DNA from: a bacterium
Lineage (GTDB): Bacteria > Armatimonadota > Zipacnadia > Zipacnadales > UBA11051
Assembly (NCBI GenBank): GCA_021372615.1
Contig: JAJFUB010000090.1
Coordinates: 1-64,000, forward strand
Length of the DNA stretch: 64,000 nucleotides
Reading direction: 5' to 3'
Part shown: piece by piece, positions 1 to 64,000 of the stretch
Numbering within the stretch: the first letter of the stretch is position 1
Layout of the letters: each line of letters begins with the position of its first letter
Translations under genes and position numbers: made by a program
Notes under the pieces: model-generated
What the model saw: only the letters and a program-made list of their open reading frames with translations
The model's database searches: none
What the model was told of the DNA's origin: nothing

Positions 1-477
1 ACCGCTCCCACGGCTCCCAGAGGAGCCCGGCGTCATCTCGGCAACGTCCCTGAACCCCTCCCCCTCGAACCCCAACCCCAGCCGATGACGCACCGTCTCC
101 ACGCCTGCTAGCGCCTCCACGACCTCCGCCCGCAGGGACTGGTGGGCGACGACTGCCGTTGGGGCTGCGTCCTGGAGGATGAACTGCATCTCCTGGGGGC
201 GCAGGCGGATGTTGATGGGCAGAGCGATGGCCCCCGCGCGGATGGCGCCCAGGTAGCAGATGATCGAGTGCAGGCAGTTGGGCATGACCAGCGCCACGCG
301 GTCGCCAGGCTGCACGCCCAGGTCCGCCAGCCCCGCTGCGAATGCGCGGATCATCGCGTCGAGTTCGCGATAGCTCGTCGGCTGGCCCTCGAAGATGACG
401 GCCGTGCGGTCGGCAAAGAGCCGCACCGCGCGGTCCCACAGCTTGTTCAGGTTGTGGAGGCTCTGCAGGTCGTCCAT
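1..477 (-). CDS. AMP-binding acyl-CoA synthetase, N-terminal part (cut by window edge)
   Basis: The frame is open from an ATG at 477 to the left edge, giving 159 codons without a stop. The translation reads like the N-terminal portion of the acyl-adenylate-forming family (long/medium-chain fatty acyl-CoA synthetases): an early FADRTAVIFEGQPTSYREL segment, then PGDRVALVMPNC and the GAIRAGAIALPINIRLRPQE core that lies before the P-loop-like motif. That ATP-binding motif and the catalytic Lys would lie outside the window. Such enzymes activate carboxylic acids with ATP and CoA in the cytoplasm. The gene starts 8 bases after the stop of the oxidoreductase upstream, so the two are probably cotranscribed. 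The substrate cannot be told from this fragment. Confidence 0.85.
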   Translation of the reverse strand, partial: MDDLQSLHNLNKLWDRAVRLFADRTAVIFEGQPTSYRELDAMIRAFAAGLADLGVQPGDRVALVMPNCLHSIICYLGAIRAGAIALPINIRLRPQEMQFILQDAAPTAVVAHQSLRAEVVEALAGVETVRHRLGLGFEGEGFRDVAEMTPGSSGSRGSG

Positions 478-485
478 GGGCCCTG

Positions 486-1718
486 CTATTCGCTGTCCGG
501 GTAGGTGTGCGTGAACTCGCGGTAGCCCGTCATGTCGAACCAGTCGGTCGCGACGGCCCAGGGCGCGCCCACCTCGGCGTAGGTCTTGCCGGCGGCGTAA
601 CCGCGGTCCAGCCAGTCGCTGATGTCGTTCAGGCCGGTGAAGATGGACTTCTCGCGCGGCTCGCGGGTGACGAACTCGGGGGCCACCGTCACCGGCGCCC
701 CGGCCGATTCCCACGCGCCGTTGAGCGCCAGCACGTACGGGCGGGCCATCGCCAGCGGGCCGTTCAGCTCCGCGTCCACGCCCTGCATGAAGCGGATGCA
801 GTTGCGGAAGACCTCGTCATGCTCGCGGGTGCCGTCGTCGGGGATCACCTCCTGGGTGCCATCGGCCCAGGTCACGGTCGCGTCGCCGCTGATGGCCCAG
901 TCCACGGCCCCCTGCTCGCCCTCGATGTGGCTCCACGGCCCCCGCGTCTTCCAGCCGGCCAGCGTCGTCAGGTACGTGACGTCCACGCCGCTGGCCGTCT
1001 TGACCGCCACGGCGCTGGTGTCCACGCTCTGGATCGGGTGGGCGTGGTACAGCTCGCCGCGCACGCTCAGCGGGTCGCTGGCATGGCCCCACTCGGACGA
1101 AGCCCAGTACAGCGCGTTGAACAGGTAGTGGGCCAGGGCGTTGCAGGTGGGGCCGTCCAGGCAGATCTTGCCCTCGTGCATGATCCGCCCGGCCCAGGCG
1201 TTGCGGGCGTAGTAGGCGTCGTCGCGGATCCACTCCGCCATGACATTGATCCGCCGGACCTGCCCGAGCTTCCCGTCGCAGATCAGCCGCTTGACGGCGC
1301 GGGTGGTGCACTTGGACTGGTTCTGGAAGCCCACGCAGCAGAAGTGGCCGGTGCGCCGCTCGGCCTCGATCATGGCATCAATCTGCTGGATGACGGGGGC
1401 CGGGGGCTTCTCCAGCAGCACGTCATAGCCGGCCTCGAGGGCCGCGATGGTCGTCTCCGCGTGGTCGGGGATGGCCACGGGGAGAGCCACAAGCTGCGTG
1501 TGGCCGTGTTCGGCCTGCAGCATCTCCGCATAGGAGTTGTAGACCTTCACCCCGCGGGCTTCGTACTCCGCCACCGCCGCGGCGTATACGTCCGGCCGGC
1601 GGATGACGGCACAGGTCTGCCGCGCCAGGCCCTCCTGCTCCATCTGGCGGATGGAGCGCGCGTGGCTGGCCGCGAAGTTGTTGGTTCCGACGAGACAGAT
1701 GGTGATCGGCTCGGGCAA
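486..1718 (-). CDS. Gfo/Idh/MocA-family oxidoreductase (TTG start)
   Basis: A 410-residue NAD(P)-dependent sugar or polyol dehydrogenase-like protein. The N-terminus has a Rossmann start (ITICLVGTNNFAASHARS), and the family EKP signature appears as LLEKPPAP near residue 103, where the Lys normally contacts substrate and cofactor. The C-terminal half fits the alpha/beta substrate domain. The start is a TTG at 1718, chosen because AAAGGAG lies about nine bases upstream and the Rossmann beta strand begins at residue 5. No signal peptide is seen, so it is cytoplasmic. It lies between a second family member and an acyl-CoA synthetase on the same strand. The family acts on many inositols, aldoses and deoxysugars; the substrate is unknown. 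Confidence 0.88.
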   Translation of the reverse strand: MPEPITICLVGTNNFAASHARSIRQMEQEGLARQTCAVIRRPDVYAAAVAEYEARGVKVYNSYAEMLQAEHGHTQLVALPVAIPDHAETTIAALEAGYDVLLEKPPAPVIQQIDAMIEAERRTGHFCCVGFQNQSKCTTRAVKRLICDGKLGQVRRINVMAEWIRDDAYYARNAWAGRIMHEGKICLDGPTCNALAHYLFNALYWASSEWGHASDPLSVRGELYHAHPIQSVDTSAVAVKTASGVDVTYLTTLAGWKTRGPWSHIEGEQGAVDWAISGDATVTWADGTQEVIPDDGTREHDEVFRNCIRFMQGVDAELNGPLAMARPYVLALNGAWESAGAPVTVAPEFVTREPREKSIFTGLNDISDWLDRGYAAGKTYAEVGAPWAVATDWFDMTGYREFTHTYPDSE

Positions 1719-1856
1719 GAGAGTGTGCTCCTTTGATGACAGGCTAGCGCGGGGTGGGCCTGAGCTTGAGAGGACGTCGAGGGTGAGAGGCAGACCAGAA
1801 CCATCCTCTTCATCCTTCCCTTCATCCTCGCCATCCTCTCCGTCGTTGCCGTTGCT

Positions 1857-2918
1857 TCAGACGCGCCCCCGCGTGCGCTCGTAGTTCAGGGCCGCTTCGC
1901 TGCGGATGTCGTAGGCGGGCTCACTGACGGCCAGCGTGCCTTCCCGCACCATCTCCACCAGGGGTGAGGTGAGCTTGTCGAAGGGCGGCTCGACAAGCTG
2001 GCGTAGGCGCGCCGACGCGTAGATGGCCATCATGATCTCTTCGGTGACGACGGCCCGCCGCCCGGAGTTGCGGTGCTCTGGTCCGCCCTCCATCCACGCG
2101 ATGAGCTCCTCCAGCGGCGAGGGCTGGGGCAACAGCTCCAGGTCCTGCCAGCCCTTCTGCTCGTCGTTGAGCATGATCGCGTTGTGGAAGTCCGCCTTGA
2201 TGACGCCCTCGGGGCCGCAGAGCTGATAGGACGTCTGGGCGCGCTCTTCGCCCAGCATGTCCACTTCCAGCACCAACTCGTGATTGCCCTCGAAGCGGAT
2301 GATGGCGGCGGTCTTGTCTTCGGCAGGCAGGCCGCGCTCGTAGCGGTTGGTGGTGCGCTCGACCTGTGCGATGACCCCCGTCCAGGCCGGGTCACCCAGC
2401 ATCCAGCGGAACAGGTCAATCCCGTGGCAGCCGTTGTTGAGCATCCCGCCGCCGGTGCGCCAGAACAGGGATAGGGGTGCGCCGATCGCCCCGTGAGCGA
2501 TGGCCCGCCGCGCCGCCACATACGAGGGGGCGAAGCGAAGCTGGTGGTGCACCGCCAGCTTGGCCCCGTGGTCCTCGGCGGCCTGGACCATGTCGCGGGC
2601 CTGGCCCAGGTCCTGGCCCATCGGCTTCTCGGCCAGGATGCCGCGCACGCCCGCTTCGGCGGCGGCGATGCTGATCTCGGCATGGGTGCCGTGCCAGGTG
2701 CAGATGCTGAGAATGTCCGGCTGTTCGCGCGCCAACAGCTCCTCGTAGTCCTCGTAGCCGGCGGGGACATCGAACTGCTCGCGGAAGCCCCGCAGCTTCT
2801 CGGGGTCAATGTCGCAGGCGGCCACGATGCGCGTGGCGGGGTTCTCGACGTAGTACTTCGCATGGGTGCGGGAGATCCCGCCGGTGCCCACGAAGGCGAC
2901 GCGATAGACGTCGGGCAT
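1857..2918 (-). CDS. Gfo/Idh/MocA-family oxidoreductase
   Basis: A 353-residue NAD(P)-dependent oxidoreductase. The start ATG at 2918 follows GGAGGAAGTC, and the protein begins directly with the Rossmann fold (YRVAFVGTGGISRTHAKYY). The EKP motif is present as ILAEKPMGQDL, and the later GCHGIDLFRWMLG segment carries the His usually found in the active site of this family (a GGxxxHxxD/GCHGID type motif). The open frame extends upstream to 3092, but that part looks like intergenic sequence. It shares a divergent region with the YfhO-like gene. About 138 bp without a gene separates it from the next oxidoreductase, so the two may not be a tight operon. The substrate is unknown. Confidence 0.9.
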   Translation of the reverse strand: MPDVYRVAFVGTGGISRTHAKYYVENPATRIVAACDIDPEKLRGFREQFDVPAGYEDYEELLAREQPDILSICTWHGTHAEISIAAAEAGVRGILAEKPMGQDLGQARDMVQAAEDHGAKLAVHHQLRFAPSYVAARRAIAHGAIGAPLSLFWRTGGGMLNNGCHGIDLFRWMLGDPAWTGVIAQVERTTNRYERGLPAEDKTAAIIRFEGNHELVLEVDMLGEERAQTSYQLCGPEGVIKADFHNAIMLNDEQKGWQDLELLPQPSPLEELIAWMEGGPEHRNSGRRAVVTEEIMMAIYASARLRQLVEPPFDKLTSPLVEMVREGTLAVSEPAYDIRSEAALNYERTRGRV

Positions 2919-3021
2919 GACTTCCTCCAACAACTGGACGTGGCACGCACATTCGCGACCGGCGCCGGCAATCCCTCCGCAGGCAGGAAAGGCCGTGCGA
3001 GTCACGGAACCATGGGCCGCA

Positions 3022-5460
3022 ATGGACGACCGCAAGCGCCGGACAATCGTGGTTGTCGCCGCCCTGGCGCTGGGGCTGCCGGTGCTCTTCATGGGCCCGA
3101 CACTGCTGCTGGGCCGCCCGCTGATCCGTGACGACGCCGCCCAGTACGTCTACCCTCAGTTCCACGCCTACGCCCAGGCCCTGCGGAGCGGCCATTTGTA
3201 CCTGTGGGACACGCACCAGTACTGCGGCCTTCCGGCGCTGGCCACGGGCCAGAGCATGGGCCTGTACCCGCCGCACCTGCTGCTGTTCCGGGCGCTGCCC
3301 TGGCAGTGTGCCATACACATGGGCTACTGGCTGCACCTGGCCCTGGCCTTAGCCGGCTTCATGCTCGTGGCGCGACGGCTGGGGCTGTCCACCGCAGCGG
3401 CAGCTCCGGGGGCGTTGCTGTACACGTACAGCGGCTATCAGGCCGCCCACCTCGTGCACTACAACTTCGTGGCCGGAGTGGCACACCTGCCGCTGATGGT
3501 GTGGCTACTGGACCGGGCACTGGCCCGGGGGCGCTGGCGCGACTGGGGCCTGTTGGGGCTCGAGGCAGCCCTGGCCTTCCTGGTGGCCCATCCCCAAGTG
3601 TTTCTCATCAGTGCCTTCGCGTGTGTGCTGTGGCTGTGCCTGGCGCGGACCTCTCCGAGTAGCGCGGGCGGCCCGCCCGCGCGCGACGAGGGCCGGGCAG
3701 GCGAGGCCGCCTGCCCTACTCGCCGCACAGCTCGCCTGTGGGGCCTCCTCGCCGCCGGCGCGGTCTTCCTGCTGCTCATCATGCCCCAGCTTCTGCCGAC
3801 GGTCGAGATGGCGCGGCTGAGTCGGGAGGCCTTTGCCCACACCTCCATCACCACGGCCGAGTTCGCAGAGAGCTACGGCTACGGGCAGCTTGACCTCATC
3901 CGGCTCATCCTGCCCAACCTCTTCGGGACAGTGGAGACAAGCGTCGTGGGCGGGGGACCGCAGTTCCACGAGACCTGCGCGTACGTCGGTGTCGCCGGGT
4001 TGCTGCTGGCGCTGGCGGGCCTGGTGCTGGGGAAGGGCAGGCGAGGCTGGTGGTTCTGTGTGGCGGCGGTGGCGCTCGGCGCGGTGCTCATGTGGTCCGG
4101 GAACCCGCTGTATGGGCTGACGGCCAAGCTGCCCTTCGTCAGCAGCTTCCGCGCGATGGGCCGGTGGGCGCCTATGCCGATCTTCGCCCTGGCGCTGCTG
4201 GGGGCCATGGCCTTCGAGAGTCTGCCCACCGCGACGCCGGAGCGGCGGCACGGGGCGCTGAAGCTGGTGGGACTGGTCGGGGGCCTGCTCACGCTGGCGC
4301 TGCTGGCGCTGTGGGTGACCTTCGGGGCCGAGAGCGGTGCTCTGACCCTCCCGGGCCACCCCGACAGGGCGATCCCCGTCGCGAACATGGCCGCGGCCAT
4401 CTACAACTGGCTGGTCGGGTGGGAACCGGTCGTCCTGCTGGCGGGGCTGGTGCTGACGTGTGTAGGCCTGTGGGGGCGGATGCGGCCGCGCTGGCGGGCG
4501 GCCGTCCTGCTGGTGGCGGTGGGGTTGCCCCTGTGGCAGTTCTGGGGTCTGACCAACCACGCGGGGCCCAGGGACTACTACATCCTGAGACCTGACATCC
4601 CGTGCGTCAATCGTGTGACCACGCTGCCGCCGGCGCTGGTCCGGCCCGACGGTTGGCCCGAGAAGCAGGACCTGGACCCGGTCTACGGATGGCGCGACCT
4701 GCTCACCCCCGCCCTGGGCACGGTCTTCGGCGCCAGCTATGCCGAGGGCTACAAGCAGGGCCTCGTCACACCCTCGACGCTGCGCATGTGGACCGAGTAC
4801 ATCCGCTATGGCACACAGGCTTTCACAGGCGTCGTGGACACCACGGCCGAGACCATCGAGCGCGTTGGCACCCCCGCCGAGCGCATGAAGCGGTTCCACC
4901 GGCTGTGCGGGGTCGCCTCCATCGTGACCCCCGGCCGGATCAGTGACCCCGACCTGGTCCTGGTCAAGGACGGGCCCGTGCGGGTCTATCACTACGGTGA
5001 CGACCGGCGTCTGGCCTGGCTGGTGGGGACGACTATCGTCGTCCCCGAGCCCGAGGAGCAGCTCCAGACGGTGAAGCTGCGTTCGTTCGACCCAATGAAG
5101 CAAGTTGTGCTGGACCGCGACGTACCGGGCGTGGGGCAGGAACTGCCCTTCATGAGCGCCGACGTCTACGGCCCACAGGGCGACTTCAGCACCACCAGCC
5201 CGCTCCCGGCCGTGCTGGTCGTCTCCCAGGCCTGGTATCCGGGCTGGAGGGCCTCGGTGGATGGGAAGCCCGCGCCGCTGCTGCGGGCAAACTACGCCTT
5301 CTGCGCCGTCCCGGTGCCGGCGGGCCAGCATCATGTGCGGCTCGTCTTCGCGCCGCCCCTGTGGCGGCTGGGCCTGCTGCTGGCGCTGGCAGGGCTGATT
5401 GTGTTCGTCCTGCTCGTGTGGCGCGGGGCGCCGCGAGGGGACGAGGGGGGCGCCCGGTGA
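3022..5460 (+). CDS. YfhO-like multi-pass membrane protein
   Basis: An 812-residue integral membrane protein with about a dozen hydrophobic segments. The N-terminal loop has the acidic DDAAQYVYPQ region and the GLYPPH motif typical of YfhO-type and other GT-C-like proteins. The extracytoplasmic C-terminus has the YfhO-family signature SQAWYPGWRASVDG, followed by PVPAGQHHVRLVFAP and a last membrane span. Relatives are thought to transfer or export sugars for surface polymers. It overlaps the next membrane glycosyltransferase gene by four bases (GTGA), so the two are translationally coupled. The start is chosen at ATG 3022, just before the first helix; a GTG at 2995 with a better ribosome site is an alternative. 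A palindromic repeat at 3656-3722 is translated in frame in a loop. Confidence 0.85.
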   Translation: MDDRKRRTIVVVAALALGLPVLFMGPTLLLGRPLIRDDAAQYVYPQFHAYAQALRSGHLYLWDTHQYCGLPALATGQSMGLYPPHLLLFRALPWQCAIHMGYWLHLALALAGFMLVARRLGLSTAAAAPGALLYTYSGYQAAHLVHYNFVAGVAHLPLMVWLLDRALARGRWRDWGLLGLEAALAFLVAHPQVFLISAFACVLWLCLARTSPSSAGGPPARDEGRAGEAACPTRRTARLWGLLAAGAVFLLLIMPQLLPTVEMARLSREAFAHTSITTAEFAESYGYGQLDLIRLILPNLFGTVETSVVGGGPQFHETCAYVGVAGLLLALAGLVLGKGRRGWWFCVAAVALGAVLMWSGNPLYGLTAKLPFVSSFRAMGRWAPMPIFALALLGAMAFESLPTATPERRHGALKLVGLVGGLLTLALLALWVTFGAESGALTLPGHPDRAIPVANMAAAIYNWLVGWEPVVLLAGLVLTCVGLWGRMRPRWRAAVLLVAVGLPLWQFWGLTNHAGPRDYYILRPDIPCVNRVTTLPPALVRPDGWPEKQDLDPVYGWRDLLTPALGTVFGASYAEGYKQGLVTPSTLRMWTEYIRYGTQAFTGVVDTTAETIERVGTPAERMKRFHRLCGVASIVTPGRISDPDLVLVKDGPVRVYHYGDDRRLAWLVGTTIVVPEPEEQLQTVKLRSFDPMKQVVLDRDVPGVGQELPFMSADVYGPQGDFSTTSPLPAVLVVSQAWYPGWRASVDGKPAPLLRANYAFCAVPVPAGQHHVRLVFAPPLWRLGLLLALAGLIVFVLLVWRGAPRGDEGGAR
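3656..3722. repeat. In-frame nested palindromic (REPIN-like) element in the YfhO-like gene
   Basis: The outer arms CGAGTAG and CTACTCG bound two inner hairpins: 3663-3683 (10-bp arms around one base) and 3695-3716 (GGGCAGGCG / CGCCTGCCC with loop AGGC). The host frame stays open and reads SSAGGPPARDEGRAGEAACP, a Gly/Pro/Arg-rich loop between two membrane helices. Confidence 0.85.
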
Positions 5461-7016
5461 ACGTCAACGCAGGCGCCCTGGTCGCTGCGGTGGGCGTGGG
5501 CCTGTTCAGCCTCGCCCTGTCCGCCAACCTGGGCTTCTACACTACCACCGGCATGGTGGCGGTGCTGGTGACGGCCGTGGCCGTCATCGCCCTCTGCCTG
5601 CGCCGCGAACCCCTGCGCCTCGCCCTGCGCCCCTGGCAGGTCAGCACACTCCTCCTGGCGCCGTGCGTCGCCCTCGCGATCTACTTGTTGTCCCATGTGG
5701 CGTCAGCCACCGACCCCTGGCACACGATGGGGTACACGCTCCTGGGCTTCGTCACCGTGCTGGCGCTCCTGGCGGCCTGGCTCACCCGGCGGGGCGCCGC
5801 TGACGGGGCCACGGCGGCGCTGATCGGGCTGGGCTGCCTGCTGAGCGGTTGCAGCGCCCTGGCCCCGCAGTTGCGGTTCGGGGAGCCGGACGATCTGCAC
5901 CTGACGCTGGTCACGGCCCTGGGGATGGCCTCGCTCCTGTCCGCCGCCGTCCTGACGTGGCTGAGCTTCCTGCTGCAGCCTTCGTACGAGCGCAGCCGGC
6001 GGGCCTGGATGGCGCGCTGGGGGGTGCTGCTGGTGTTGGGTGGGGGCGTGCGCGTCCTGGCGGTCACGGGATCGCCGGAGCCTGTCATTGATGTACACAC
6101 CTGGCTGACCTACGCGCCCCGGTTCCTGCTGGCGGGCGAGAACCCCTACAGCGCCTCGTATCCGAGCCCCTATGGCACCGAGCGGGCCGCCCGCTTCCAC
6201 ATCCCCCAGCAGCCGGAGGCCCATCCGGCGTCGTACTCGCCCGGGGTGATCCTCAGCGGCATCCCGGCGGCGCTGCTCGGGTGCGACGCACGCTACACGA
6301 ACATTGCGGCCGACCTGCTGGCGGCCCTGGCGCTGCTGTTGGTGGGGCGGAGGTGCCGCCGGCCGGATCTGGGGGTGCTGGCCTCGGGTCTGTACTTGTG
6401 CCTTCCGCGCGCTCCGTTCATGATCGAGCAGGCCTGGTATGAGCCGCAACTGGCGGCCTGCGCGGGGCTGTTCGCGTTGTGCCTGCCGCAACGGCCGTGG
6501 GCTGCCGCGCTGGCCCTGGGGGGGCTGCTGTCGCTGAAGCAGTATGTGGTCGTGCTGGCGCCGTCGCTGGCCGGCATGTGCCGCCGCCACTGGCGGGTGG
6601 CGCTGGGGGGGCTGGGTGTCGCTGGCCTGCTCTCGGCGCCGGTGATCCTGTGGGACGCGCGCGCCTTCTGGGAGATCGCGGTCCGGGCCCAGGTCGGCCG
6701 GGCCGTCGTAACCCACGCGCTCACCATCCCGGCCTTCCTGAGCAACGAGTTCGGCTGGACGCTGCCCCGGGTCGTGGTCTGGCCGGCGCTGGCCGTGCTG
6801 GTGGGACTGCTCGGGTGGCGAACACCGGCAGCGGGGCGAGGGCCGGGCGGGCTGTACCTGGCAGCGGCCCTGCTCGCGTTCAACGTGCTCGTGCAGGGGT
6901 TCCCAAACTACTACTACCTGGCAGAGTTCCTACTACTGCTGGGAGTGGTGCAGAGCGGGGGCGGCGAGGGCGAAGGCTCGACACTCACGCCGACGGGCGG
7001 GCCACCCGGGGCGTGA
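5457..7016 (+). CDS. GT87/DUF2029-like polyprenyl-phosphate-dependent membrane glycosyltransferase
   Basis: A 519-residue protein with roughly a dozen predicted membrane helices. The start is a GTG at 5457 that overlaps the stop codon of the preceding gene (GTGA). After about 190 residues of helices there is a periplasmic segment with PVIDVHTWLTYAPRFLLAGE followed by NPY and a YSPG element. This matches the acidic-residue plus NPY / YPP pattern of GT-C enzymes that take sugars from polyprenyl-phosphate donors. The pairing with a YfhO-like protein suggests both build or decorate an extracytoplasmic glycan or glycolipid. The last 20 residues are Gly/Pro-rich and probably disordered. Donor and acceptor are unknown. 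Confidence 0.75.
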   Translation: MNVNAGALVAAVGVGLFSLALSANLGFYTTTGMVAVLVTAVAVIALCLRREPLRLALRPWQVSTLLLAPCVALAIYLLSHVASATDPWHTMGYTLLGFVTVLALLAAWLTRRGAADGATAALIGLGCLLSGCSALAPQLRFGEPDDLHLTLVTALGMASLLSAAVLTWLSFLLQPSYERSRRAWMARWGVLLVLGGGVRVLAVTGSPEPVIDVHTWLTYAPRFLLAGENPYSASYPSPYGTERAARFHIPQQPEAHPASYSPGVILSGIPAALLGCDARYTNIAADLLAALALLLVGRRCRRPDLGVLASGLYLCLPRAPFMIEQAWYEPQLAACAGLFALCLPQRPWAAALALGGLLSLKQYVVVLAPSLAGMCRRHWRVALGGLGVAGLLSAPVILWDARAFWEIAVRAQVGRAVVTHALTIPAFLSNEFGWTLPRVVVWPALAVLVGLLGWRTPAAGRGPGGLYLAAALLAFNVLVQGFPNYYYLAEFLLLLGVVQSGGGEGEGSTLTPTGGPPGA

Positions 7017-7023
7017 AGCGAAC

Positions 7024-7049
7024 GGGGCTCCCGTGTGCGCGGGAGCCCC
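7024..7049. terminator. Bidirectional hairpin terminator between convergent genes
   Basis: A perfect 10-bp stem, GGGGCTCCCG / CGGGAGCCCC, with the 6-base loop TGTGCG. It lies 7 bp after the glycosyltransferase stop and 23 bp before the convergent iscU-like stop. There is no long T tract, but the position between converging genes supports termination for both strands. Confidence 0.65.
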
Positions 7050-7072
7050 TGTCGTGTCAGCTATGCGGCGGC

Positions 7073-7546
7073 CTAGTGGCCGTCGCCGTGCGGGTCTATC
7101 TTCTCCAGCTTCTCCAGCTTCGCTTCCAGGTCTGCCGGCATCGTCTTCTCCGGGTGCTTGGAGTAGTAGTCCTTCAGCGCCATGGCAATGCCCTGCTCGC
7201 CCAGCACCGAGCAGTGCATCTTCACCGGCGGCAGGCCCCCCAACTCGTCCACCACCGTCTGGTTGTCTACCTGCAGGGCTTCCTGCAGCGTCATGCCCTT
7301 GACGAGTTCCGTCAGCATCGAGCTGACGGCGATGGCAGCCCCGCAGCCGAACGTCTGGAACTTGATGTCCTCGATGCGCTCGGTCTCGGGGTCAATCTTC
7401 ATGGTGATGCGCATCATGTCCCCACACTTGGGGTTGCCCACATCACCGACGGCATCCGGGTTCTCAAGCTCGCCGACATTGCGCGGCTCGCGGAAATGCT
7501 CCAGGACCTTCTCTGAGTACACGCGTCCTCGTCCCTTCTCGGCCAT
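7073..7546 (-). CDS. iscU: IscU/NifU-type iron-sulfur cluster scaffold
   Basis: A 157-residue scaffold protein on which Fe-S clusters are assembled from sulfur given by a cysteine desulfurase. The three ligand cysteines are present: Cys41 in NPKCGD (with Asp43), Cys68 in FGCGAAIA and Cys112 in MHCSVLGE, preceded by His111. The protein keeps the standard YSEKVLEHFREPRNVG start. Compared with typical IscU it has a short charged C-terminal extension ending in a His-rich tail. It stands alone: no iscS, sufS or hscA lies next to it, so the sulfur donor must be elsewhere. A good promoter lies just upstream, leaving a 5-prime leader of about 15 bases. Confidence 0.93.
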   Translation of the reverse strand: MAEKGRGRVYSEKVLEHFREPRNVGELENPDAVGDVGNPKCGDMMRITMKIDPETERIEDIKFQTFGCGAAIAVSSMLTELVKGMTLQEALQVDNQTVVDELGGLPPVKMHCSVLGEQGIAMALKDYYSKHPEKTMPADLEAKLEKLEKIDPHGDGH

Positions 7547-7566
7547 GACGGCCGTGCTCTGGGGCG

Positions 7567-7596
7567 ATTATAGCAGCAACGCGCCACCGGGGGCAA
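7567..7596 (-). promoter_or_regulatory. Sigma70-type promoter of the iscU-like gene (extended -10)
   Basis: On the minus strand TTGCCC (7596-7591) is followed after 18 bp by TATAAT (7572-7567), preceded by TGC, which makes an extended -10. The start codon is about 20 bp downstream of the -10. The same TGCTATAATC string appears before fabZ. Confidence 0.7.
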
Positions 7597-7600
7597 TCGT

Positions 7601-7629
7601 TTGCATCATGACAGGTTACATGGTAACAT
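7601..7629 (+). promoter_or_regulatory. Probable promoter of the zinc phospholipase/VWA gene
   Basis: TTGCAT (7601-7606), a 17-bp spacer, then TAACAT (7624-7629). A small inverted repeat GTTAC-ATG-GTAAC (7615-7627) overlaps the -10 and could be an operator. It is divergent from and almost abuts the iscU promoter. Confidence 0.5.
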
Positions 7630-7667
7630 GATCCCGTTCCGGAAGCACACTTGAGGAGGACTGCGCG

Positions 7668-9509
7668 ATGAAGCATCTGCTGCCACTGGCAGTGATTGTG
7701 AGCCTCATCCTTGCCTGCTGTGTCACCGCCCATGCCAGCCAAGGCGCCGGACACGTGTATGTCGCCCTCAAGGCCATGGAACAGGCCCCTCCGGCCGTTC
7801 GCGCCATCATTGACTCCAACCCCAACGCCTACTTCGCCGGCGCCACCGGCCCCGACATCGCCCTGACGACCTGGCTGATCGCCGAGGCCTTCGGGTGGCA
7901 CCACCCCGGTGTCGAAGCGCACTACGAGAAGACCGGCCAACTGATCGCGAACATGCTGCGGATCGCATCCACCTACCCGGAGGGCGCGGCGCGCAACCAG
8001 GGCCTGGCCTTCGCGCTCGGGTGGCTCACCCACTACTGTACGGACTGCGTGGTTCATCCGCTGGTCAATGAGTGCGGCGGCTCCTTCAGCGCCGGCTCCG
8101 AGCACCAGATCCGCCACAAGCAGCTCGAGGTCGTCGAGTGCGCCCACGTCTACGAGAAGAAGTACGGCGACCTCGACACCCAGTACAGCATCAGTTCCCT
8201 GGCTGTGCCGATTGACCTGATCCGAGCCGGTTTCTACGCCACCTACCCCGACAAGGTCGTCTACAGCCCCGAGCTGAACGCCATGCAGGGCGCCGGGTCG
8301 TTCGTGGCGGACCTCGCGAAGTCGTCCCTGCTGATGGCCCAGGCTACGTCCTGGCTCGTGAGCGCCTACCGCGGGGAATGGAACCCGGCGCGCGGACCGG
8401 TTTTCAGCACCGTGCTCAAGGGCTACACCCCTACGCCGGACGAGTACAAGGGCCTGATGAACCCCTTGCGCATTGACCGCGTCGAGCTGGAGGAACCGGA
8501 CCGCGATGCCGGCGAGACCGAGGGCAAGCTGAAGGTCACCTACAGCATCACCGACCTGAAGCTCTACAAGCTCTTCTGCAACCAGTGGGACAGCCGCATC
8601 GGGCGGGCCGTCAGCAACGCGGTGAACCTGTTCAACGCCTATGCGTCCAACCCCGGGGGCTTCATGCCGCCCGACCGAAATCTGGACACGGGCGGGGCCG
8701 AGGGCTCCACCTTCGACCTGGCGCAGGAATGGCCAGGTCAGCCGGAGATCAACGAGGTGCTGGCCTTCGCCGACATCACCGGCCCTGAGAACCGCGATGT
8801 ATCGCGCCTGGACAAGACCGGGCAGTGGTACCCCATCCCCTTCCGTCTGCCGGGCGTCGGCGGCGACAACATCGGCGCAATCAGCCAGGCGAAGGGCTGG
8901 AACAGCGGCGAGACCGGTACGGCCTTCCTGAAGATCCCCTTCGACTGCAGCAAGGTGGGCGACTACCATGCCAAGATCCGCCTGGCGTTCGCGCAGAAAC
9001 CCTCGAAGCGGGTATTCGGTTGGCCGGAGCAGGGCCAGACCGTCGAGGCGACCTGGGAAGGCGACCTGCTGGGCGCCAAGCCAGAGCTGTCCATCCTGTT
9101 TCTGGTAGACACCAGTGGGAGCATGGACGGGAGCAAGATCGCCGCCGCTCGGGCGGCGGTGAAGGCCTCCGTGGATCAGACCAATGACGGCAAGACCGAG
9201 TGGTGCCTGGTGCGGTTCGGCGGCTGCAGCGTCAAGGTGATCTGCCGCTTCAGCATGGACGCGGCCAAGATCAAGGCTGCCGCTGACCTGCTGGGCGCCG
9301 GGGGAGACACCCCGCTGGTCTACGGCCGGGAGAAGGCGCTGGCGTACCTGACGGGCCGGGGCCAGGGCCAGCAGGGCCGTCTCGTGATCCTGTGCGATGG
9401 CCAGAACAATTGCACCGAGCACGGTGGCATCACCCAGCCGGAAGCCAGCGCCCAGCTCCAGAGACTCATGCAGGAAGTCCAGACCATGCCGCTGGGAGGT
9501 GGCCGCTGA
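7668..9509 (+). CDS. Exported zinc-dependent phospholipase C-like protein with C-terminal (partial) VWA domain
   Basis: A 613-residue protein with an N-terminal signal peptide (cleavage likely after AHA at about residue 23) and GAGGAGG before the start. Residues 25-250 resemble the zinc-dependent phospholipase C fold: GHVYVALKAM, YFAGATGPDI, then GWLTHYCTDCVVHPLVN and EHQIRHKQLE provide the His/Asp ligands. Residues about 475-613 begin a von Willebrand A domain with the MIDAS motif DTSGSM (Asp481) and the strand RLVILCDGQNN (about residue 577). The protein stops right after the next helix, so the last strands of a VWA fold are missing. The overlapping downstream gene encodes a segment that looks like those strands. 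The substrate and export destination (periplasm or surface) are inferred. Confidence 0.75.
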   Translation: MKHLLPLAVIVSLILACCVTAHASQGAGHVYVALKAMEQAPPAVRAIIDSNPNAYFAGATGPDIALTTWLIAEAFGWHHPGVEAHYEKTGQLIANMLRIASTYPEGAARNQGLAFALGWLTHYCTDCVVHPLVNECGGSFSAGSEHQIRHKQLEVVECAHVYEKKYGDLDTQYSISSLAVPIDLIRAGFYATYPDKVVYSPELNAMQGAGSFVADLAKSSLLMAQATSWLVSAYRGEWNPARGPVFSTVLKGYTPTPDEYKGLMNPLRIDRVELEEPDRDAGETEGKLKVTYSITDLKLYKLFCNQWDSRIGRAVSNAVNLFNAYASNPGGFMPPDRNLDTGGAEGSTFDLAQEWPGQPEINEVLAFADITGPENRDVSRLDKTGQWYPIPFRLPGVGGDNIGAISQAKGWNSGETGTAFLKIPFDCSKVGDYHAKIRLAFAQKPSKRVFGWPEQGQTVEATWEGDLLGAKPELSILFLVDTSGSMDGSKIAAARAAVKASVDQTNDGKTEWCLVRFGGCSVKVICRFSMDAAKIKAAADLLGAGGDTPLVYGREKALAYLTGRGQGQQGRLVILCDGQNNCTEHGGITQPEASAQLQRLMQEVQTMPLGGGR

Positions 9510-10183
9510 TGCGAGTGTGGGCCCTCATCGCTTGCAGCCTCATCCTGGCTGCGCCGCTGTTGGCGCAGGCTCAATACGACTTCGCGGCCGAGGCGGAGGA
9601 GCTGGCCGTGCCGGGCGAGACGGTCCAACAGGCCGCCGACAAGACCGCCCAGGTGCTGCGTAACTCGCGCATGAAGGTGAGCATCAGTACGGTCGGGTTC
9701 GACATCAGGGCCGGCTCCGAGGCTGAGAACTGGCTCAAGGACACGGCGCGCATCGGCGGCGGCGCGTACTTCACCGCCAGCGACAGCGGCCAACTGGCCC
9801 AGGCCCTCGGTAGCGCCGCCTCCGGCCGAACGGTCACGACAGTCGCCTCCAACGTGGTGATGCTGACCCAGCCGCGCGAGAACGACGTGGTCGGACCCAA
9901 CATTGACATCATCGGCCGGGCCGACCCGACGCAGGTCGTCGTCATCTACACGATCGTGTACGACGCCGCGACCGGCGACAAGCTGCGCACCGTGCCGGGC
10001 ATCCGCAACCGCCCCAAGGAGACCGGCGACTTCACCTTCCGCATCGCCACACCCCGGGTGAGCTTCGGGATGACGGACAACCCGCCGCCACTGCGGTACG
10101 AATTGCACGCGCACACCGTGCAGCCGGACGGGACCAAGGGGCCGGAGGTCATTGTGAACCTGTTCGCCCCGAAGACGAAGTAG
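9509..10183 (+). CDS. Exported protein resembling the C-terminal half of a VWA domain
   Basis: A 224-residue protein whose ATG overlaps the preceding stop (TGATG). Residues 1-21 are a clear signal peptide (RVWALIACSLILAAPLLAQA). Residues 38-100 contain a helix, the strand KVSISTVGFDI, a helix with NWLKDTARIGGGAYFTA and a last helix. That is the order in the closing part of VWA domains (kVyTIGfG ... LkeIAe.TGG.yy). The remainder is a beta-rich domain (about residues 115-224) with PRENDVVGPNIDIIGRADPT, perhaps Ig-like. It has no MIDAS motif of its own. With its neighbour it may complete one VWA fold after export, or it may be a product of gene fission. Confidence 0.6.
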   Translation: MRVWALIACSLILAAPLLAQAQYDFAAEAEELAVPGETVQQAADKTAQVLRNSRMKVSISTVGFDIRAGSEAENWLKDTARIGGGAYFTASDSGQLAQALGSAASGRTVTTVASNVVMLTQPRENDVVGPNIDIIGRADPTQVVVIYTIVYDAATGDKLRTVPGIRNRPKETGDFTFRIATPRVSFGMTDNPPPLRYELHAHTVQPDGTKGPEVIVNLFAPKTK

Positions 10184-10189
10184 GGCCCC

Positions 10190-10936
10190 ATGCGCACCTA
10201 CAATGCCACCGGCATCACTCTGGCTGTGCACAAGTATGGCGACACGGGACGTGTCGCCACTTTTCTTACCGAGGAGCACGGCAAGGTCGAGGCGGCGGCG
10301 CGGGGGGTGGGGAAGCCGGGGAGCAAGCTGGCGGCTGCCGTCGAGCCCCTGACGGTCTCGAAGCTGCAATTCGCCCAGGGCCGGGGGCTGGACCGTCTGG
10401 CCCAGGCGGAGGTCATGGAGGCCTACCTGCCGCTGCGTCACGATCTGCAGGGCCTGGCCCATGCCAGCTACCTGCTGGAGCTGACCGACCTGCTGACCGA
10501 GCCGGGGGACCCCGTGCCAGGTCTGTTTGCGGACCTGACGGCCGCTCTGGCGGCCATCGTCGCCGGGGATGATGCAGAGCTGCTCGCCCAGGCGTTCACG
10601 CTACGGCTGTTCGCCCGGCAAGGCATGGCCCCGGAGTTGCGGGAATGCGTGGAGTGCGGCGGCCCGCTGGAGGGGGAGGCGGGGTATGTACCGGCCCAGG
10701 GGGGCTTTGTGTGCCGCCGGTGCACGCCGGGCACGCAGGGGCGGCTGACCGTGTCGGGGCAGTCGCTGGGAGCGCTTCGGTCGCTGCTGACGATGCCGCT
10801 CAGTCACTTGAGGCGCCTGAGCCTGACCCCGGCCGCGCGGCGGGAGATGGGGCGGGTCATCCAGGCCCACACGGACTACCATGTGGGCGAGCAGCTCAAG
10901 AGCCGCAAGTTCCTCGACAAGCTACACCGGGCGTGA
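10190..10936 (+). CDS. recO: DNA repair protein RecO
   Basis: A 248-residue recombination mediator of the RecFOR pathway, which loads RecA onto SSB-coated single-stranded DNA. The N-terminal OB-fold is recognisable (Thr-rich start, YGDTGRVATFLTEEHGKVEAAARG), followed by the helical domain. The zinc knuckle has Cys153-x2-Cys156 and Cys175-x2-Cys178. The length is usual for the family. It starts six bases after the preceding stop and is followed by polX after six more, so this stretch is read as one unit. Gram-negative RecO proteins often lack the zinc cysteines; here they are intact. Confidence 0.92.
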   Translation: MRTYNATGITLAVHKYGDTGRVATFLTEEHGKVEAAARGVGKPGSKLAAAVEPLTVSKLQFAQGRGLDRLAQAEVMEAYLPLRHDLQGLAHASYLLELTDLLTEPGDPVPGLFADLTAALAAIVAGDDAELLAQAFTLRLFARQGMAPELRECVECGGPLEGEAGYVPAQGGFVCRRCTPGTQGRLTVSGQSLGALRSLLTMPLSHLRRLSLTPAARREMGRVIQAHTDYHVGEQLKSRKFLDKLHRA

Positions 10937-10942
10937 GGAGCC

Positions 10943-12679
10943 ATGGACAACGCCGAGATCGCTCGTTTCCTGGCCGAAATCGCTGACCTGCTCAACATCG
11001 CGGGCGAGAACGTCTTCAAGGTCCGCAGCTACGAGCGCGCCGCGGAGACCGTGGCGGCCCTGCCCCAGCCGGTCGAGAAGCTGGCCGCCGACGGCGCTCT
11101 CACCGACATCCCCGGCATCGGCAAGAGCATTGCCGAGGTCATCACCGAAGTCGTCACCACCGGACAGTCCTCCTATCGCGAGCAGCTCCTCGAGCAGGCC
11201 CCCGAGGGCCTGCTGGAGATGCTGCACATCCCTGGCTTCGGCCCGCGCAAGGCGGGGCAGGTCTACCACGAGTTGGGAATCAGCAGCCTGGCGCAGCTGG
11301 AGACAGCCGCGCGAGAGGGCCAGTTGCGGGGGCTGAAGGGCTTTGGGGCCAAGACCGAGGAGAAGATACTGGAAGGCCTGGCGCAATTGCGGGCCGGGCA
11401 GGAGCGGGCGCTGTTGGGCGAGGCGCTGCCGTTGGCGGAGGCTCTCGTGGAGACGGTGCGGGCCCATCCGCTCGTGCGGCAGGCCGAGATGGCGGGCAGC
11501 TCACGCCGCCGCCGCGAGACCATCGGTGACCTGGACATCCTGGCCACCAGCGACCAGCCGGGGGAGGTCACGGTCTGGTTCGCCGCTGAGGGCGGCCTGG
11601 GCCATGTGGAGCTGGCTGGCGACACGAAGGTCAGTGGCCGCACCCCGTCGGGCCTGCAGGTGGACCTGCGGGTGGTACCGCCCGAGTGCTATGGTGCGGC
11701 CCTGCAGTACTTCACGGGCTCGATGCAGCACAATGTCCGCCTGCGCGAGCGTGCCCAGAAGCGCGGCCTGACCATCAGCGAGTACGGCGTCTTCGAGGGG
11801 GAAGCCGGCGCCAAGGGGCGGCAGGTGGCCGGCGACACCGAGGCGAGCGTCTACGCCGCTGTGGGGCTGCCGTGGGTGCCGCCCGAACTGCGCGAGGACC
11901 GGGGCGAGATCGCGGCGGCCGAGGAGGGTCGGCTGCCGGCGCTGATTGATCTGCCCGACATCCGTTGCGACCTGCACATGCACACCGACGCCAGCGACGG
12001 GCGCCTGACCCTGGCCGAACTGGCTCAGGCCGGCCGCGAGCATGGCTACAGCCACATCGCCGTCACCAACCACTCCGAGGCCCTGGTGATCGCCAACGGG
12101 CTGGACCGGGATCGCCTGCTGGCCCAGACTGACGACATACAGCAGCTCAATGCTCGCCTCCGGGGGTTCACTGTCCTGGCAGGCATCGAGGCCGATATCC
12201 TCGTGGACGGCTCGCTGGATGTGCCCGAGGCAGCCTGGTCGGGGCTCGATCTCGTGATTGGCGCCATCCACAGTGGCTTCAGCGGCGATGCGGACAAGAT
12301 GACCCAGCGGATTGTCACAGCGATGGCGAGCGGTCGCATGGACATCCTGGCCCACCCGACCGGGCGTCTGCTCCTGGGGCGCAAGGGTTACGAGGTGCAT
12401 GTGGAGAAGATCATCGAGGCGGCTGTGGCCCACCAGGTGGCTCTGGAGATCAACGCCAATCCGCACCGGTTGGACCTGTCGGACGTCAACGCCCGTCTGG
12501 CGGTCGAGCGGGGCGCGCTGCTGAGCATCAACACCGACGCTCACGCCGGCGAGGAGCTGCCCCTGATGCGGTATGGCGTGATGACGGCCCGGCGGGGCTG
12601 GATCGGGCCGGAAGCGGTCATCAATACCTGGCCCCTGGACGAGTTGCGCCGCTGGCTGCGGGAACGTCGCAGCCGCTGA
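10943..12679 (+). CDS. polX: DNA polymerase X with PHP exonuclease domain
   Basis: A 578-residue bacterial family X DNA polymerase/3-prime-5-prime exonuclease used in gap repair. The domain order is an 8-kDa-like domain (1-80), helix-hairpin-helix regions with IPGIG (56-60) and IPGFG (96-100), and a palm with the metal ligands Asp196 and Asp198 in GDLDIL and Asp241. The C-terminal PHP phosphoesterase begins at about residue 340 with the metal-binding DLHMHTDASDG (Asp343, His345, His347), then TNHSE, GIEADIL, HPTGRLLLGRKGY and INTDAH. All catalytic motifs are intact and the length is typical. It is translated just after recO. Confidence 0.95.
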   Translation: MDNAEIARFLAEIADLLNIAGENVFKVRSYERAAETVAALPQPVEKLAADGALTDIPGIGKSIAEVITEVVTTGQSSYREQLLEQAPEGLLEMLHIPGFGPRKAGQVYHELGISSLAQLETAAREGQLRGLKGFGAKTEEKILEGLAQLRAGQERALLGEALPLAEALVETVRAHPLVRQAEMAGSSRRRRETIGDLDILATSDQPGEVTVWFAAEGGLGHVELAGDTKVSGRTPSGLQVDLRVVPPECYGAALQYFTGSMQHNVRLRERAQKRGLTISEYGVFEGEAGAKGRQVAGDTEASVYAAVGLPWVPPELREDRGEIAAAEEGRLPALIDLPDIRCDLHMHTDASDGRLTLAELAQAGREHGYSHIAVTNHSEALVIANGLDRDRLLAQTDDIQQLNARLRGFTVLAGIEADILVDGSLDVPEAAWSGLDLVIGAIHSGFSGDADKMTQRIVTAMASGRMDILAHPTGRLLLGRKGYEVHVEKIIEAAVAHQVALEINANPHRLDLSDVNARLAVERGALLSINTDAHAGEELPLMRYGVMTARRGWIGPEAVINTWPLDELRRWLRERRSR

Positions 12680-12708
12680 CGAAGTCATATCCCCACCAAC
12701 TCCCGTGG

Positions 12709-14592
12709 ATGGTCCCTATGCCACTGCTGCTGATCCTGCTGCTGGTCGTGCCCTCCGCCGTCGTGGCGGCCCCGAGGAAGCCGGCGCCGGTCAAACTGGT
12801 GAACCCGGGCTTCGATGACGAACTCAAGGGCTGGGACAACGTGGACGCGACCGCCATGGCGGGTGCTTTCAGCCCCGACAAGGAGGTCCAGCGCAACGGC
12901 AAGTCGGCACTGCATGTCAAGCCGCAGTCGCCCGACCAGTGGCCGTGGGTGAGCCAGAAGGTCGGTGGGCTGGAGCCGGGGGCGACGTACGTACTGAGCG
13001 TCTGGCACCAGGGCGCGACGCGGGTGGACGCTGGCAAGGCCGATGAGAGCAACACCTGCGCCGCCCTGAAGCTGGAGTTCCTCGACGAGGCCGGTAAGTC
13101 GCTCGGGGCGCGAGTAGCGCGCCAGCCCCTGAAGATGGCCATGTGGCAGTTTCTGGCCGCAGGTGGCCAGGCCCCCCCGACCACGTCCCAGGCAGTGATC
13201 AGCCTCCGCATCATGGGCGACCAGGAGGCCTGGTTCGACGATGTGGAGTTGACGCGCACCGAGGAGGCGCCCCGGCTCGCCCTGACCCCGCCGCGCCTGG
13301 CGCTGAACCCCAACGAAGCGGGCACCATCCATCTGCAGGTGACGGCAGCCGCAGATCTGCCCGAGAACGAGCAGGCGACTGTCGAGGTGTTAGGACCGAA
13401 CGGGAAGGCCGTCAAGGGCGTGACGGGGCAACTGGCGCGGCAGGACACGCGGACCTTCGCGGGTGACCTGGCCGTGCCGGCGCTGACGGCCGGGACGCAC
13501 ACGGTGCGGGTGAAGGTGGGGAAGGAGACCGCCTCCGGCAGCCTGTTCGTCAGTCTAGCCGAGCGTCGCCCCACCGGCCTGAATGAGCGCGGGATACTGC
13601 TCGGGGGCGATGGGCAGCCGTTCTTCCCGATTGGCATGTACCACGCCGCCCTCGGTGACTACAAGGGTCTCGCCGAGCAGGGCTTCAACATGGTTCAGGG
13701 GATGGGAAGCCACACGGCGCGCCTGCAGCGGCTCTCGGTGCAGGAGGCCCAGGGCCGGAAGCTCGCCCTGCAGATCCCGCTGTACACCGGCGGCATGGTC
13801 GGAGCCAACCTGAAGTCCTCCCAGGAGAAGATGGCCTACTTCCGCAAGTCCACGACGGTGCTCGACTGGAAGATCGCCGATCAGCCCGACCAGCATCCTG
13901 AGACCGCCGATGAGGTCCCAGTGGTCTATGCTGCGCTCAAGGAGAAGGAGCCCCAGCACCCCCTGGCGCTGACGGTCGCTGACCCCGAGAGCTACCAGTA
14001 CTGGGGGCACTTCTGTGATGGTCTGCAGGTTGTAGCCATGCCGCTGCCGGACCAGCCCCTGACGGTGGTGGCTGACCGGGTGAAGGCCGCCCGGCAAGCC
14101 CTGGCGCCCTGGCAGCACCTGTCCGTCCTGCTCCCGGCGGGGTACCGTGCCGGCGTCGTGGTGCAGCCGACGGCCGATCAGGCGCGGATGATGGTCTACC
14201 TGGCGGTGATCAACGGCGCCCGCGGGGTCTGGTGGTATGCTCTGCGCTCCCCGGGCTTCCGGCTGGCGGATACCGAGCTGTGGAAGAGCTTCAAGCGGCT
14301 GAATGAGGAGACGGCGGCCCTGGGCGCAGCGGTCGTCGGCGGGACGGAGACGGCCCTGCAGTCGGACAATGCCAGGATGCAGTCTGCGGCGTGGCGTATG
14401 GAGGACAAGGTGCAGATCGCAGTCGCAAACCCCGACAGCGGGCCGCAGACGGCGACGCTGAAGCTCGAGGGGGCCTGCGAGAAGGCCGAGATCGTCAAGG
14501 GGATCGGCCAGGCGGAGGTCAAGGACGGGGCGGTGCAGGTGATGCTGCGGCCGGGGCAGGCGGTGCTGATCGCGGTCAGCAAGGCCAAGTGA
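12709..14592 (+). CDS. Secreted glycoside-hydrolase-like protein with N-terminal carbohydrate-binding-like domain
   Basis: A 627-residue exported protein; the signal peptide is the Leu-rich first 20 residues, with ATG 12709 or 12718 as start. Residues about 27-185 resemble a galactose-binding/CBM jelly roll (LVNPGFDDELKGWDN ... WFDDVELTR). Residues 190-280 form a beta-rich Ig-like module. Residues 285-560 look like a TIM-barrel hydrolase, starting with ILLGGDGQPFFPIGMYHA, then KIADQPDQHPE and INGARGVWWYALRSPG, and a small beta domain closes the protein. The IADQPDQ segment may hold an active-site acid, but I cannot place the protein in a named GH family. It ends just before the tRNA promoter. 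Confidence 0.6.
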   Translation: MVPMPLLLILLLVVPSAVVAAPRKPAPVKLVNPGFDDELKGWDNVDATAMAGAFSPDKEVQRNGKSALHVKPQSPDQWPWVSQKVGGLEPGATYVLSVWHQGATRVDAGKADESNTCAALKLEFLDEAGKSLGARVARQPLKMAMWQFLAAGGQAPPTTSQAVISLRIMGDQEAWFDDVELTRTEEAPRLALTPPRLALNPNEAGTIHLQVTAAADLPENEQATVEVLGPNGKAVKGVTGQLARQDTRTFAGDLAVPALTAGTHTVRVKVGKETASGSLFVSLAERRPTGLNERGILLGGDGQPFFPIGMYHAALGDYKGLAEQGFNMVQGMGSHTARLQRLSVQEAQGRKLALQIPLYTGGMVGANLKSSQEKMAYFRKSTTVLDWKIADQPDQHPETADEVPVVYAALKEKEPQHPLALTVADPESYQYWGHFCDGLQVVAMPLPDQPLTVVADRVKAARQALAPWQHLSVLLPAGYRAGVVVQPTADQARMMVYLAVINGARGVWWYALRSPGFRLADTELWKSFKRLNEETAALGAAVVGGTETALQSDNARMQSAAWRMEDKVQIAVANPDSGPQTATLKLEGACEKAEIVKGIGQAEVKDGAVQVMLRPGQAVLIAVSKAK

Positions 14593-14610
14593 AGGCACTC
14601 ACTGAACACT

Positions 14611-14639
14611 TTGACAACCGCTGCCGCGCACGGTATAAT
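14611..14639 (+). promoter_or_regulatory. Consensus sigma70 promoter of tRNA-Ala
   Basis: A perfect TTGACA (14611-14616), a 17-bp spacer and a perfect TATAAT (14634-14639) place the start at about 14646, five bases before the mature tRNA. This is the strongest promoter in the window. Confidence 0.92.
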
Positions 14640-14650
14640 GCGGGTCCATT

Positions 14651-14726
14651 GGGCGGATAGCTCAGCTGGGAGAGCGCGTCCCTCGCACGGACGAGGCCGA
14701 GGGTTCGAATCCCTTTCCGTCCACCA
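14651..14726 (+). tRNA. tRNA-Ala (anticodon CGC)
   Basis: A 76-nt cloverleaf. The acceptor stem GGGCGGA pairs with TCCGTCC (one G-T), D arm GCTC/GAGC, anticodon stem CGTCC/GGACG with loop CTCGCAC giving anticodon CGC (codon GCG, Ala), T arm GAGGG/CCCTT with loop TTCGAAT, discriminator A and encoded CCA at 14724-14726. The Ala identity pair G3-U70 is present. Confidence 0.95.
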
Positions 14727-14738
14727 GATGATTGCCCG

Positions 14739-14764
14739 GAACGCCCCTGTACGCAGGGGCGTTC
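14739..14764. terminator. Hairpin after tRNA-Ala
   Basis: A perfect 11-bp stem, GAACGCCCCTG / CAGGGGCGTTC, around a TACG loop, 12 bp after the tRNA. The T tract is poor (TGCGACTCTT), but the position suggests termination or 3-prime processing of the tRNA transcript. Confidence 0.65.
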
Positions 14765-14799
14765 TGCGACTCTTGGCGGCCGATGCACGGGTACCCGTT

Positions 14800-14829
14800 T
14801 TGACTCCCGTCTGCGGCTGTTGCTATAAT
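14800..14829 (+). promoter_or_regulatory. Promoter of the lipid A operon (extended -10)
   Basis: TTGACT (14800-14805), an 18-bp spacer and a perfect TATAAT (14824-14829) preceded by TGC, an extended -10. It lies 55 bp upstream of the fabZ GTG start and is the only clear promoter for the seven-gene cluster. Confidence 0.85.
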
Positions 14830-14883
14830 CGCTCTGCCGCGCAACGTCGCGTACTTCCGCCGGTCTGAAGAGGAGGGCCCAGC

Positions 14884-15339
14884 GTGCCTCTGGACATCAA
14901 GGACATCATGAAGATCCTGCCGCACCGCTATCCGTTCCTGATGGTGGATCGGATCACTGAGCTGGTCTCCGGCCAGCGCGCGGTGGGCATCAAGAACGTG
15001 ACGGCCAACGAGCCGCAGTTCACCGGCCACTGGCCGGAGAACCCGGTCATGCCGGGGGTGCTGATGCTGGAGGCCATGGCCCAGGTCGGGGGCATCTTCC
15101 TGCTGACGGAGGCGGACTCGACGGGCAAGACGGCCTTCTTCGCCGGAATGGACGCGGTCAAATTCCGCCGGCAGGTCGGCCCTGGCGACCAACTCGTCAT
15201 CACTGCCGAACTCATCCGGCGCAAGGGGAACATGGGTAAGGTGGCAGTCGTGGCGCGGGTGGGCGACGAGGTGGCGGTCGAGGGCGAGTTCATGTTCGCG
15301 CTGGTAGACGCGGCGCCCGAGGCGCAGGAGGCCCCGTAA
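14884..15339 (+). CDS. fabZ: 3-hydroxyacyl-[ACP] dehydratase FabZ
   Basis: A 151-residue hot-dog fold enzyme that dehydrates beta-hydroxyacyl-ACP in fatty acid synthesis. The start is GTG 14884 behind GAGGAGGG. The family motifs are all present: LPHRYPFLMVDR at the N-terminus, catalytic His49 in the FTGHWPENPVMPGVL segment and Glu63 in LMLEAMAQ. It is the first gene after the operon promoter, and its stop is immediately followed by the lpxA start, as in many Gram-negative lipid A clusters. FabZ and LpxA draw on the same hydroxyacyl-ACP pool, so co-expression would balance phospholipid and lipid A synthesis. Confidence 0.96.
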   Translation: MPLDIKDIMKILPHRYPFLMVDRITELVSGQRAVGIKNVTANEPQFTGHWPENPVMPGVLMLEAMAQVGGIFLLTEADSTGKTAFFAGMDAVKFRRQVGPGDQLVITAELIRRKGNMGKVAVVARVGDEVAVEGEFMFALVDAAPEAQEAP

Positions 15340-16128
15340 ATGGCCATTCACCCCACCGCCATCGTGGACCCCAGGGCCGAGCTGGGGAAAGACGTGGAGG
15401 TCCTGCCGTACAGCATCATCGAGGCTGAGACGGTCATTGGGGACGGCTGCGTTCTGGGGCCGCACGCGGTGGTCAAGCGCTGGACGGAACTGGGGGCTAA
15501 CTGCCACGTCAGCACCGGTGCCGTGTTGGGCGAGGACCCGCAGGACCGCAAGTACGAGGGGGAGCGGTCCTACCTGCGGATCGGGTCCGGCAACCAACTG
15601 CGTGAGTATGTGACGCTGCACCGCGCCAGTGGCGAAGAGGCAGCCACGGTCATGGGCGACAACAACATGTTCATGGCCTACTGCCACGCCGGCCACAACG
15701 TGCAGATCGGCAGCAACTGCTCCCTGGCCAACTGCGTACAGCTCTCGGGCCACACGGTCATTGAGGACAATGTCACGATCGGCGGCATGACCGGCTTCCA
15801 CCAGTTCGTGATGGTGGGCAAGCTGGCCATGATCGGCGGGATGTCGCGCGTCAACCAGGATGTGCCGCCCTTCGCCATCGTCGAGGGCAACCCCGCCGAG
15901 GTGCGCGGCCTGAACGTCATCGGCCTGGAGCGCCGGGGCATCAGCACCGAGGACCGCACCGCACTGCGCCGGGCCTTCCGCCTGCTCTTCCGCTCCGAGT
16001 ACAACCTCTCGGACGCGCTGGCGGCGGTGAAGGAGCAGGTGCCGGACAGCCCCGAGTTGTCGTACCTGTGCGATTTCCTGCGGCGGGTAAGCCAGGGGTC
16101 CATGGGCCGCCAGCTGAGCCACCGTTAG
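15340..16128 (+). CDS. lpxA: UDP-N-acetylglucosamine O-acyltransferase LpxA
   Basis: A 262-residue left-handed beta-helix acyltransferase, the first step of lipid A synthesis: it transfers a 3-hydroxyacyl chain from ACP to UDP-GlcNAc. Hexapeptide repeats run through residues 1-190 (IHPTAIVDPRAELG, VEVLPYSIIEAETVIGDG and so on). The catalytic His is His119 in CHAGHNVQIG, and the IGGMTGFHQFVMVG and EGNPAEVRGLNVIGLERRG signatures of LpxA follow. The C-terminal helical domain is complete. It starts on the base after the fabZ stop codon. Confidence 0.96.
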   Translation: MAIHPTAIVDPRAELGKDVEVLPYSIIEAETVIGDGCVLGPHAVVKRWTELGANCHVSTGAVLGEDPQDRKYEGERSYLRIGSGNQLREYVTLHRASGEEAATVMGDNNMFMAYCHAGHNVQIGSNCSLANCVQLSGHTVIEDNVTIGGMTGFHQFVMVGKLAMIGGMSRVNQDVPPFAIVEGNPAEVRGLNVIGLERRGISTEDRTALRRAFRLLFRSEYNLSDALAAVKEQVPDSPELSYLCDFLRRVSQGSMGRQLSHR

Positions 16129-16140
16129 GCGAGAAGCCTG

Positions 16141-17292
16141 ATGCCACCCCGGGAGATATTCTTCCTGGCCGCCGAGCCTTCAGCCGACTTGCATGTGTCG
16201 CTCCTGGCGACCGAACTGCTGCGTCGCGGCGACTACAGCCTCACCGGCGCCGGCGGGCCCCTCATGCGTCAGGCCGGCGTGCAGACCGACTTCGACAGCT
16301 CGGGCTGGGCGACGATCGGCCCCATCCAGGCCGTACGCAGGCTGCCGGAAGCCCTGGCAGTGCGGGGACGGCTCTTGCGGCTACTGCGTGAGCGCCGTCC
16401 AGACCTGCTCGTCCTGGTAGATTTCGGCGGGTTCAACATGCACATCGGGCGGCAGGTCCGCCGCTTCCCCTGGCACATGCCGATTCTGTACTATTTCCCG
16501 CCGAAGTCCTGGGACAAGTCCGAACGCGACCGCTCGCCGCTGGGACAGGTGGCCGACGTCGTCGCGACACCCTTCCGGTGGTCGGAGACGCTGCTGCGCC
16601 AGGACGGCATCGAGGCCCACTGGGTGGGGCACCCGGTCGTGGACCGGGTACAGCCCGTGGCCGACCAGGCGGGCCTGCGGCGGCAACTGGGGTTGCCGGC
16701 GGCGGCGCGTTACGTGGGGATGATGCCGGGCAGCCGGCGGCGGGAGCGGGCCCTGATGGGCCCAGAGATGATCGGCGCGGCGCTCCGGCTGCTGGCCGAG
16801 GGCGATACCCACTTCCTGTGGTCCCCCGGGCCGCCCGGGTCGGTGGATAGCGTATCCATCCCGCCGCCACTGCAGCCGCACCTGACCGTCGTCGAACGGA
16901 GTCTCGACCTGCTGCAGGCCGCGGACCTGACCCTCACCTCATTCGGGACAGCGACCCTGGAAGCGACCGCAGCGGAGGCACCCATCATCGGGATGTACCG
17001 CGGGACGCTCATCGAGTCCCTGATCTTCCCCCTGATGCGCGTGCCCACGAAGGTCTTTGCGATGCCCAATATCATTCTGGGATATGAAGCCGTACCCGAA
17101 CTGATCCTGGGGGAAAGCAATGCGCGGTGCCTGGCTGACCGCGCCCGCGGGCTGCTCGCCGACCCACAGGCGTTGGCGCGGCTGAAGGAGCAACTGCGGC
17201 AGGCGCGACACGAACTGGGGCCGCCAGGCGCCACCGCGCGCACCGCCGACGTGGTGGAGGCCACCCTGGCGCGGATGGAGGCGAGGGTCTGA
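16141..17292 (+). CDS. lpxB: Lipid A disaccharide synthase LpxB
   Basis: A 383-residue GT19 glycosyltransferase that joins UDP-diacylglucosamine and lipid X into the lipid A disaccharide on the inner face of the inner membrane. The N-terminal signature is FLAAEPSADLH (usually AGEPSGDLH, so Gly is replaced by Ala twice). It is followed by GAGGPLMRQAGVQ, DFGGFNMHIGR and YYFPPKSW, a variant of the YYVsPqvWAW motif. The MMPGSRRRE and SFGTATLEATAAEAPIIGMYR donor-site segments are clear. It overlaps msbA by one base (TGATG), so translation is coupled. Confidence 0.93.
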   Translation: MPPREIFFLAAEPSADLHVSLLATELLRRGDYSLTGAGGPLMRQAGVQTDFDSSGWATIGPIQAVRRLPEALAVRGRLLRLLRERRPDLLVLVDFGGFNMHIGRQVRRFPWHMPILYYFPPKSWDKSERDRSPLGQVADVVATPFRWSETLLRQDGIEAHWVGHPVVDRVQPVADQAGLRRQLGLPAAARYVGMMPGSRRRERALMGPEMIGAALRLLAEGDTHFLWSPGPPGSVDSVSIPPPLQPHLTVVERSLDLLQAADLTLTSFGTATLEATAAEAPIIGMYRGTLIESLIFPLMRVPTKVFAMPNIILGYEAVPELILGESNARCLADRARGLLADPQALARLKEQLRQARHELGPPGATARTADVVEATLARMEARV

Positions 17293-19187
17293 TGCGCTCC
17301 CTGTGGCAGTTGCGCCGCTTCGCTCGGGGCCTTGTGCCGATCATCCTCATCGCCTTGCCCCTGATGGCGGGCGCGGCCTGGCTGAACGTCCGGGCGTTGA
17401 GCGCCACCAAGCCTGTGCTCGACGGCATCTTCCCCTCTTTGGCCACAACGCAGACCGCGCCGGCCCCCGGCAGCTCGACGGCCGGCGCCCCGGCGCAAAC
17501 GGCGGCCGAGCGCCAGGCCGAGGCGATGGCGAAGGTGCGCTGGCACGCGCTGGTGTTCCTGATGCTCACGTTCGCGGCCTCGGTCTCGAACGCGGCTTCG
17601 CTGTACCTGGGTGACTTCATCGGCCAGCGGGTGTTGCGGCGGCTGCGGAACACCGTCTTCGCCCACCTGCAGACGCTCTCGATGTCCTTCTATGACCGGC
17701 GGCGTTCGGGGGAGCTGATATCGCGGGTCAACAATGACACCCTGGTGCTGCAGCGCGCACTGGGGACGGACATGTTCAAGATCGTCGTGTCCCCGCTGGT
17801 CATCATCTTCATGGTTTCACGGATGATCGCGCTCTCCCCGCTCCTGACCGGGGTGCTCGGGGTGGCCGTGCCCATCACGGCGCTGATGACCGGCTTCACC
17901 GCGCGCTATGCCAAGCGCTACGGCCGCCGCACCCAGATCAAGATGGCCGACCTGACCGCCACCACCCAGGAGAGCTTCGTGGCGATGCGGGTCATCAAGA
18001 CCTTCGGGCTGGAGCCACAGTCCCAGTCCCGCTTCGAGCGTGAGACCACCGGGGTGCTCAAGGCGGAGATGAAGACGGCGCTGGTCAAGGCCGTCGGCAT
18101 GCCCCCCGTGTTCATCATGGTCGGCCTGGTGACGGCAGTGGCGCTGGTGTTCGGCGGCGAGCAGATCGTGGCGGGCCGGGTGGCCCCCTCGACGCTCGTA
18201 ATGTTCATGCTCTATCTGCAACTGGCGGCGGTGGAACTCACCTCCACCATCCGGCTCTACGTGCAACTGCAGAACGCCGAGGCCGCGGCGGAGCGCACGC
18301 TGGCGGTGCTGAACGAGAAGCAGGACGTGGAGGACGCTCCCGGCGCCCCGGACCTGGAGCAGGTCGAAGGCGCCATCACCTTCGAGCATGTGGACTTCTC
18401 TTACGACGGCGAGCATCCTGTCCTGACCGACTTCTGTCTGGACATCGCAGCGGGTGAGGTGGTGGCCCTGGCGGGCCCCAGTGGCGCCGGCAAGAGCACC
18501 GTGGCCAACCTGGTGCCTCGCCTGTACGACCCGCAGCGGGGGCGGGTGCTCATTGACGGCACGGATGTCAAGGCGGTACGCCAGCAGTCGCTGAAGCGCT
18601 TCATGGGGAGCGTGCCCCAGGAGACCATCCTGTTCGGGGCCTCCGTGCGCGAGAACATCGCCTACGGGCGTGAAGGCGCCACAGAAGAGGAGATCGTCGC
18701 CGCGGCCCAGGCCGCGTACGCCCATGACTTCATCCTGGAGTTGCCCGAGGGCTACGACACGCAGGTCGGGGAGCGCGGCACGCGCCTGTCGGGCGGTCAG
18801 CGCCAGCGCATCGCCATCGCTCGCGCCTTCCTGCGCGACCCGCGCATCCTGATCCTGGACGAGGCCACCTCGTCCCTGGACACCGAGAGCGAGGCGGCGG
18901 TGCACGCCGCCCTGGCCACGCTGCTGGAGGGCCGCACCGCCCTCATCATCGCCCACCGGCTCTCGACCATCCGCAACGCCGACCGGATCATCGTCATGGC
19001 CGAGGGGCGCATCGTGGAACAGGGCGGACACGATGAGCTACTGCAGCGCGACGGCCTGTACCGACGGCTCTATGAGTCCAAGGAGCTGCTCGGCAGCGGC
19101 GGCGACGACGAGGGAGCGGAAGAAGAACCCCTGCCAGGCCCGGCGCCGGAGCTGGACGACGAAGCCCTGATGGACGATCTGGCGTGA
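17292..19187 (+). CDS. msbA: MsbA-type lipid A/lipid exporter (ABC transporter, permease-ATPase fusion)
   Basis: A 631-residue ABC exporter half-transporter. Residues 1-330 hold six membrane helices, with a 60-residue Ala/Pro/Thr-rich extracytoplasmic loop between helices 1 and 2 that is longer than usual. The nucleotide-binding domain has Walker [10 protein letters not shown] (about 395-403), signature LSGGQRQR, Walker [13 protein letters not shown] and H-loop AHRLST. The position between lpxB and waaA points to lipid A flipping across the inner membrane, although MsbA, LipA-flippase and multidrug ABC exporters are hard to separate by motif. The C-terminal 35 residues form an acidic, Pro-rich tail not usual in the family. 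Confidence 0.88.
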
Positions 19188-19198
19188 ACTGAAACGCT

Positions 19199-20749
19199 GT
19201 GACCGAGTGCGCCATGGAAGAGATGCCCCGCCGGGAGCGGCCCCGTTCGCTGGACCTTGCCGCTTTCCTGTACAACCTGGCCATAACCCTCATCGTGCCC
19301 CTGCTGCTGCTGTGGGGGATCGTGCGGATGATCCGCGGCAAGTTCCGCGACGGCCTGCGCGACCGCCTGGGGTGGCTGCCGGCGACGGTCATCCAGCTCG
19401 GCGCGTCCGGCGACCCGGTCATCTGGGTGCACTGCGCCTCGGTGGGGGAGGTCAACGCCGCTGCCCCGGTCCTGCGCGAGCTACGGGTGCGGGTGCCGCT
19501 GGCGCACATCGTCCTGTCCACGATCACCGCGACCGCCCACGATTCAGCCCTCAAGCGCGACCTGGGCGTGGATGCCGTGTTCTACTTCCCGCTCGACGCG
19601 CCGCTGATCATGGACCGGGTGCTGGAGCGCATCAACCCCGTCGTGCTGGTGCTGGTGGAGACGGAGCTGTGGCCGAACCTGCTCGCCACCGCCCACCGCC
19701 GGGGGGTGCACACGGTGATTGTCAACGGGCGCATCTCTGACCGGGCCTACCCCCGCGATCGCGCCCTACTGCCCGTCTTCCGCTGGGCCCTGCGCAACGT
19801 GGACGTCATCGGCGCCCAGTCGGCCCTCGATGCCGAGCGGTTCATCGCCCTGGGCGCCGACCCCGCGATCGTCACCGTCGGCGGGAACTCCAAGTTCGAC
19901 CAGATCCCGCCCCGCTTGCTGCCGGCCGAGGCCGCTCGCTGGCGGCAGGAGTTCGGCTTTGGCGAAGAGGACGAGGTGTTGCTGGCGGGCAGCACCCATG
20001 AGGGCGAGGAAGAGATCATCCTGTCGGCCTTCGACCACCTGCGGTTCTCGCACCGGCAGTTGCAGCTCATCATCGCGCCGCGCCATCCGGAGCGGGGCGA
20101 CCGGGTGCACCAACTGGTGCGCGAGCACGGCTACGACGTGTACCGGCGCAGCCATGTGCTGCAGGCCCGCGAGGCGGGGGAGGAGATCGGGCCCACCGGG
20201 GATGCCGCGGTGCGCGTGGTCATCCTCGACACCATCGGCGAGCTGGCGTCCCTGTACGGCTGCGCCGACCTGGTCATTGTCGGCGGGAGCCTGGTGAAGG
20301 GCCTGGCCGGACACAACCTGCTCGAACCGATCGCGCAGGGCAAGCTGGCCCTGTTCGGTCGGTACATGTCAGACTTCCGCGACATCAGCGCCATTGCCGC
20401 GCGTGAGGGCTGCGGAGTGCAGGTGCAGACCGCCGAGGAGCTGCAGGAGCAGTGTGACCGCCTGCTGAATGCCCCGGAGGAGCGTGCCCGGGCCGCCGAA
20501 CGGGGAGCCCTGATGCTGGAGAAGCACGCCGGCGCCTCCATTCGCTACGCCGAGGCCGTGGCGGCGCTGGTCGAAGGGGAAGAGGGGACACCGGCCGCAC
20601 CCGCCGAGGCTGTCGCGCCGCCCGACGGTGCGACAGAGCCGGTGGCGGACGAAGTTCCCGCTGCCGAAGCCGCCCCCGACGCTCCCCCCACGCCCGACGA
20701 CGCTCCGACGGTCGCCCCGGCCGACCTCCCCCCGGCGGAGCCGCAATGA
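19199..20749 (+). CDS. waaA: 3-deoxy-D-manno-octulosonic acid (Kdo) transferase
   Basis: A 516-residue GT30 enzyme that adds Kdo to the lipid A precursor at the inner membrane. A membrane anchor lies near residues 21-40. VHCASVGEVNAA carries the presumed catalytic Glu, followed by TITATAHDSALKR, FYFPLDAPL, VETELWPNLL and NGRISDRAYPR. The donor domain has GSTHEGEEE, PRHPERGDRV, DTIGELASLYGCADLVIVGGS and GHNLLEPIAQGK. The start is GTG 19199 or ATG 19214; neither has a strong ribosome site. The last 55 residues are Ala/Pro/Glu/Asp-rich and look disordered, beyond the normal length. It overlaps lpxK by four bases (ATGA). Confidence 0.94.
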   Translation: MTECAMEEMPRRERPRSLDLAAFLYNLAITLIVPLLLLWGIVRMIRGKFRDGLRDRLGWLPATVIQLGASGDPVIWVHCASVGEVNAAAPVLRELRVRVPLAHIVLSTITATAHDSALKRDLGVDAVFYFPLDAPLIMDRVLERINPVVLVLVETELWPNLLATAHRRGVHTVIVNGRISDRAYPRDRALLPVFRWALRNVDVIGAQSALDAERFIALGADPAIVTVGGNSKFDQIPPRLLPAEAARWRQEFGFGEEDEVLLAGSTHEGEEEIILSAFDHLRFSHRQLQLIIAPRHPERGDRVHQLVREHGYDVYRRSHVLQAREAGEEIGPTGDAAVRVVILDTIGELASLYGCADLVIVGGSLVKGLAGHNLLEPIAQGKLALFGRYMSDFRDISAIAAREGCGVQVQTAEELQEQCDRLLNAPEERARAAERGALMLEKHAGASIRYAEAVAALVEGEEGTPAAPAEAVAPPDGATEPVADEVPAAEAAPDAPPTPDDAPTVAPADLPPAEPQ

Positions 20750-21879
20750 GCGCGGAGCAGTGGTGGCAGAGCGTGGTCTCCGGCGCAGAGCCCGGCCTGG
20801 GGGGCGGGTTGGCGCGGGGAGCGCTCGCGGGGGCCTCGGGCCTGTACTGGCTGGGCCTGCAGGCGAACCTGGGGGTGTACCGCCTGGGCCTGCGGCAACC
20901 GACGCGGCCGGCGCTGCCGACCATCAGCGTCGGGAACCTCACGCTAGGCGGCACCGGCAAGAGCACCGCAGTGCGGTACCTGGCGCGTGAGTTGCAGCGG
21001 CGGGGCCTGCGGCCCGGAGTGGTGTTACGCGGGCACGGGCGGGCCGACAGCCGGGCGGCCGTGTTGGCCAGCGATGGACAGGGCCGCATGGCGCCGCTGG
21101 AACAGACGGGTGATGAAGCGGCGGAAGTCGCGCGGGCGCTGCCGGAGGCGCCGGTGGCCGTGGGCAAAGCGCGCGAGGCCGTGATTGCCCTGCTGGCCGA
21201 AGCGGGCGCGCAGGTGGCCCTCCTGGACGACGGCTACCAGTATTTCCGCATGGCGCGTGATCTGAACATCGCCCTGGTCAGTGCCCGCCTGGACTCGCGG
21301 ACGGCCCGTCTCTTCCCTCGGGGGCTGCTGCGGGAGCCCTGGGGCCACCTGAACCGGGCGGACCAGGTATGGCTCACCCACGCCGACCAGGTGCCAGCCC
21401 ACCAACTGGAGGCTGTGCGGGCGCTGGTCGCTCGCCATGCTCCGGGCAAGCCACTGGTGATCGCGCGGCACGAGGCCTCGGCCCTGGTGACTCTGGAGGG
21501 GGAGACGGCCCCGCTGGACCTGCCACAGGGGCAGGTGGTCCTGGCGGTGTCGGGCCTTGGTTGCCCTGAGAGTTTCGAGTATACTCTAGCGACGCTCGGC
21601 GCACGGGTCGTGCCGCTGCGCTTTGAGGATCATCACCGTTACGCGCCAGACGACTGGCCTGTGATACGCGAGGCGGCCGTGGCTGCCGGTGCGGCCATGG
21701 TCGTGACCACCGAGAAGGACGCCGTCAAGCTGCCGGCGGGGCCCCCTTTGCCGGTATGGGTCCTACGCAGCGAGATGCGCCTGGAGCGCGGCGCCGAAGT
21801 GGTCGCGGGGGCCCTCAATGAGCTGGCTGCACTGATCTCGGGGATATCGCATGAAGCATCCGCTCCGCCGCCGGCTTGA
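20746..21879 (+). CDS. lpxK: Tetraacyldisaccharide 4-prime-kinase LpxK
   Basis: A 377-residue membrane-associated P-loop kinase that phosphorylates the 4-prime position of the lipid A disaccharide. The P-loop is SVGNLTLGGTGKST (about residues 61-74), preceded by a hydrophobic helix. LRGHGRAD, GDEAAEVAR, LLDDGYQYFRMARDLNI (the family normally has DDGfQh) and ARLFPRGLLREPWGHLNRAD follow. The C-terminus has the LSGLGCPESFEYTL-like and TTEKDAVKL motifs. All expected segments are present. It is coupled to waaA by an ATGA overlap, and its 3-prime end overlaps the acyltransferase gene by 29 bp. Confidence 0.95.
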   Translation: MSAEQWWQSVVSGAEPGLGGGLARGALAGASGLYWLGLQANLGVYRLGLRQPTRPALPTISVGNLTLGGTGKSTAVRYLARELQRRGLRPGVVLRGHGRADSRAAVLASDGQGRMAPLEQTGDEAAEVARALPEAPVAVGKAREAVIALLAEAGAQVALLDDGYQYFRMARDLNIALVSARLDSRTARLFPRGLLREPWGHLNRADQVWLTHADQVPAHQLEAVRALVARHAPGKPLVIARHEASALVTLEGETAPLDLPQGQVVLAVSGLGCPESFEYTLATLGARVVPLRFEDHHRYAPDDWPVIREAAVAAGAAMVVTTEKDAVKLPAGPPLPVWVLRSEMRLERGAEVVAGALNELAALISGISHEASAPPPA

Positions 21880-22759
21880 GCAGGGGGCCTGGGCCGTGGC
21901 GGCACGGGCCACCACCCGCCTCGTGGCGCGCCTGCCGCTGCGCTGGCTCCGGTGGGTGGCTGATGACTGGGCGCGTCTCACGCTGCTGTGCGCGCCGCGG
22001 CGCCGGCGCCTGGCCGAGGGGAACGTGGCTGCGAGCTTCCCCGACATGACGCCGGCGGAAGTGCGCCGCGTGGTGCGGCGCTCCGTCCGTTCTGTGAGCC
22101 GCACCATGATGGAGCTGTTCATGCTGCCCCGGCTGTCCCCCGAGGGTCTGGCGCGCCTGGTCGAGACGCCCGACCTGGGACCCGTGCGGGAGGCCTTCGC
22201 ATCGGGCTGCGGGCTGATCCTGATCACCGCGCACTTCGGCAACTGGGAGTTCCTGGCGGCTCGTGTCGCCGACGAGATCGCGCCGATGACCGTCATCGCC
22301 CGCGATGCATCGCACCGGGGGACGGCCAGTCTGATCAACCAGGCCCGCGAGAGCCACCACCTGAACGTGATCGGCCGACGCGATACCCGCGAGATGCTAC
22401 GGGTGCTGCAGGGCGGAGGGCTGCTGGGGATGCTGCCCGATCAGCACGCGGCCGAAGGTGGCGTCCGCATGGACTTCCTGGGGCGCCCGGCCTGGACGTT
22501 CACCGGCCCGGCGGTCCTGGCCGCGCGCAGCGGCGCCCGCATCTTCCCGGCGTTCTGTGTCCGCGAGGCCGATGGCCGGCTCAGGATTCTCCTGTCCCCG
22601 GAGATCAAGCTGGTGCATACCGACGACCGGGAGGCCGATGTGGTCGCCAACACACGGCGCATCAGCGATGCCATCGAGCGGGCCATCCGGGGGCATCCCG
22701 ACAACTGGCTGTGGCTGCACAACCGCTGGAAGGAGCCCAGGCCACGCCCCACCCGCTAA
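21851..22759 (+). CDS. lpxL: Lipid A acyltransferase (LpxL/LpxM/HtrB family)
   Basis: A 302-residue acyltransferase that adds a secondary acyl chain to Kdo-lipid A or a related glycolipid. The catalytic H-x4-E motif is His128-FGNW-Glu133, followed by LNVIGRRDTREMLRVLQGGG, MLPDQHAAEGGVRMDFLG and the C-terminal NWLWLHNRWK signature. An N-terminal amphipathic or hydrophobic helix probably anchors it to the inner membrane. It begins inside the lpxK gene (29-bp overlap) and closes the lipid A operon. Actinobacterial PIM acyltransferases share the fold, but the lpx context supports lipid A. Confidence 0.9.
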   Translation: MKHPLRRRLEQGAWAVAARATTRLVARLPLRWLRWVADDWARLTLLCAPRRRRLAEGNVAASFPDMTPAEVRRVVRRSVRSVSRTMMELFMLPRLSPEGLARLVETPDLGPVREAFASGCGLILITAHFGNWEFLAARVADEIAPMTVIARDASHRGTASLINQARESHHLNVIGRRDTREMLRVLQGGGLLGMLPDQHAAEGGVRMDFLGRPAWTFTGPAVLAARSGARIFPAFCVREADGRLRILLSPEIKLVHTDDREADVVANTRRISDAIERAIRGHPDNWLWLHNRWKEPRPRPTR

Positions 22760-22777
22760 CCGAGATCTCGCCTGCGC

Positions 22778-22797
22778 CTCGCCCCACCCGGGGCGAG
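22778..22797. terminator. Hairpin after the lipid A operon
   Basis: An 8-bp perfect stem, CTCGCCCC / GGGGCGAG, with the loop ACCC, 19 bp after the lpxL stop and 31 bp before the next start. No T tract; it may be an attenuating or 3-prime-end structure. Confidence 0.4.
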
Positions 22798-22827
22798 CCA
22801 TCCGCACACCGGAGCTGTCATCGTAGC

Positions 22828-24231
22828 ATGGTGTCCTGTCGCCCATTCTGTCTCCGCGTACTCCTCGCCGCTTGCAGCGCCTCCATGGTGCTGATCTCCG
22901 GCGCCGTCGCGGCCGGCACGCTCGGCCCGTACGAGCCGGAGAAGGGCTGCTACATCGGCGCGTACGTCGAGTTGGATAACAACGTCGCGGGGGAGATCAG
23001 CCAGTTCGAGCAGCTCACCGGCAAGAAGCATGCCACCTACTTCAAGTACGTCGGCTATGGCCAGCCGTTCCCGTACACCTGGGTGAAGGAGTTGCACGCC
23101 AAGCAGGCCGTGCCGCACATCGCCTGGGAGCCGAATGAGGGCCTCGCGGCGGTGAAGGACGATGACTACCTGCACGGCTGGGCGCAGGCCGCGGCCCATG
23201 CCGGAGGGCCCATCTTCCTGCGCTACGCCTCCGAGATGAACGGCAACTGGATGGCCTACTCGGGCGACTCCGACCTGTACAAGGCCAAGTGGCAGCTCGT
23301 GTACCGCGTCATGCACGAGGAGGCCCCGAATGTCGTCATGATCTGGTGCCCGTACGCCACGCCGCGCGCGACCATCCCCCTGTACTACCCCGGCGATGAG
23401 TACGTGGACTGGGTGGGGGTGAACCTCTACAGCGTCTACCACGCCGACGGCGACCCCGCCAAGCCCCCCAGCGACGACCCACGCGACCTGCTGCGCTATG
23501 TCTACGATCTGTTCGCCTACCGCAAGCCCATCGCCGTCTGCGAGTATGCGGCGACGCACTACTGCGTGGCGACCAAGACGCCGGTGGTGGACTTCTGCCT
23601 CGACAACATGACCAAGCTCTATGCGGCGTTGGTGGCGCAGTTCCCGCGCGTGCGCATGATCAACTGGTTCTCGGTCAACACCGAGGAGAACGGCCTGGCC
23701 CACAACAACTACAGCGTCACGGACAACCCACAGGTGCTGCAGGCGTACGCGCAGCTCATCGGCGGGGACCACTTCCTGACGCGCGTGCCGGATGGCCTGC
23801 TCGCCCCGACACCGGTTGCCGTCACGCCCACACCCGTGCCGGTGGGGCCAGGGGAGCCCGTCACGCCGCCCACCGCGCCCACGCGCCCGGTGGCGCCGAC
23901 CGGTCCCGTGGCCACGAGCGTACCGCTGGCCGGGACGAAGCTGGGCGCGGCAGCGGCCGGAGCGGTAGGGGTCGTGGTACAGGGGTGTTCACCGGCCGCG
24001 CTGACGGGTGAGGTGGAGGTCGTGGCAGACATCGGGCGGCTGCTCGAGGCCGACAACGCGATGTTCTACGTGGATGACGCCTTCGTCGCAATGACGAACG
24101 TCGCCCCGTTCCGGTTCAACCTCAACGCCGCGAATCTGGAACCCGGGGAGCACCGGATCAGGATCGTCGTCGCCAACGCCGCTGATCGCACCATCGGCAC
24201 GGCGGAGGCGGCGGTGGTTGTGCCCAAGTAA
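22828..24231 (+). CDS. Secreted GH26-like (beta-mannanase-type) glycosidase with C-terminal Ig-like domain
   Basis: A 467-residue exported protein; the signal peptide covers about residues 1-29. Residues 35-310 form a TIM barrel like GH26 mannanases. Glu136 in YASEMNGNWM matches the acid/base H-E-M-N-G pattern of that family, and Glu239 in AVCEYAATHY matches the nucleophile. A Pro/Thr/Val-rich linker (about 330-375) connects to a beta-sandwich (385-467) with MFYVDDAFVAMTNVAPFRFN, typical of bacterial Ig-like modules. It would cleave beta-mannan-like or similar polysaccharides outside the cytoplasm. The open frame continues upstream through lpxL, but that part is a shadow of lpxL. The protein is clear, the exact substrate is not. 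Confidence 0.8.
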   Translation: MVSCRPFCLRVLLAACSASMVLISGAVAAGTLGPYEPEKGCYIGAYVELDNNVAGEISQFEQLTGKKHATYFKYVGYGQPFPYTWVKELHAKQAVPHIAWEPNEGLAAVKDDDYLHGWAQAAAHAGGPIFLRYASEMNGNWMAYSGDSDLYKAKWQLVYRVMHEEAPNVVMIWCPYATPRATIPLYYPGDEYVDWVGVNLYSVYHADGDPAKPPSDDPRDLLRYVYDLFAYRKPIAVCEYAATHYCVATKTPVVDFCLDNMTKLYAALVAQFPRVRMINWFSVNTEENGLAHNNYSVTDNPQVLQAYAQLIGGDHFLTRVPDGLLAPTPVAVTPTPVPVGPGEPVTPPTAPTRPVAPTGPVATSVPLAGTKLGAAAAGAVGVVVQGCSPAALTGEVEVVADIGRLLEADNAMFYVDDAFVAMTNVAPFRFNLNAANLEPGEHRIRIVVANAADRTIGTAEAAVVVPK

Positions 24232-24242
24232 GGCGGCCCCCC

Positions 24243-24350
24243 GAACGGCGTCCTACCCCCCGGCCCCCTCCGGAGACGCTGCGCGTCTCACAGGGAGGGG
24301 GAGTGAACGGCGTCCTACCCCCCGACCCCCTCCCTGAAGGGAGGGGGAGT
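24243..24350. repeat. Tandem pair of hairpin-forming repeats between convergent genes
   Basis: Two copies start with GAACGGCGTCCTACCCCCCG (24243-24304 and 24305-24350) and end with GGAGGGGGAGT. Each folds CCCCCTCC against GGAGGGGG. The first copy carries an extra inner hairpin GAGACGC-TGC-GCGTCTC; the second has only CTGAAG in the loop. The site probably also stops transcription from both sides. Confidence 0.8.
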
Positions 24351-24360
24351 GCATGGCGGC

Positions 24361-25377
24361 CTATCCCTCGGTTCCCTCCAGAATCGTCTCCACACAGGCC
24401 ACTGCGTTCTCGGTCGGCACGTCGGGCAGGATGGGCTTCGTCGGGCTGATGATGAAGCCGCCGCCCTGGCCGATCTCCTGCTTCAGCCTCCTGATCTCGG
24501 TGCGGATGCCCTCCGGTGTCCCGCGCGGGAGCAGCCCCTGGGTGCCGATGCCCCCCTCGAAGGTGATGTGCTTCCCATACTCGCGCTTCATGGCATAGAT
24601 GTCCTGCGCCTCCGGCTGGAACGGGTTGAAGATATCCACCCCGATCTCGATCAGGTCCTCGATGATCGGCGAGTTGTCCCCGCAGGAGTGGATGAACACG
24701 TACTTGCCCAGCTCGTGCGCCCGGCCGTACATGATCCTCAGGCGGGGCTTGAGGACCTCACGGAACCACCTGGTCCCCATGATGAGGCCGTGCTGGGCGC
24801 CGAAGTCGTCGCCGAAGTAGATGGCATCCACCTCGGGGATGGCCCCGAAAGCCTCGATCATCGGCAGGTGCCACTCCATCAGCCGGTCCATGAGCTCACC
24901 GACGAAGCGCGGCTCGGCGGCCAGGTCCATCAGGAAGCCCTCCATCCCGCGCAGCGCCCAGGCGCGCTCGAAGAAGGTCATGCCCGACCCGGCGCGGTAG
25001 AACCGCCGCTGGGGCGAGGCGGCGTTGGCCTGGGCGGACTCCCAGGCGGCCGCGACCACCTCATCGGTCAGTAGGTGCGGGATCTCGTAGCCGTCCAGCG
25101 TCGGCTCGGGCAGCGGGACCTGCGTCGTGTGGAAGATGTTCCTGGTGTGCCACACGCAGCCCCAGGCGTCGCGGTAACCGGTTCCGTCCTCCAGCGTCAC
25201 GCGCCCGTCGGGCACGCCGTAGCCGGCGGTGTGGCCGACAATGCGCGCCCGCCAGTCCTGGTTGCCGTAGTGCTGGTCAAGACGCTCGGCCACCTCAGGG
25301 TCAATGGGGATCTCATAGGGCGTGAAGTCGGGCTGCTCGTGGCGCAGGGCCATCAGGACGCGATCGCGTGGGGTCAT
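24361..25377 (-). CDS. Uroporphyrinogen decarboxylase (URO-D)-like protein
   Basis: A 338-residue TIM-barrel protein of the URO-D superfamily, which also holds corrinoid-dependent methyltransferases (MtaA, CmuA). The start ATG 25377 follows GGAGGACACC. It begins with TPRDRVLMALRHEQPDFTPY, usual for the non-heme branch. YFGDDFGAQHGLIMG, FIHSCGDNSPIIEDLIEIGV and FEGGIGTQGLLPRGTPE mark the barrel; the HSCG segment could bind zinc. True HemE has a FAGAPFT-type start that is absent here, so heme synthesis is unlikely. It sits in a catabolic region with an amidohydrolase. I suspect a methyltransferase or decarboxylase of unknown substrate. Confidence 0.82.
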   Translation of the reverse strand: MTPRDRVLMALRHEQPDFTPYEIPIDPEVAERLDQHYGNQDWRARIVGHTAGYGVPDGRVTLEDGTGYRDAWGCVWHTRNIFHTTQVPLPEPTLDGYEIPHLLTDEVVAAAWESAQANAASPQRRFYRAGSGMTFFERAWALRGMEGFLMDLAAEPRFVGELMDRLMEWHLPMIEAFGAIPEVDAIYFGDDFGAQHGLIMGTRWFREVLKPRLRIMYGRAHELGKYVFIHSCGDNSPIIEDLIEIGVDIFNPFQPEAQDIYAMKREYGKHITFEGGIGTQGLLPRGTPEGIRTEIRRLKQEIGQGGGFIISPTKPILPDVPTENAVACVETILEGTEG

Positions 25378-25486
25378 GGTGTCCTCCGTGGGGTGGGTGC
25401 GGAGTGCTTCGCCGCTGCGCGGTTCAGGCCCTGCCGCGCGGCGGGTCGCCCGGGCACTGCGGGGCACAGAGATCGCTCGCGATCTC

Positions 25487-25558
25487 AGGAGGCTTGTGCC
25501 CCCGCGCGCATGTCGCAGAGCGAACGGCTGGGGCGGGGTACAAGCCCCCGCCCTACAG
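25487..25558. repeat. Palindromic repeat sharing a 28-bp arm with 45428-45506
   Basis: The right arm (25531-25558) begins GGGCGGGGTACAAGCCCCCG and is identical over 28 bp to 45479-45506. The left arm (25487-25505, GGAGGCTTGTGCCCCCGCG) is a diverged inverted copy. Just upstream, 25469-25486 holds a perfect hairpin GAGATCGC-TC-GCGATCTC. The region lies between the amidohydrolase stop and the URO-D-like start. Confidence 0.75.
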
Positions 25559-25565
25559 TCGGCGC

Positions 25566-26390
25566 CTAGGCGTAAAGCTCCTCGGCCGCGTTCCAGAAGA
25601 AGTCCTCGATCTGCTGCTCGCTGGCGCCGATCTGGTTGCGCAGCAGGTCGAGGTCCTTGCGGATGTGTACCGGGGCGGAGCCGGCCAGGCTGGCCGGGTG
25701 GGTGTCCGTGCCGTACATGAGGCGGTTGCAGCCGGCGAAGATGACGGCCTTGCGCAGCGCCTCCTCGCGCCAGGCATCGGGCGTGCCCCGCGAGCAGTCA
25801 ATCCACATGCCGCTGCCGTCCCGCCGATGGGCGGCCGCGGAGCGGAAGTGCCCGAACACGGCCAGGCATTCATCGGTCCAGGGCCAACTGATGTGGGCGA
25901 GCGCGAACTTGAGGCCGGGGTAGTTGATGAGGGCCTCGTACAGCACCGGTCGGCAGAAGCGCGAACTGTCACCGAACGCGTACAGGATGCCCGAGTGGAA
26001 GTGCAACGGCTTGCCCAGCTCGCGCATTCGCTCGTAGACGGGGGCCATGAAGTCGTCGCCGGCAGACCAGTGGTTCGGGATCATCTTGACCCCGTGCAGG
26101 CACTTGTCCACGAGGGCGTAGTCGAGTAGATCGAGGACGCCCTCGGTGCGCGGGTCGGCCCAGAACATGCCATAGATGCGGTCCGGGTCGGCGGCCTGCA
26201 GCCCGGCGACGTGGTCGATGGCCGCCCGGCAATCGGCCGCCGCGGGCAGCGGGCATAGCTCGCGGATCTGGCCCGGGTGCTGGCTGAACAGCGTGATGCG
26301 CGTGAGGCCCGCGGCGTCCATGGCCTGCAGGACGTCGTCGGGGCGCTCGCTCCCGCCGTACGAGTGGACATGGCAATCCCAGATCTTCAT
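25566..26390 (-). CDS. Amidohydrolase-family (PF04909-type) metal-dependent hydrolase
   Basis: A 274-residue TIM-barrel hydrolase or decarboxylase of the amidohydrolase-2 group. The start ATG 26390 follows AAGGAGCCACC. The first strand ends with the metal-binding IWDCHVHSYGG (DxHxH). HGVKMIPNHW, LHFHSG, FALAHISWPW and YGTDTHP supply the later His and Asp positions expected in the family. It is cytoplasmic: no signal peptide. It is transcribed towards the URO-D-like gene, 188 bp away across a palindromic repeat. Family members hydrolyse or decarboxylate aromatic and sugar acids; the substrate is unknown. Confidence 0.83.
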   Translation of the reverse strand: MKIWDCHVHSYGGSERPDDVLQAMDAAGLTRITLFSQHPGQIRELCPLPAAADCRAAIDHVAGLQAADPDRIYGMFWADPRTEGVLDLLDYALVDKCLHGVKMIPNHWSAGDDFMAPVYERMRELGKPLHFHSGILYAFGDSSRFCRPVLYEALINYPGLKFALAHISWPWTDECLAVFGHFRSAAAHRRDGSGMWIDCSRGTPDAWREEALRKAVIFAGCNRLMYGTDTHPASLAGSAPVHIRKDLDLLRNQIGASEQQIEDFFWNAAEELYA

Positions 26391-26483
26391 GGTGGCTCCT
26401 TGGCGTGCAGAGGCAGCGGGTAGTTGATAGTTGATAGTTGTCAGTCGGTAGTTGGTGGCGATGGGCGCCGGTTCATCCGTAGT

Positions 26484-26500
26484 GCGGGCTTCCAGCCCGC
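26484..26500. repeat. Single REP-like hairpin between amidohydrolase and permease genes
   Basis: GCGGGCTTCCAGCCCGC, a 7-bp stem with a 3-base loop. It resembles the GCCGGCTGGAAGCCGGC unit at 31731-31747. It lies about 20 bp downstream of the permease stop, so it could also end that transcript. Confidence 0.55.
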
Positions 26501-26519
26501 CATCCCACGTTCCCATGCC

Positions 26520-28673
26520 CTACGGCCAGAACGAATACGTAGTTGTCCCCGTGAACAAGCCGTAGAGTATCCAGAGCGAGCCGCTGACCACGTCGGCGAG
26601 GATGAGGCCGAAGGCGGCCGCGCGCAGGGCCCGCATCGCCTTCCCGCCGGCATAGCGTAGCGCTACCGTCTTGGCGATCCAGGCGATCATCATCGGGCAC
26701 CACATGTGCGCCATGTACCAGGTGGTGGAGAGCGCAAAGCCCGCCGGGTGCAGCGGCCAGCCGATCCAGCGCGTGCGTAGGAGCATCAGCCCGAAGTACA
26801 CCCCGAAGCCAATCAGACTGGCCCAGATGCGATTCAGGTGGAAGGGCTCGTTGCGGTTCAGCCAGCCGGTGAGCTGGTTCCACGACTCCTGGCACGATCC
26901 CGGCATCCACCGGGCCCAGTTCATCCCCAGGCCATGGTGGTAGCCCAGGGCCAGCGTCATGAAGAACGACAGCGCGACGGCCACGGGGATCATCGCGAGT
27001 GTGGCCAGCAGCAGACGGCGCTGGCTGCTGCCGGTGTGCTTGGCCAGGTAAAGCGCCTCGAACTGCAACGGGAAGGGGATGTTGCGCATTCCCCGCGTGA
27101 AGCCGAAGAAGAGGGAGAGCGAGGTGAGGTTCTGCACGCCCAGAAGGCGCGGGCCCAGGATGTTGCCCTGCATGACGGTGGGCCCCAGGCGCTCCAGTTC
27201 GTGCGTCGGGAGGCCCATCTCCGCCCGGATGCGGCCGATGATGGCCGTCATGATGTAGTACTGCACGAAGAAGGCGATGGCCACGGCCCAGGACATGCGG
27301 ATGGACATGCCGATGGCAATGGCGGCGACCATCCCCGCCAGGAAGAGCAGGGCGGAGGCGCGATACGGCAGGGCCTCGCCGGAGTCGTCTTCGGCGTCCG
27401 CCGTTGCCGTTCCCCCTCCCCTCCGCGCTCGCAAGCGAGCGCAGGAGGGGGTAGGGGGTAGGCTGCCGTCCCCTGCTGGCTTGCCTGCAGACGAGTGTAC
27501 GGCGTCCCCCCGCTGCCCCCCCCTGAAGGGGGGGGTAGAGGCGCGGCCCAGCAGTACCCTCCGCCACACCCCCGCCCACGTCCGCCGCCCGGCCCACAGC
27601 GAGAAGCCCAGGATCGCCAGGTAGCCCCCGAACGACTGCTCCTTCATGTACGGGAACTCGCGGATGTTCGTGAAGCCGAACGCAGTGGTCGCGACTGCCT
27701 CCACCTTCCAGAACAGGTAGAAGACCCACAGCGATAGGCTCAGCTCGCTGGGGAGGAGCAGACCCAGCCCGATCACCCACGGGTAGAAGCACATCCACCA
27801 CCAGCCGACCGCACTCCAGGGGCGGCCGGGGAAGAACTTCTGCAGGTTGAACGTCTGGCTCTGGTTGATCTTGATGGCGGCTTGCGGCAGCGAGGGGTAG
27901 AACTCGTGCAGACCGTTGAGCAGGTTGATGGCGACGACGACCGAGGCGGCGATCCAGAAGGCCGGATGGCGGAAGCCGCTGAAGGTCGGCTGGGACATCT
28001 CCAGCGGGAGCTGGACGATGGGGAAGCTCATCCGCTCCTGCTCGACCCAGCGCTTGCGCAGGAGCACCGCCAGCCCTGCCGGCGCCGCCCACATGCACGT
28101 GTACAGCAGCCACCAGCGGAACACGGGCCCCAGCCAGGGCTGCCAGTTGCGTTGTTCCAGGATGGAGTGGCCGCCGTCCCACAGGCGGTTGAGGGCCGGC
28201 ATGTCGTTGACGGTCATCGAGAGCGGCAACTCGCGGAAGAAGAGCTGCTCCCAGTGGTTGACTTCGGTCGCGAAGTACGCCGGGCCCTGCATGGTGGAGA
28301 AGGTCGTCTTCATCGTGTCCAGGCCACCGGCGGTGGTCGCTACGGACAGGAGGATGAAGAACGCGATCAGCTCAGCGGGGGAGAACGCCAGCTTCGGCGC
28401 CCACTTCAGCAGCGCCGCGTTGATGAGCCGGAAGACGAAGAGCAGGAAGACGACGTTCCAGAACAGCGCGACGACCGTCGGGTCCTCCACGCCGCGGGGG
28501 CCGAGCAGGTAGGCCATGAAGTAGGCGTTCAGCGGCGCCACCAGGAAAGCGATGATGATGACGCGCCAGGAGATGCCACGGGCGAGACTCGGGGCAGAGA
28601 CATGCGCGGGACCGGCGGATGGCCGGCCCCCGGGGTGCTCCGTGTGTTGACCGAGCGGCGGCTGCAAAGACAT
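26520..28673 (-). CDS. OPT-like multi-pass membrane protein (DUF6785/DUF6784 type)
   Basis: A 717-residue integral membrane protein with about 14 hydrophobic segments. The start ATG 28673 follows GGGAGT; the first 30 residues are polar. SPAELIAFFILLSVATTAGGLDTMK, FPIVQLPLEM and the late AEMGLPTHELERLGPTVMQG region recall a family common in Planctomycetes and Armatimonadetes that I relate to oligopeptide transporters. A block of about 60 Gly/Pro/Arg-rich residues (roughly residues 378-440) sits in a loop before SGEALPYRASALLFLAG and is encoded by palindromic repeats (27410-27536). The context with hydrolases suggests uptake of a glycan or peptide breakdown product. Confidence 0.7.
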   Translation of the reverse strand: MSLQPPLGQHTEHPGGRPSAGPAHVSAPSLARGISWRVIIIAFLVAPLNAYFMAYLLGPRGVEDPTVVALFWNVVFLLFVFRLINAALLKWAPKLAFSPAELIAFFILLSVATTAGGLDTMKTTFSTMQGPAYFATEVNHWEQLFFRELPLSMTVNDMPALNRLWDGGHSILEQRNWQPWLGPVFRWWLLYTCMWAAPAGLAVLLRKRWVEQERMSFPIVQLPLEMSQPTFSGFRHPAFWIAASVVVAINLLNGLHEFYPSLPQAAIKINQSQTFNLQKFFPGRPWSAVGWWWMCFYPWVIGLGLLLPSELSLSLWVFYLFWKVEAVATTAFGFTNIREFPYMKEQSFGGYLAILGFSLWAGRRTWAGVWRRVLLGRASTPPFRGGQRGDAVHSSAGKPAGDGSLPPTPSCARLRARRGGGTATADAEDDSGEALPYRASALLFLAGMVAAIAIGMSIRMSWAVAIAFFVQYYIMTAIIGRIRAEMGLPTHELERLGPTVMQGNILGPRLLGVQNLTSLSLFFGFTRGMRNIPFPLQFEALYLAKHTGSSQRRLLLATLAMIPVAVALSFFMTLALGYHHGLGMNWARWMPGSCQESWNQLTGWLNRNEPFHLNRIWASLIGFGVYFGLMLLRTRWIGWPLHPAGFALSTTWYMAHMWCPMMIAWIAKTVALRYAGGKAMRALRAAAFGLILADVVSGSLWILYGLFTGTTTYSFWP
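27410..27536. repeat. In-frame palindromic repeat block inside the permease gene
   Basis: 27410-27462 pairs TTCCCCCTCCCCTCC with AGGAGGGGGTAGGGG around the hairpin GCGCTCG-CAAG-CGAGCGC. 27516-27536 is a second hairpin, CCCCCCC-TGAA-GGGGGGG-like. The block resembles 24243-24350, and the host frame stays open through it. Confidence 0.8.
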
Positions 28674-28828
28674 ACTCCCTTCCGTCTGGCAGGACCTCAG
28701 GTCAGGTGGTTGGTACTGACTCGCGGAAGCTCGCGTCCTAGTAGGCGGCGGGCCCCGCCGGCAGTCGTGGGGCCCGTCGCACACGTGATACCGCAGGCGG
28801 TCTCGGCGACACCCACAACCTGTCTGCG

Positions 28829-30271
28829 TCAGTGCGCGGCCTCATGCAGGTTCGTACCAGGCCAGAGCCTCACCCGCGCGTAGCCGATCGTGTTCCTGGT
28901 GCCGGCGCGCGTCCCCAGCATGTCCAGCACGGCCGACGGCGCCGCCCCGCCGCGTGGGGTAGCCGTGAAGAACCCCGTCAAGGGGTGCTGCAGGAACATC
29001 TTGACCGGCTCGCCCACCGACCCGTCGGCGCTGATCTCCCGGACCCAGTTCGTATAGACGCGCTCCGCGGCCGGCGGGTAGTCGAACGTGCAGTATACCA
29101 CGAAGAGCCGACCACCGGGGGCGATGTGGAAACGCGGCTTGGCTTCCGGCACCAGCGGTCCCGAGCCCTCGCCGCCCTGCAGCAGCGGCGTCTTGAGCAC
29201 CACGCGCCCGTCGCGCACCTGCGCGTACATGATCGAGTTGGGGCGGACTTTCATGTCGGGGAAGTGCTGGTTGCGCAGCCGTATGTCCACCGGCCCCTCG
29301 AACCATAGCACATGCGCCGTGCCCTTGTCATCCACCCACAGGTCGCCGGGGAAGAGCCAACCGCCGGTCGCCATCGTGTTGCTGATCTCGACCCACTCAG
29401 CGAACGGCTCAGAGGTGACATCCGGCGTCCAGGTGTAGAACAGCCGCCGCCAGCGGTTGCCCCACTGCCGCCCCATGAGGGCCTTATCGGCCACGGGGTC
29501 CTTGACGCGGTCCCAGTTGTCGAAGGCCGCCCCGCCGCACAGGTGGACGGCATTGTAGCGCAGGACGACATCGGGGTAGTTCACGCGGCAGCGCGTGGCG
29601 CCGTAAGGCTCCACGTCGCCCAGCCGCAGCGCGGGCCACTGGAGGAAACCGGACTTGATGGTACTCCCCGCCCGGTTCAGGAGCGCCCACTGCGAGCCCT
29701 CGTAGCCGACGTTCTGCAGCAGGATAGCCTGGCCCGTATCGCCGTCGGCGCTGAACGTGCGGTACGAGTGCTCGGTGAAGGCCGGCTGGCCCTCCCACGT
29801 GGGCAGGATCGTGCGCGGCGCCGCCTGCGGGTTGCGGGTCGAGAACTCCAGTATCTCCGGCCGCGCCGGGCCGCCGCCCTGGTGTTGCGGGTCAGCGACG
29901 AGGGTGGGGTTGGCGGACATCAGCAACCGCCCGTCGCGGAAGCCGGCGAGCGGGCACGGCTCGCGGGTGCGGTCCTGCGGGTCCGCCTGCAGCAGCTTCC
30001 AGCCGCCCGCCGCGTCACGCCGGAACAGCAGCCAGCGCACGTTGTTGAGCGGCTTGGCCTGGGGCAGCGTCTCCAGGCCGCTGGCGAAGAGGTCATCGCC
30101 GGCGCGGGCCAGGCACGTGCAGCCCCAGCACCACATCGGGTCCGCCCCGTTGTCAGCGGGAACGAAGGAGTAGACTTCCTCCTCGGCCTCGACCACAGGG
30201 GTGAGGGACTCCGCGGAGGCGACCGACAGACAGCAGCCCAGCAGCAGCAGGATGAGGCAGGGCATGGTCAT
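28829..30271 (-). CDS. Secreted beta-propeller-like protein of unknown function
   Basis: A 480-residue exported protein; the signal peptide is PCLILLLLGCCLSVASA, with GGAG upstream of ATG 30271. The rest is rich in short beta strands and WLLFRRDAAGGWKLLQ, FRDGRLLMSANP, WALLNRAGSTIKSG, GGRLFVVYCTFDYP type repeats, which suggests a BNR/sialidase-like propeller, but I see no clear Asp-box (SxDxGxTW). There are several Cys residues near the N-terminus (MWCWGCTC). It starts 12 bases after the stop of the upstream GNAT-like gene, so they are probably cotranscribed. No enzymatic role can be assigned. Confidence 0.6.
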   Translation of the reverse strand: MTMPCLILLLLGCCLSVASAESLTPVVEAEEEVYSFVPADNGADPMWCWGCTCLARAGDDLFASGLETLPQAKPLNNVRWLLFRRDAAGGWKLLQADPQDRTREPCPLAGFRDGRLLMSANPTLVADPQHQGGGPARPEILEFSTRNPQAAPRTILPTWEGQPAFTEHSYRTFSADGDTGQAILLQNVGYEGSQWALLNRAGSTIKSGFLQWPALRLGDVEPYGATRCRVNYPDVVLRYNAVHLCGGAAFDNWDRVKDPVADKALMGRQWGNRWRRLFYTWTPDVTSEPFAEWVEISNTMATGGWLFPGDLWVDDKGTAHVLWFEGPVDIRLRNQHFPDMKVRPNSIMYAQVRDGRVVLKTPLLQGGEGSGPLVPEAKPRFHIAPGGRLFVVYCTFDYPPAAERVYTNWVREISADGSVGEPVKMFLQHPLTGFFTATPRGGAAPSAVLDMLGTRAGTRNTIGYARVRLWPGTNLHEAAH

Positions 30272-30283
30272 GGAAACGCTCCG

Positions 30284-31561
30284 TCAGGAGATGAGATGAG
30301 CCTTGCGGGTGGTGCGGTAGACCTGCGCCCCCCAGTCCAGGTCCTCGGCGAAGAGCACGCTGCCCCCGCTGCGCGGGTGGCCGCCGGCCTTGACGAAGCT
30401 CACCAGCGCCCGCTGCAGCCCCGTCTGCGGCTCCGCTGTCTGCCACCTGGGCTGCCAGTCACCGAACAGGTCGAAGGTCCGCTGCCAGTGCTGACGGTCA
30501 TCGGCGCCCTCGACCGGGTGCAGGTACCACTCGCGCAAGAAGGCGCAGATGTTGCCCGGGGTGGGGTCCAGTTGCTCGAACTGCGGGTCCAGCAGCCACG
30601 AATGGCAGGTGAACGCGCGGGTGACGATCTCGGGGAAATGGTCGCGATAGAGCGCCACCGCCTGCCGGAACGCCGCCCCGCACTCCTCGGGCCCCATCCG
30701 CCCCTTGGACGGGATATGGACCGTGATGACCGGGTCGCCCTGGCGCAGCACCTCGTACCACTCGTCTGTGTCCAGCGTCACCGTCTGGCCCAGGACATGC
30801 CCCCACGGCGACACGGGGTGGCCGGTCACGGCCTCCGGCGTCTCGACCAGTCGCGACTTCCACAGGCCCTCGCGCACCAGCCCTCCGTCAGCGCTGGCGA
30901 ACTGGCCGTCCGGACGTAGCAGGAGGCCCTCCTCGGCGAGCGCAATGACCTGGCCGGCGCCAGCCTGCCGGAACCAGCGGAAGGGGTGGCCGTAGGAGCC
31001 AGGGAGGAACTCCAGCCGCGCCAGCTTGAACAGCCGCCCGCGCAGGTGATGCTGCAGCCAGCCGATCGTGTAGAGACCGTACGCGCCCTCCCACGTGTGG
31101 TAGTCCGTGGCCCACGTCTCCAGGTCCGACAGCGTCTCGATGGTGTCCTCGACGGCCACACCGCGCGCCCCGTTGATCTGCAGCAGGTGCGGGACGCCCC
31201 CGAGGACGACGAGGCCGTAGAGCAGTGCGTTGGCAGGATGGGCGTCCAGCGGTGGGGCAGGCCACTTGCCGGCCTGCACGTCCAGCCCCGATAGCGACAG
31301 GAGCCAGTGCAGATGCCACGCCAGGCGCTGCAGAGCCACATCCTGCGCCACCACCGCGGCGCACTCGCCGAGGGCGACGGTCAGCTCAGGAGCGATGCGC
31401 AGCGTCGCGCACATCTCCGCGACGTAGCCGGGCTGCAGGAAGAAGACGTTGCCCGGCTCGAAGGAGCGGGCCGACTGGGGCCAGGAGTTGCGCCAGACGT
31501 CAGGGGCTTCGAGGCCCGCGACGGCGCAGACGGCGGTGGGGTTGCGGAGGTCAAGAGACAT
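30284..31561 (-). CDS. GNAT-like acyltransferase-domain protein
   Basis: A 425-residue cytoplasmic protein; the start ATG 31561 is chosen because the sequence upstream is palindromic repeat. The N-terminal half is helical (LGECAAVVAQDVALQRLAWH, ALLYGLVVLGGVPHLLQINGARG). The C-terminal half has the pattern VITVHIPSKGRMGPEECGAA, FPEIVTRAFTCHSWLLDPQ and GNICAFLREWYLHP. I recognise this from proteins annotated as acyltransferase-domain-containing, with paired GNAT-like N- and C-terminal domains. The acceptor is unknown. It precedes the propeller-like gene by 12 bases. Confidence 0.7.
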   Translation of the reverse strand: MSLDLRNPTAVCAVAGLEAPDVWRNSWPQSARSFEPGNVFFLQPGYVAEMCATLRIAPELTVALGECAAVVAQDVALQRLAWHLHWLLSLSGLDVQAGKWPAPPLDAHPANALLYGLVVLGGVPHLLQINGARGVAVEDTIETLSDLETWATDYHTWEGAYGLYTIGWLQHHLRGRLFKLARLEFLPGSYGHPFRWFRQAGAGQVIALAEEGLLLRPDGQFASADGGLVREGLWKSRLVETPEAVTGHPVSPWGHVLGQTVTLDTDEWYEVLRQGDPVITVHIPSKGRMGPEECGAAFRQAVALYRDHFPEIVTRAFTCHSWLLDPQFEQLDPTPGNICAFLREWYLHPVEGADDRQHWQRTFDLFGDWQPRWQTAEPQTGLQRALVSFVKAGGHPRSGGSVLFAEDLDWGAQVYRTTRKAHLIS

Positions 31562-31621
31562 GACTGGTGTCCTGTGTCCAGTGGTTAGGTACCGTATTGG
31601 GCGGCATGGCAGCGGGTGGAT

Positions 31622-31755
31622 GGAGGGGCCGGCTATCAGCCGGCCCGCCGTGCGCCGCTCCCGTTGGTGTGTAGCATCCGCCTCGAACGACGGGCCGGCT
31701 AGTAGCCGGCCCCTCCGACGGCAACGGCATGCCGGCTGGAAGCCGGCGCTCCTAC
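31622..31755. repeat. REPIN-like cluster: long imperfect palindrome plus an extra REP hairpin
   Basis: 31622-31650 (GGAGGGGCCGGCTATCAGCC...) pairs with 31688-31716 (...AGTAGCCGGCCCCTCC), and each half contains its own GCCGGCT/AGCCGGC hairpin. A separate unit at 31731-31755 reads GCCGGCTGGAAGCCGGCGCT. The cluster lies upstream of the GNAT-like gene. Confidence 0.8.
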
Positions 31756-31758
31756 GGC

Positions 31759-31812
31759 TCAGATGTGCAGCCCGCCCCACAGCCGCGGCAGGCGCTGCTC
31801 GACGCGGAGCAG
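31759..31812 (-). pseudogene. Remnant C-terminus of a second DUF2961 gene
   Basis: In this 54-bp stretch 47 positions match 32457-32510, the 3-prime end of the intact DUF2961 gene. Read on the minus strand it gives LLRVEQRLPRLWGGLHI and a stop, against LLPVDQRLPRLWGGLHI in the intact gene (15 of 17 residues). No homology is seen further upstream. It lies just beyond the lepB stop, so lepB is bracketed by two copies of this tail. Confidence 0.8.
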
Positions 31813-31831
31813 CCCTGAGCGGCGCGAACGG

Positions 31832-32410
31832 CTATCGCCACGCCACTACCTTCGCCACGAGGTCGCTCACGGGGACGCAGGGCGGCGACCATAGGTGGGA
31901 GTCGTTTGAGTCGTTGCGGTTGTCTCCGAGCGCTGCCACCGTGCCAGGCGGAACCGTGACCTCACCGCTGGCGGGCCAGGTGTAGGCCATGGGTTCCTTG
32001 ATGTAGGGCTCGTCCACGGCCTGGCCGCTGCGCCACAGCCTGCCGCCACTCACCTTCAAGCGGTCACCGGGGACGCCGACGATGCGCTTGAGGAAGGGGC
32101 GAGGCGACTCGTCCGCTTTCCGCACGATGACAACATCGCCAAACTGCGGCGGATGGACCACGTAGTAGCCGCGCACGGTGATTACAGTCTGCCCTGCCCT
32201 GTACGTCGGCTCCATCGTCGCCGAGCTGACCCGGTATGAGGCCAAGCACGGCAGCGCGAACGCCGGGCGCCGCGAGACCAGAGCGGCCCCGCCGACCAGG
32301 CACGCGACGATGAACAGGCACACCACGACGGCCAGAAGGGCGTACCTGTCGCGTGGTCGGCGCGCCCGCCGCACATTCGCAGGCCCCGAACCGCCCGCGC
32401 TTCCCGCCAT
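31832..32410 (-). CDS. lepB: Signal peptidase I-like protein with Thr at the nucleophile position
   Basis: A 192-residue S26 peptidase that would remove signal peptides on the outer face of the inner membrane. One membrane helix covers about residues 23-46. Box B reads VSSATMEPTYRAGQ, so the usual S-M-x-P-T has Thr65 in place of the catalytic Ser. The general base Lys108 is present in FLKRIVGVPGDRLK, and box E is GDNRNDSNDSHLW. All else fits a normal short type I peptidase. The start at ATG 32410 has GAGGAG directly adjacent, which is too close, so a slightly later start is possible. It may be active with Thr, weak, or inactive. Confidence 0.85.
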   Translation of the reverse strand: MAGSAGGSGPANVRRARRPRDRYALLAVVVCLFIVACLVGGAALVSRRPAFALPCLASYRVSSATMEPTYRAGQTVITVRGYYVVHPPQFGDVVIVRKADESPRPFLKRIVGVPGDRLKVSGGRLWRSGQAVDEPYIKEPMAYTWPASGEVTVPPGTVAALGDNRNDSNDSHLWSPPCVPVSDLVAKVVAWR

Positions 32411-32456
32411 CTCCTCGTCCCCCGGTTCCCGAATTCCGACTCACGACTCCGGCCGT

Positions 32457-33473
32457 TCAGATATGCAGCCCGCCCCACAGCCGCGGCAGACGCTGGTCCA
32501 CCGGGAGTAGCTCCACGCAGTGCCAGTGGGGTTCGGTCTGGTACCAGTACGCGGTGCTGCTGTAGTCGTGGGCCATGTTGTTCGCGTGGCCGTGCTCGAT
32601 GTTGAACAGCAAGCTCTCCCGGAACGGGATCGGGTCCTGGATGTGGTAGCGGTACTGGCTGTGCTTGCCCGTGTAGTCGGCGTTGGTCTTGAAGTGGTAG
32701 CCGTAGTACGGGGTGCAGAAGACTTCCTTGAGGCGGTTGTAGTTCCACGCGCCGCAGAAGTAGTCCTCGGTGCCTGTGCCGTGCAGCGACGGCGGCCACT
32801 GCTCGCCGTCAATGAAGAACATGTCGTCGCCCTCGCCCCACCAGCCGGGCGTCTGGGCGTCAATGTCCAGGTGGCAGCCGACGTAGTGGCCCCGGCCCTT
32901 CGCCTCCAGGATCACGTAGTTGGTCTCGCCACCGATGTTCTGCCCCTCGGGCAGTTCCTCGGCCACACACTGCTCCCGTCGCCACTGGGCGTGGAAGCGG
33001 CCCATGTCCTCGGGCGCGCTGTCGTAGCTCTCGTAGTCCACGTAGAAGTAGTACACCGTGTCCTTCGTCTCGCACTCACTTGTGACCTCGATGCGCGCCC
33101 CGCTGGCGAAGGGCATGGGGAAGAAGCAGTTGAACGCGCGGTCCATCATCGAGAGCGCGGCGGACGAGAAGTACGTGGTGGCGGCGTGGCCGAGGCCGAA
33201 GAAGTCGCCGACGGGGCACTCGACCGACGGCCGGTCCTCGCCATCCCAGTACATGCGCAGAACGAGCTTGCGCAGATAGTCGCGCTCGCCGCAGGAGATC
33301 GTGGTCCACAGGTGGGTGAGGCAGCCGGGGCCGGCGATGTCCGCCAGCACGCGGGTCTGCCCGGGCTCGATGGTCCAGTAGTCCTTGTTGCCGCCGGTCT
33401 GGTCCCACGAGGAGGACCGCAGGGCCTTGTAGTCGCGCAGACGCGCGAGATCGCGGAGTGAGCTGCCAATCAT
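32457..33473 (-). CDS. DUF2961 / GH172-like glycosidase
   Basis: A 338-residue protein of the DUF2961 family, some members of which are GH172 enzymes acting on arabinofuranosyl or fructofuranosyl bonds. The start ATG 33473 precedes IGSSLRDLARLRDYKALRSSSWD. Typical segments are ADIAGPGCLTHLWTT, PSVECPVGDFFGLGH, FNCFFPMPF, WWGEGDDMFFIDGE, SLHGTGTEDYFCGAW and YRYHIQDPIPF. The Glu residues in GEGDD and GTGTEDYF are at positions where GH172 glutamates are expected. There is no signal peptide, so a cytoplasmic location is inferred. A remnant of a paralogue tail lies at 31759-31812. Confidence 0.88.
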   Translation of the reverse strand: MIGSSLRDLARLRDYKALRSSSWDQTGGNKDYWTIEPGQTRVLADIAGPGCLTHLWTTISCGERDYLRKLVLRMYWDGEDRPSVECPVGDFFGLGHAATTYFSSAALSMMDRAFNCFFPMPFASGARIEVTSECETKDTVYYFYVDYESYDSAPEDMGRFHAQWRREQCVAEELPEGQNIGGETNYVILEAKGRGHYVGCHLDIDAQTPGWWGEGDDMFFIDGEQWPPSLHGTGTEDYFCGAWNYNRLKEVFCTPYYGYHFKTNADYTGKHSQYRYHIQDPIPFRESLLFNIEHGHANNMAHDYSSTAYWYQTEPHWHCVELLPVDQRLPRLWGGLHI

Positions 33474-33500
33474 GTGGGGCCTCCAGTGGTCATGGCGGGC

Positions 33501-33563
33501 TGTGGGAGCGGTCACCGACCGCGACCGCGGACGCGTCGGTCGCGGTCGGTGACCGCTCCCACA
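33501..33563. repeat. Palindromic repeat (27-bp perfect arms), same family as the kinase insert
   Basis: The left arm 33501-33527 (TGTGGGAGCGGTCACCGACC...) and right arm 33537-33563 are perfect inverted copies around a 9-base loop. The arm differs from the 39013-39064 palindrome only by G/C swaps at symmetric positions. It is intergenic, between the flavin oxidase-like and DUF2961 genes. Confidence 0.92.
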
Positions 33564-33578
33564 TGGACTCGCGACCCA

Positions 33579-34013
33579 CTACAACTCCAGGCAATACGGC
33601 TCGTGTGCTTCACTCATCGCCAGCAGTTCCAGGCAGCGGGTCGTGAACTTGATGATCCCCATGTTCGGGTCGTCCACGCCGCTGTAGTACTGCTGCATGG
33701 CCGGGACGTTGTCCCACAGGAGCTGGCGGCAGTGCGCGCAGTCCACCGCCTCCGCCGTGCCCGAGAGGGTCGCCACCTGCCAGTCGTCCTCCTTGGAGAA
33801 GAGCAACTGGGCGTGGGGGTTCTGGGCGATCTGCGCCATCTTGCGCGAGCTCTTGCCGCACGCCAGGTAGAACGTCCAGGGCGCGTCCGGGTCTTCGACG
33901 ACGGCGCCCATCCAGCGCATCTGTGGCTTGCCCTCGGCGTCCACGGTGGCGAGCACATGTACATTGTGCACCGCCGCCATGACCTGCCGTACGCGATCGG
34001 GTATGTCAGACAT
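33579..34013 (-). CDS. Pyridoxamine 5-prime-phosphate oxidase-family flavoprotein
   Basis: A 144-residue split-barrel FMN/F420-type protein like general stress protein 26. The start is ATG 34013 behind GAGGTGGACACG; the longer frame to 34022 would begin with GTG or Met at a worse distance. Residues 20-60 read VHVLATVDAEGKPQMRWMGA and WTFYLACGKSSRKMAQIAQN, the usual cofactor-binding strands. PHAQLLFSKEDDWQVATLSGTAEAV follows. It is not the biosynthetic PdxH, which is longer with a distinct C-terminus. The function is probably a reductase or stress-related oxidase. Confidence 0.8.
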   Translation of the reverse strand: MSDIPDRVRQVMAAVHNVHVLATVDAEGKPQMRWMGAVVEDPDAPWTFYLACGKSSRKMAQIAQNPHAQLLFSKEDDWQVATLSGTAEAVDCAHCRQLLWDNVPAMQQYYSGVDDPNMGIIKFTTRCLELLAMSEAHEPYCLEL

Positions 34014-34053
34014 CGTGTCCACCTCGTTTCATGTTGTGGGTCGGCATTTCGCC

Positions 34054-34124
34054 GGGTGCCACGGCCAGCCCTGCTGGCCATGTTCCCAGTGCTTGCACGG
34101 CGATCGGGCCTCGCCGTGGCACCC
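34054..34124. repeat. Nested palindrome (REPIN-like)
   Basis: The outer arms GGGTGCCACGGC (34054-34065) and GCCGTGGCACCC (34113-34124) are perfect. Inside lie GGCCAGC-CCT-GCTGGCC (34063-34079) and CACGGCGA-TCGGGCC-TCGCCGTG (34096-34118). It is intergenic, between the heparinase-like stop and the flavin oxidase start. Confidence 0.85.
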
Positions 34125-34191
34125 GCCGCCTCCGTCCGCTTCCACCTGCGCACTGATGTGGTCGGCAGCAGGTAGCGTCCGGACCTCGGCC

Positions 34192-37100
34192 TCACTTCAC
34201 CCGCGGGATCTCGATGCTGTCTCCAAGGCCGTACTGCCAGAGCCGCACCGTCTTGCCCCCGTACAGCTTCTCGAGGTCGGCCTTGCTGAGGCTGTCCTGC
34301 AGCAGAATCTGACTCTTTGTGTCGCGCACGGCGCCCCTGACCTGCCGCGCGTCCTTGCCCTCCCCGAGCCAACTCCCGGCATAGAAGTCGTTCGTGACCA
34401 GGCACTTGCCCTGCGCGTCATAGCGCCCATTGGCGAAGTTCAGGAACGAGCCGATCCAGAGCATTCCCTCGGCGGCGCTGACGACGGGGCCCTCGCCCAG
34501 GTGGGCGGTCTGGTCGAGCTTCAGGCGCAGCAGCTTGCCCTCCGGCTTCGCCTCAACGAGGCGGAACATGCCGCTGCGGCGGTCATTGAAGACGCGCGCA
34601 TAGCGGCCCACCACGAAGTCGGCCTGCTGCGCCGCCGGGGCCTCGACAGTGATCTCGTTCGTCTCGTAGTCAGTCGCCACAATCTTGCCAGTCGCGTAGC
34701 CCGGGCCCTCGCCCGCCGCCGTCTCCCCGATCCGCACCTGCTTGACGGTCTTGCCGCCGGCCACGGTCGTGAAGCTCACGCCGAGGGGGCGGTGGGCGCT
34801 GGTGCGCGTCGTCGTGTCGGGCGTGGCGACGACGAGGGTGTCCACGGCGCCGTCGCGGGTCACCTCCAGTGTCAGCGGCTGCTGCGACACGAGCCGCACG
34901 GCCTGTACGACCGGCGTCTTCTGGTAGGCGTCGAGTACGCTCAGGAAGTGATCGGGCTTCGCCCCGAGGGACTGGCGGCGCACCAGCAGGTAGTCCAGCC
35001 CCCAGTCCGCCGGACGGGCCGGCGAGCGGCCGCTGCCCATGATGACCTCGGCCGGGCCGCCGACCGGGACGACACGCAGGCTGAACTGGTCGCCCTCGGG
35101 CAGGCCGTAGTCCCAGTGCCAGGTCTGCGGCTCGGCGAGTGGCGCGCGGCGGACCTTCGTCAGGTAGCACGGGAAGTTGCGCGTCTTCTCGCGGCCCCAG
35201 CGGTCGGTGTAGGTCGCGGCATGGGCCACGTCGGGGCCGGCCAGCGTGCCCCGCTCCTGGGCCTGCCAGTTCAGCGGCGGGGCCTGCAGGGGCGTCAGCG
35301 GCCCGTGCCAGCTCTGGTCGTGCTGCGAGCCGCCGTTGACGGCGAACAGGTCCACGACGTAGAAGCGCTCGGGGTCGAGTTCCACGAGCACACAGGTGCG
35401 CTCGTAGAGGTTGACGTCCCTGGCGGGCTGCGCCTTGCTCCCCTCTCCCGCTGGGAGAGGGGTAGGGGGTGAGGGGAACACATGCGGCGGGTACGGATCG
35501 TGCCGTGCCGTGACGACGTGGATGCCATCCTGCTCAGCGAAGAGGTTGCACTGCCCGCCGATGTCCGTGGGGGGCTGGGTCTCATCCACGCTCACGGTGT
35601 TGTGGGACATGATGCCGCTGTCCCAGTCGCGGTAGTCCCAGGTGTACGGGTAGCCCAGATCGGGCAGCAGGGTGACGCCCCGCGCGAACAGCTCGAGGTT
35701 CAGGTTGTCGAACTGGCGATGGCCGGGGATGCCGCTGTAGTTCAGCGACAGCGCCCGCTCCTGCCCCGGCGTCTGGCCGGTCTCGACCAGCGCCCAGCCG
35801 TAGGCGTCAAGGAGGCGGTCGCGGAGCGGAATCTGCGACTCCGGTGTGGCCAGCGCGGCCTTCAGCTCGTCTTCGGGATAGGGCTCGAACAGCTCGCCGC
35901 TGTGGAAGCGCCCGTCGGGGGCGGTGCAGGCTCGGGCGATGCGCGGGTCGTGGAAGCGCTCGAAGCCATACAGGTTCGGCGTGGTGACATACGAGTTGTA
36001 CGCTGGCTTGCGGCGCTCGGTGGGCTGGATGTTGCCGCAGTCGCCGATGGAGGGCAAGAACGTGTGGAATATCTCCAGGTCAATGTAGTAGTCGAACAGG
36101 GCCTTGCCCTTCGGGTTGCCGAACAAGTCGGGATACTTCTCCTGCGGGAAGCGGTCGGGGTGACGGCGGCGGATCTCCTCCATCAGCCGGTTGACGCGGA
36201 TGAAGTCGAACTTGATGCTGCTGTAGTTAGGGCTCTCGAAGCTGCCGCCGTCGCGCAGCAGGCCGTTGAGGATCACGTACGCCGCCCGGCCGTCGCCGTG
36301 GAAGGCGTAGTCCACCATGTCCTGGGAGTTGGGGTGTGTGTCGCTGTAGTCGTCCATGACGAGCGCGCAGGCCATCGCCGCGGCCTGGTGGAAGCCCTCA
36401 TTGCCGTGGATGAAGCCATTGAGGATGCCCTGCATGCCGACTCGCAGCAGGTTCTCCTCGATGTAGCGCCTCAGGTCCTGGCCGCTCTCGACCGGCATGC
36501 CCTTGGTCTTGAGGAAGGCGATCATCTCTGGGTCCTGGTCCATGTAGTTCCACAGCCCGTCGTAGGCGTAGGCGGTGGCTTCCAGGCAGAAGGTCTCCCA
36601 GATCAGGTCGGTGATCATCCCCCCCGTCTTCCAGGTGTAGTGCGGGTCGCGACCGCCGTACGGGCCGAAGTAGAGCCGGTCCTTGCGATCGGTGAAGTTG
36701 GGGTACTCGCTGGCCAGCCGCGCCAGCAGAATGCAGCCCTTGCGCGCGTAGCGCTTGTCGCCCGTGAGCACCCACGCCTGTGACAGTGACCGCAGGCAGG
36801 GGATCGTGTTGTTCCCGTACGCCATGTGGGCGTACTCGATCAGGAACTGGAAGGTCTTGTCGCCGACCTTGCAGCCGCTCCCGTCGTCGGGGAAGTCACC
36901 CGAGGTCATGTCCCCGTTCATGTAGTCGTTGGAGGGATACCACTCGCCGCCGGCCCGGCAGCGGACCTTGTACGGGTGGTGGATGGGGTCCGTGGTCCAG
37001 GCAGTCCAGGCGCTGTACTTGCGCACCTCCGTGCCGTGCACCGGGCACATGGCGCGCGTGTTGTGGTTGGGGAGCACGCGCGGGATCTTCGTGGTCGGCT

Positions 37101-37344
37101 GCATCAGCCAGATGAAGTCATCGGTCTGGGCGACGCAGTCGGCCGCCGAGCCGTAGTCCCGGCCGATGTAGTAGTCATTCCGGTCGCCCTTCTGCATCCG
37201 CTCCAGCAGCTTGCTCCCCCAGTCCCGCGTGGCGTTCTGCTGGCCCACGGCGAGGCGCTGGGGCGTGTAGTATGTCGGGCCATCCTTGGCGCTGACGAGT
37301 GACATCGCGACCAGACCTCCGAGCACGGCAGCAAGTGCGCGCAT
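34192..37344 (-). CDS. Secreted heparinase II/III-like polysaccharide lyase
   Basis: A 1050-residue exported protein. The start ATG 37344 follows AGGAGGTCCGCC; the signal peptide is about residues 1-19. A long alpha-helical toroid (roughly 50-580) has TGDKRYARKGCILLARLASE, GMITDLIWETFCLEA, HGNEGFHQAAAMA and DGGSFESPNYSS. It is followed by the beta-sandwich heparinase II/III domain with NYSGIPGHRQFDNLNLELFA and SGIMSHNTVSVDE. Such lyases cleave uronate-containing polysaccharides (alginate, heparin-like) in the periplasm. A palindromic repeat at 35440-35478 adds VFPSPPTPLPAGEGSKAQP to a loop. The substrate is not known. Confidence 0.82.
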   Translation of the reverse strand: MRALAAVLGGLVAMSLVSAKDGPTYYTPQRLAVGQQNATRDWGSKLLERMQKGDRNDYYIGRDYGSAADCVAQTDDFIWLMQPTTKIPRVLPNHNTRAMCPVHGTEVRKYSAWTAWTTDPIHHPYKVRCRAGGEWYPSNDYMNGDMTSGDFPDDGSGCKVGDKTFQFLIEYAHMAYGNNTIPCLRSLSQAWVLTGDKRYARKGCILLARLASEYPNFTDRKDRLYFGPYGGRDPHYTWKTGGMITDLIWETFCLEATAYAYDGLWNYMDQDPEMIAFLKTKGMPVESGQDLRRYIEENLLRVGMQGILNGFIHGNEGFHQAAAMACALVMDDYSDTHPNSQDMVDYAFHGDGRAAYVILNGLLRDGGSFESPNYSSIKFDFIRVNRLMEEIRRRHPDRFPQEKYPDLFGNPKGKALFDYYIDLEIFHTFLPSIGDCGNIQPTERRKPAYNSYVTTPNLYGFERFHDPRIARACTAPDGRFHSGELFEPYPEDELKAALATPESQIPLRDRLLDAYGWALVETGQTPGQERALSLNYSGIPGHRQFDNLNLELFARGVTLLPDLGYPYTWDYRDWDSGIMSHNTVSVDETQPPTDIGGQCNLFAEQDGIHVVTARHDPYPPHVFPSPPTPLPAGEGSKAQPARDVNLYERTCVLVELDPERFYVVDLFAVNGGSQHDQSWHGPLTPLQAPPLNWQAQERGTLAGPDVAHAATYTDRWGREKTRNFPCYLTKVRRAPLAEPQTWHWDYGLPEGDQFSLRVVPVGGPAEVIMGSGRSPARPADWGLDYLLVRRQSLGAKPDHFLSVLDAYQKTPVVQAVRLVSQQPLTLEVTRDGAVDTLVVATPDTTTRTSAHRPLGVSFTTVAGGKTVKQVRIGETAAGEGPGYATGKIVATDYETNEITVEAPAAQQADFVVGRYARVFNDRRSGMFRLVEAKPEGKLLRLKLDQTAHLGEGPVVSAAEGMLWIGSFLNFANGRYDAQGKCLVTNDFYAGSWLGEGKDARQVRGAVRDTKSQILLQDSLSKADLEKLYGGKTVRLWQYGLGDSIEIPRVK
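35440..35478. repeat. In-frame palindromic repeat in the heparinase-like gene
   Basis: A perfect hairpin CCCCTCTCCC-GCT-GGGAGAGGGG (35440-35462), followed by TAGGGGGTGAGGGG, in the style of the 24243 and 27410 elements. The minus-strand frame stays open and reads PSPPTPLPAGEGS. Confidence 0.85.
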
Positions 37345-37462
37345 GGCGGACCTCCTGGAACATCGCCACAGTGTTCCCCGCCGTGGGGACGCCCTCCTGT
37401 TTGGGGCGAGGCAGGTAGAGAGACACTGGCGGCGGAACCCCACGGGGAGGAGCGTGAGACCG

Positions 37463-38059
37463 ATGCGACGATGGCTGCTGCCGACGGCTGTGGTTGCCTC
37501 CGTGTTCAGTGGTCTGTCGTGCAAGCCGGCGGCCCAGCCGACCGGCGCCGACGACAACCGCATTCTGGCCTTGGCGCTGACCCACAAGTACGAGGATGGC
37601 GGCTACACCGTCGTCAACGGGGAGACGGGGACCGGCGTCACAGCGACAAACGACCCGAAGGAACTCGAGCAGACGAAGCAGTACGTCATCAAGCAGCTGA
37701 GGCTTCCTGGCGTGGACGTCGGGAAGCTGATGGACGCCTTTGCCGCCAAGAACCGGCGGGCAGTGAAGCTGACGTTGCCCTCGGCGCCCGAGCAGGGCTA
37801 CCTCATAGACACCGAAGGCGAATACGGCAAGTACTTCCAGCAGGACGGCGGCGGCTGGGAGCGCTGGTACAAGGAGCACCCGAAGGCGCACGGCAGCACG
37901 ACGGTATCGCTCCCTGTGTGGGACAAGGAGAGCGGGACCGTTCTGCTCTACATGGGGACGCAGTCACATTGGCTGGCCGGGGCAGGGCACCTGATCGCGT
38001 ACAAGTACGACGGCACGACGCTGCAGGAGATCGCGCGCGTCATGCTGTGGATCTCATAG
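37463..38059 (+). CDS. Putative lipoprotein of unknown function
   Basis: A 198-residue exported protein. The start ATG 37463 lies behind GGAGGAGCG. The N-terminus RRWLLPTAVVASVFSGLSC ends in a Cys that would be lipidated, although the lipobox (GLSC) is imperfect. The mature part begins KPAAQPTGADDN and carries YLIDTEGEYGKYFQQDGGGWERW and GTVLLYMGTQSHWLAGAGHL, an alpha/beta pattern I do not recognise. It lies 15 bases upstream of the FGGY kinase and is divergent from the heparinase-like gene. No function assigned. Confidence 0.65.
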   Translation: MRRWLLPTAVVASVFSGLSCKPAAQPTGADDNRILALALTHKYEDGGYTVVNGETGTGVTATNDPKELEQTKQYVIKQLRLPGVDVGKLMDAFAAKNRRAVKLTLPSAPEQGYLIDTEGEYGKYFQQDGGGWERWYKEHPKAHGSTTVSLPVWDKESGTVLLYMGTQSHWLAGAGHLIAYKYDGTTLQEIARVMLWIS

Positions 38060-38074
38060 GGAGCCGCCTGCCGG

Positions 38075-39616
38075 GTGGACACACTGCTCGCCCTTGATCT
38101 GGGTACTTCGGGCTGTCGGGCCGCGCTCTTCGGCCTCGACGGGCGCTGCCTGGCGCGGCGTCACGCCGAGTACGGCCTGCTGTCGCCTGAGCCCGGGGCG
38201 GCCGAGCAGGACCCGGAGGTCTGGTGGCAATCACTGGTCTCATGCGTCCGGGGGGCCCAGCAGGAGGCGCCTGAGGCGTACGTCCTGGCCCTGGGGGTCA
38301 GCGCCCAGGGGCACTCGTGGGCGCCCGTAGACGCACGCCTGCGGCCCCTGCGGCGGGCCCTGACATGGCTCGACGCCCGGGCCGGGGAGCAGGCGCGGGG
38401 GCTACTGGAGCGACATGGCGCCGACTTCTGGGGGCGGCTGGCCGGGAAGCTGCCCGGCCAGTGGCACATGCTGCCCCAGTTGCTGTGGCTGCGCGAGCGC
38501 GATCCGGACAGCCTCGCCGGGGCGTGGCGCTTGCTGTGCGCCCATGACTTCCTGATGGCCCGCCTGACCGGCGAGGTCGTCACTGACTACACCAATGCCG
38601 CAACGACGCTGCTCTTTGACATCGCAGGCGGGACGTGGGCCGAGGCGTTGCTCGGCGAGTACGCCGTGGACGCCGGGCTGTTGCCGGAAGTGCGACCGGC
38701 GGGGAGCCTCGCCGGGGGCCTGACAGAAGCGGCTGCGGCGGAACTGGGCTTGCCCGCAGGGACGCCTGTGGCTGTCGGCGCGCAGGACCAGAAGTGCGCC
38801 GCCCTGGCGGCTGGCCTGGCGCCGGGGACGGCGACGGCGTCGCTGGGCACCGCCACGGCGATCATCGCTCGGGCCGAGGCCCCGCGCTTCTCGCCCGAGC
38901 ATGGCGGCATACCGTGCTTCCCCTATCTGGCGCGGGGGCAGTGGGTGCTGGAGGCGCCGCTGGCGACGACCGGAGGGGCGCTGCGGTGGTTGCGCGACAC
39001 ACTGCAGTCGCCTGTGGGAGGGGTCACCGACCCCGACCGGTCGGGGTCGGTGACCCCTCCCACAAGCGACTCAGAGGTCCTGGGTGGCTATGGACAGATG
39101 ATCGCTGCCGCGGAGGCCGTGCCGCCCGGCGCTGAGGGTGTGCTCTTCTTCCCGTATCTCGCCGGCGCGGGAGCGCCGTTCTGGCGCGGCGACAGCCGTG
39201 GGGCCTTCTGCGGCCTGACGCTCGGGAGCGGCCCCGGCCACATGACCCGGGCGGTGCTGGAGGCCGCGGCCTACGATATCGCGGCGAACCTGGAGCACAT
39301 CCGGGCGTTGGGGTGCGCAGTCGAGCGCCTGGTGCTGTTCGGGGGCGGGGCGCGCAGCGCGCTGTGGCCGGAGATCATCGCCGCGGTCTGCGATGTCCCC
39401 GTGCTCGCCGGGGCGGACAGCGAGGCCGCTAGCCGCGGGGCGGCGATGCTCGCCGGAATGGCCCTCGGCGTGGACACGGCTTCGCTGAGGCTGGCCGTGG
39501 CGCCGGTGCAGACGCGCGAGGACTGGCGTGCGACATACCGACCGCTGCGGTCGGCCTTCGATCAGGCCCGCGAGGCGTACTTCGCCTTCGACGGGCGTCT
39601 GCGGGGCGTGACATGA
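38075..39616 (+). CDS. FGGY-family carbohydrate kinase (xylulokinase-like)
   Basis: A 513-residue ATP-dependent sugar kinase in the cytoplasm. The start is GTG 38075, with GGGAGCC upstream. The N-terminal phosphate motif LALDLGTSGCRAALFGLDG, the ALTWLDARAGEQA sugar-binding region, GAQDQKCAALAAGLAPGTATASLGTA and the C-terminal LVLFGGGARSALWPEIIAAV are all present. This arrangement is closest to xylulokinases, but related kinases act on many pentoses, polyols and hexuloses. A 52-bp perfect palindrome (39013-39064) is translated as VGGVTDPDRSGSVTPPT at about residue 314. It overlaps the metallophosphoesterase gene by four bases (ATGA). Confidence 0.9.
   Translation: MDTLLALDLGTSGCRAALFGLDGRCLARRHAEYGLLSPEPGAAEQDPEVWWQSLVSCVRGAQQEAPEAYVLALGVSAQGHSWAPVDARLRPLRRALTWLDARAGEQARGLLERHGADFWGRLAGKLPGQWHMLPQLLWLRERDPDSLAGAWRLLCAHDFLMARLTGEVVTDYTNAATTLLFDIAGGTWAEALLGEYAVDAGLLPEVRPAGSLAGGLTEAAAAELGLPAGTPVAVGAQDQKCAALAAGLAPGTATASLGTATAIIARAEAPRFSPEHGGIPCFPYLARGQWVLEAPLATTGGALRWLRDTLQSPVGGVTDPDRSGSVTPPTSDSEVLGGYGQMIAAAEAVPPGAEGVLFFPYLAGAGAPFWRGDSRGAFCGLTLGSGPGHMTRAVLEAAAYDIAANLEHIRALGCAVERLVLFGGGARSALWPEIIAAVCDVPVLAGADSEAASRGAAMLAGMALGVDTASLRLAVAPVQTREDWRATYRPLRSAFDQAREAYFAFDGRLRGVT
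39013..39064. repeat. 52-bp perfect palindrome inside the FGGY kinase gene
   Basis: The left arm 39013-39038 (TGTGGGAGGGGTCACCGACC...) is the exact reverse complement of 39039-39064, with no loop. It belongs to the same family as 33501-33563. The kinase frame continues without a stop. Confidence 0.95.
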
Positions 39617-40521
39617 AGATCCTGGCCATCTCTGACGTCCACCTCGACCCCGATAAGCCCGCGCCATGTCAGGACTTCATCGCCCGGGTGCAGGATGAGG
39701 AGCCGGACGTGCTGGTGGTCGCGGGGGACCTGGCGGTCGGGAAGTCCGCTGTCTATGAGACGCTCCTGGCCAGTTGCGACTTCTTCACCGGCCCGAAGCT
39801 GTTCGTGCCCGGCAACCATGACCTGTGGCAGCTCCACAGCAAGCGCGCCACGTGGCGACGATACGAGGAGGAGTTGCCGGACGCCGTCGCGACCGTGGGA
39901 TGGCAGTGCCTCGACATGGGCCCGGTGCTGCTCGACGATGTCGCCTTCGTGGGGTGCATGGGCTGGTACGACTACTCGCTGCGGCAGACGACCAGCCCGT
40001 CGGCGGAGTTGCGCGTGGCGCCCGCGCAGGTGACCGCGCCGGGGCGCAGCATGAAGACCAGCAACGCTCGCGCGAACCTGCGCTGGGAGGAATTGACGCC
40101 CGATGACTACGCCTCCAAGGCCCTGCAGGTCGGCGAGGACAACGTCATGGAGGCGGTGGTGTGGAACGACGCGTTCTACACCGACTGGGGGCGCAGCGAC
40201 GGGGAGATGACCGACTACTTCTGCGACAAGCTGCGGACGCAGGCGCGGCAGGTCGCGCGCCGCGCCAGGAAGCTCGTTGTCGTCACTCACTTTGTGCCCT
40301 TCGCCGAGACGCTGCAGGACTACAGCGAGGTGGCGCCGGCATACGCCCGGGCCTTCGCAGGCAGCGTGAAGCTCGGTCAGACGATCCAGAAGCTGCCAAA
40401 CGTCGTCGCCGCCGTCTTCGGCCATTGGCACCGCGGCGGTCAGTGGCGCCTGGGGAACCTCCGGGCCTACAACGTGTCCGCCAAGAACGGTGCGGGCGAC
40501 GGGACACTCGTACAGATCTAG
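39613..40521 (+). CDS. Calcineurin-like metallophosphoesterase
   Basis: A 302-residue cytoplasmic phosphoesterase. All dimetal motifs are present in order: ISDVHLD near residue 7, VVAGDLAV, VPGNHDLW, VTHFVPF and GHWHRGGQ. The protein looks for a phosphomonoester, phosphodiester or nucleotide substrate that the motifs do not define. It starts within the kinase stop codon (ATGA) and is followed 12 bases later by the ceramidase-like gene. Tight coupling with a sugar kinase suggests it acts on a phosphorylated metabolite of the same pathway, though that is inference. Confidence 0.88.
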   Translation: MKILAISDVHLDPDKPAPCQDFIARVQDEEPDVLVVAGDLAVGKSAVYETLLASCDFFTGPKLFVPGNHDLWQLHSKRATWRRYEEELPDAVATVGWQCLDMGPVLLDDVAFVGCMGWYDYSLRQTTSPSAELRVAPAQVTAPGRSMKTSNARANLRWEELTPDDYASKALQVGEDNVMEAVVWNDAFYTDWGRSDGEMTDYFCDKLRTQARQVARRARKLVVVTHFVPFAETLQDYSEVAPAYARAFAGSVKLGQTIQKLPNVVAAVFGHWHRGGQWRLGNLRAYNVSAKNGAGDGTLVQI

Positions 40522-40533
40522 TAGGGAGGCACT

Positions 40534-41853
40534 ATGCTGCAGATTGGTTTCGCTGAACAGGACATTACCCCCCCGCCGGGCCCGCGCATCGCCGGGCACT
40601 TCCGGGACCAGGCCGTGGAGACCGTCCACGACCCGCTGTTCGCCCGCGCGATGGCCATTACCGGGAGCGGGCCGTCGGGCGAGGAACTGACCTTCGTCCT
40701 CATCACCTGTGATGTGCTCTCCCTGCGGCGTAGCACCGTTCTCGGCGCTCGCCAGCGCATTGAGGAAGCCACCGGTGTGCCGGGCACGCGGATCACCATC
40801 AGCGCCACCCACACCCACACCGGCCCCGCCGCTGCCCGCATCTTCTGCATGGACCCCGACCCGGACTACGTGCAGTCGCTCGCAGGGCACATCGCCGCCG
40901 CCGGCATCGCGGCCCTGCAGCGCCGGCAGCCGGGCACGCTGACCGTGGCCTACGGCTTCGAGGGCAAACTGACCCAGCAGCGCCGCTTCATCATGCGCGA
41001 CGGCACGGCCCGGATGCACCCCCCCAAGGGCGGCAAGGACATCCTGTACCAGGAAGGGCCGGTGGACCCGGAGATCGCGGTACTGTGGGGCGAGGACGCC
41101 ACGGGTGCGCCGCTGGGCTGTTGGGTGAACTTCGCCTGCCATGTCAACACCGTGGGTGGCACCAACCCCATCTCCGCCGACTACCCCGGCTACCTGGCCG
41201 CGGCGATGAAGGCCCGGCAGCACGAGGGCTTTGTCACGCTGTTTGGCAACGGCTGCTGCGGGAACCTGTGCGCCATTGATGTGTATGACCCCGACCGGGA
41301 CGACCGGGGGCACGAATGGGCTCGCACAATGGGCGAGCGGCTGGCCGACGACGTGCTGCGGGCGCTGGCCGACGGGGAGAAGCTGGCCGACCCCGTGCTC
41401 GATCACCGCAGCACCGTCATTCCCATGCCCATGCGCCACGTCCCCGAGGAGCTGCTGGCGTGGGCGCGCGACTTCCTCGCCGCCGCCGACGAGAACACCT
41501 CGTTCACGGAGCGCTGCTATGCGCAGATGGCGCTCGAGATGATGGAGATGCAGCGCACGGAGCCGCTCGTGAGTGCCGAGGTGGACGCCTTCCGCCTCGG
41601 CGACTACGGCCTCGTCACGCTGCCGGGCGAGATCTTCACCGAGTTTGGCCTGGACATCAAGCTCAAGTCCCCGGCGAAGCGCACCTTTGTGGTGGAACTG
41701 GCGAACGGGATCGTGGGTTATGTACCGACAAAGCGCGCCTTCGAGGGCGGGGGCTATGAGCAGCGCACCGCGACCTCCTCGAAGCTCGATCCGGTGGCCG
41801 GGGAGATGATGGTGGCGGTGGGCCGGGCGCTGCTGGAGTCCATGTTCCGGTAG
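40534..41853 (+). CDS. Neutral/alkaline ceramidase-like (PF04734-type) protein
   Basis: A 439-residue protein matching the N-terminal catalytic domain of neutral ceramidases: IGFAEQDITPPPGPRIAGH at the start, VLITCDVLSLRR, the zinc-binding SATHTHTGPAA, FACHVNTVGGTNPISADYPG, LFGNGCCGNLCA and the C-terminal ANGIVGYVPTKRAFEGGGYE. There is no signal peptide and no C-terminal Ig-like domain, unlike secreted ceramidases, so it is probably a cytoplasmic hydrolase of other amides or sugars. AGGGAGG lies upstream of ATG 40534. In many environmental genomes such proteins cluster with sugar catabolism, as here. Confidence 0.85.
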   Translation: MLQIGFAEQDITPPPGPRIAGHFRDQAVETVHDPLFARAMAITGSGPSGEELTFVLITCDVLSLRRSTVLGARQRIEEATGVPGTRITISATHTHTGPAAARIFCMDPDPDYVQSLAGHIAAAGIAALQRRQPGTLTVAYGFEGKLTQQRRFIMRDGTARMHPPKGGKDILYQEGPVDPEIAVLWGEDATGAPLGCWVNFACHVNTVGGTNPISADYPGYLAAAMKARQHEGFVTLFGNGCCGNLCAIDVYDPDRDDRGHEWARTMGERLADDVLRALADGEKLADPVLDHRSTVIPMPMRHVPEELLAWARDFLAAADENTSFTERCYAQMALEMMEMQRTEPLVSAEVDAFRLGDYGLVTLPGEIFTEFGLDIKLKSPAKRTFVVELANGIVGYVPTKRAFEGGGYEQRTATSSKLDPVAGEMMVAVGRALLESMFR

Positions 41854-41900
41854 TATGGTGTACCGTGATTTGCTGTCACACCCCGAAAGGTGACACCCGC

Positions 41901-43178
41901 ATGAGACTGACTGTCCGCTGTCTGCTGCTGGTTGTGCTCTGTGCCTCCGTCACGCTGGCCCAGCCGCTGTTCGACTACGTGGCGGCGCCGGATGCCGCCT
42001 ACAAGTGGGAGAAGGTCAGCGAGGCCGATGGCGCGATGGGCTGCAAGATCATCACGCTCAGCCTGACCTCGCAGGTCTGGCAGGGGATCACCTGGACCCA
42101 CCAACTGGTCATCGTGCAGCCGCCGAAGCTGGACAACTGCCAGACCGCGGTGATGCTCATCAACGGCGGGAAGATGGGCGACAAGGAGCTGGCGATGCTG
42201 GCCATGCTGGCTGCGACTGTCTCCGGGCCCATCGTCTATCTGGGCGACATCCCCAACCAGCCCCTGTTCAACAACCTGCGCGAGGACGCGCTGATCGCCT
42301 ATACCTTCACGCGCTACCTGGCGACCCACGACGCGACCTGGCCGCTGCTGTACCCGATGGTCAAGTCGGCAGTGCGGGCCATGGATGCGGTGCAGGAGTA
42401 CACGCAGCAGAACTGGCCGCAACGGGTGGAGAAGTTCGTGACCACGGGCGCCTCCAAGCGCGGCTGGACCACGTGGTTCACCGGCGAGGTAGACCCGCAG
42501 CGCGTCGCCGGCATCGCCCCGATCATCTACAACAACCTCGACATGCCCGCCCAGATGGCGCTGCAGAAGTCCTCGTACGGCGTGTACAGCAGCCAGATTG
42601 ACGACTACACCGCGCTGGGGCTGCCCGACCTGCTGCAGACCGAGGAGGGGCGGGCCTTCGGGGCCATGGTGGACCCCTTCACCTACCGCGACAGGCTGAC
42701 GATGCCCAAGCTGCTGATCCACGGCACCAATGACCCGTACTGGGTGCTGGACTCCGCGAACATCTACTGGGACAAGCTGCCGGGGCCCAAGTGGGTGCTG
42801 AACCAGCCCAACATCGGCCACGGGATTGACTTCATACGGTTCCTGCCCGCCGAGGGCGCGTTCTACCTGTGCTGCGCGGGCCGGCAGCAGTTCCCTGAAC
42901 TCAACTGGCACTTCCAGCGCGACGCCGGCAGCCTGAAGCTAGGGGTCATCACGGACATCGCCCCCAAGCGTGTGGCGCAGTGGACGGCAACAGCCCCGAC
43001 ACGCGACTTCCGCCCCTCGAAGTGGGAGAGCAAGGTGCTGGAGCAGGCCGGTGGGCAGTGGCTCGCCGAGGTAGCGAAGCCACAGACCGGCTACGCGGCG
43101 CTGTTTGTCGAGGTCGTGTACGACATGGCGGGGCGCGAGGTGCCGCTGAGCACGGGGATCGAGATCATCGGGCCGTAG
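41901..43178 (+). CDS. PqaA/PhoPQ-activated pathogenicity-related esterase-like protein
   Basis: A 425-residue exported alpha/beta hydrolase; the signal peptide is RLTVRCLLLVVLCASVTLA, and ATG 41901 is preceded by AAAGGTGA. The family motif with the presumed nucleophile is VTTGASKRGWTTW (Ser in ASKRG), followed by PIIYNNLDMPAQM, KLLIHGTNDPYWVLDS (Asp) and PNIGHGIDF (His), completing a Ser-Asp-His triad. The name comes from a Salmonella gene; here it is probably an esterase or peptidase in polymer breakdown outside the cytoplasm. It lies between the ceramidase-like gene and the next secreted protein on the same strand. Confidence 0.88.
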   Translation: MRLTVRCLLLVVLCASVTLAQPLFDYVAAPDAAYKWEKVSEADGAMGCKIITLSLTSQVWQGITWTHQLVIVQPPKLDNCQTAVMLINGGKMGDKELAMLAMLAATVSGPIVYLGDIPNQPLFNNLREDALIAYTFTRYLATHDATWPLLYPMVKSAVRAMDAVQEYTQQNWPQRVEKFVTTGASKRGWTTWFTGEVDPQRVAGIAPIIYNNLDMPAQMALQKSSYGVYSSQIDDYTALGLPDLLQTEEGRAFGAMVDPFTYRDRLTMPKLLIHGTNDPYWVLDSANIYWDKLPGPKWVLNQPNIGHGIDFIRFLPAEGAFYLCCAGRQQFPELNWHFQRDAGSLKLGVITDIAPKRVAQWTATAPTRDFRPSKWESKVLEQAGGQWLAEVAKPQTGYAALFVEVVYDMAGREVPLSTGIEIIGP

Positions 43179-43197
43179 GGGCCATGAGAGGGCACAC

Positions 43198-45423
43198 ATG
43201 CGCGCGATTGCTCTGCTGGGGATCGTCCTGGCCGTCACTCCTGCCTGCGCCCACTGGGAGACGGACAACCCGGCCTTCGCGTGGGCTACGCCGGGGCAGG
43301 TGCGGTGGCTCATTGACTACTCCAAGATGGAGCAGCCGCATGTCGAGCTGATGCTCGACGCGGGCTTCACCTTCCTGCAGGGCGGCGGCTTCGCGCCCGA
43401 GGCCCTCGGGGCCGTCAAGGCGCGCCCTGGCGCGCACTCCATGCAGTACATCTGCAGCCGCACGATCTACCACGAGTTGCTCTTCCCCAAGTATCCCGAA
43501 CTGAAGGACGCCGCGATCCTCAACCCCGACGGCTCCTACAAGATCATCTACAACAACCCGAAGCGCTATGCGGGGTGCTGGAACCGTCCGGCGTGGCTGG
43601 CGTACATCAAGCGCCTGATGGACGACATCAAGGCCCGGGGCGTGGACACGATCTTCTTCGACAACCCCATGACCTGGGCGTGTTGCTGCCCGACGTGCCA
43701 GGAGCTGTTCGCGCACTTTGCCCTCGAGAAGACTGGCCAGCCGCTGAAGCTCGGGCAGTTCGGCAAGCCGAGTGAGTTGGAGAACTGGTTCACGCTCGAC
43801 ACGGCGGTGCGCTTCTGGACGCAGATCCGCGACTACGCCCACAGCCAGGGCATGTTCATCGTCGCCAACAACATGACGTACTGGCTCATCAACCAGGGCC
43901 TCACGGATGGGGTCTTCTCCGAGGGCAATGGGCACGCGCCCTTCCAACAGGACATCGCGGCCTACAAGATCGGGCTGGCGGTGTCGCACGGCAAGCCCAC
44001 CGGCATCCTCGACTATGTCCCGCTGAAGGTCATGCAGGCTCGCGGCAAGACGGCCTTCAACGCCTCTACGGGCTCGGGGGAGAAGTGGACCGGCGCGCCG
44101 ATCGCCGAGGAGTTCCAGGTGGCGTTGGCGCAGGGAGCCGCGTGCGGCGGCAACTACATCGCTAACTTCTCGCTGGAACTGGGCCGACGCATCGAGCAGA
44201 TGACCGTGCCCGAGGACCGGAAGATCGTGGAGGGGCTGAAGCTGTACAACGGCTTCCTGCAGGCGCACCCGGAGGTCTATGCGAAGGCGCAGCCCGGCTC
44301 CCCGGTGGCCGTGCTCTTCAGCCTCACCGCCGGTCCGCGTGAGGGCGAGATCCTGGGCCACAAGCGCGGTGCCTTCAACAGCATCCTGTGGGCACTGCAA
44401 CAGCAGGGGGTGCCGGCCGAGGTGATCGTCGAGGACGACCTGCAGCCGGCGCGTCTGGCGGGCCTGAAGACGGTCATCCTCAGCGACGTGACCGTCCTGG
44501 AGCCCGAAGCGGCCCGCGGGCTGGCGGGTTTCGCCAAGGCCGGTGGCACGGTGATCGTCGCCGGCGCGACGAGGGTGCGCGGGAAGTACGAGCCCTCGAC
44601 GCAGGCCCGTCCCCTCTCCAGCGTCTTCCCCGGGAGCCGCGAACTGAGCCTGTCGGTCTACCTGCCCGCCGACTTCAGCACCGATGCGGGCTATGTCGCC
44701 CAGCCGCCATGGCTGAAGGTGGACAAGGAGGTCGGCAACGCCACCGCGATGTTCCGTGGCGCGCCGGGGAAGTACCGCCTGGTGCTCTCGTACTTCGACG
44801 AGAGCGACGGGCAGGGCAGCTTCGAGCTGCTCGTGGACGGCAAGCAGGTCGGGCAGTGGCAGAACACGGCCGATGACGACACGACCCACACGCACACCGC
44901 CACGGGCGTGGCGCTCAAGACCGGCTCGCAGATCACGGTAGTGGGCCATTCGGGGGGCGGCGAGTACGGTCGCTTCGAGCGACTCGTGGTGATGGGCGAG
45001 ACCGACGGCGGGAACATCGTCGAGATGAAGGTGGGGAAGGGGAAGCTAGTGCAGGCACTGACGCCGCTGCCGCAGTTGGTGGCAGAGGACCTGGAGAAGC
45101 TGTGTGCTCCGCTCCGCCGACTGCTGCCCGTTCGCGTAGGTGCGGACGTCCCGGACGCGCCAGCTTCGCGCAAGCGCCTCCTGAACCTCACGCGCGGCAC
45201 CGACGGCGCCCTGTGCGCCCACATCGTCAACTACGACTTTCGCTACGACGACAAGCTCGCGCTGCAGAGCATCGAGCCGACGCCGGCCATGACGCTGCAG
45301 GCGCCCGGCGTCAAGCAGGCGACGCTGCTCACGCCGGAAGCAGCGCCCCAGGTGCTGCCGACCAGGAACGGCCAGATCACGGTGCCAGCGATCCGCATCT
45401 ACGGTGTCGTCGTCATGCGCTAG
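43198..45423 (+). CDS. Secreted beta-galactosidase/GH-like barrel with trimerisation (GATase-like) domain
   Basis: A 741-residue exported protein starting at ATG 43198 with a short signal peptide (ending ACA or CAH). Residues 25-330 resemble a TIM-barrel hydrolase: YIKRLMDDIKARGVDTIFFD and CCCPTCQELFAHFA, with NNMTYWLINQGLTDGVFSEG. Residues 365-470 form a GATase-like fold (VAVLFSLTAG, PAEVIVEDDLQPARLAGLKT, VIVAGATRV) like the trimerisation domain of GH42 enzymes. Residues about 480-610 look like a carbohydrate-binding module, and a small beta domain ends the protein. The active-site acids are not obvious, so catalysis is unproven. Confidence 0.7.
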   Translation: MRAIALLGIVLAVTPACAHWETDNPAFAWATPGQVRWLIDYSKMEQPHVELMLDAGFTFLQGGGFAPEALGAVKARPGAHSMQYICSRTIYHELLFPKYPELKDAAILNPDGSYKIIYNNPKRYAGCWNRPAWLAYIKRLMDDIKARGVDTIFFDNPMTWACCCPTCQELFAHFALEKTGQPLKLGQFGKPSELENWFTLDTAVRFWTQIRDYAHSQGMFIVANNMTYWLINQGLTDGVFSEGNGHAPFQQDIAAYKIGLAVSHGKPTGILDYVPLKVMQARGKTAFNASTGSGEKWTGAPIAEEFQVALAQGAACGGNYIANFSLELGRRIEQMTVPEDRKIVEGLKLYNGFLQAHPEVYAKAQPGSPVAVLFSLTAGPREGEILGHKRGAFNSILWALQQQGVPAEVIVEDDLQPARLAGLKTVILSDVTVLEPEAARGLAGFAKAGGTVIVAGATRVRGKYEPSTQARPLSSVFPGSRELSLSVYLPADFSTDAGYVAQPPWLKVDKEVGNATAMFRGAPGKYRLVLSYFDESDGQGSFELLVDGKQVGQWQNTADDDTTHTHTATGVALKTGSQITVVGHSGGGEYGRFERLVVMGETDGGNIVEMKVGKGKLVQALTPLPQLVAEDLEKLCAPLRRLLPVRVGADVPDAPASRKRLLNLTRGTDGALCAHIVNYDFRYDDKLALQSIEPTPAMTLQAPGVKQATLLTPEAAPQVLPTRNGQITVPAIRIYGVVVMR

Positions 45424-45427
45424 GGGT

Positions 45428-45506
45428 CTGTAGGACGGGGGCTTGTACCCCGCCCAGCCGTTCGGCGATCGCTGCTCGGGGCGGGGTACAAGCCCCCGCC
45501 CTACAG
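45428..45506. repeat. Palindromic repeat between convergent genes, family of 25487-25558
   Basis: 28-base arms at 45428-45455 and 45479-45506 are inverted copies with one mismatch, around a 23-base loop. The right arm begins GGGCGGGGTACAAGCCCCCG and is identical to 25531-25558. It begins 5 bp after one stop codon and ends 11 bp before the convergent one, so it may also terminate both transcripts. Confidence 0.9.
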
Positions 45507-45516
45507 CCCCGGCCCC

Positions 45517-48414
45517 TCACCTCAGCCACAACACCGCCGTCTCGCCCGGCCCCAGGCGCACCGTGATCGTGCTGCCTTCGCGATTGGTCTGCACCGGGAC
45601 CGGGCAGCCGCCGGGCACCAGCACATCTATCGCTTCCTTGACCGGCTTGCGTGAGTAGACGTGGGGCGTCACGGGGTAGTCCACGCTGCGGTTCAGCAGG
45701 AAGAGATAGCGCTCCCCGTCCTCCGTCACCCGCAGCAGGCCGCCGGTCACTTCCGCCCCCGACGCCGCCTCCACCCACTTCGGGAAGTCCATGTAGTCCT
45801 CGAGCCCCGCGAGGGACGGGATGAGCCACGCATGGCCCTGGCCCGTCGCGATGTCCTTGCCGCCACGCCGCAGGTCAGTGGTCGTGTGGTCGGCGCCCAG
45901 CGTCTTCGTCAGCAGGCCGCACGGCCGCGCCAGTTCGTCGTAGGTCCCGTTCTCGCCGATGAGGATGAGCAGCTTGCCTCTGGCCTGCGCGAAGTCCACC
46001 AGTTGCTGCTGCAGGCGGGCGGCCATGTACTTGCCCGCCGGGACGATGACGACATTGAAGTCGCTCAGCTTCGCGCGGCCGTCGAGGACGTACTCCTCGG
46101 GCAGCAGCTCGTAGCGGATGCCCCACCGGAACAGGGCGGCGTGGATGCTGAGAATCTGCGCGTAGGCGTTGGCATCCGGCCGCTCATTGCGCATCGTGGC
46201 CGAAGGCTGCAGCACCAGCGCGTGCGCCGGGGCGATGCGGCTGTGGGTCAGCACCCAGTCGAGCTGCTCCATCTTCCGCTTCGCCACCGCCAGGCCCGGC
46301 GCGCAGTAGCGCACCGTCGTCAGGTCATACTGCGGGTTGAACCAGTTGCCGTTGTACTGGAAGAGATACGAGCCGGCGGTGTAGGCGTACCACTTCATCT
46401 GCAGCGTCCGCCCCCACATGCAGCAGTCGCTGATGTGCTTCTCCAGCCCCCGGCGCTGGGCGCGCTCGTCCCACACCCGGTCCCGCTCCTCCTGGCAGCC
46501 CCAGAAGTCCTCCATGTAGCCGAGGCCCTTGTTCGCGTAGCGGTTGAGACTGCTCAGATAGACGTGTCCGAGCTGCATCTGCGGCGCGCCGCGGTGGTAG
46601 GAGAGCACGTCGCAGGTCTCGAAGAGGCGCGCCCCGTTGATCTGGTTGAGCAGCCCGCTGTGCCGCGCCACGACGGGCTTGTCCGGGTCGGCGGCCTTGA
46701 GGCTGTCGTAGATGAGCTTCAGGTACCCCAGGTAGGCTTCATCGCGGAAGGCCTCGAACTCGGCGACCAGCGGCGTGATCTCTTTGCGCCCCAGGTACGC
46801 ATCGGGTGGCGGCTGGATGGCCGCGAAGTCGGCGTAGTTGGCGCCCCACTCCTGGTTCAGAGCCGCGATCGTCTGGTACTTGCCCTGCAGGTACTGCCGG
46901 AAGGCCACCTCGCCTTGCGGGCCGTAGCCGGTCTCGCGCACGCCCTTGTCGGTGGTGAAGGTCGGGTACGCCTCCTGGTCCACCTCGTGGAAGAGCACCC
47001 GCGGCTCGCGCTTGCAGAAGGTCGCGTACTGCGTCAGGTAGTCCTTGATGTACGCCCGCACCGCCGGGTGCAGCCAGTTGAGGCTGTGATTGCCCCCGCT
47101 GCTCTTGCCCTGCAGGCCGTCCTGGGAGAGCTTGAAGAAGTCCGGCTCGCCCTTGTGCTGGTCGAGCAGCCACTGGGGCGCGTACAGGTACTCGTGCAGC
47201 CCGAAGCTCAGATAGCCGAAGGTGCCGGCATAGCCCAGTCTGGTGAGGTTGTCACAGGCCTCGGTGACATTGCTGAAGTCCACGTCGGCGGGGGTGTGGA
47301 CCTTGGGCGATCCGGGGGCGGCACTGTGGAACTCCAGGTCGAAGGGCTTCTCCCAGGCGCTGAACTGCGCGGGGCTCCAGCACCCGAACAACAGGCGGTT
47401 CATGCGCCCGTTCGGCTCGATGGCGCGGACGGACCGCTCCTGCCTCCCGAAGTGCCTGGGCAAGTTCACCTTGGCCGGGCGCAGGCTCGCAAGCTGTGCC
47501 TCGAGGTCCTTCTTCAGAGCCGCGAGTGTCCCGGAGAGTCTATCCGCGCTCGTGCTGAAGGCGGCATTGTCCGCCTCGGTCTTGCTCTTGAAGGCGGCGA
47601 TGTAGGCGCCGTACGTCGTGTTGAGTTGCTGGTCGCTGGCCTCGAAGCGCTGCCGCAGGTCGGCCGTCTGCGTCGGCTTGCCGACGTAGTAGGCACACCG
47701 CTCCACATCGCGGAGCAGGCTCTCGACGAAGGCGGACTCGAACACCAGGGCGTTGTAGCGGGTCGCCATCTGGAAGATCGTGTCATTGTCCGCCTGGTGC
47801 TTGGCGTAACGGCTGAGCGGCCCGCCGCCGATCTCCACCCCGATGGTCTGGTTGGTCCACACGTCCGCCTTCAGCTCGGAGGGCGAGCCCAGCTTCTCCA
47901 GGATCACGTTGTCGAACCACACGCGCCCGACGGCGTACTCGACCGAGAGCAGGAGCTGGGCCTGCGTGCCATCGTCAGGAGTGACGACGAGGCCGGCCCG
48001 CTGTACCCACTCCCCCAGCCGCGTGGTCTTCACCTGCGCGGGGTAGCTGCGGTTCTTGATGACCCCGCTCTTGGGGTCGCGCCAGTTAATGACCATGCCG
48101 ATGGCGCTGTCAGGCACGGCGGGGTCGTGGCGGATGTGGACGCCCAGTCGGTACACCGTCTTGGGCTCCAACGCCAGCAGCGGCGCGCACGCGAAGGCGC
48201 GGTCGCCACTGCGCACTGCCGTGATGCGCAGCGACTGGCGCCCGTGCTGGGCCGCGGTGGCGTCCAGTTCGTACTTGGACTGCGAATCGTCGGGCCACTG
48301 GGTCCAGCCCAACGCCGGCTCCTCGAAGTCCTGGTTGGCGAACCGGGCCGGCCCCTGGGCGAGCGCGCAGGCGGCGGCAAGAAGAACGACGGCCATGGGG
48401 AAGCAGAGGCGCAT
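45517..48414 (-). CDS. Large secreted GH42-like protein with N-terminal carbohydrate-binding-like domain
   Basis: A 965-residue exported protein; the start ATG 48414 follows GGAGGGATACCCC and a signal peptide ends near ALA (about residue 18). Residues 20-175 look like a CBM (ANQDFEEPALGWTQW ... VWFDNVILEKL). Residues 230-310 are helical. Residues 330-750 resemble the GH42/GH-A barrel: FHEVDQEAYPTF, EWGANYADFAAIQPP, VVARHSGLLNQINGA and GLGYMEDFWGCQEERDR, in which the Glu residues of HEVDQE and YMEDFW are the likely acid/base and nucleophile. Residues 760-880 form a GATase-like domain, and a beta domain ends the protein. Confidence 0.72.
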   Translation of the reverse strand: MRLCFPMAVVLLAAACALAQGPARFANQDFEEPALGWTQWPDDSQSKYELDATAAQHGRQSLRITAVRSGDRAFACAPLLALEPKTVYRLGVHIRHDPAVPDSAIGMVINWRDPKSGVIKNRSYPAQVKTTRLGEWVQRAGLVVTPDDGTQAQLLLSVEYAVGRVWFDNVILEKLGSPSELKADVWTNQTIGVEIGGGPLSRYAKHQADNDTIFQMATRYNALVFESAFVESLLRDVERCAYYVGKPTQTADLRQRFEASDQQLNTTYGAYIAAFKSKTEADNAAFSTSADRLSGTLAALKKDLEAQLASLRPAKVNLPRHFGRQERSVRAIEPNGRMNRLLFGCWSPAQFSAWEKPFDLEFHSAAPGSPKVHTPADVDFSNVTEACDNLTRLGYAGTFGYLSFGLHEYLYAPQWLLDQHKGEPDFFKLSQDGLQGKSSGGNHSLNWLHPAVRAYIKDYLTQYATFCKREPRVLFHEVDQEAYPTFTTDKGVRETGYGPQGEVAFRQYLQGKYQTIAALNQEWGANYADFAAIQPPPDAYLGRKEITPLVAEFEAFRDEAYLGYLKLIYDSLKAADPDKPVVARHSGLLNQINGARLFETCDVLSYHRGAPQMQLGHVYLSSLNRYANKGLGYMEDFWGCQEERDRVWDERAQRRGLEKHISDCCMWGRTLQMKWYAYTAGSYLFQYNGNWFNPQYDLTTVRYCAPGLAVAKRKMEQLDWVLTHSRIAPAHALVLQPSATMRNERPDANAYAQILSIHAALFRWGIRYELLPEEYVLDGRAKLSDFNVVIVPAGKYMAARLQQQLVDFAQARGKLLILIGENGTYDELARPCGLLTKTLGADHTTTDLRRGGKDIATGQGHAWLIPSLAGLEDYMDFPKWVEAASGAEVTGGLLRVTEDGERYLFLLNRSVDYPVTPHVYSRKPVKEAIDVLVPGGCPVPVQTNREGSTITVRLGPGETAVLWLR

Positions 48415-48469
48415 GGGGTATCCCTCCGTGACGGGTTGCCGGATTGGGGACAGCCAGGATGTGACCGGC

Positions 48470-51007
48470 TCAGGCATCAGAGGTGGGCAGCAGCCCGGCC
48501 AGTGTGTCCAGCAGCTTGGTGAGGCTGAAGGGTTTCTGCAGCACTGCTCCGGCGCCTAGATCGGCCATTTCCTGGCGAAGCTGCGGATCCAGCTTGCCGG
48601 TGATGACGACCGTGGGCAGCGGGGCCGCAAGCGCGCGGGCCTGCCGCACGATGGCGACGCCACCGGCGCCGGGCATCATCAAGTCGGTGACCACCACGTC
48701 GAAGTCGCCCTCCCGCAGGGCCCCCATGGCCTCCTCGGTGGAGCGGGCCGGGGTCACGGTGTGGCCGAGCTGCGTGAGGGCCGTGGCGACGGCCTTGCGG
48801 ACATCCGTCTCATCCTCGGCGAGCAGTATGCGGGCAGGCCGCGCCCTGGCCGCCGTCATGGGCGCCGGGGTCTCGGCCGCGGCGGCGTTCTCGTCGAGGA
48901 GGGGCAGCCGCACCACAAACGTCGTCCCCTGGTGTGGCTCGCTGCGGACGTCCATCTGTCCACCGTGCGCCGTCACGATCCCGTGTGACACTGACAGCCC
49001 CAGCCCGGTACCGTGCGGCTCGACGCCCGGCTCAGCCCGCTTGGTGGTGAAGAACGGCTCGAAGACGCGGGCGAGGTGCTCGGGCGCGATGCCCGTGCCG
49101 GTGTCGCTGACGCTGATCACGAGGCTCCGCGGGGCCTCAGGGATGGGGGCGGTCGCGATGCTCAGGCGTCGGCGCCCCAGCGGCACCCCCGCCCCGGACA
49201 TCGCCTGGACGCCATTGATGATCAGGTTGAGCAGGACCTGTTCGAGCTGTCCCGGATCGCCGTGCACCCGTGCCCCGGGCAGCCGATTGTCGCGCTCCAC
49301 CGTCACCTGGGCGTTCTCGCACTGGCGCCGTGAGACCGCGAGGGCGCGCTCGATGATGTCTTCGACGGCCACTGGTTCGCGTCGCGGCTCGCGTGGCCGG
49401 GCGAAGGCCATCAGGTCGGCACAGGTGGCGCCGCCCCGGCGGGCCGAGCGCAGGACCACTTCCCTGAGTTCGCGGGACTCCTGGGGATCGCTCGGGTCGG
49501 CCATCTCGGCCTGCAGCAGCATCGCCGCCAGCAGGTTGTTGAACTCGTGGGCGACCCCGGCGGCAAGTTGCCCCGCCGCCGCGAGCCGCTGCGCATGCTC
49601 CATCTGCTTGCGGGTGGTGATGTCCGTCGCCAGGGCGATCACGACATCCTGGTTGAGGTAGGTGCCCTTGTACAGATGCACATCGCACGGAAACAGATCA
49701 CCGCTGGCGCGGCGTCCCCAGAACTCGAACTCCTGCAGCTCGCCGAGGAAGGCGCACTGGATCTTCTGGCTGATGTCCGCGAGGTCGTTCTTGCCGGGCG
49801 CCGCGATGGCCTCGAGGGTCTTGCCGACGAAAAAGTCACGCGGGTATCCGAACATCGCCTCGGCGCCGTAGTTGGTGTCGAGGAAGCGCCCCTCGCGGTC
49901 CTGAATGTAGATGGCCTCATCCACGGCGTTGAACAGCTCGTGGTAGCTGACCTCGGTGGCGCGAAGGGCCTCCTGGGCGTGCTCCTGGGGCGTAATGTCG
50001 CTGATGAACAGCAGGCGGCTGGGCGGGCGCCTGCGGTGGCGCTGCAGGAGGAAGAGACGCAGCTCGTACGTCCGCTCGTTCCCGGCCGTCCCCATGTTCT
50101 CCTTGAGCCGGTGGACGCCCTCATCATCGCAGTAGGCGCGCACCTGCGGCCAGCAGGGGAGAACGTGTTCCACCGGCCAGCCCAGTACCGCGGCCACCTC
50201 CCGGTCCAGGATGCGCTGAGCGGCGGCGTTGAAGTCCACGATGCGCTCGTACTCGTCCACGACGACCACACCGTCGCTGATGGCCTCGAACACGGCGTCG
50301 CGAGCCACGGGAGCCAGGTCCAGCAGCTTCATGCGGAACAGCGCCCAGGCCAAGGCCAGGCCGCTGATGGTGAAGGCGGCCGGAGTGCAGTCTACGCCGG
50401 GCAAAGGCCCAAGGCGCAGCAGGTAGCAGACATTGGTGACCCACGGGGCCAGGGCGGCCGCCAGGACGACGTGGCCCTGGGCGCGCTGGCGCGGCCCGGC
50501 CCGCACGACGGTATGGATGATGATCCCCAGGGCGATCAGGATCAGCGCGTACGAGTAGGTGACGTGCAGCCAGTACGCCGGCCCGGGGCTGGGGGTGACG
50601 GTGACGAGGCCGCCCAGGTCGGTGAGGCGCACCGCCGCGTAGTACAGCAGGTGCAGCTCGTTGGTGGCGACCAGCACGACGGTGAGCGCGGGCACGACGA
50701 ACAGCGCGGCGAGGCGCCGCTGTGTCAGCCAGTCGGTGCGGTTCGCATAGTGGAGGGCGAAGATGAGGAACGTCACCGGCACGGTGGCGATACCGAGGTA
50801 CTCGACCTTGACCCACTGCATCGCCACCGTGAGGCTATGGCTGGCCATCTCGGCGGCCACGCCCAGCGACCAGACGGCGACGCTGAGCATGAGGGCTTCG
50901 AGCGCGCCGGCCATGGGCATCTGGCGCCGGCGCCAGGCATAGTGGGCGGCCAGAATGGCCGCCAGGCCTGGCGCCAGGATGATGATCGGATAGGCGTACG
51001 GCGGCAT
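48470..51007 (-). CDS. Hybrid sensor histidine kinase (7TM-PAS-PAS-HisKA-HATPase-REC)
   Basis: An 845-residue membrane sensor. About seven helices in residues 1-235 match the 7TM histidine kinase sensor type. Two PAS domains follow (about 240-355 and 365-470; YHELFNAVDEAIYIQDREG, MFGYPRDFFVGKTLEAIA). The phosphoacceptor His lies in GVAHEFNNLLAAM (about residue 485), with the N, G1 and G2 boxes ILNG-like NLIINGVQAM, DTGTGIAPEHL and GTGLGLSVSHGI. The C-terminal receiver domain has the acceptor Asp in VVTDLMMPG (about 772) and Lys in LQKPFS. No separate response regulator with an output domain lies beside it. It follows the aminotransferase by 9 bp. Confidence 0.92.
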   Translation of the reverse strand: MPPYAYPIIILAPGLAAILAAHYAWRRRQMPMAGALEALMLSVAVWSLGVAAEMASHSLTVAMQWVKVEYLGIATVPVTFLIFALHYANRTDWLTQRRLAALFVVPALTVVLVATNELHLLYYAAVRLTDLGGLVTVTPSPGPAYWLHVTYSYALILIALGIIIHTVVRAGPRQRAQGHVVLAAALAPWVTNVCYLLRLGPLPGVDCTPAAFTISGLALAWALFRMKLLDLAPVARDAVFEAISDGVVVVDEYERIVDFNAAAQRILDREVAAVLGWPVEHVLPCWPQVRAYCDDEGVHRLKENMGTAGNERTYELRLFLLQRHRRRPPSRLLFISDITPQEHAQEALRATEVSYHELFNAVDEAIYIQDREGRFLDTNYGAEAMFGYPRDFFVGKTLEAIAAPGKNDLADISQKIQCAFLGELQEFEFWGRRASGDLFPCDVHLYKGTYLNQDVVIALATDITTRKQMEHAQRLAAAGQLAAGVAHEFNNLLAAMLLQAEMADPSDPQESRELREVVLRSARRGGATCADLMAFARPREPRREPVAVEDIIERALAVSRRQCENAQVTVERDNRLPGARVHGDPGQLEQVLLNLIINGVQAMSGAGVPLGRRRLSIATAPIPEAPRSLVISVSDTGTGIAPEHLARVFEPFFTTKRAEPGVEPHGTGLGLSVSHGIVTAHGGQMDVRSEPHQGTTFVVRLPLLDENAAAAETPAPMTAARARPARILLAEDETDVRKAVATALTQLGHTVTPARSTEEAMGALREGDFDVVVTDLMMPGAGGVAIVRQARALAAPLPTVVITGKLDPQLRQEMADLGAGAVLQKPFSLTKLLDTLAGLLPTSDA

Positions 51008-51016
51008 GGGCGTCTC

Positions 51017-52288
51017 TCAGGCCTGGAGAACCCGACTGAGCTGCGCGAAGACCTTCTGGAAGGCCGCCACGTACTGCTCCATCACGTTCAGGTCGTTCGG
51101 CGCGTACAGGTTGCGGATGAGCGCGTACTCATCGAGCCAGCGGCGCGTCTCGGGCAGCGGCAGGTTCGCGTAGCTGATGTCCTGGCGGGTGTGCGGGCAG
51201 CTCCACGGACAGCCCTTGCCATAGCCGTCCTTGCTCTGGAACAGCACCATGTCCGGCAAGGCGATGCCCCACCACTGCCGCACATCCACGCCCTCGGCGT
51301 TCAGCGCCGCGGAGACCTTCTCTCGGAACTGCCGGGCCGGCATGTCCACCCCCACCTGCTCGGGCTTGAAGCGGATCGGGTAGTTGTAGAAGACGTGCTC
51401 GCACCCCTCCGGCTCCGCCGGCGGCTCGACCCCCGGGATCTCCGCCAGGTGCTGAGTAAGGTATCGGCCATTGGCCTGGAAGACTTCAGTGTAGTAGTCG
51501 AGTTTCGCCAGTTGCGCGCGCGCCAGAGCCGCCGGCAGGCCGGCGGTGCGGTACATCCAGCCCATCCCGTGGGCGTTCATGTCGCGCGTGCCGTCCGGCT
51601 CGTGGACCTCGCCGAACTGCCACAGCCGGGCCGCCTTCTGGAACACCTCCGGGTCATCGGTGCTCATCAGGCCGCCCTCACCGGCGGAGAAGTTCTTGTT
51701 CTGGTTGAGGCTGAAGGCGGCCGCTGCGCCCATGCTGCCGACCTTGCGGCCCTTGTACGTCGCCCCGTGGCTCTGGCAGCAGTCCTCGATGATGCTCAGC
51801 CCGTGCTTGGCGCAGACATCCAGGATCGGGTCCATGTCCGCCGCCAGACCGTGCAGGTGGGGCACGATGACTGCCTTCGTGTGGTCGCTGAGGGCCGGCT
51901 CGATGAGCTTGGGGTCCAGGCTGATCGTCACCGGGTCGATGTCAATGAAGATGGGGATGGCGTTGTGGTGCAGGACGCACGTGGCGGTGGAGGTCCAGCT
52001 AAAGGCGGAGGTGATGACTTCGTCGCCCGGCTCGATGCCCACGGCGGCCACGGCCATGTGCAGGGCGGCCGTGCCGCTGTTGGTGGCCAGGGAGTACTGG
52101 CAGCCCTGCCAGGCGTTCCATTCCTCCAGGAGCGCCGCGACTTCGGGCGACCCGGCAGTCAGGGAATCATGCTCCAGCGCCCGCAGCACCGCGGCGCGGT
52201 CCGTGTCGTCAATGACCGGCCACTTGCGGCACACGAGGTCGGTCGGAACGGCGGGAGTCCCGCCGAAAAGCGCGAGTTCGTCTGACAT
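51017..52288 (-). CDS. DegT/DnrJ/EryC1/StrS-family PLP aminotransferase
   Basis: A 423-residue PLP-dependent sugar aminotransferase or dehydratase-like enzyme. The start ATG 52288 follows GGAGGCTTCAC. Motifs are LATNSGTAALHMA, DEVITSAFSWTSTATCVL, IIEDCCQSHGATYKG and the lysine that binds PLP, Lys198, in SLNQNKNFSAGEGG. Family members make amino sugars for surface glycans or antibiotics. Homologues with this N-terminal LALFGGTPAV start are common near Gfo/Idh/MocA genes. It has its own promoter, divergent from uvrC, and runs into the sensor kinase. Confidence 0.9.
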   Translation of the reverse strand: MSDELALFGGTPAVPTDLVCRKWPVIDDTDRAAVLRALEHDSLTAGSPEVAALLEEWNAWQGCQYSLATNSGTAALHMAVAAVGIEPGDEVITSAFSWTSTATCVLHHNAIPIFIDIDPVTISLDPKLIEPALSDHTKAVIVPHLHGLAADMDPILDVCAKHGLSIIEDCCQSHGATYKGRKVGSMGAAAAFSLNQNKNFSAGEGGLMSTDDPEVFQKAARLWQFGEVHEPDGTRDMNAHGMGWMYRTAGLPAALARAQLAKLDYYTEVFQANGRYLTQHLAEIPGVEPPAEPEGCEHVFYNYPIRFKPEQVGVDMPARQFREKVSAALNAEGVDVRQWWGIALPDMVLFQSKDGYGKGCPWSCPHTRQDISYANLPLPETRRWLDEYALIRNLYAPNDLNVMEQYVAAFQKVFAQLSRVLQA

Positions 52289-52316
52289 GTGAAGCCTCCC
52301 ATCCAAAGGTGGGTAT

Positions 52317-52345
52317 ATCCAACACCGATCACGGGATTATGTCAA
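52317..52345 (-). promoter_or_regulatory. Probable promoter of the aminotransferase-kinase pair
   Basis: On the minus strand a perfect TTGACA (52345-52340) is followed after 17 bp by TTGGAT (52322-52317), a weak -10. The start codon is about 29 bp downstream of the -10. Confidence 0.5.
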
Positions 52346-52356
52346 GCTGCCACATG

Positions 52357-52365
52357 TGCTATGAT
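52357..52365 (+). promoter_or_regulatory. Extended -10 element of uvrC
   Basis: TGCTATGAT gives a TGn plus TATGAT extended -10, 31 bp before ATG 52397. No good -35 is visible, as is allowed with an extended -10. It faces the aminotransferase promoter. Confidence 0.55.
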
Positions 52366-52396
52366 GGCCCGTACGGCCCCGGAGAGCCGTCTCAGC

Positions 52397-54337
52397 ATGG
52401 ACCCAGCACTCGACGCCAAGATCAAGCTCGCCCCGCACGAGCCGGGAGCCTACATCTTCCGCGATGAGGAGGGCCGGCCGATCTACGTCGGCAAGGCCGG
52501 CGACCTGCGCGATCGCCTCGTGCAGCACACGCGAGGTGACAACCCGGCGGGCTGGGCCGTCGTCATGCACGAGCGCGCCCGGGACGTCGAGTGGATCGTC
52601 ACCCGCTCGGAGACCGAGGCCCTGCTGCTTGAGGCCAACCTCATCAAGGAGCACAAGCCTCCCTACAACATCCGGCTGGCTGACGACAAGAGCTACCCGT
52701 ACCTGAAGATCACACAGGAGCCCTTCCCGCGCTTGCTGGTGATACGCGACCTGCCCCGGGACGCCCAGGTCCACATCCCCGGCGGGCGCGGCAAGGTCCG
52801 CCGCGGCTTCCACGACCCCAAGCGCCACGAGGTGTACGGCGTTGGTGACGGGCTGGTTTTCGGCCCGTATCCCACGGCCGCGGTCATGTGGAAGATGCGT
52901 GACATCGCCGGGCAGGTCTTCGGCCTGCGTCATTGCCGCAAGACCCTCGACCCGTCCAGGCCCCTGCGCCCGTGCCTGAACTTCCACATCAAGCGCTGCG
53001 TCGGGCCCTGCCGTGGGGAGATCACGCCTGAGGAGTACGACCGGATCGTCGAGCAGGTGGTGATGCTGCTGGACGGGCGGACCGACACGGTGCGGCAGGA
53101 GTTCGAGGAGCGGATGAAGCAGGCCGCGGCGGAGCTGGACTTCGAGCGGGCTGCGACCTACCGCGACCGGATCAAGACGCTGGAGGCCGCCTCTGAAGAC
53201 CAGTTGGTCAACGCCGCCGAGGAGCGCGATCAGGACGTGCTGGCCGTGGCCCTGGAGGGCGATTTCGGGGTCGTGGACCTGTTCCCCGTCCGTGCCGGAC
53301 GGATGCTGGGCCCCGAGCACTTCAGCTTCTCGCATGTGCGGGGCCGCTTGCCCTCCGAGGTCATCGAGGCGGCGATGATGGTGCACTACAGCCAGCACGT
53401 GACCCCACCCCGCGCCATTTTGCTGCCTGAGCCGCTGCCGGAAGCGGCCGCCTGGGAAGCGATGCTGTCGGACTTGCGCGAGGGCAAGGTGGAGTTGCTG
53501 GTCCCCCGGCGCGGTGAGAAGCGCCGGCTGGTGGAGCTGGCCGAGAAGAACGCGCAGGTGAACCTGGCCCAGGTCCTGGAGGAACGGGGCCGCAAGCGCG
53601 AGGAGAACCTGGCGGCGCTCAACGACCTGGCCGAGGTGCTGGAGATGGCCGCCCGGCCCGCGCGCATCGAGTGTTACGACATCTCCAACCTGCAAGGCCA
53701 GGACGCCGTGGGCTCCATGGTGGTCTTCACCGACGGACTGCCAGACAAGCGGCGCTACCGGCGCTTCAAGATCCACCTGGAGGGCAAGCCGGACGACTAC
53801 GCGATGATGGCCGAGATGGTGCAGCGGCGGCTGCGGCGGGGCATGCTCGGGGACGAGAAGTTCCTGCCTCTGCCCGACCTGCTGCTGGTGGACGGCGGGA
53901 AGGGGCAGGTGAGCACCATCGCTGCGGTCTTGGAGGAGGAGGGCGCTGCAGGGATGACGCTGGCGGGGCTGGCCAAGCGCGAGGAGGAAGTCTTCGTGCC
54001 GGGGCAGTCCGACCCCGTGGACATGACGGAGCACCCGCGCGGGCGCTTTCTGCTCCAGCGCGTCCGCGACGAGGCGCACCGCTTCGCCCACAGCTACCAT
54101 GAGGGCCTGCGGAGCCGCACCATCACGCGCTCGCAGCTCGACATGGTACCCGGCATCGGCCCCACGCGCCGCGCGGCCCTGTTCCGCGCCTTCCCCTCAC
54201 TGCAGGCCATGAGCGAGGCCTCGGTCGAAGAGCTGGCGGCGGTGGAGGGCATGAACCGCAAGGCGGCGCAGACGCTGCACGAGTTCCTGCTGGACGCCGC
54301 GCACGAGGCCAGGCCGTTGCCGGGGCAGGAGGAGTAG
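52397..54337 (+). CDS. uvrC: Excinuclease ABC subunit C
   Basis: A 646-residue nuclease of nucleotide excision repair that makes both incisions around a lesion. The start ATG 52397 lies behind GGAGAG. The N-terminal GIY-YIG domain has PGAYIFRDEEGRPIYVGKA. A four-Cys cluster-like region follows (FGLRHCRKTLDPSRPLRPCL, then HIKRCVGPC), then the UVR motif with FEERMKQAAAELDFERAATY. The C-terminal RNase H-like domain has ECYDISNLQGQDAVGSMVVF and LLLVDGGKGQVS, and tandem HhH motifs close it (VPGIGPTRRAAL). There is an unusual insertion of about 30 residues between the GIY-YIG domain and FGPYPT (about residues 118-150). Confidence 0.96.
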   Translation: MDPALDAKIKLAPHEPGAYIFRDEEGRPIYVGKAGDLRDRLVQHTRGDNPAGWAVVMHERARDVEWIVTRSETEALLLEANLIKEHKPPYNIRLADDKSYPYLKITQEPFPRLLVIRDLPRDAQVHIPGGRGKVRRGFHDPKRHEVYGVGDGLVFGPYPTAAVMWKMRDIAGQVFGLRHCRKTLDPSRPLRPCLNFHIKRCVGPCRGEITPEEYDRIVEQVVMLLDGRTDTVRQEFEERMKQAAAELDFERAATYRDRIKTLEAASEDQLVNAAEERDQDVLAVALEGDFGVVDLFPVRAGRMLGPEHFSFSHVRGRLPSEVIEAAMMVHYSQHVTPPRAILLPEPLPEAAAWEAMLSDLREGKVELLVPRRGEKRRLVELAEKNAQVNLAQVLEERGRKREENLAALNDLAEVLEMAARPARIECYDISNLQGQDAVGSMVVFTDGLPDKRRYRRFKIHLEGKPDDYAMMAEMVQRRLRRGMLGDEKFLPLPDLLLVDGGKGQVSTIAAVLEEEGAAGMTLAGLAKREEEVFVPGQSDPVDMTEHPRGRFLLQRVRDEAHRFAHSYHEGLRSRTITRSQLDMVPGIGPTRRAALFRAFPSLQAMSEASVEELAAVEGMNRKAAQTLHEFLLDAAHEARPLPGQEE

Positions 54338-54410
54338 ACCGCACGGCTCAGGCAGGAACCCCTCTGCGCCACGTGGAACTCCCCCTCACACTCCCCACCC
54401 GAGGTGCCCC

Positions 54411-57400
54411 ATGCTTCGTCTCCTCTCGGCCGTCCTGTTGCTCGCTCTCGCGCTGGGCCTGGCCCAGGCTGCTCCGAACATCTATCCCGACCCCTCCTTC
54501 GAGGCCTCCGGCGTCGCGGGCGTGTCCCGGACGGGAGAGCGCGCGGCGTACCTCAAGGTGGGGCCGCGCGATCACTGGAGCGCCTTCGGCAACGGGGCGG
54601 TCACCGTCGAGCCCTTTGCGCGCTACAGGGTCGCGGTGTGGGTGAAGGCCAGACTCGGCAAAGGCGGGTACTCGGCCCCCTTCTGCTACAGTTGGGACAG
54701 CTATGAGTGGGCCTTCTGTTCGTCCCGGCCTGCTCCCGCCACGGACGAGTGGAAACAGTCGGAGCTGACTTTCGTCACCCCGAACAGCACCATGTACGTG
54801 CACCCTCTGGCCTACATCGAGGCCGAAAACTGCGAGGGCTGGGCCGACGACATCGTCGTGGAGAAGATCGCCGAGCCGGCACAGGTCATGGCCGAGATCG
54901 CGGCCAAGACGAAACGGACCGACGACGAGACACGCCTGCTGGGACGCTGGCTGGTTGTGCAGGGGGACCTCGCGGGGGCTGCGAAGCTCATGGAGCAGGC
55001 CACGGGCCTCATCCACGCCGACCTCGCGACGGTCCTCGCCCGCGCCACTACGGACCCGACCCGGCGGCGCCCCTACGTCGTGCAGGTCGTGGCCTACGGC
55101 GGGCCGACCTACGCCAAGGGCTATGAGGTCTTCACCGAGATCACGGCCGACATGCCGGGCGAGCGCCGGGGCATCGCCCTGGAGGCGTTGAAGCTGAACC
55201 CGAAGGACCAGCGGGTGGGCCGCTCGGCGCAGATGATCCTGTCGGCCAACCAGGCCACTGACCCGCTGGCGAGCACCGGCGAAGGCCTGGAGCAGGTGCG
55301 GCAGTCCCAGGCCGCCCTCCAGGCGGCGCTGCAGGACCTGCCGGCGGACTCCCCGGCCCGGGCAGAGCTGCAGAAGGCCGCAGCGAAGCTGGGCGAACAG
55401 GAGGCTCTCTTGCAGAAGCGCGCTTCCGAACTCGGCAGTTGCACCATCCGCCTGGGCGGCAAGACCCTCGATCCGCAGACCGCCGCCATCGTGATCCCGG
55501 ACGACCCGACCGCGCAGGAGTGCTACGCCGCGCGCGACCTCCGCTATCATCTCGAACTTGTGACCGGCAAGCTGTTTGCCATCGCCCCGGAGAAGGACGC
55601 CAAGCAGGGCCTGTACGTGGGCAAGACGCGCAAGGCGCTCGCGGCGGGCGTCAAGTTCGACACGCTGGGGCTGGAGGGCATACAGCTCAAGAGCGCCGGC
55701 TCGTCGCTCATTCTCGCCGGCAACCAGCGGGGCGTGCTGTACGCGGTCTACACCTTCCTGGAAGACAACCTCGGGTGCCGGTGGTTCACGCCGGACTGCT
55801 CGACGTGGCCGAAGACCGGCACGATCAAGGTAGGCAAGCTGGACCGCCGGTACATTCCGCCGCTGGAGTTCCGCGCGGGCGACTACCCATGCGCCCGGCC
55901 GGGCGACTTCGGCGTGCGCTGCCGCCTGAACGGCAACAACCACCAGATGACCGTGGAGCAAGGCGGGCGCAAGGGCGTTCACAGCCTCGCCCACACCTTC
56001 CAGAGCCTGTGCCCGCCCGAGAAGTACTACGCCACCCACCCCGAGTACTTCTCGCTGATCGGCGGCAAGCGTCAGTCAGGCTATGCGCAGCTCTGTCTGA
56101 CCAACCCCGAAGTGCTGAAGATCTGCATCGCGGGCGTGCGGCAGTGGATCAAGCAGCACCCGGACATGAAGGTCTTCTCCGTCTCTCAGAATGACACCCA
56201 CTACCCGTGCGAATGCGACAACTGCAAGCGCATCGTCGAGGAAGAGGGGAGCCAGGCCGGCCCGGTCGTCCGCTTCTGCAACGCCATCGCCGACGACATC
56301 AAGGACGAGTACCCGGACGTGGCGATCGAGACGCTGGCCTACCAGTACACGCGGAAGCCGCCGAAGATCACGAAGCCCCGCCCGAATGTCATCATCTGCC
56401 TGTGCAGCATCGAGTGCTGCTTCATCCACCCGCTCGGCGATGACCCGTTCAACAAGACCTTTGCCGACGACATCCGCGGCTGGAGCAAGATCTGCGACCG
56501 GCTGTGGATCTGGGACTACGTCATCAACTACGCCCACTCCATCTGCCCGTTCCCGAACCTGGAGGTCCTCAAGCCCAACATCAACTTCTTCATGGGCAAC
56601 GGGGTGAAGGGCATCTACGAGGAGTCGTGCTACTACACAAAGGGCTCGGAGTTGCAGGAGCTCCGCAACTACATCATCGCCAAGACGCTGTGGGACCCGA
56701 AGTACGACACGCAGAAGGCGATTGACGAGTTCTGCGCGGCGTACTACGGCGCCGCCGCGCCGCAGGTGCTGGCGTACCTGAAGCTCATCCACGAGTCGGT
56801 GCAGCAGGTGCCTAAGCTGCACGTGCAGATCTACACCCACCCGAAGGTCTACGTCTTCCCGGATGTCATCAGCCGGGCCAACGTGCTGTTCGACGAGGCT
56901 GAGGGGGCGGTGGCGAGCGACCCCGTGCTGCTGCAGCGCGTGCAGGTCGCGCGGCTGCCGATCATGTACGCCCAGATCGTCCTGGGCACCTCCGGCTCGT
57001 TCGTGGAACGCGACGGCAAACTGGTGCAGACCGAGGGGCAGGATGTCAGCAGCCTGCTCGACCGCTTCGGTCAGATCGGCCATGCCGCCGGCGTGACGAA
57101 GGTGCGGGAGGGCGGCGGCAGCTCCGACCTGGACGGCTGGCTGGCGTCCGTGCCCCGCCAGCCCCGGGAGCTGCAGATCGTCACACTCCGCAACAGCCAG
57201 CTCAAGGTGGACCTGATCCCGGCGCTGGGCGGACGCATCTGGCGGATGACCTACCTGCCCGACCAGCGGGCGCTCATCCGCGTGGCGGGGACGCCGGAGG
57301 CCCTGTCGCCCGCCGAGGGCGGCTACGAGGAGTACAGCCAGGGCGACTATCGCTCCGCCGGCTGGAGCGAGAGCTACATGGCCAGCGACAAGACCGACCG

Positions 57401-57884
57401 GTCGGTGACGCTCAAGGGCGTCCTGCGGAACGGGCTGGCCCTGCAGCGGAAGCTCGAACTGGCCCCCGACGGAGCGGTGCTGACGATCACCTCGACCCTC
57501 ACCAACGGCAGCGCCCAGCCGGTCGCAGCCTGTCTGCGCAGCCACCCGGAGTTCGCGGTCAGCTCGACCGAGCAGTGCTCCGTTCGCGTGCTGAAGGCCG
57601 ACGGCAAGACGGTGACGATCAAGCTGGCGAACCCGTCAGACCCCAAGGCCGAGCGCGACCAGTGGCTGCGCGAGGACGAGATGCCGGCGGGCCAGTGGGA
57701 GATCGTGGATGCCGGCACGGGCCTGACGCTCATCAACCGGTTCGAGCGCGCGGACGTCGCTCAGGCGCTGCTCAACCGCGCCGGCCACCAGTCCCGCGTG
57801 AACCTGGAGCTGTTCGGCCGCGAAGTGACGCTCAAACCCCAGGAGAGTGTCAGCCTGCGCCAGAGCTTCGAGATCAGGAAGTAG
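54411..57884 (+). CDS. Large secreted DUF4838 protein with CBM-like and mutarotase-like domains
   Basis: An 1157-residue exported protein; the start ATG 54411 follows GAGGTGCCCC, with a signal peptide to about residue 20. Residues 22-165 resemble a carbohydrate-binding jelly roll. After a helical stretch, residues about 345-480 form a GH20-like N-terminal alpha/beta domain (IVIPDDPTAQECYAARDLRY, LILAGNQRGVLYAVYTFLED). The DUF4838 region follows (500-850; HSLAHTFQSLCPPEKYYATH, VFSVSQNDTHYPCECDNCK, IETLAYQYTRKPPK). Residues 910-1157 look like a galactose-mutarotase beta-sandwich (LKVDLIPALGGRIWRMTYL). It probably acts on a polysaccharide outside the cytoplasm. Confidence 0.83.
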   Translation: MLRLLSAVLLLALALGLAQAAPNIYPDPSFEASGVAGVSRTGERAAYLKVGPRDHWSAFGNGAVTVEPFARYRVAVWVKARLGKGGYSAPFCYSWDSYEWAFCSSRPAPATDEWKQSELTFVTPNSTMYVHPLAYIEAENCEGWADDIVVEKIAEPAQVMAEIAAKTKRTDDETRLLGRWLVVQGDLAGAAKLMEQATGLIHADLATVLARATTDPTRRRPYVVQVVAYGGPTYAKGYEVFTEITADMPGERRGIALEALKLNPKDQRVGRSAQMILSANQATDPLASTGEGLEQVRQSQAALQAALQDLPADSPARAELQKAAAKLGEQEALLQKRASELGSCTIRLGGKTLDPQTAAIVIPDDPTAQECYAARDLRYHLELVTGKLFAIAPEKDAKQGLYVGKTRKALAAGVKFDTLGLEGIQLKSAGSSLILAGNQRGVLYAVYTFLEDNLGCRWFTPDCSTWPKTGTIKVGKLDRRYIPPLEFRAGDYPCARPGDFGVRCRLNGNNHQMTVEQGGRKGVHSLAHTFQSLCPPEKYYATHPEYFSLIGGKRQSGYAQLCLTNPEVLKICIAGVRQWIKQHPDMKVFSVSQNDTHYPCECDNCKRIVEEEGSQAGPVVRFCNAIADDIKDEYPDVAIETLAYQYTRKPPKITKPRPNVIICLCSIECCFIHPLGDDPFNKTFADDIRGWSKICDRLWIWDYVINYAHSICPFPNLEVLKPNINFFMGNGVKGIYEESCYYTKGSELQELRNYIIAKTLWDPKYDTQKAIDEFCAAYYGAAAPQVLAYLKLIHESVQQVPKLHVQIYTHPKVYVFPDVISRANVLFDEAEGAVASDPVLLQRVQVARLPIMYAQIVLGTSGSFVERDGKLVQTEGQDVSSLLDRFGQIGHAAGVTKVREGGGSSDLDGWLASVPRQPRELQIVTLRNSQLKVDLIPALGGRIWRMTYLPDQRALIRVAGTPEALSPAEGGYEEYSQGDYRSAGWSESYMASDKTDRSVTLKGVLRNGLALQRKLELAPDGAVLTITSTLTNGSAQPVAACLRSHPEFAVSSTEQCSVRVLKADGKTVTIKLANPSDPKAERDQWLREDEMPAGQWEIVDAGTGLTLINRFERADVAQALLNRAGHQSRVNLELFGREVTLKPQESVSLRQSFEIRK

Positions 57885-57931
57885 GGGCGGCAAGCGGCAA
57901 GTGGATAGGCAAGGAGTGAAATAGCCAGAGC

Positions 57932-57978
57932 CGTGGGGTGTCCGCCGTAGCCCGTAGGGCCGAAGTGGATACCCCACG
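57932..57978. repeat. Hairpin after the DUF4838 gene
   Basis: CGTGGGGTGTCC (57932-57943) pairs with GGATACCCCACG (57967-57978) with one G-T, and the GTAGCCCGTAGGGC interior can fold further. It lies 48 bp after the DUF4838 stop and 55 bp before hemW, and may act as a terminator or be another REP-like unit. Confidence 0.55.
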
Positions 57979-58032
57979 ACTCCCATCGCGTCAGCGACTC
58001 ATCGACTCAACGATCCGTCAACCCACCGCACC

Positions 58033-59169
58033 ATGACCCCCACCTCCCTGTACATTCATCTCCCCTTCTGTCTCTCCAAGTGCGCGTATTGCGACTTCAA
58101 CTCGATCGTCGCGGACGAGCGCCAGCGCGAAGACTACTATGTCGCGCTGCTGCGGGAGATACGGCGTTGCGGCGGGCACTACAACGAGCGCCTGTTTCAC
58201 ACCGTGTACCTGGGGGGCGGCACACCTACCGTGTACGACCCGGGGCACCTGGGCCAGTTGCTGGACACGGTGCGCCGCTCGTCCCATGTCGCTCCGGACG
58301 CGGAGATCAGCATCGAGGCCAACCCGGGCACCGTGACCGCCCAGGGGCTGCAGTTCCTGCGTGAGATGGGGTTCAACCGGCTGAGCCTGGGCGTGCAGTC
58401 CCTCGACGACGCCGAGTTGCGGCTGCTGGGGCGACGGCATAGCGCCGAGCAGGCGCGCGAGGCTGTGGCGGCCGCCCGGGCGGCGGGCTTTGACAACCTG
58501 TCACTCGACCTCATCAACTGTCTGCCCGGTCAGAGCCCCCAGGCCTGGCAGAAGACGCTGGATGAGGTCGTCTTCTGGGGCCCGGAACACGTGTCGTGCT
58601 ACGGCCTGAGCATCGAGGAGGGCACGCCGCTGCAGCGGCAGGTGTCCCAGGACCACCTGGAGCCTGCCGGGGAGGCCGTGGCGACCGAGATGTACGAGCG
58701 CACCCACCGGACCCTCACGGCCGCGGGGTACGAGCACTACGAGATCTCCAACTACGCCCGGCCCGGCCGGCGCTGCCGGCACAGCGAGAACTACTGGCGC
58801 AACGGCGAGTACGCCGGCCTGGGCGCCGGGGCCACAAGCTACCTCAACGGCTTCCGCATCAAGAGCGAGCCCGATCCGCGGCGCTGGGCCGAGCGCGTGC
58901 TGGCGGGCCTGCCGCCCGCACTGGTGCAGCGAGAGGCGCTGGATGAGCGCCGTCGCGCCCTGGAAGTGCTGATGCTGGCCCTCCGGACCAGCGACGGGCT
59001 GGACCTGCACACTTTCTGCCACGACTTCGGGTTGGATCCCAGCCGCTACGAACTGCGGGTGCAGGCGCTCATCGAGGCGGGGCTCGTCGAGCCGGAGCGA
59101 GAGCGGCTGGTGCTCACCCCGGTCCAGGGGTTCCTACTCCACAGCGAGATCGTACAGATGTTCATGTGA
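58033..59169 (+). CDS. hemW: Radical SAM heme chaperone HemW
   Basis: A 378-residue radical SAM protein. The cluster motif is Cys13-x3-Cys17-x2-Cys20 in LPFCLSKCAYCDFNS. The following residue is Asp-Phe, not the extra Cys of coproporphyrinogen dehydrogenase HemN, so it is HemW, a heme chaperone, in spite of frequent HemN annotation. TVYLGGGTPTVYDP, ISIEANPGTVT, RLSLGVQSLDDAELRLLGR, LSLDLINCLPGQ and YEISNYARPGRRCRHSENYW are as expected. No ribosome site is visible before ATG 58033. It stands apart from other heme genes. Confidence 0.93.
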   Translation: MTPTSLYIHLPFCLSKCAYCDFNSIVADERQREDYYVALLREIRRCGGHYNERLFHTVYLGGGTPTVYDPGHLGQLLDTVRRSSHVAPDAEISIEANPGTVTAQGLQFLREMGFNRLSLGVQSLDDAELRLLGRRHSAEQAREAVAAARAAGFDNLSLDLINCLPGQSPQAWQKTLDEVVFWGPEHVSCYGLSIEEGTPLQRQVSQDHLEPAGEAVATEMYERTHRTLTAAGYEHYEISNYARPGRRCRHSENYWRNGEYAGLGAGATSYLNGFRIKSEPDPRRWAERVLAGLPPALVQREALDERRRALEVLMLALRTSDGLDLHTFCHDFGLDPSRYELRVQALIEAGLVEPERERLVLTPVQGFLLHSEIVQMFM

Positions 59170-59312
59170 GGTGCGTGGGGTGCATGGGGGGAGTGGGCAG
59201 GAGAACGAGGCAAGCCCGCGGAACAAACCAGGCTACCTCTGACTCTACAATCTTGACAGGTGTCGCCGATTCCGCCACACTACTTGTGATCCATCCCAAA
59301 GAGGGTGTCCAC

Positions 59313-60524
59313 ATGGTCATGCCACAGAAGCTCTGGGTCGTCGCCATCGCCATCGGTGCCATGGCGCTGGCCGCTGTCTGCTACGCCGACAGCGAACTCA
59401 CCATCTACGGCGGCAGCCTTGACAAGGTGACTCTGGCCCCCTGGGGATCGGGGAAGATCAAGCAGGACAAGGCCGAGAAGCTCTTCTCCAAGGACAGCCT
59501 GCGTGTGGACACAACGGGCTACCACGAGGGCGGGTCACTGCGGCTCAAGGAAGCCTCGGACATCACCCCCTTCCTGGGCAACCGGGAGGGATCGTTCCTC
59601 GTCCTGACCGTCAAGCCGCACGAGACGCCCGTGGCGACCCAGCCGCTGCCCGGCGCTGGCGGCATGCCGGGGATGCCTGGCGCCGAGGGCATGCCGGGGA
59701 TGCCGGGCGCTCCCGGAATGCCGGGGATGCCGGGGATGCCGGGGATGCCCGGAGCGCCGGGGATGCCCATGGAGCCAGGTATGCCGGGTGCCGGGATGCC
59801 CCCCGGAATGCCGGGTGCCCCTGGGATGCCGGGTGCCGGGATGCCCCCTGGAATGCCAGGAGCCCCCGGGATGCCCGGGGCGCCGGGGATGCCCATGGAG
59901 CCGGGTATGGCGGGGATGCCCGGGATGCCGGGAATGCCCGGGATGCCGGGAATGCCCGGAATGCCAGGCATGGAGGGGCAGATGCCCGGCATGGTCCAGC
60001 CCCAGGTCGAGACCAGCCCCGCGATCACCAAGGTCCGCGTCGTTCTGGTGACCGACAAGGGGCAGATCGCTTCCGAACTCGTGCCGATTGACACCACCCA
60101 GGAAGTCACCGACGGGTGGTACCGCGTAGCCATCCCGTTCGCGAAGATGGGCGGTCCCGGCGCTGCCGACGCCAAGGAGTTGCAGGCCGTGGCGATCTTC
60201 GGCGACGCGAAGGACTACATGTGGGTGGGGCGGGTGCAGATGCTGAGCGAGGCCCAGCCGCTGAAGGCCGAGATCGGCGAGAACCGCACGGTGAAGATGA
60301 AGGAGGAAGTCAGCTTCACCGCTGCCGACCAGCCGAACAACGCTCCCGCGCGCTACCGCTGGGATTTCGACGACTGGGACGGCATCCAGGATGACGCCAC
60401 CGGCCGCACAGCGACCTGGAAGTTCATGGAAGAGGGGTTCTACACCGTGACCCTGACCGTCACCGACCCCGGCAACCAGAAGCTCACCCAAGTCGCCCAT
60501 GTGGACATCCTGGTGAAGAAGTAG
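59313..60524 (+). CDS. Exported PKD-domain protein with collagen-like Gly-Met-Pro insert
   Basis: A 403-residue exported protein; AGAGGGTG precedes ATG 59313 (a second ATG is at 59319) and the signal peptide ends near AVCYA. Residues 25-105 and about 230-310 look like two halves of one beta-sandwich, interrupted by a run of 35 triplets (residues 117-221). 31 of the triplets start with Gly and 21 are GMP. The C-terminal 85 residues are a PKD domain (ARYRWDFDDWDG, WKFMEEGFYTVTLTVTDPG). It could be a surface or matrix protein. A TTGACA at 59253-59258 is present upstream without a good -10. Confidence 0.8.
   Translation: MVMPQKLWVVAIAIGAMALAAVCYADSELTIYGGSLDKVTLAPWGSGKIKQDKAEKLFSKDSLRVDTTGYHEGGSLRLKEASDITPFLGNREGSFLVLTVKPHETPVATQPLPGAGGMPGMPGAEGMPGMPGAPGMPGMPGMPGMPGAPGMPMEPGMPGAGMPPGMPGAPGMPGAGMPPGMPGAPGMPGAPGMPMEPGMAGMPGMPGMPGMPGMPGMPGMEGQMPGMVQPQVETSPAITKVRVVLVTDKGQIASELVPIDTTQEVTDGWYRVAIPFAKMGGPGAADAKELQAVAIFGDAKDYMWVGRVQMLSEAQPLKAEIGENRTVKMKEEVSFTAADQPNNAPARYRWDFDDWDGIQDDATGRTATWKFMEEGFYTVTLTVTDPGNQKLTQVAHVDILVKK
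59661..59975 (+). repeat. Collagen-like Gly-X-Y coding repeat
   Basis: 315 bp without a frame shift encode 35 triplets: 31 begin with Gly, and the other four are MEP or MPP. The DNA is a degenerate GGSATGCCS repeat, so it can expand and contract by slippage in multiples of nine or three. Confidence 0.93.
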
Positions 60525-60557
60525 ACAGAAGACCGCGGTCCCGGTAGACACCACTGA

Positions 60558-60583
60558 AGCCCTCCCTTCCCGGAGGGCTTTTG
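60558..60583 (+). terminator. Rho-independent terminator after the collagen-like gene
   Basis: AGCCCTCC (60558-60565), loop CTTCCC, GGAGGGCT (60572-60579), then TTTTG. It lies 33 bp after the stop codon and 14 bp before pyrC. This is the best intrinsic terminator in the window. Confidence 0.85.
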
Positions 60584-60596
60584 CTTGAGGCGCCCC

Positions 60597-61886
60597 ATGC
60601 ACGCACTCACGCTCACAGGCGGCTTCGTCGTGGATCCGGGCAGCGGCTTCGCCGCTCCGGCCGATGTGTTCATCGCCGACGGTCGTGTCGCCGCGGTGCG
60701 TCCGCCGGGCGAGCAGAGGCCAAACGGGGAGACGCTCGACGTCGCCGGGCGGGTCGTGGCTCCGGGGCTGGTGGACATCCATGTCCACCTGCGCGAGCCC
60801 GGTCAGACGCACAAGGAGACGATCGCCAGTGGCACCCGGGCCGCCGTTGCCGGGGGCTTCACCACGGTCTGTTGCATGCCGAACACTGACCCATCTCTGG
60901 ACCGCCCCGAGCGCGTTCGGGAGGTGCAGGAGATCATCCGTCGCGATGCCGCCTGCCACGTCCACGTCATCGGGGCGATCAGCCTCGACAACGACCCCGA
61001 CCGCCCCTCCGACGCCCTGGCCCTCAAAGCCGCCGGCTGCGTGGCGCTCACCGACGACGCCTTCCCGCTGCCCGAGCAGAAGCACCGCCGGCAGGCCCTG
61101 GCGGCCGCCGCTGCCGCCGGACTGCCCTTCATCGCCCACTGCGAGGACAAGTCCCTCAGCCGTGGCGCGCCGATGAACGAGGGCGCGGCGAGCCACCGCC
61201 TGGGCGTTGCCGGCCAGCCGGGACGCGCCGAGAGCCTCGCGGCCGAGAGCTGGTTGGAGCTCCACGACCTCGGTGCCCGCCTCCACCTGGCTCATGTCTC
61301 CACGGCAGAGACCGTCGCGGCGCTGCGCCGGGCCATGCCGCACTGGCAGGGGCGTCTCTCGGCCGAGACGGCCCCCCACTACTTCGCCCTGACCGATGAG
61401 GCAGTGCTTGAGCACGGGACCGACGCGAAGATGAACCCGCCGCTGCGGTCGGAAGCCGACCGCCAGGCTGTGGCGGCGGCTGTCGCCGAGGGCCTCCTGT
61501 CGGTGATCGCCACCGACCACGCCCCGCACACGCCGGCCGAGAAGGCCCTGGGGCTTGAGCGGGCGCCTTTCGGCGTGGTAGGCCTGGAGACGGCGCTGGC
61601 CGTGACCCTCACGGCCCTGCCGGAGGGCCTGGGGCTGCCGCAAAGGCTGCTGCCGCTGACAGCTACACCGGCGCGGGTGCTGGGGCTGCCCGCCGGAGGG
61701 CTGGTCCCGGGAGCTACTGCGGACCTGGTCATCATTGATCCGCACGCCTCCTGGACGGTCCAGCCCTCCGCTTTCCTGTCCCGCGGGCGGAACACACCGT
61801 TCGCCGGCGAGACCCTTACCGGCCGGGTCTGGGGCACGGTTGTGGGTGCATCGGTGGTGTACCACGACGGCAAGGCCGTGCCGTGA
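60597..61886 (+). CDS. pyrC: Dihydroorotase
   Basis: A 429-residue zinc enzyme of pyrimidine synthesis, closing carbamoyl aspartate to dihydroorotate. The start is ATG 60597 behind GAGG; a TTG at 60585 is less likely. Metal-binding motif DIHVHLREPGQTHKE (His62, His64), then GGFTTVCCMPNTDP, HCEDKSL, LHLAHVSTAETV and ATDHAPHT (Asp307). The C-terminus GLVPGATADLVIIDP and SRGRNTPFAGETLTGRVWGT is that of long type I dihydroorotases (allantoinase-like group). Dihydroorotase and inactive homologues can be confused, but the ligands are all here. No other pyr gene is next to it. Confidence 0.93.
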   Translation: MHALTLTGGFVVDPGSGFAAPADVFIADGRVAAVRPPGEQRPNGETLDVAGRVVAPGLVDIHVHLREPGQTHKETIASGTRAAVAGGFTTVCCMPNTDPSLDRPERVREVQEIIRRDAACHVHVIGAISLDNDPDRPSDALALKAAGCVALTDDAFPLPEQKHRRQALAAAAAAGLPFIAHCEDKSLSRGAPMNEGAASHRLGVAGQPGRAESLAAESWLELHDLGARLHLAHVSTAETVAALRRAMPHWQGRLSAETAPHYFALTDEAVLEHGTDAKMNPPLRSEADRQAVAAAVAEGLLSVIATDHAPHTPAEKALGLERAPFGVVGLETALAVTLTALPEGLGLPQRLLPLTATPARVLGLPAGGLVPGATADLVIIDPHASWTVQPSAFLSRGRNTPFAGETLTGRVWGTVVGASVVYHDGKAVP

Positions 61887-61900
61887 TCCGGCCCCGAGGA

Positions 61901-61930
61901 TTGCCTTTTGGGGGTGTCTTGTACTAAAAT
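61901..61930 (+). promoter_or_regulatory. Probable mreB promoter
   Basis: TTGCCT (61901-61906), an 18-bp spacer and TAAAAT (61925-61930) lie in the 111-bp gap after pyrC, 67 bp before the mreB start. Confidence 0.55.
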
Positions 61931-61997
61931 ATCCGTCTAGCGGGGGCGTTCCCGGGGCCTGTGAGGTCGTAGCCTACCGAATTGCCTTGGAGGGTGC

Positions 61998-63023
61998 ATG
62001 AATCTGCCGTGGGCTGAAGAGCTGGCCATAGACGTCGGCACCGCGAACCTCCACATATCCCTGAAGCAGGGGGGAGTGGTGGTGCGGGAGCCCGCTCTGG
62101 TGGCCTACGCTGAAGGCCGGCGGCGGCCGGTCGCGTTCGGTCTGGAGGCCCGGCGGCTGCAGGAGCGGGCAGTGGAGGGGGTGCGCGTCGTCCAGCCGAT
62201 CCGGGAGGGCGTGATCGCGGACTTTGACGCCGCCGTCATGCTACTGCGGCACTTCATCCACCAGGCGTTGGGGCGGCGCCCGATGCTCAACCCCGTCGTC
62301 GTGACGGCCTGCCCCACGGGGGCGACGGCCGTGGAGCAGCGCGCCCTGCAGGACGCGATCCGCGCGGCCGGCGGAGGTCGTATCCTGGTCATCCAGAAGG
62401 CTCTGGCAGCGGCCATTGGCGCCGGCGTGTCATTGGACACGATTGAGACACAATTCGTCGTGGATATCGGCGCCGGGGCAACCGACATCGGCGCCGTCTC
62501 GATGGGGCTCTTGACGGCGGGCGCCTCGCCGCCGGTCGCCGGCGACCGGATTGACGAGGCCATCGTGCGGCACGTCAAGCGTACTCAGAGCATCCGCATC
62601 AGCACCACCACCGCCGAAGAGATGAAGATCCAGGTCGGCGCCGTGGACCCCCTGCTTAGCGGCAACAACAGCGGCTTCTCCACCTCAACCGACGAGCTGC
62701 AGGCGTACGACGTGAGCCTCGACGACATCCCCGCTGTGGTCGCAGCGACGCTGCAGCCGGTATACGACGAGATTGCCTGGCTCATCGAGGAACTGCCGCC
62801 CAAGCCGCGGGCCGAGCTGGGGGCCAATGGCATCGTCCTCACCGGTGGCACAGCGCTGCTGAAGGGCCTGGCTGAGCACATGGCCGAGTGGCTGGGGCTG
62901 CCTGTGCGTGTGGCTACCGACCCCATGTCCTGCACCGTCCTGGGGCTGCAGTCCATCGTCAATGACATGCAGGCCCTGTCGCTGGGCGGGCGTCGGTTCG
63001 GCACTGTCTCCTCGATGTTCTAG
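61998..63023 (+). CDS. mreB: MreB-like actin homologue (rod-shape determining)
   Basis: A 341-residue actin-fold ATPase that forms filaments under the inner membrane and guides wall synthesis. The start ATG 61998 follows GGAGGGTGC. Phosphate 1 motif is AIDVGTANLHI, phosphate 2 is VVDIGAGATDIGAVSMG, and the adenosine region is GIVLTGGTALLKGLAEHM. The length is usual. No mreC, mreD or pbp2 gene follows; instead the next gene is convergent, so this is a lone copy or a diverged paralogue. The start lacks the hydrophobic N-terminal amphipathic helix seen in E. coli MreB. Confidence 0.92.
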   Translation: MNLPWAEELAIDVGTANLHISLKQGGVVVREPALVAYAEGRRRPVAFGLEARRLQERAVEGVRVVQPIREGVIADFDAAVMLLRHFIHQALGRRPMLNPVVVTACPTGATAVEQRALQDAIRAAGGGRILVIQKALAAAIGAGVSLDTIETQFVVDIGAGATDIGAVSMGLLTAGASPPVAGDRIDEAIVRHVKRTQSIRISTTTAEEMKIQVGAVDPLLSGNNSGFSTSTDELQAYDVSLDDIPAVVAATLQPVYDEIAWLIEELPPKPRAELGANGIVLTGGTALLKGLAEHMAEWLGLPVRVATDPMSCTVLGLQSIVNDMQALSLGGRRFGTVSSMF

Positions 63024-63129
63024 GTCATCGCTCCACTACCGCTGCAGCACCCCACCCCGCAGACAAGAGCCGCACCGGCAGCAAGGGCCGCGCACGTGCA
63101 TCTACGCCTTCTGGCGGGTGCCATTGCGC

Positions 63130-63147
63130 TGAGCGGCAGGCCGCTCA
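63130..63147. terminator. Hairpin at the end of the phosphodiesterase gene
   Basis: A perfect TGAGCGGC-AG-GCCGCTCA hairpin whose right arm includes the minus-strand stop codon at 63145-63147. It lies between convergent genes; no T tract on either side. Confidence 0.4.
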
Positions 63148-64000
63148 GATGTACCCCAGCCCCGACAGGCGGCTCTCCACCCGCGCCAGCTCGGGCGACG
63201 TGTATCCGGAGTCCGTGGGCGCCGCAACCGAGGGTGGCGGCGGCGCATAGTGCTTGGGTGAGAGCGGAGCCAGGGCCTCGCTCAGAATCCGTCCCTCCAT
63301 GTACCGCGGCACCGGTAGCCCCATGAGCGCCAGGGCAGTCGGGGCCAGGTCCCTCAGCGTGCCCGACACCGGTTCCGGGCGACAGGCAATCGCTGGGCCA
63401 CAGGCGACAAGGGACCCATAGGGCCGGTGGAAGCCCTGCACGATCGGGGGCCTCAGGATGGGCGTGGGCTCGATCTCCCGCCCCTCGAAGCGCGTCCTCA
63501 CCCCTTGCACCGGAGCATCCGCGTCGAACTGCACGTGCAGGTCGGCCATGATGTCAGCATGCGGGCCGTCGAACATTTCGTCGCGCCGCCATACCTGCGC
63601 CACGAGCGGCCGGCCCGTAGCAGTGTCGTGCAAGCCCACGAACATCTCGATGATGGCGTCTTCCAGTTCCTCCTGGGGTGCGCCCGGGGCGACCATGCCC
63701 AGCGGCTCGCGGCCCTGTAGGTTCAGCCAGACCTCGCCGCTAGGGTTCACCGTGTAGCTGAAGGCCCGACTGCGGGCGAAGTCTATCTGTGAGATATGCG
63801 ACTGCGTGAACCCAAGCGACCAGGTGGCGGCGTCCAGAGGCCGGAAGCGACGGCGCAGGTGCCAGGGGATGCATCCGGCGACCGCGTTGCGCGCCCGTCG
63901 CCGCCAGCCGAGCGCCTGGGGTGGGGGCGCGGGCTGGCGGACCATGAGGCCCGCCTCCTCGAGGAGCGGCCGCAGATAGTCGGGCGCCTGCGGGTGGTCG
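63145..64000 (-). CDS. Type I phosphodiesterase/nucleotide pyrophosphatase-like protein, C-terminal part
   Basis: The frame is open from the right edge to a TGA at 63145, 285 codons. The sequence matches the C-terminal portion of the alkaline phosphatase-like type I phosphodiesterase family: WSLGFTQSHISQID, YTVNPSGEVWLNLQGREP, DEMFDGPHADIMADLHV, then GFHRPYGSLVACGPAI and GTLRDLAPTALALMGLPVPR with the expected late metal-ligand region and MEGRIL end. The N-terminal catalytic Thr/Ser and first metal ligands are outside the window. It converges on mreB. Such enzymes in environmental genomes often act on phosphoesters or sulfated compounds; substrate unknown. Confidence 0.85.
   Translation of the reverse strand, partial: DHPQAPDYLRPLLEEAGLMVRQPAPPPQALGWRRRARNAVAGCIPWHLRRRFRPLDAATWSLGFTQSHISQIDFARSRAFSYTVNPSGEVWLNLQGREPLGMVAPGAPQEELEDAIIEMFVGLHDTATGRPLVAQVWRRDEMFDGPHADIMADLHVQFDADAPVQGVRTRFEGREIEPTPILRPPIVQGFHRPYGSLVACGPAIACRPEPVSGTLRDLAPTALALMGLPVPRYMEGRILSEALAPLSPKHYAPPPPSVAAPTDSGYTSPELARVESRLSGLGYI

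Follow-up and report, generated by a model that had tools for sequence, protein, structure and literature searches.

In-frame REP doublets of a dispersed repeat family in some twenty unrelated genes of a bacterial genome

REPINs and the head–head dimers of the GTAG class are described, in PMC3116915 and PMC3733652, as elements with a short head and a hairpin that occur in hundreds of copies and form inverted doublets, with conserved arms, a less conserved spacer, and complementary stem swaps within families, and all of these traits recur in the repeat family that we describe here. For P. fluorescens SBW25, 14 of 1,067 REP 16-mers were reported to overlap genes (PMC3116915). Intragenic REP dimers that encode 20–30 residues are on record for Opitutus terrae, Thauera, Rickettsia conorii, and others, where the hosts include genes for DNA repair and tRNA synthetases; the same source notes that the GTAG-20 units of O. 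terrae mostly have GTGG heads and contains the suggestion that heterodimers escape palindrome-cutting enzymes (PMC3733652). Another precedent is given by the Rickettsia palindromic elements (RPEs), the classic case of in-frame palindromes, with a length of about 150 bp (reviewed in PMC10969869). As intragenic REP dimers and RPEs have been published, the elements analyzed here are of a known kind (PMC3733652; PMC10969869), and intragenic REP insertions are already known from a few other bacteria, but the present family is unusual in its intragenic share and in its phase preference. It differs from GTAG-class REPINs by its GTGG head, by having no linked RAYT, and by the intragenic position of about half of its doublets. 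With the intragenic GTAG/CGTC REPs of PMC3733652, it shares the occurrence of dimers in ORFs and the DNA-repair and tRNA-synthetase hosts, whereas the sequence family and the lineage differ. As in the case of RPEs, palindromic repeats lie in frame in many unrelated ORFs and are kept as an extra peptide; however, with 48–81 bp and two REP hairpins the elements do not have the RPE length of about 150 bp, and the analogy is one of description only.

The analyzed window, a stretch of 64,000 nucleotides, contains at positions 39013–39064 a 52-bp palindrome (TGTGGGAGGGGTCACCGACCCCGACCG / CGGTCGGGGTCGGTGACCCCTCCCACA) that had been noticed in the initial annotation, and its perfection, with a spacer of 0 and 0 mismatches, was confirmed. 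It is an inverted doublet of two REP units (a REPIN or head–head REP dimer) from a family of more than 300 dispersed half-units (Table 1). The annotation was also right in reading the palindrome as a translated part of a sugar kinase to which it adds about 17 residues, as the palindrome lies in frame within the 513-aa ORF of an FGGY kinase (FGGY_N, 2.8e-50; FGGY_C, 4.8e-31) and corresponds to residues 314–330. At this position, 19–21 residues are absent in eight kinase orthologues of the same clade (49–56% identity). A structural comparison had been proposed, and the alignment with xylulokinase structures indeed places the insert in the connector between the helix that ends with WLRDTL and the helix that begins with YGQMIAAA, with well-aligned kinase sequence and motifs on both sides; the AlphaFold model of the kinase alone had a pLDDT of 36.6, which is too low for use. 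The kinase has probably remained active despite the insert, which is itself probably without function. The presumed relation by copying to the intergenic element at 33501–33563, which has perfect 27-nt arms, was borne out; both are doublets of the same GTGGGAG family. What proved too narrow was the idea of an insertion specific to the kinase, since this copy belongs to a genome-wide REP family with about 23 intragenic doublets. The palindrome in the kinase gene may possibly be recent or protected, as had been supposed. An Rfam search of positions 30000–46000 gave no matches.

Table 1. Positions of the kinase gene, its REP doublet, and the related doublet in the window.
Feature	Position	Strand	Details
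Gene of an FGGY-family carbohydrate kinase (513 aa) that hosts the insert	38075..39616	+	Pfam match; orthologue and structure alignments; high gene-finder score to the left and right of the insert
Inverted REP doublet (REPIN-like), perfect palindrome	39013..39064		Core of 50 bp at 39014-39063; codes for residues 314-330 of the kinase, VGGVTDPDRSGSVTPPT
Left REP unit, G type	39014..39036	+	GTGGGAG head; stem 39020-39025 / 39029-39034; loop ACC 39026-39028
Centre CCGG, 4 nt	39037..39040		Varies between copies, arms conserved
Right REP unit, G type, inverted	39041..39063	-	Matches the half-site pattern
Outer extension of the palindrome	39006..39071		AGTCGC / GCGACT immediately outside the doublet
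Second doublet of the GTGGGAG REP family, C/C type	33501..33563		Spacer of 9 nt; flanked by two genes of the - strand

Half of the palindrome reads GTGGGAGSGGTCACCGACCSCGA and follows the pattern GTGGGAG-SGGTC-ACC-GACCS-CGA, that is, a GTGGGAG head and then a hairpin with a 6-bp stem and the 3-nt loop ACC. Within the window, a 20-nt half-site pattern has 4 matches, compared with 0.07 in shuffled sequences, and a search of the 6.4-Mb genome with the first 21 bases of the half-site and at most 2 mismatches detected 312 half-sites (165 + 147), compared with 0 for the reversed-pattern control. Genome-wide, 40 doublets with exact arms have their units face to face, and the 50-bp form with the 4-nt centre accounts for 18 copies at up to 3 mismatches. 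The arms have a mean identity of 93% with both arm types mixed, and the centres vary in sequence and length. The statistics on GTGGGAG arms and doublets given below are based on a region-by-region sample of 191 arms and 45 doublets.

The possibility had to be considered that such a palindrome is a product of assembly or library preparation. The genome is a draft of 171 contigs, and perfect palindromes are classic products of fold-back chimerism. However, fold-back arms are specific to their locus, and the arms seen here are shared by 90 sampled sites that differ in their flanks, which makes an artefact very unlikely; moreover, the homology of the kinase ORF continues on both sides of the palindrome. 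Regarding the stability of palindromes, the best and only SbcD-like match in the genome scores 22.6 bits at a cut-off of 77.65 (contig C29 of genome G000, 94857–95306, L287), so that SbcCD, which cuts palindromes, may have diverged in this genome or be absent from it. As the relatives are also below the cut-off, with 40–66 bits in most of those from the same order, the weak SbcD score can only be regarded as a lead.

The initial annotation had taken the G/C swaps between the kinase copy and the intergenic copy as showing that pairing along the long palindrome is under selection or is restored by copying. The kinase copy is of the G/G type and the copy at 33501 of the C/C type, and therefore the swaps appear to compensate each other from arm to arm. 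The inference of selection on the long pairing does not hold, because the compensation takes place inside the hairpin of each single arm: within an arm, position 8 co-varies with position 20 (C-G in 153, G-C in 32, wobble in 3, and broken in 3 of 191 sampled arms), and the own-arm pairing is thus kept in 188/191 arms, while 16 of the 45 doublets have a mismatch in the long stem, with the C-type arm opposite a G-type arm in 15 of them and opposite a T-type arm in 1, and cross-arm pairing is intact in only 29. The pairing that is conserved is the small hairpin of the REP unit itself. A selection on the long perfect palindrome was suggested by that annotation; it might act on a cruciform or on an mRNA hairpin with a function, for instance, and would agree with the very stable predicted fold (RNA −55.3 kcal/mol, DNA −33.8 kcal/mol, z about −9), but with cross-arm pairing broken in more than a third of the doublets, differing centres, and a within-arm hairpin that is nearly always kept, we consider it highly improbable. 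More generally, 'compensatory' changes in REP doublets should first be read within each unit.

The outer palindrome at 39006–39071 extends the kinase doublet to 66 bp with one mismatched pair (39012/39065), and inverted repeats are found in the flanks of three doublets in total (7/8, 7/8, and 12/14 complementary positions; window 39006–39071, L119, and L110), which look as if they had been inserted into pre-existing palindromes. Over all copies, the complementarity of flanks outside the doublet is not significant, and a palindromic target as a general rule was therefore rejected. No direct repeats were evident by eye in the flanks of intragenic copies.

The comparison with orthologues establishes, on the level of sequence, that the doublets have been inserted into genes and have persisted there in frame. 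At all 16 intragenic sites that could be aligned, the insert is absent from the orthologues, with flanks aligned on both sides and up to six related genomes compared. The net length of the inserts ranges from +6 to +44 aa across sites, a range affected by loop divergence; the closest orthologues are about 55% identical. Some twenty unrelated genes carry a copy of the family in frame, and each of them has gained a short linker-like peptide. Hosts include mutS, mutS2, the valyl-tRNA synthetase gene valS, and genes for two URO-D-like proteins, a sulfatase, a transporter permease, a GFO/IDH oxidoreductase, a carbon-nitrogen hydrolase, a GH106 enzyme, and a ceramidase-like protein (+16 to +18 aa; the label is ours, as no Pfam match was obtained at 1e-5). 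In the case of mutS, 20 aa are added next to domain V relative to 5/5 orthologues, and the insert is also absent from E. coli MutS structures. Both MutS paralogues, mutS (L097) and mutS2 (L120), host translated REP inserts, and mutS has two separate ones. It could be argued that the hosts are decaying pseudogenes that accept any insertion, as many of them belong to carbohydrate metabolism and could be dispensable. However, mutS, mutS2, and valS are among the hosts, the frames are intact with a strong coding signal on both sides, and no intragenic doublet belongs to the length class that would force a stop in the favored phase, and we give this explanation a very low probability. A mobile repeat routinely becomes part of proteins in a single uncharacterised bacterial genome, in copies that suffice to measure rules for phase, length class, and arm type. 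The matched set of insertions lends itself to tests of how proteins gain loops from small mobile DNA and of how REP doublets select coding regions or survive there.

According to gene calls by a simple Markov coding model that was trained on the window, with confirmation by homology at 16 sites only, 23/45 doublets lie inside predicted genes with a coding signal that continues on both sides, and the same model gives a coding fraction of about 0.915 for the genome. The family is thus not mainly extragenic as is usual for REPs and REPINs; this location is a descriptive rather than a defining trait, because the literature allows intragenic REPs. The genome does not accept just any REP in genes this often, as a control REP family (GTAGGRCGGGGGCTTGTACCCCGCCC) with 135 half-sites in this genome lies mostly between genes, with about 14 doublets there and 2 inside genes. 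A doublet of this control family is also present in the window, at 45424–45510 between convergent genes (GTAGG[A/G]CGGGGGCTTGTACCCCGCCC, 23-nt spacer). In the GTGGGAG family, the dominant reading phase starts with VG[G/A]VTD[P/R] and ends with SVT[A/P]PT or VGD[R/P]SH, the full phase-0 peptide being VG[G/A]VTD[P/R]D..S[G/R]SVT[P/A]PT, and phase 0 is used by 19 of the 22 elements that have two open phases. A length of 1 mod 3, which would place a stop in the right arm when read in phase 0, is found in 0/23 intragenic and in 8/22 intergenic doublets (p = 0.0015). The arm types are unevenly distributed as well: doublets with a G-type arm are intragenic in 15 and intergenic in 2 cases, whereas C/C doublets, with which the single C/T doublet was grouped, are intragenic in 8 and intergenic in 20 cases (Fisher p = 1.5e-4). 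In the main text of PMC3733652, we found neither the use of a single phase nor the split into intragenic C/G and intergenic C/C doublets described.

Survival is the most likely reason for the preferred phase: the peptide read in phase 0 contains many small, turn-forming residues and agrees with the codon bias. One may go further and assume a gene-adapted coding subfamily of 50 bp with a G-type arm on at least one side; its sequence would be selected for harmless translation, and it would insert or persist in ORFs in preference to intergenic regions. The arm-type distribution and the shared phase speak for this, as do the mostly intergenic control family and the consideration that random insertion into a genome of this coding fraction, followed by the loss of frame-breakers, should leave an intergenic share above 2/17. 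On the other hand, the numbers are small, a recent burst of one subfamily together with purifying selection gives much the same pattern, and phase 0 is also the phase in which GC is high at codon position 3, as is usual, so that selection against odd peptides alone may suffice; we therefore regard the idea as possible but rather unlikely. Slightly less likely still is the full version of it, a doublet subfamily adapted to coding genes by heterodimeric arms, a fixed length of 50 bp, and a sequence that on either strand has one phase which translates into a harmless linker. If this were true, the subfamily would spread through ORFs, including those of mismatch-repair and tRNA-synthetase genes, no less freely than through intergenic regions.

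We consider it very probable that the elements are dispersed REP doublets that persist in frame as linker-like loops. As has been proposed for REPINs, the doublets would spread as single-stranded hairpin DNA that is handled by an HUH/Y1 transposase, either a RAYT or an IS200-like TnpA, and by this analogy we infer a transposase as the mover. After landing in a gene, only frame-open copies in a tolerant surface loop would persist, and the mild phase-0 sequence would then provide the host protein with a flexible linker, which in the kinase would lengthen the connector between the WLRDTL and YGQMIAAA helices. The genome contains seven Y1_Tnp genes, four of which (contigs C154, C125, C160, and C146) are REP_Tyr_transpos-like below the NCBIfam cut-off, and no GTGGGAG repeat lies within about 1.5 kb of any of the seven. 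As no cognate RAYT flanked by the GTGGGAG REP was found, we classify the elements as a REP-doublet family rather than as a demonstrated RAYT system. Y1 transposase genes at L026 1175–1935 and L031 2121–2145 lie near other REP families (GTAGCCGTGGGC... and GTAGCCACGGGC...), and several REP families therefore coexist in the genome.

Beyond this genome, exact matches among the named genomes scanned were limited to two single ones, in unrelated Omnitrophota and Nitriliruptoraceae. Related units occur in a sister genus, in genome G001 of the same family, as GTGGGAGGGGTCTCCGACCCC with the loop TCC; they are mostly single rather than doublets, and some of them are in frame and read VGGVSDPD. The distant genome G046 has the related unit GTAGGAGGGGTYTCCGACCCC, which is mostly GTAG-headed and in our sample always intergenic. 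In the genome with the kinase doublet, nine direct tandem units of the GTGGGAG family are found between two genes, mostly at a spacing of ~53 bp (L133 2473–2812, contig C21 about 7900–8240).
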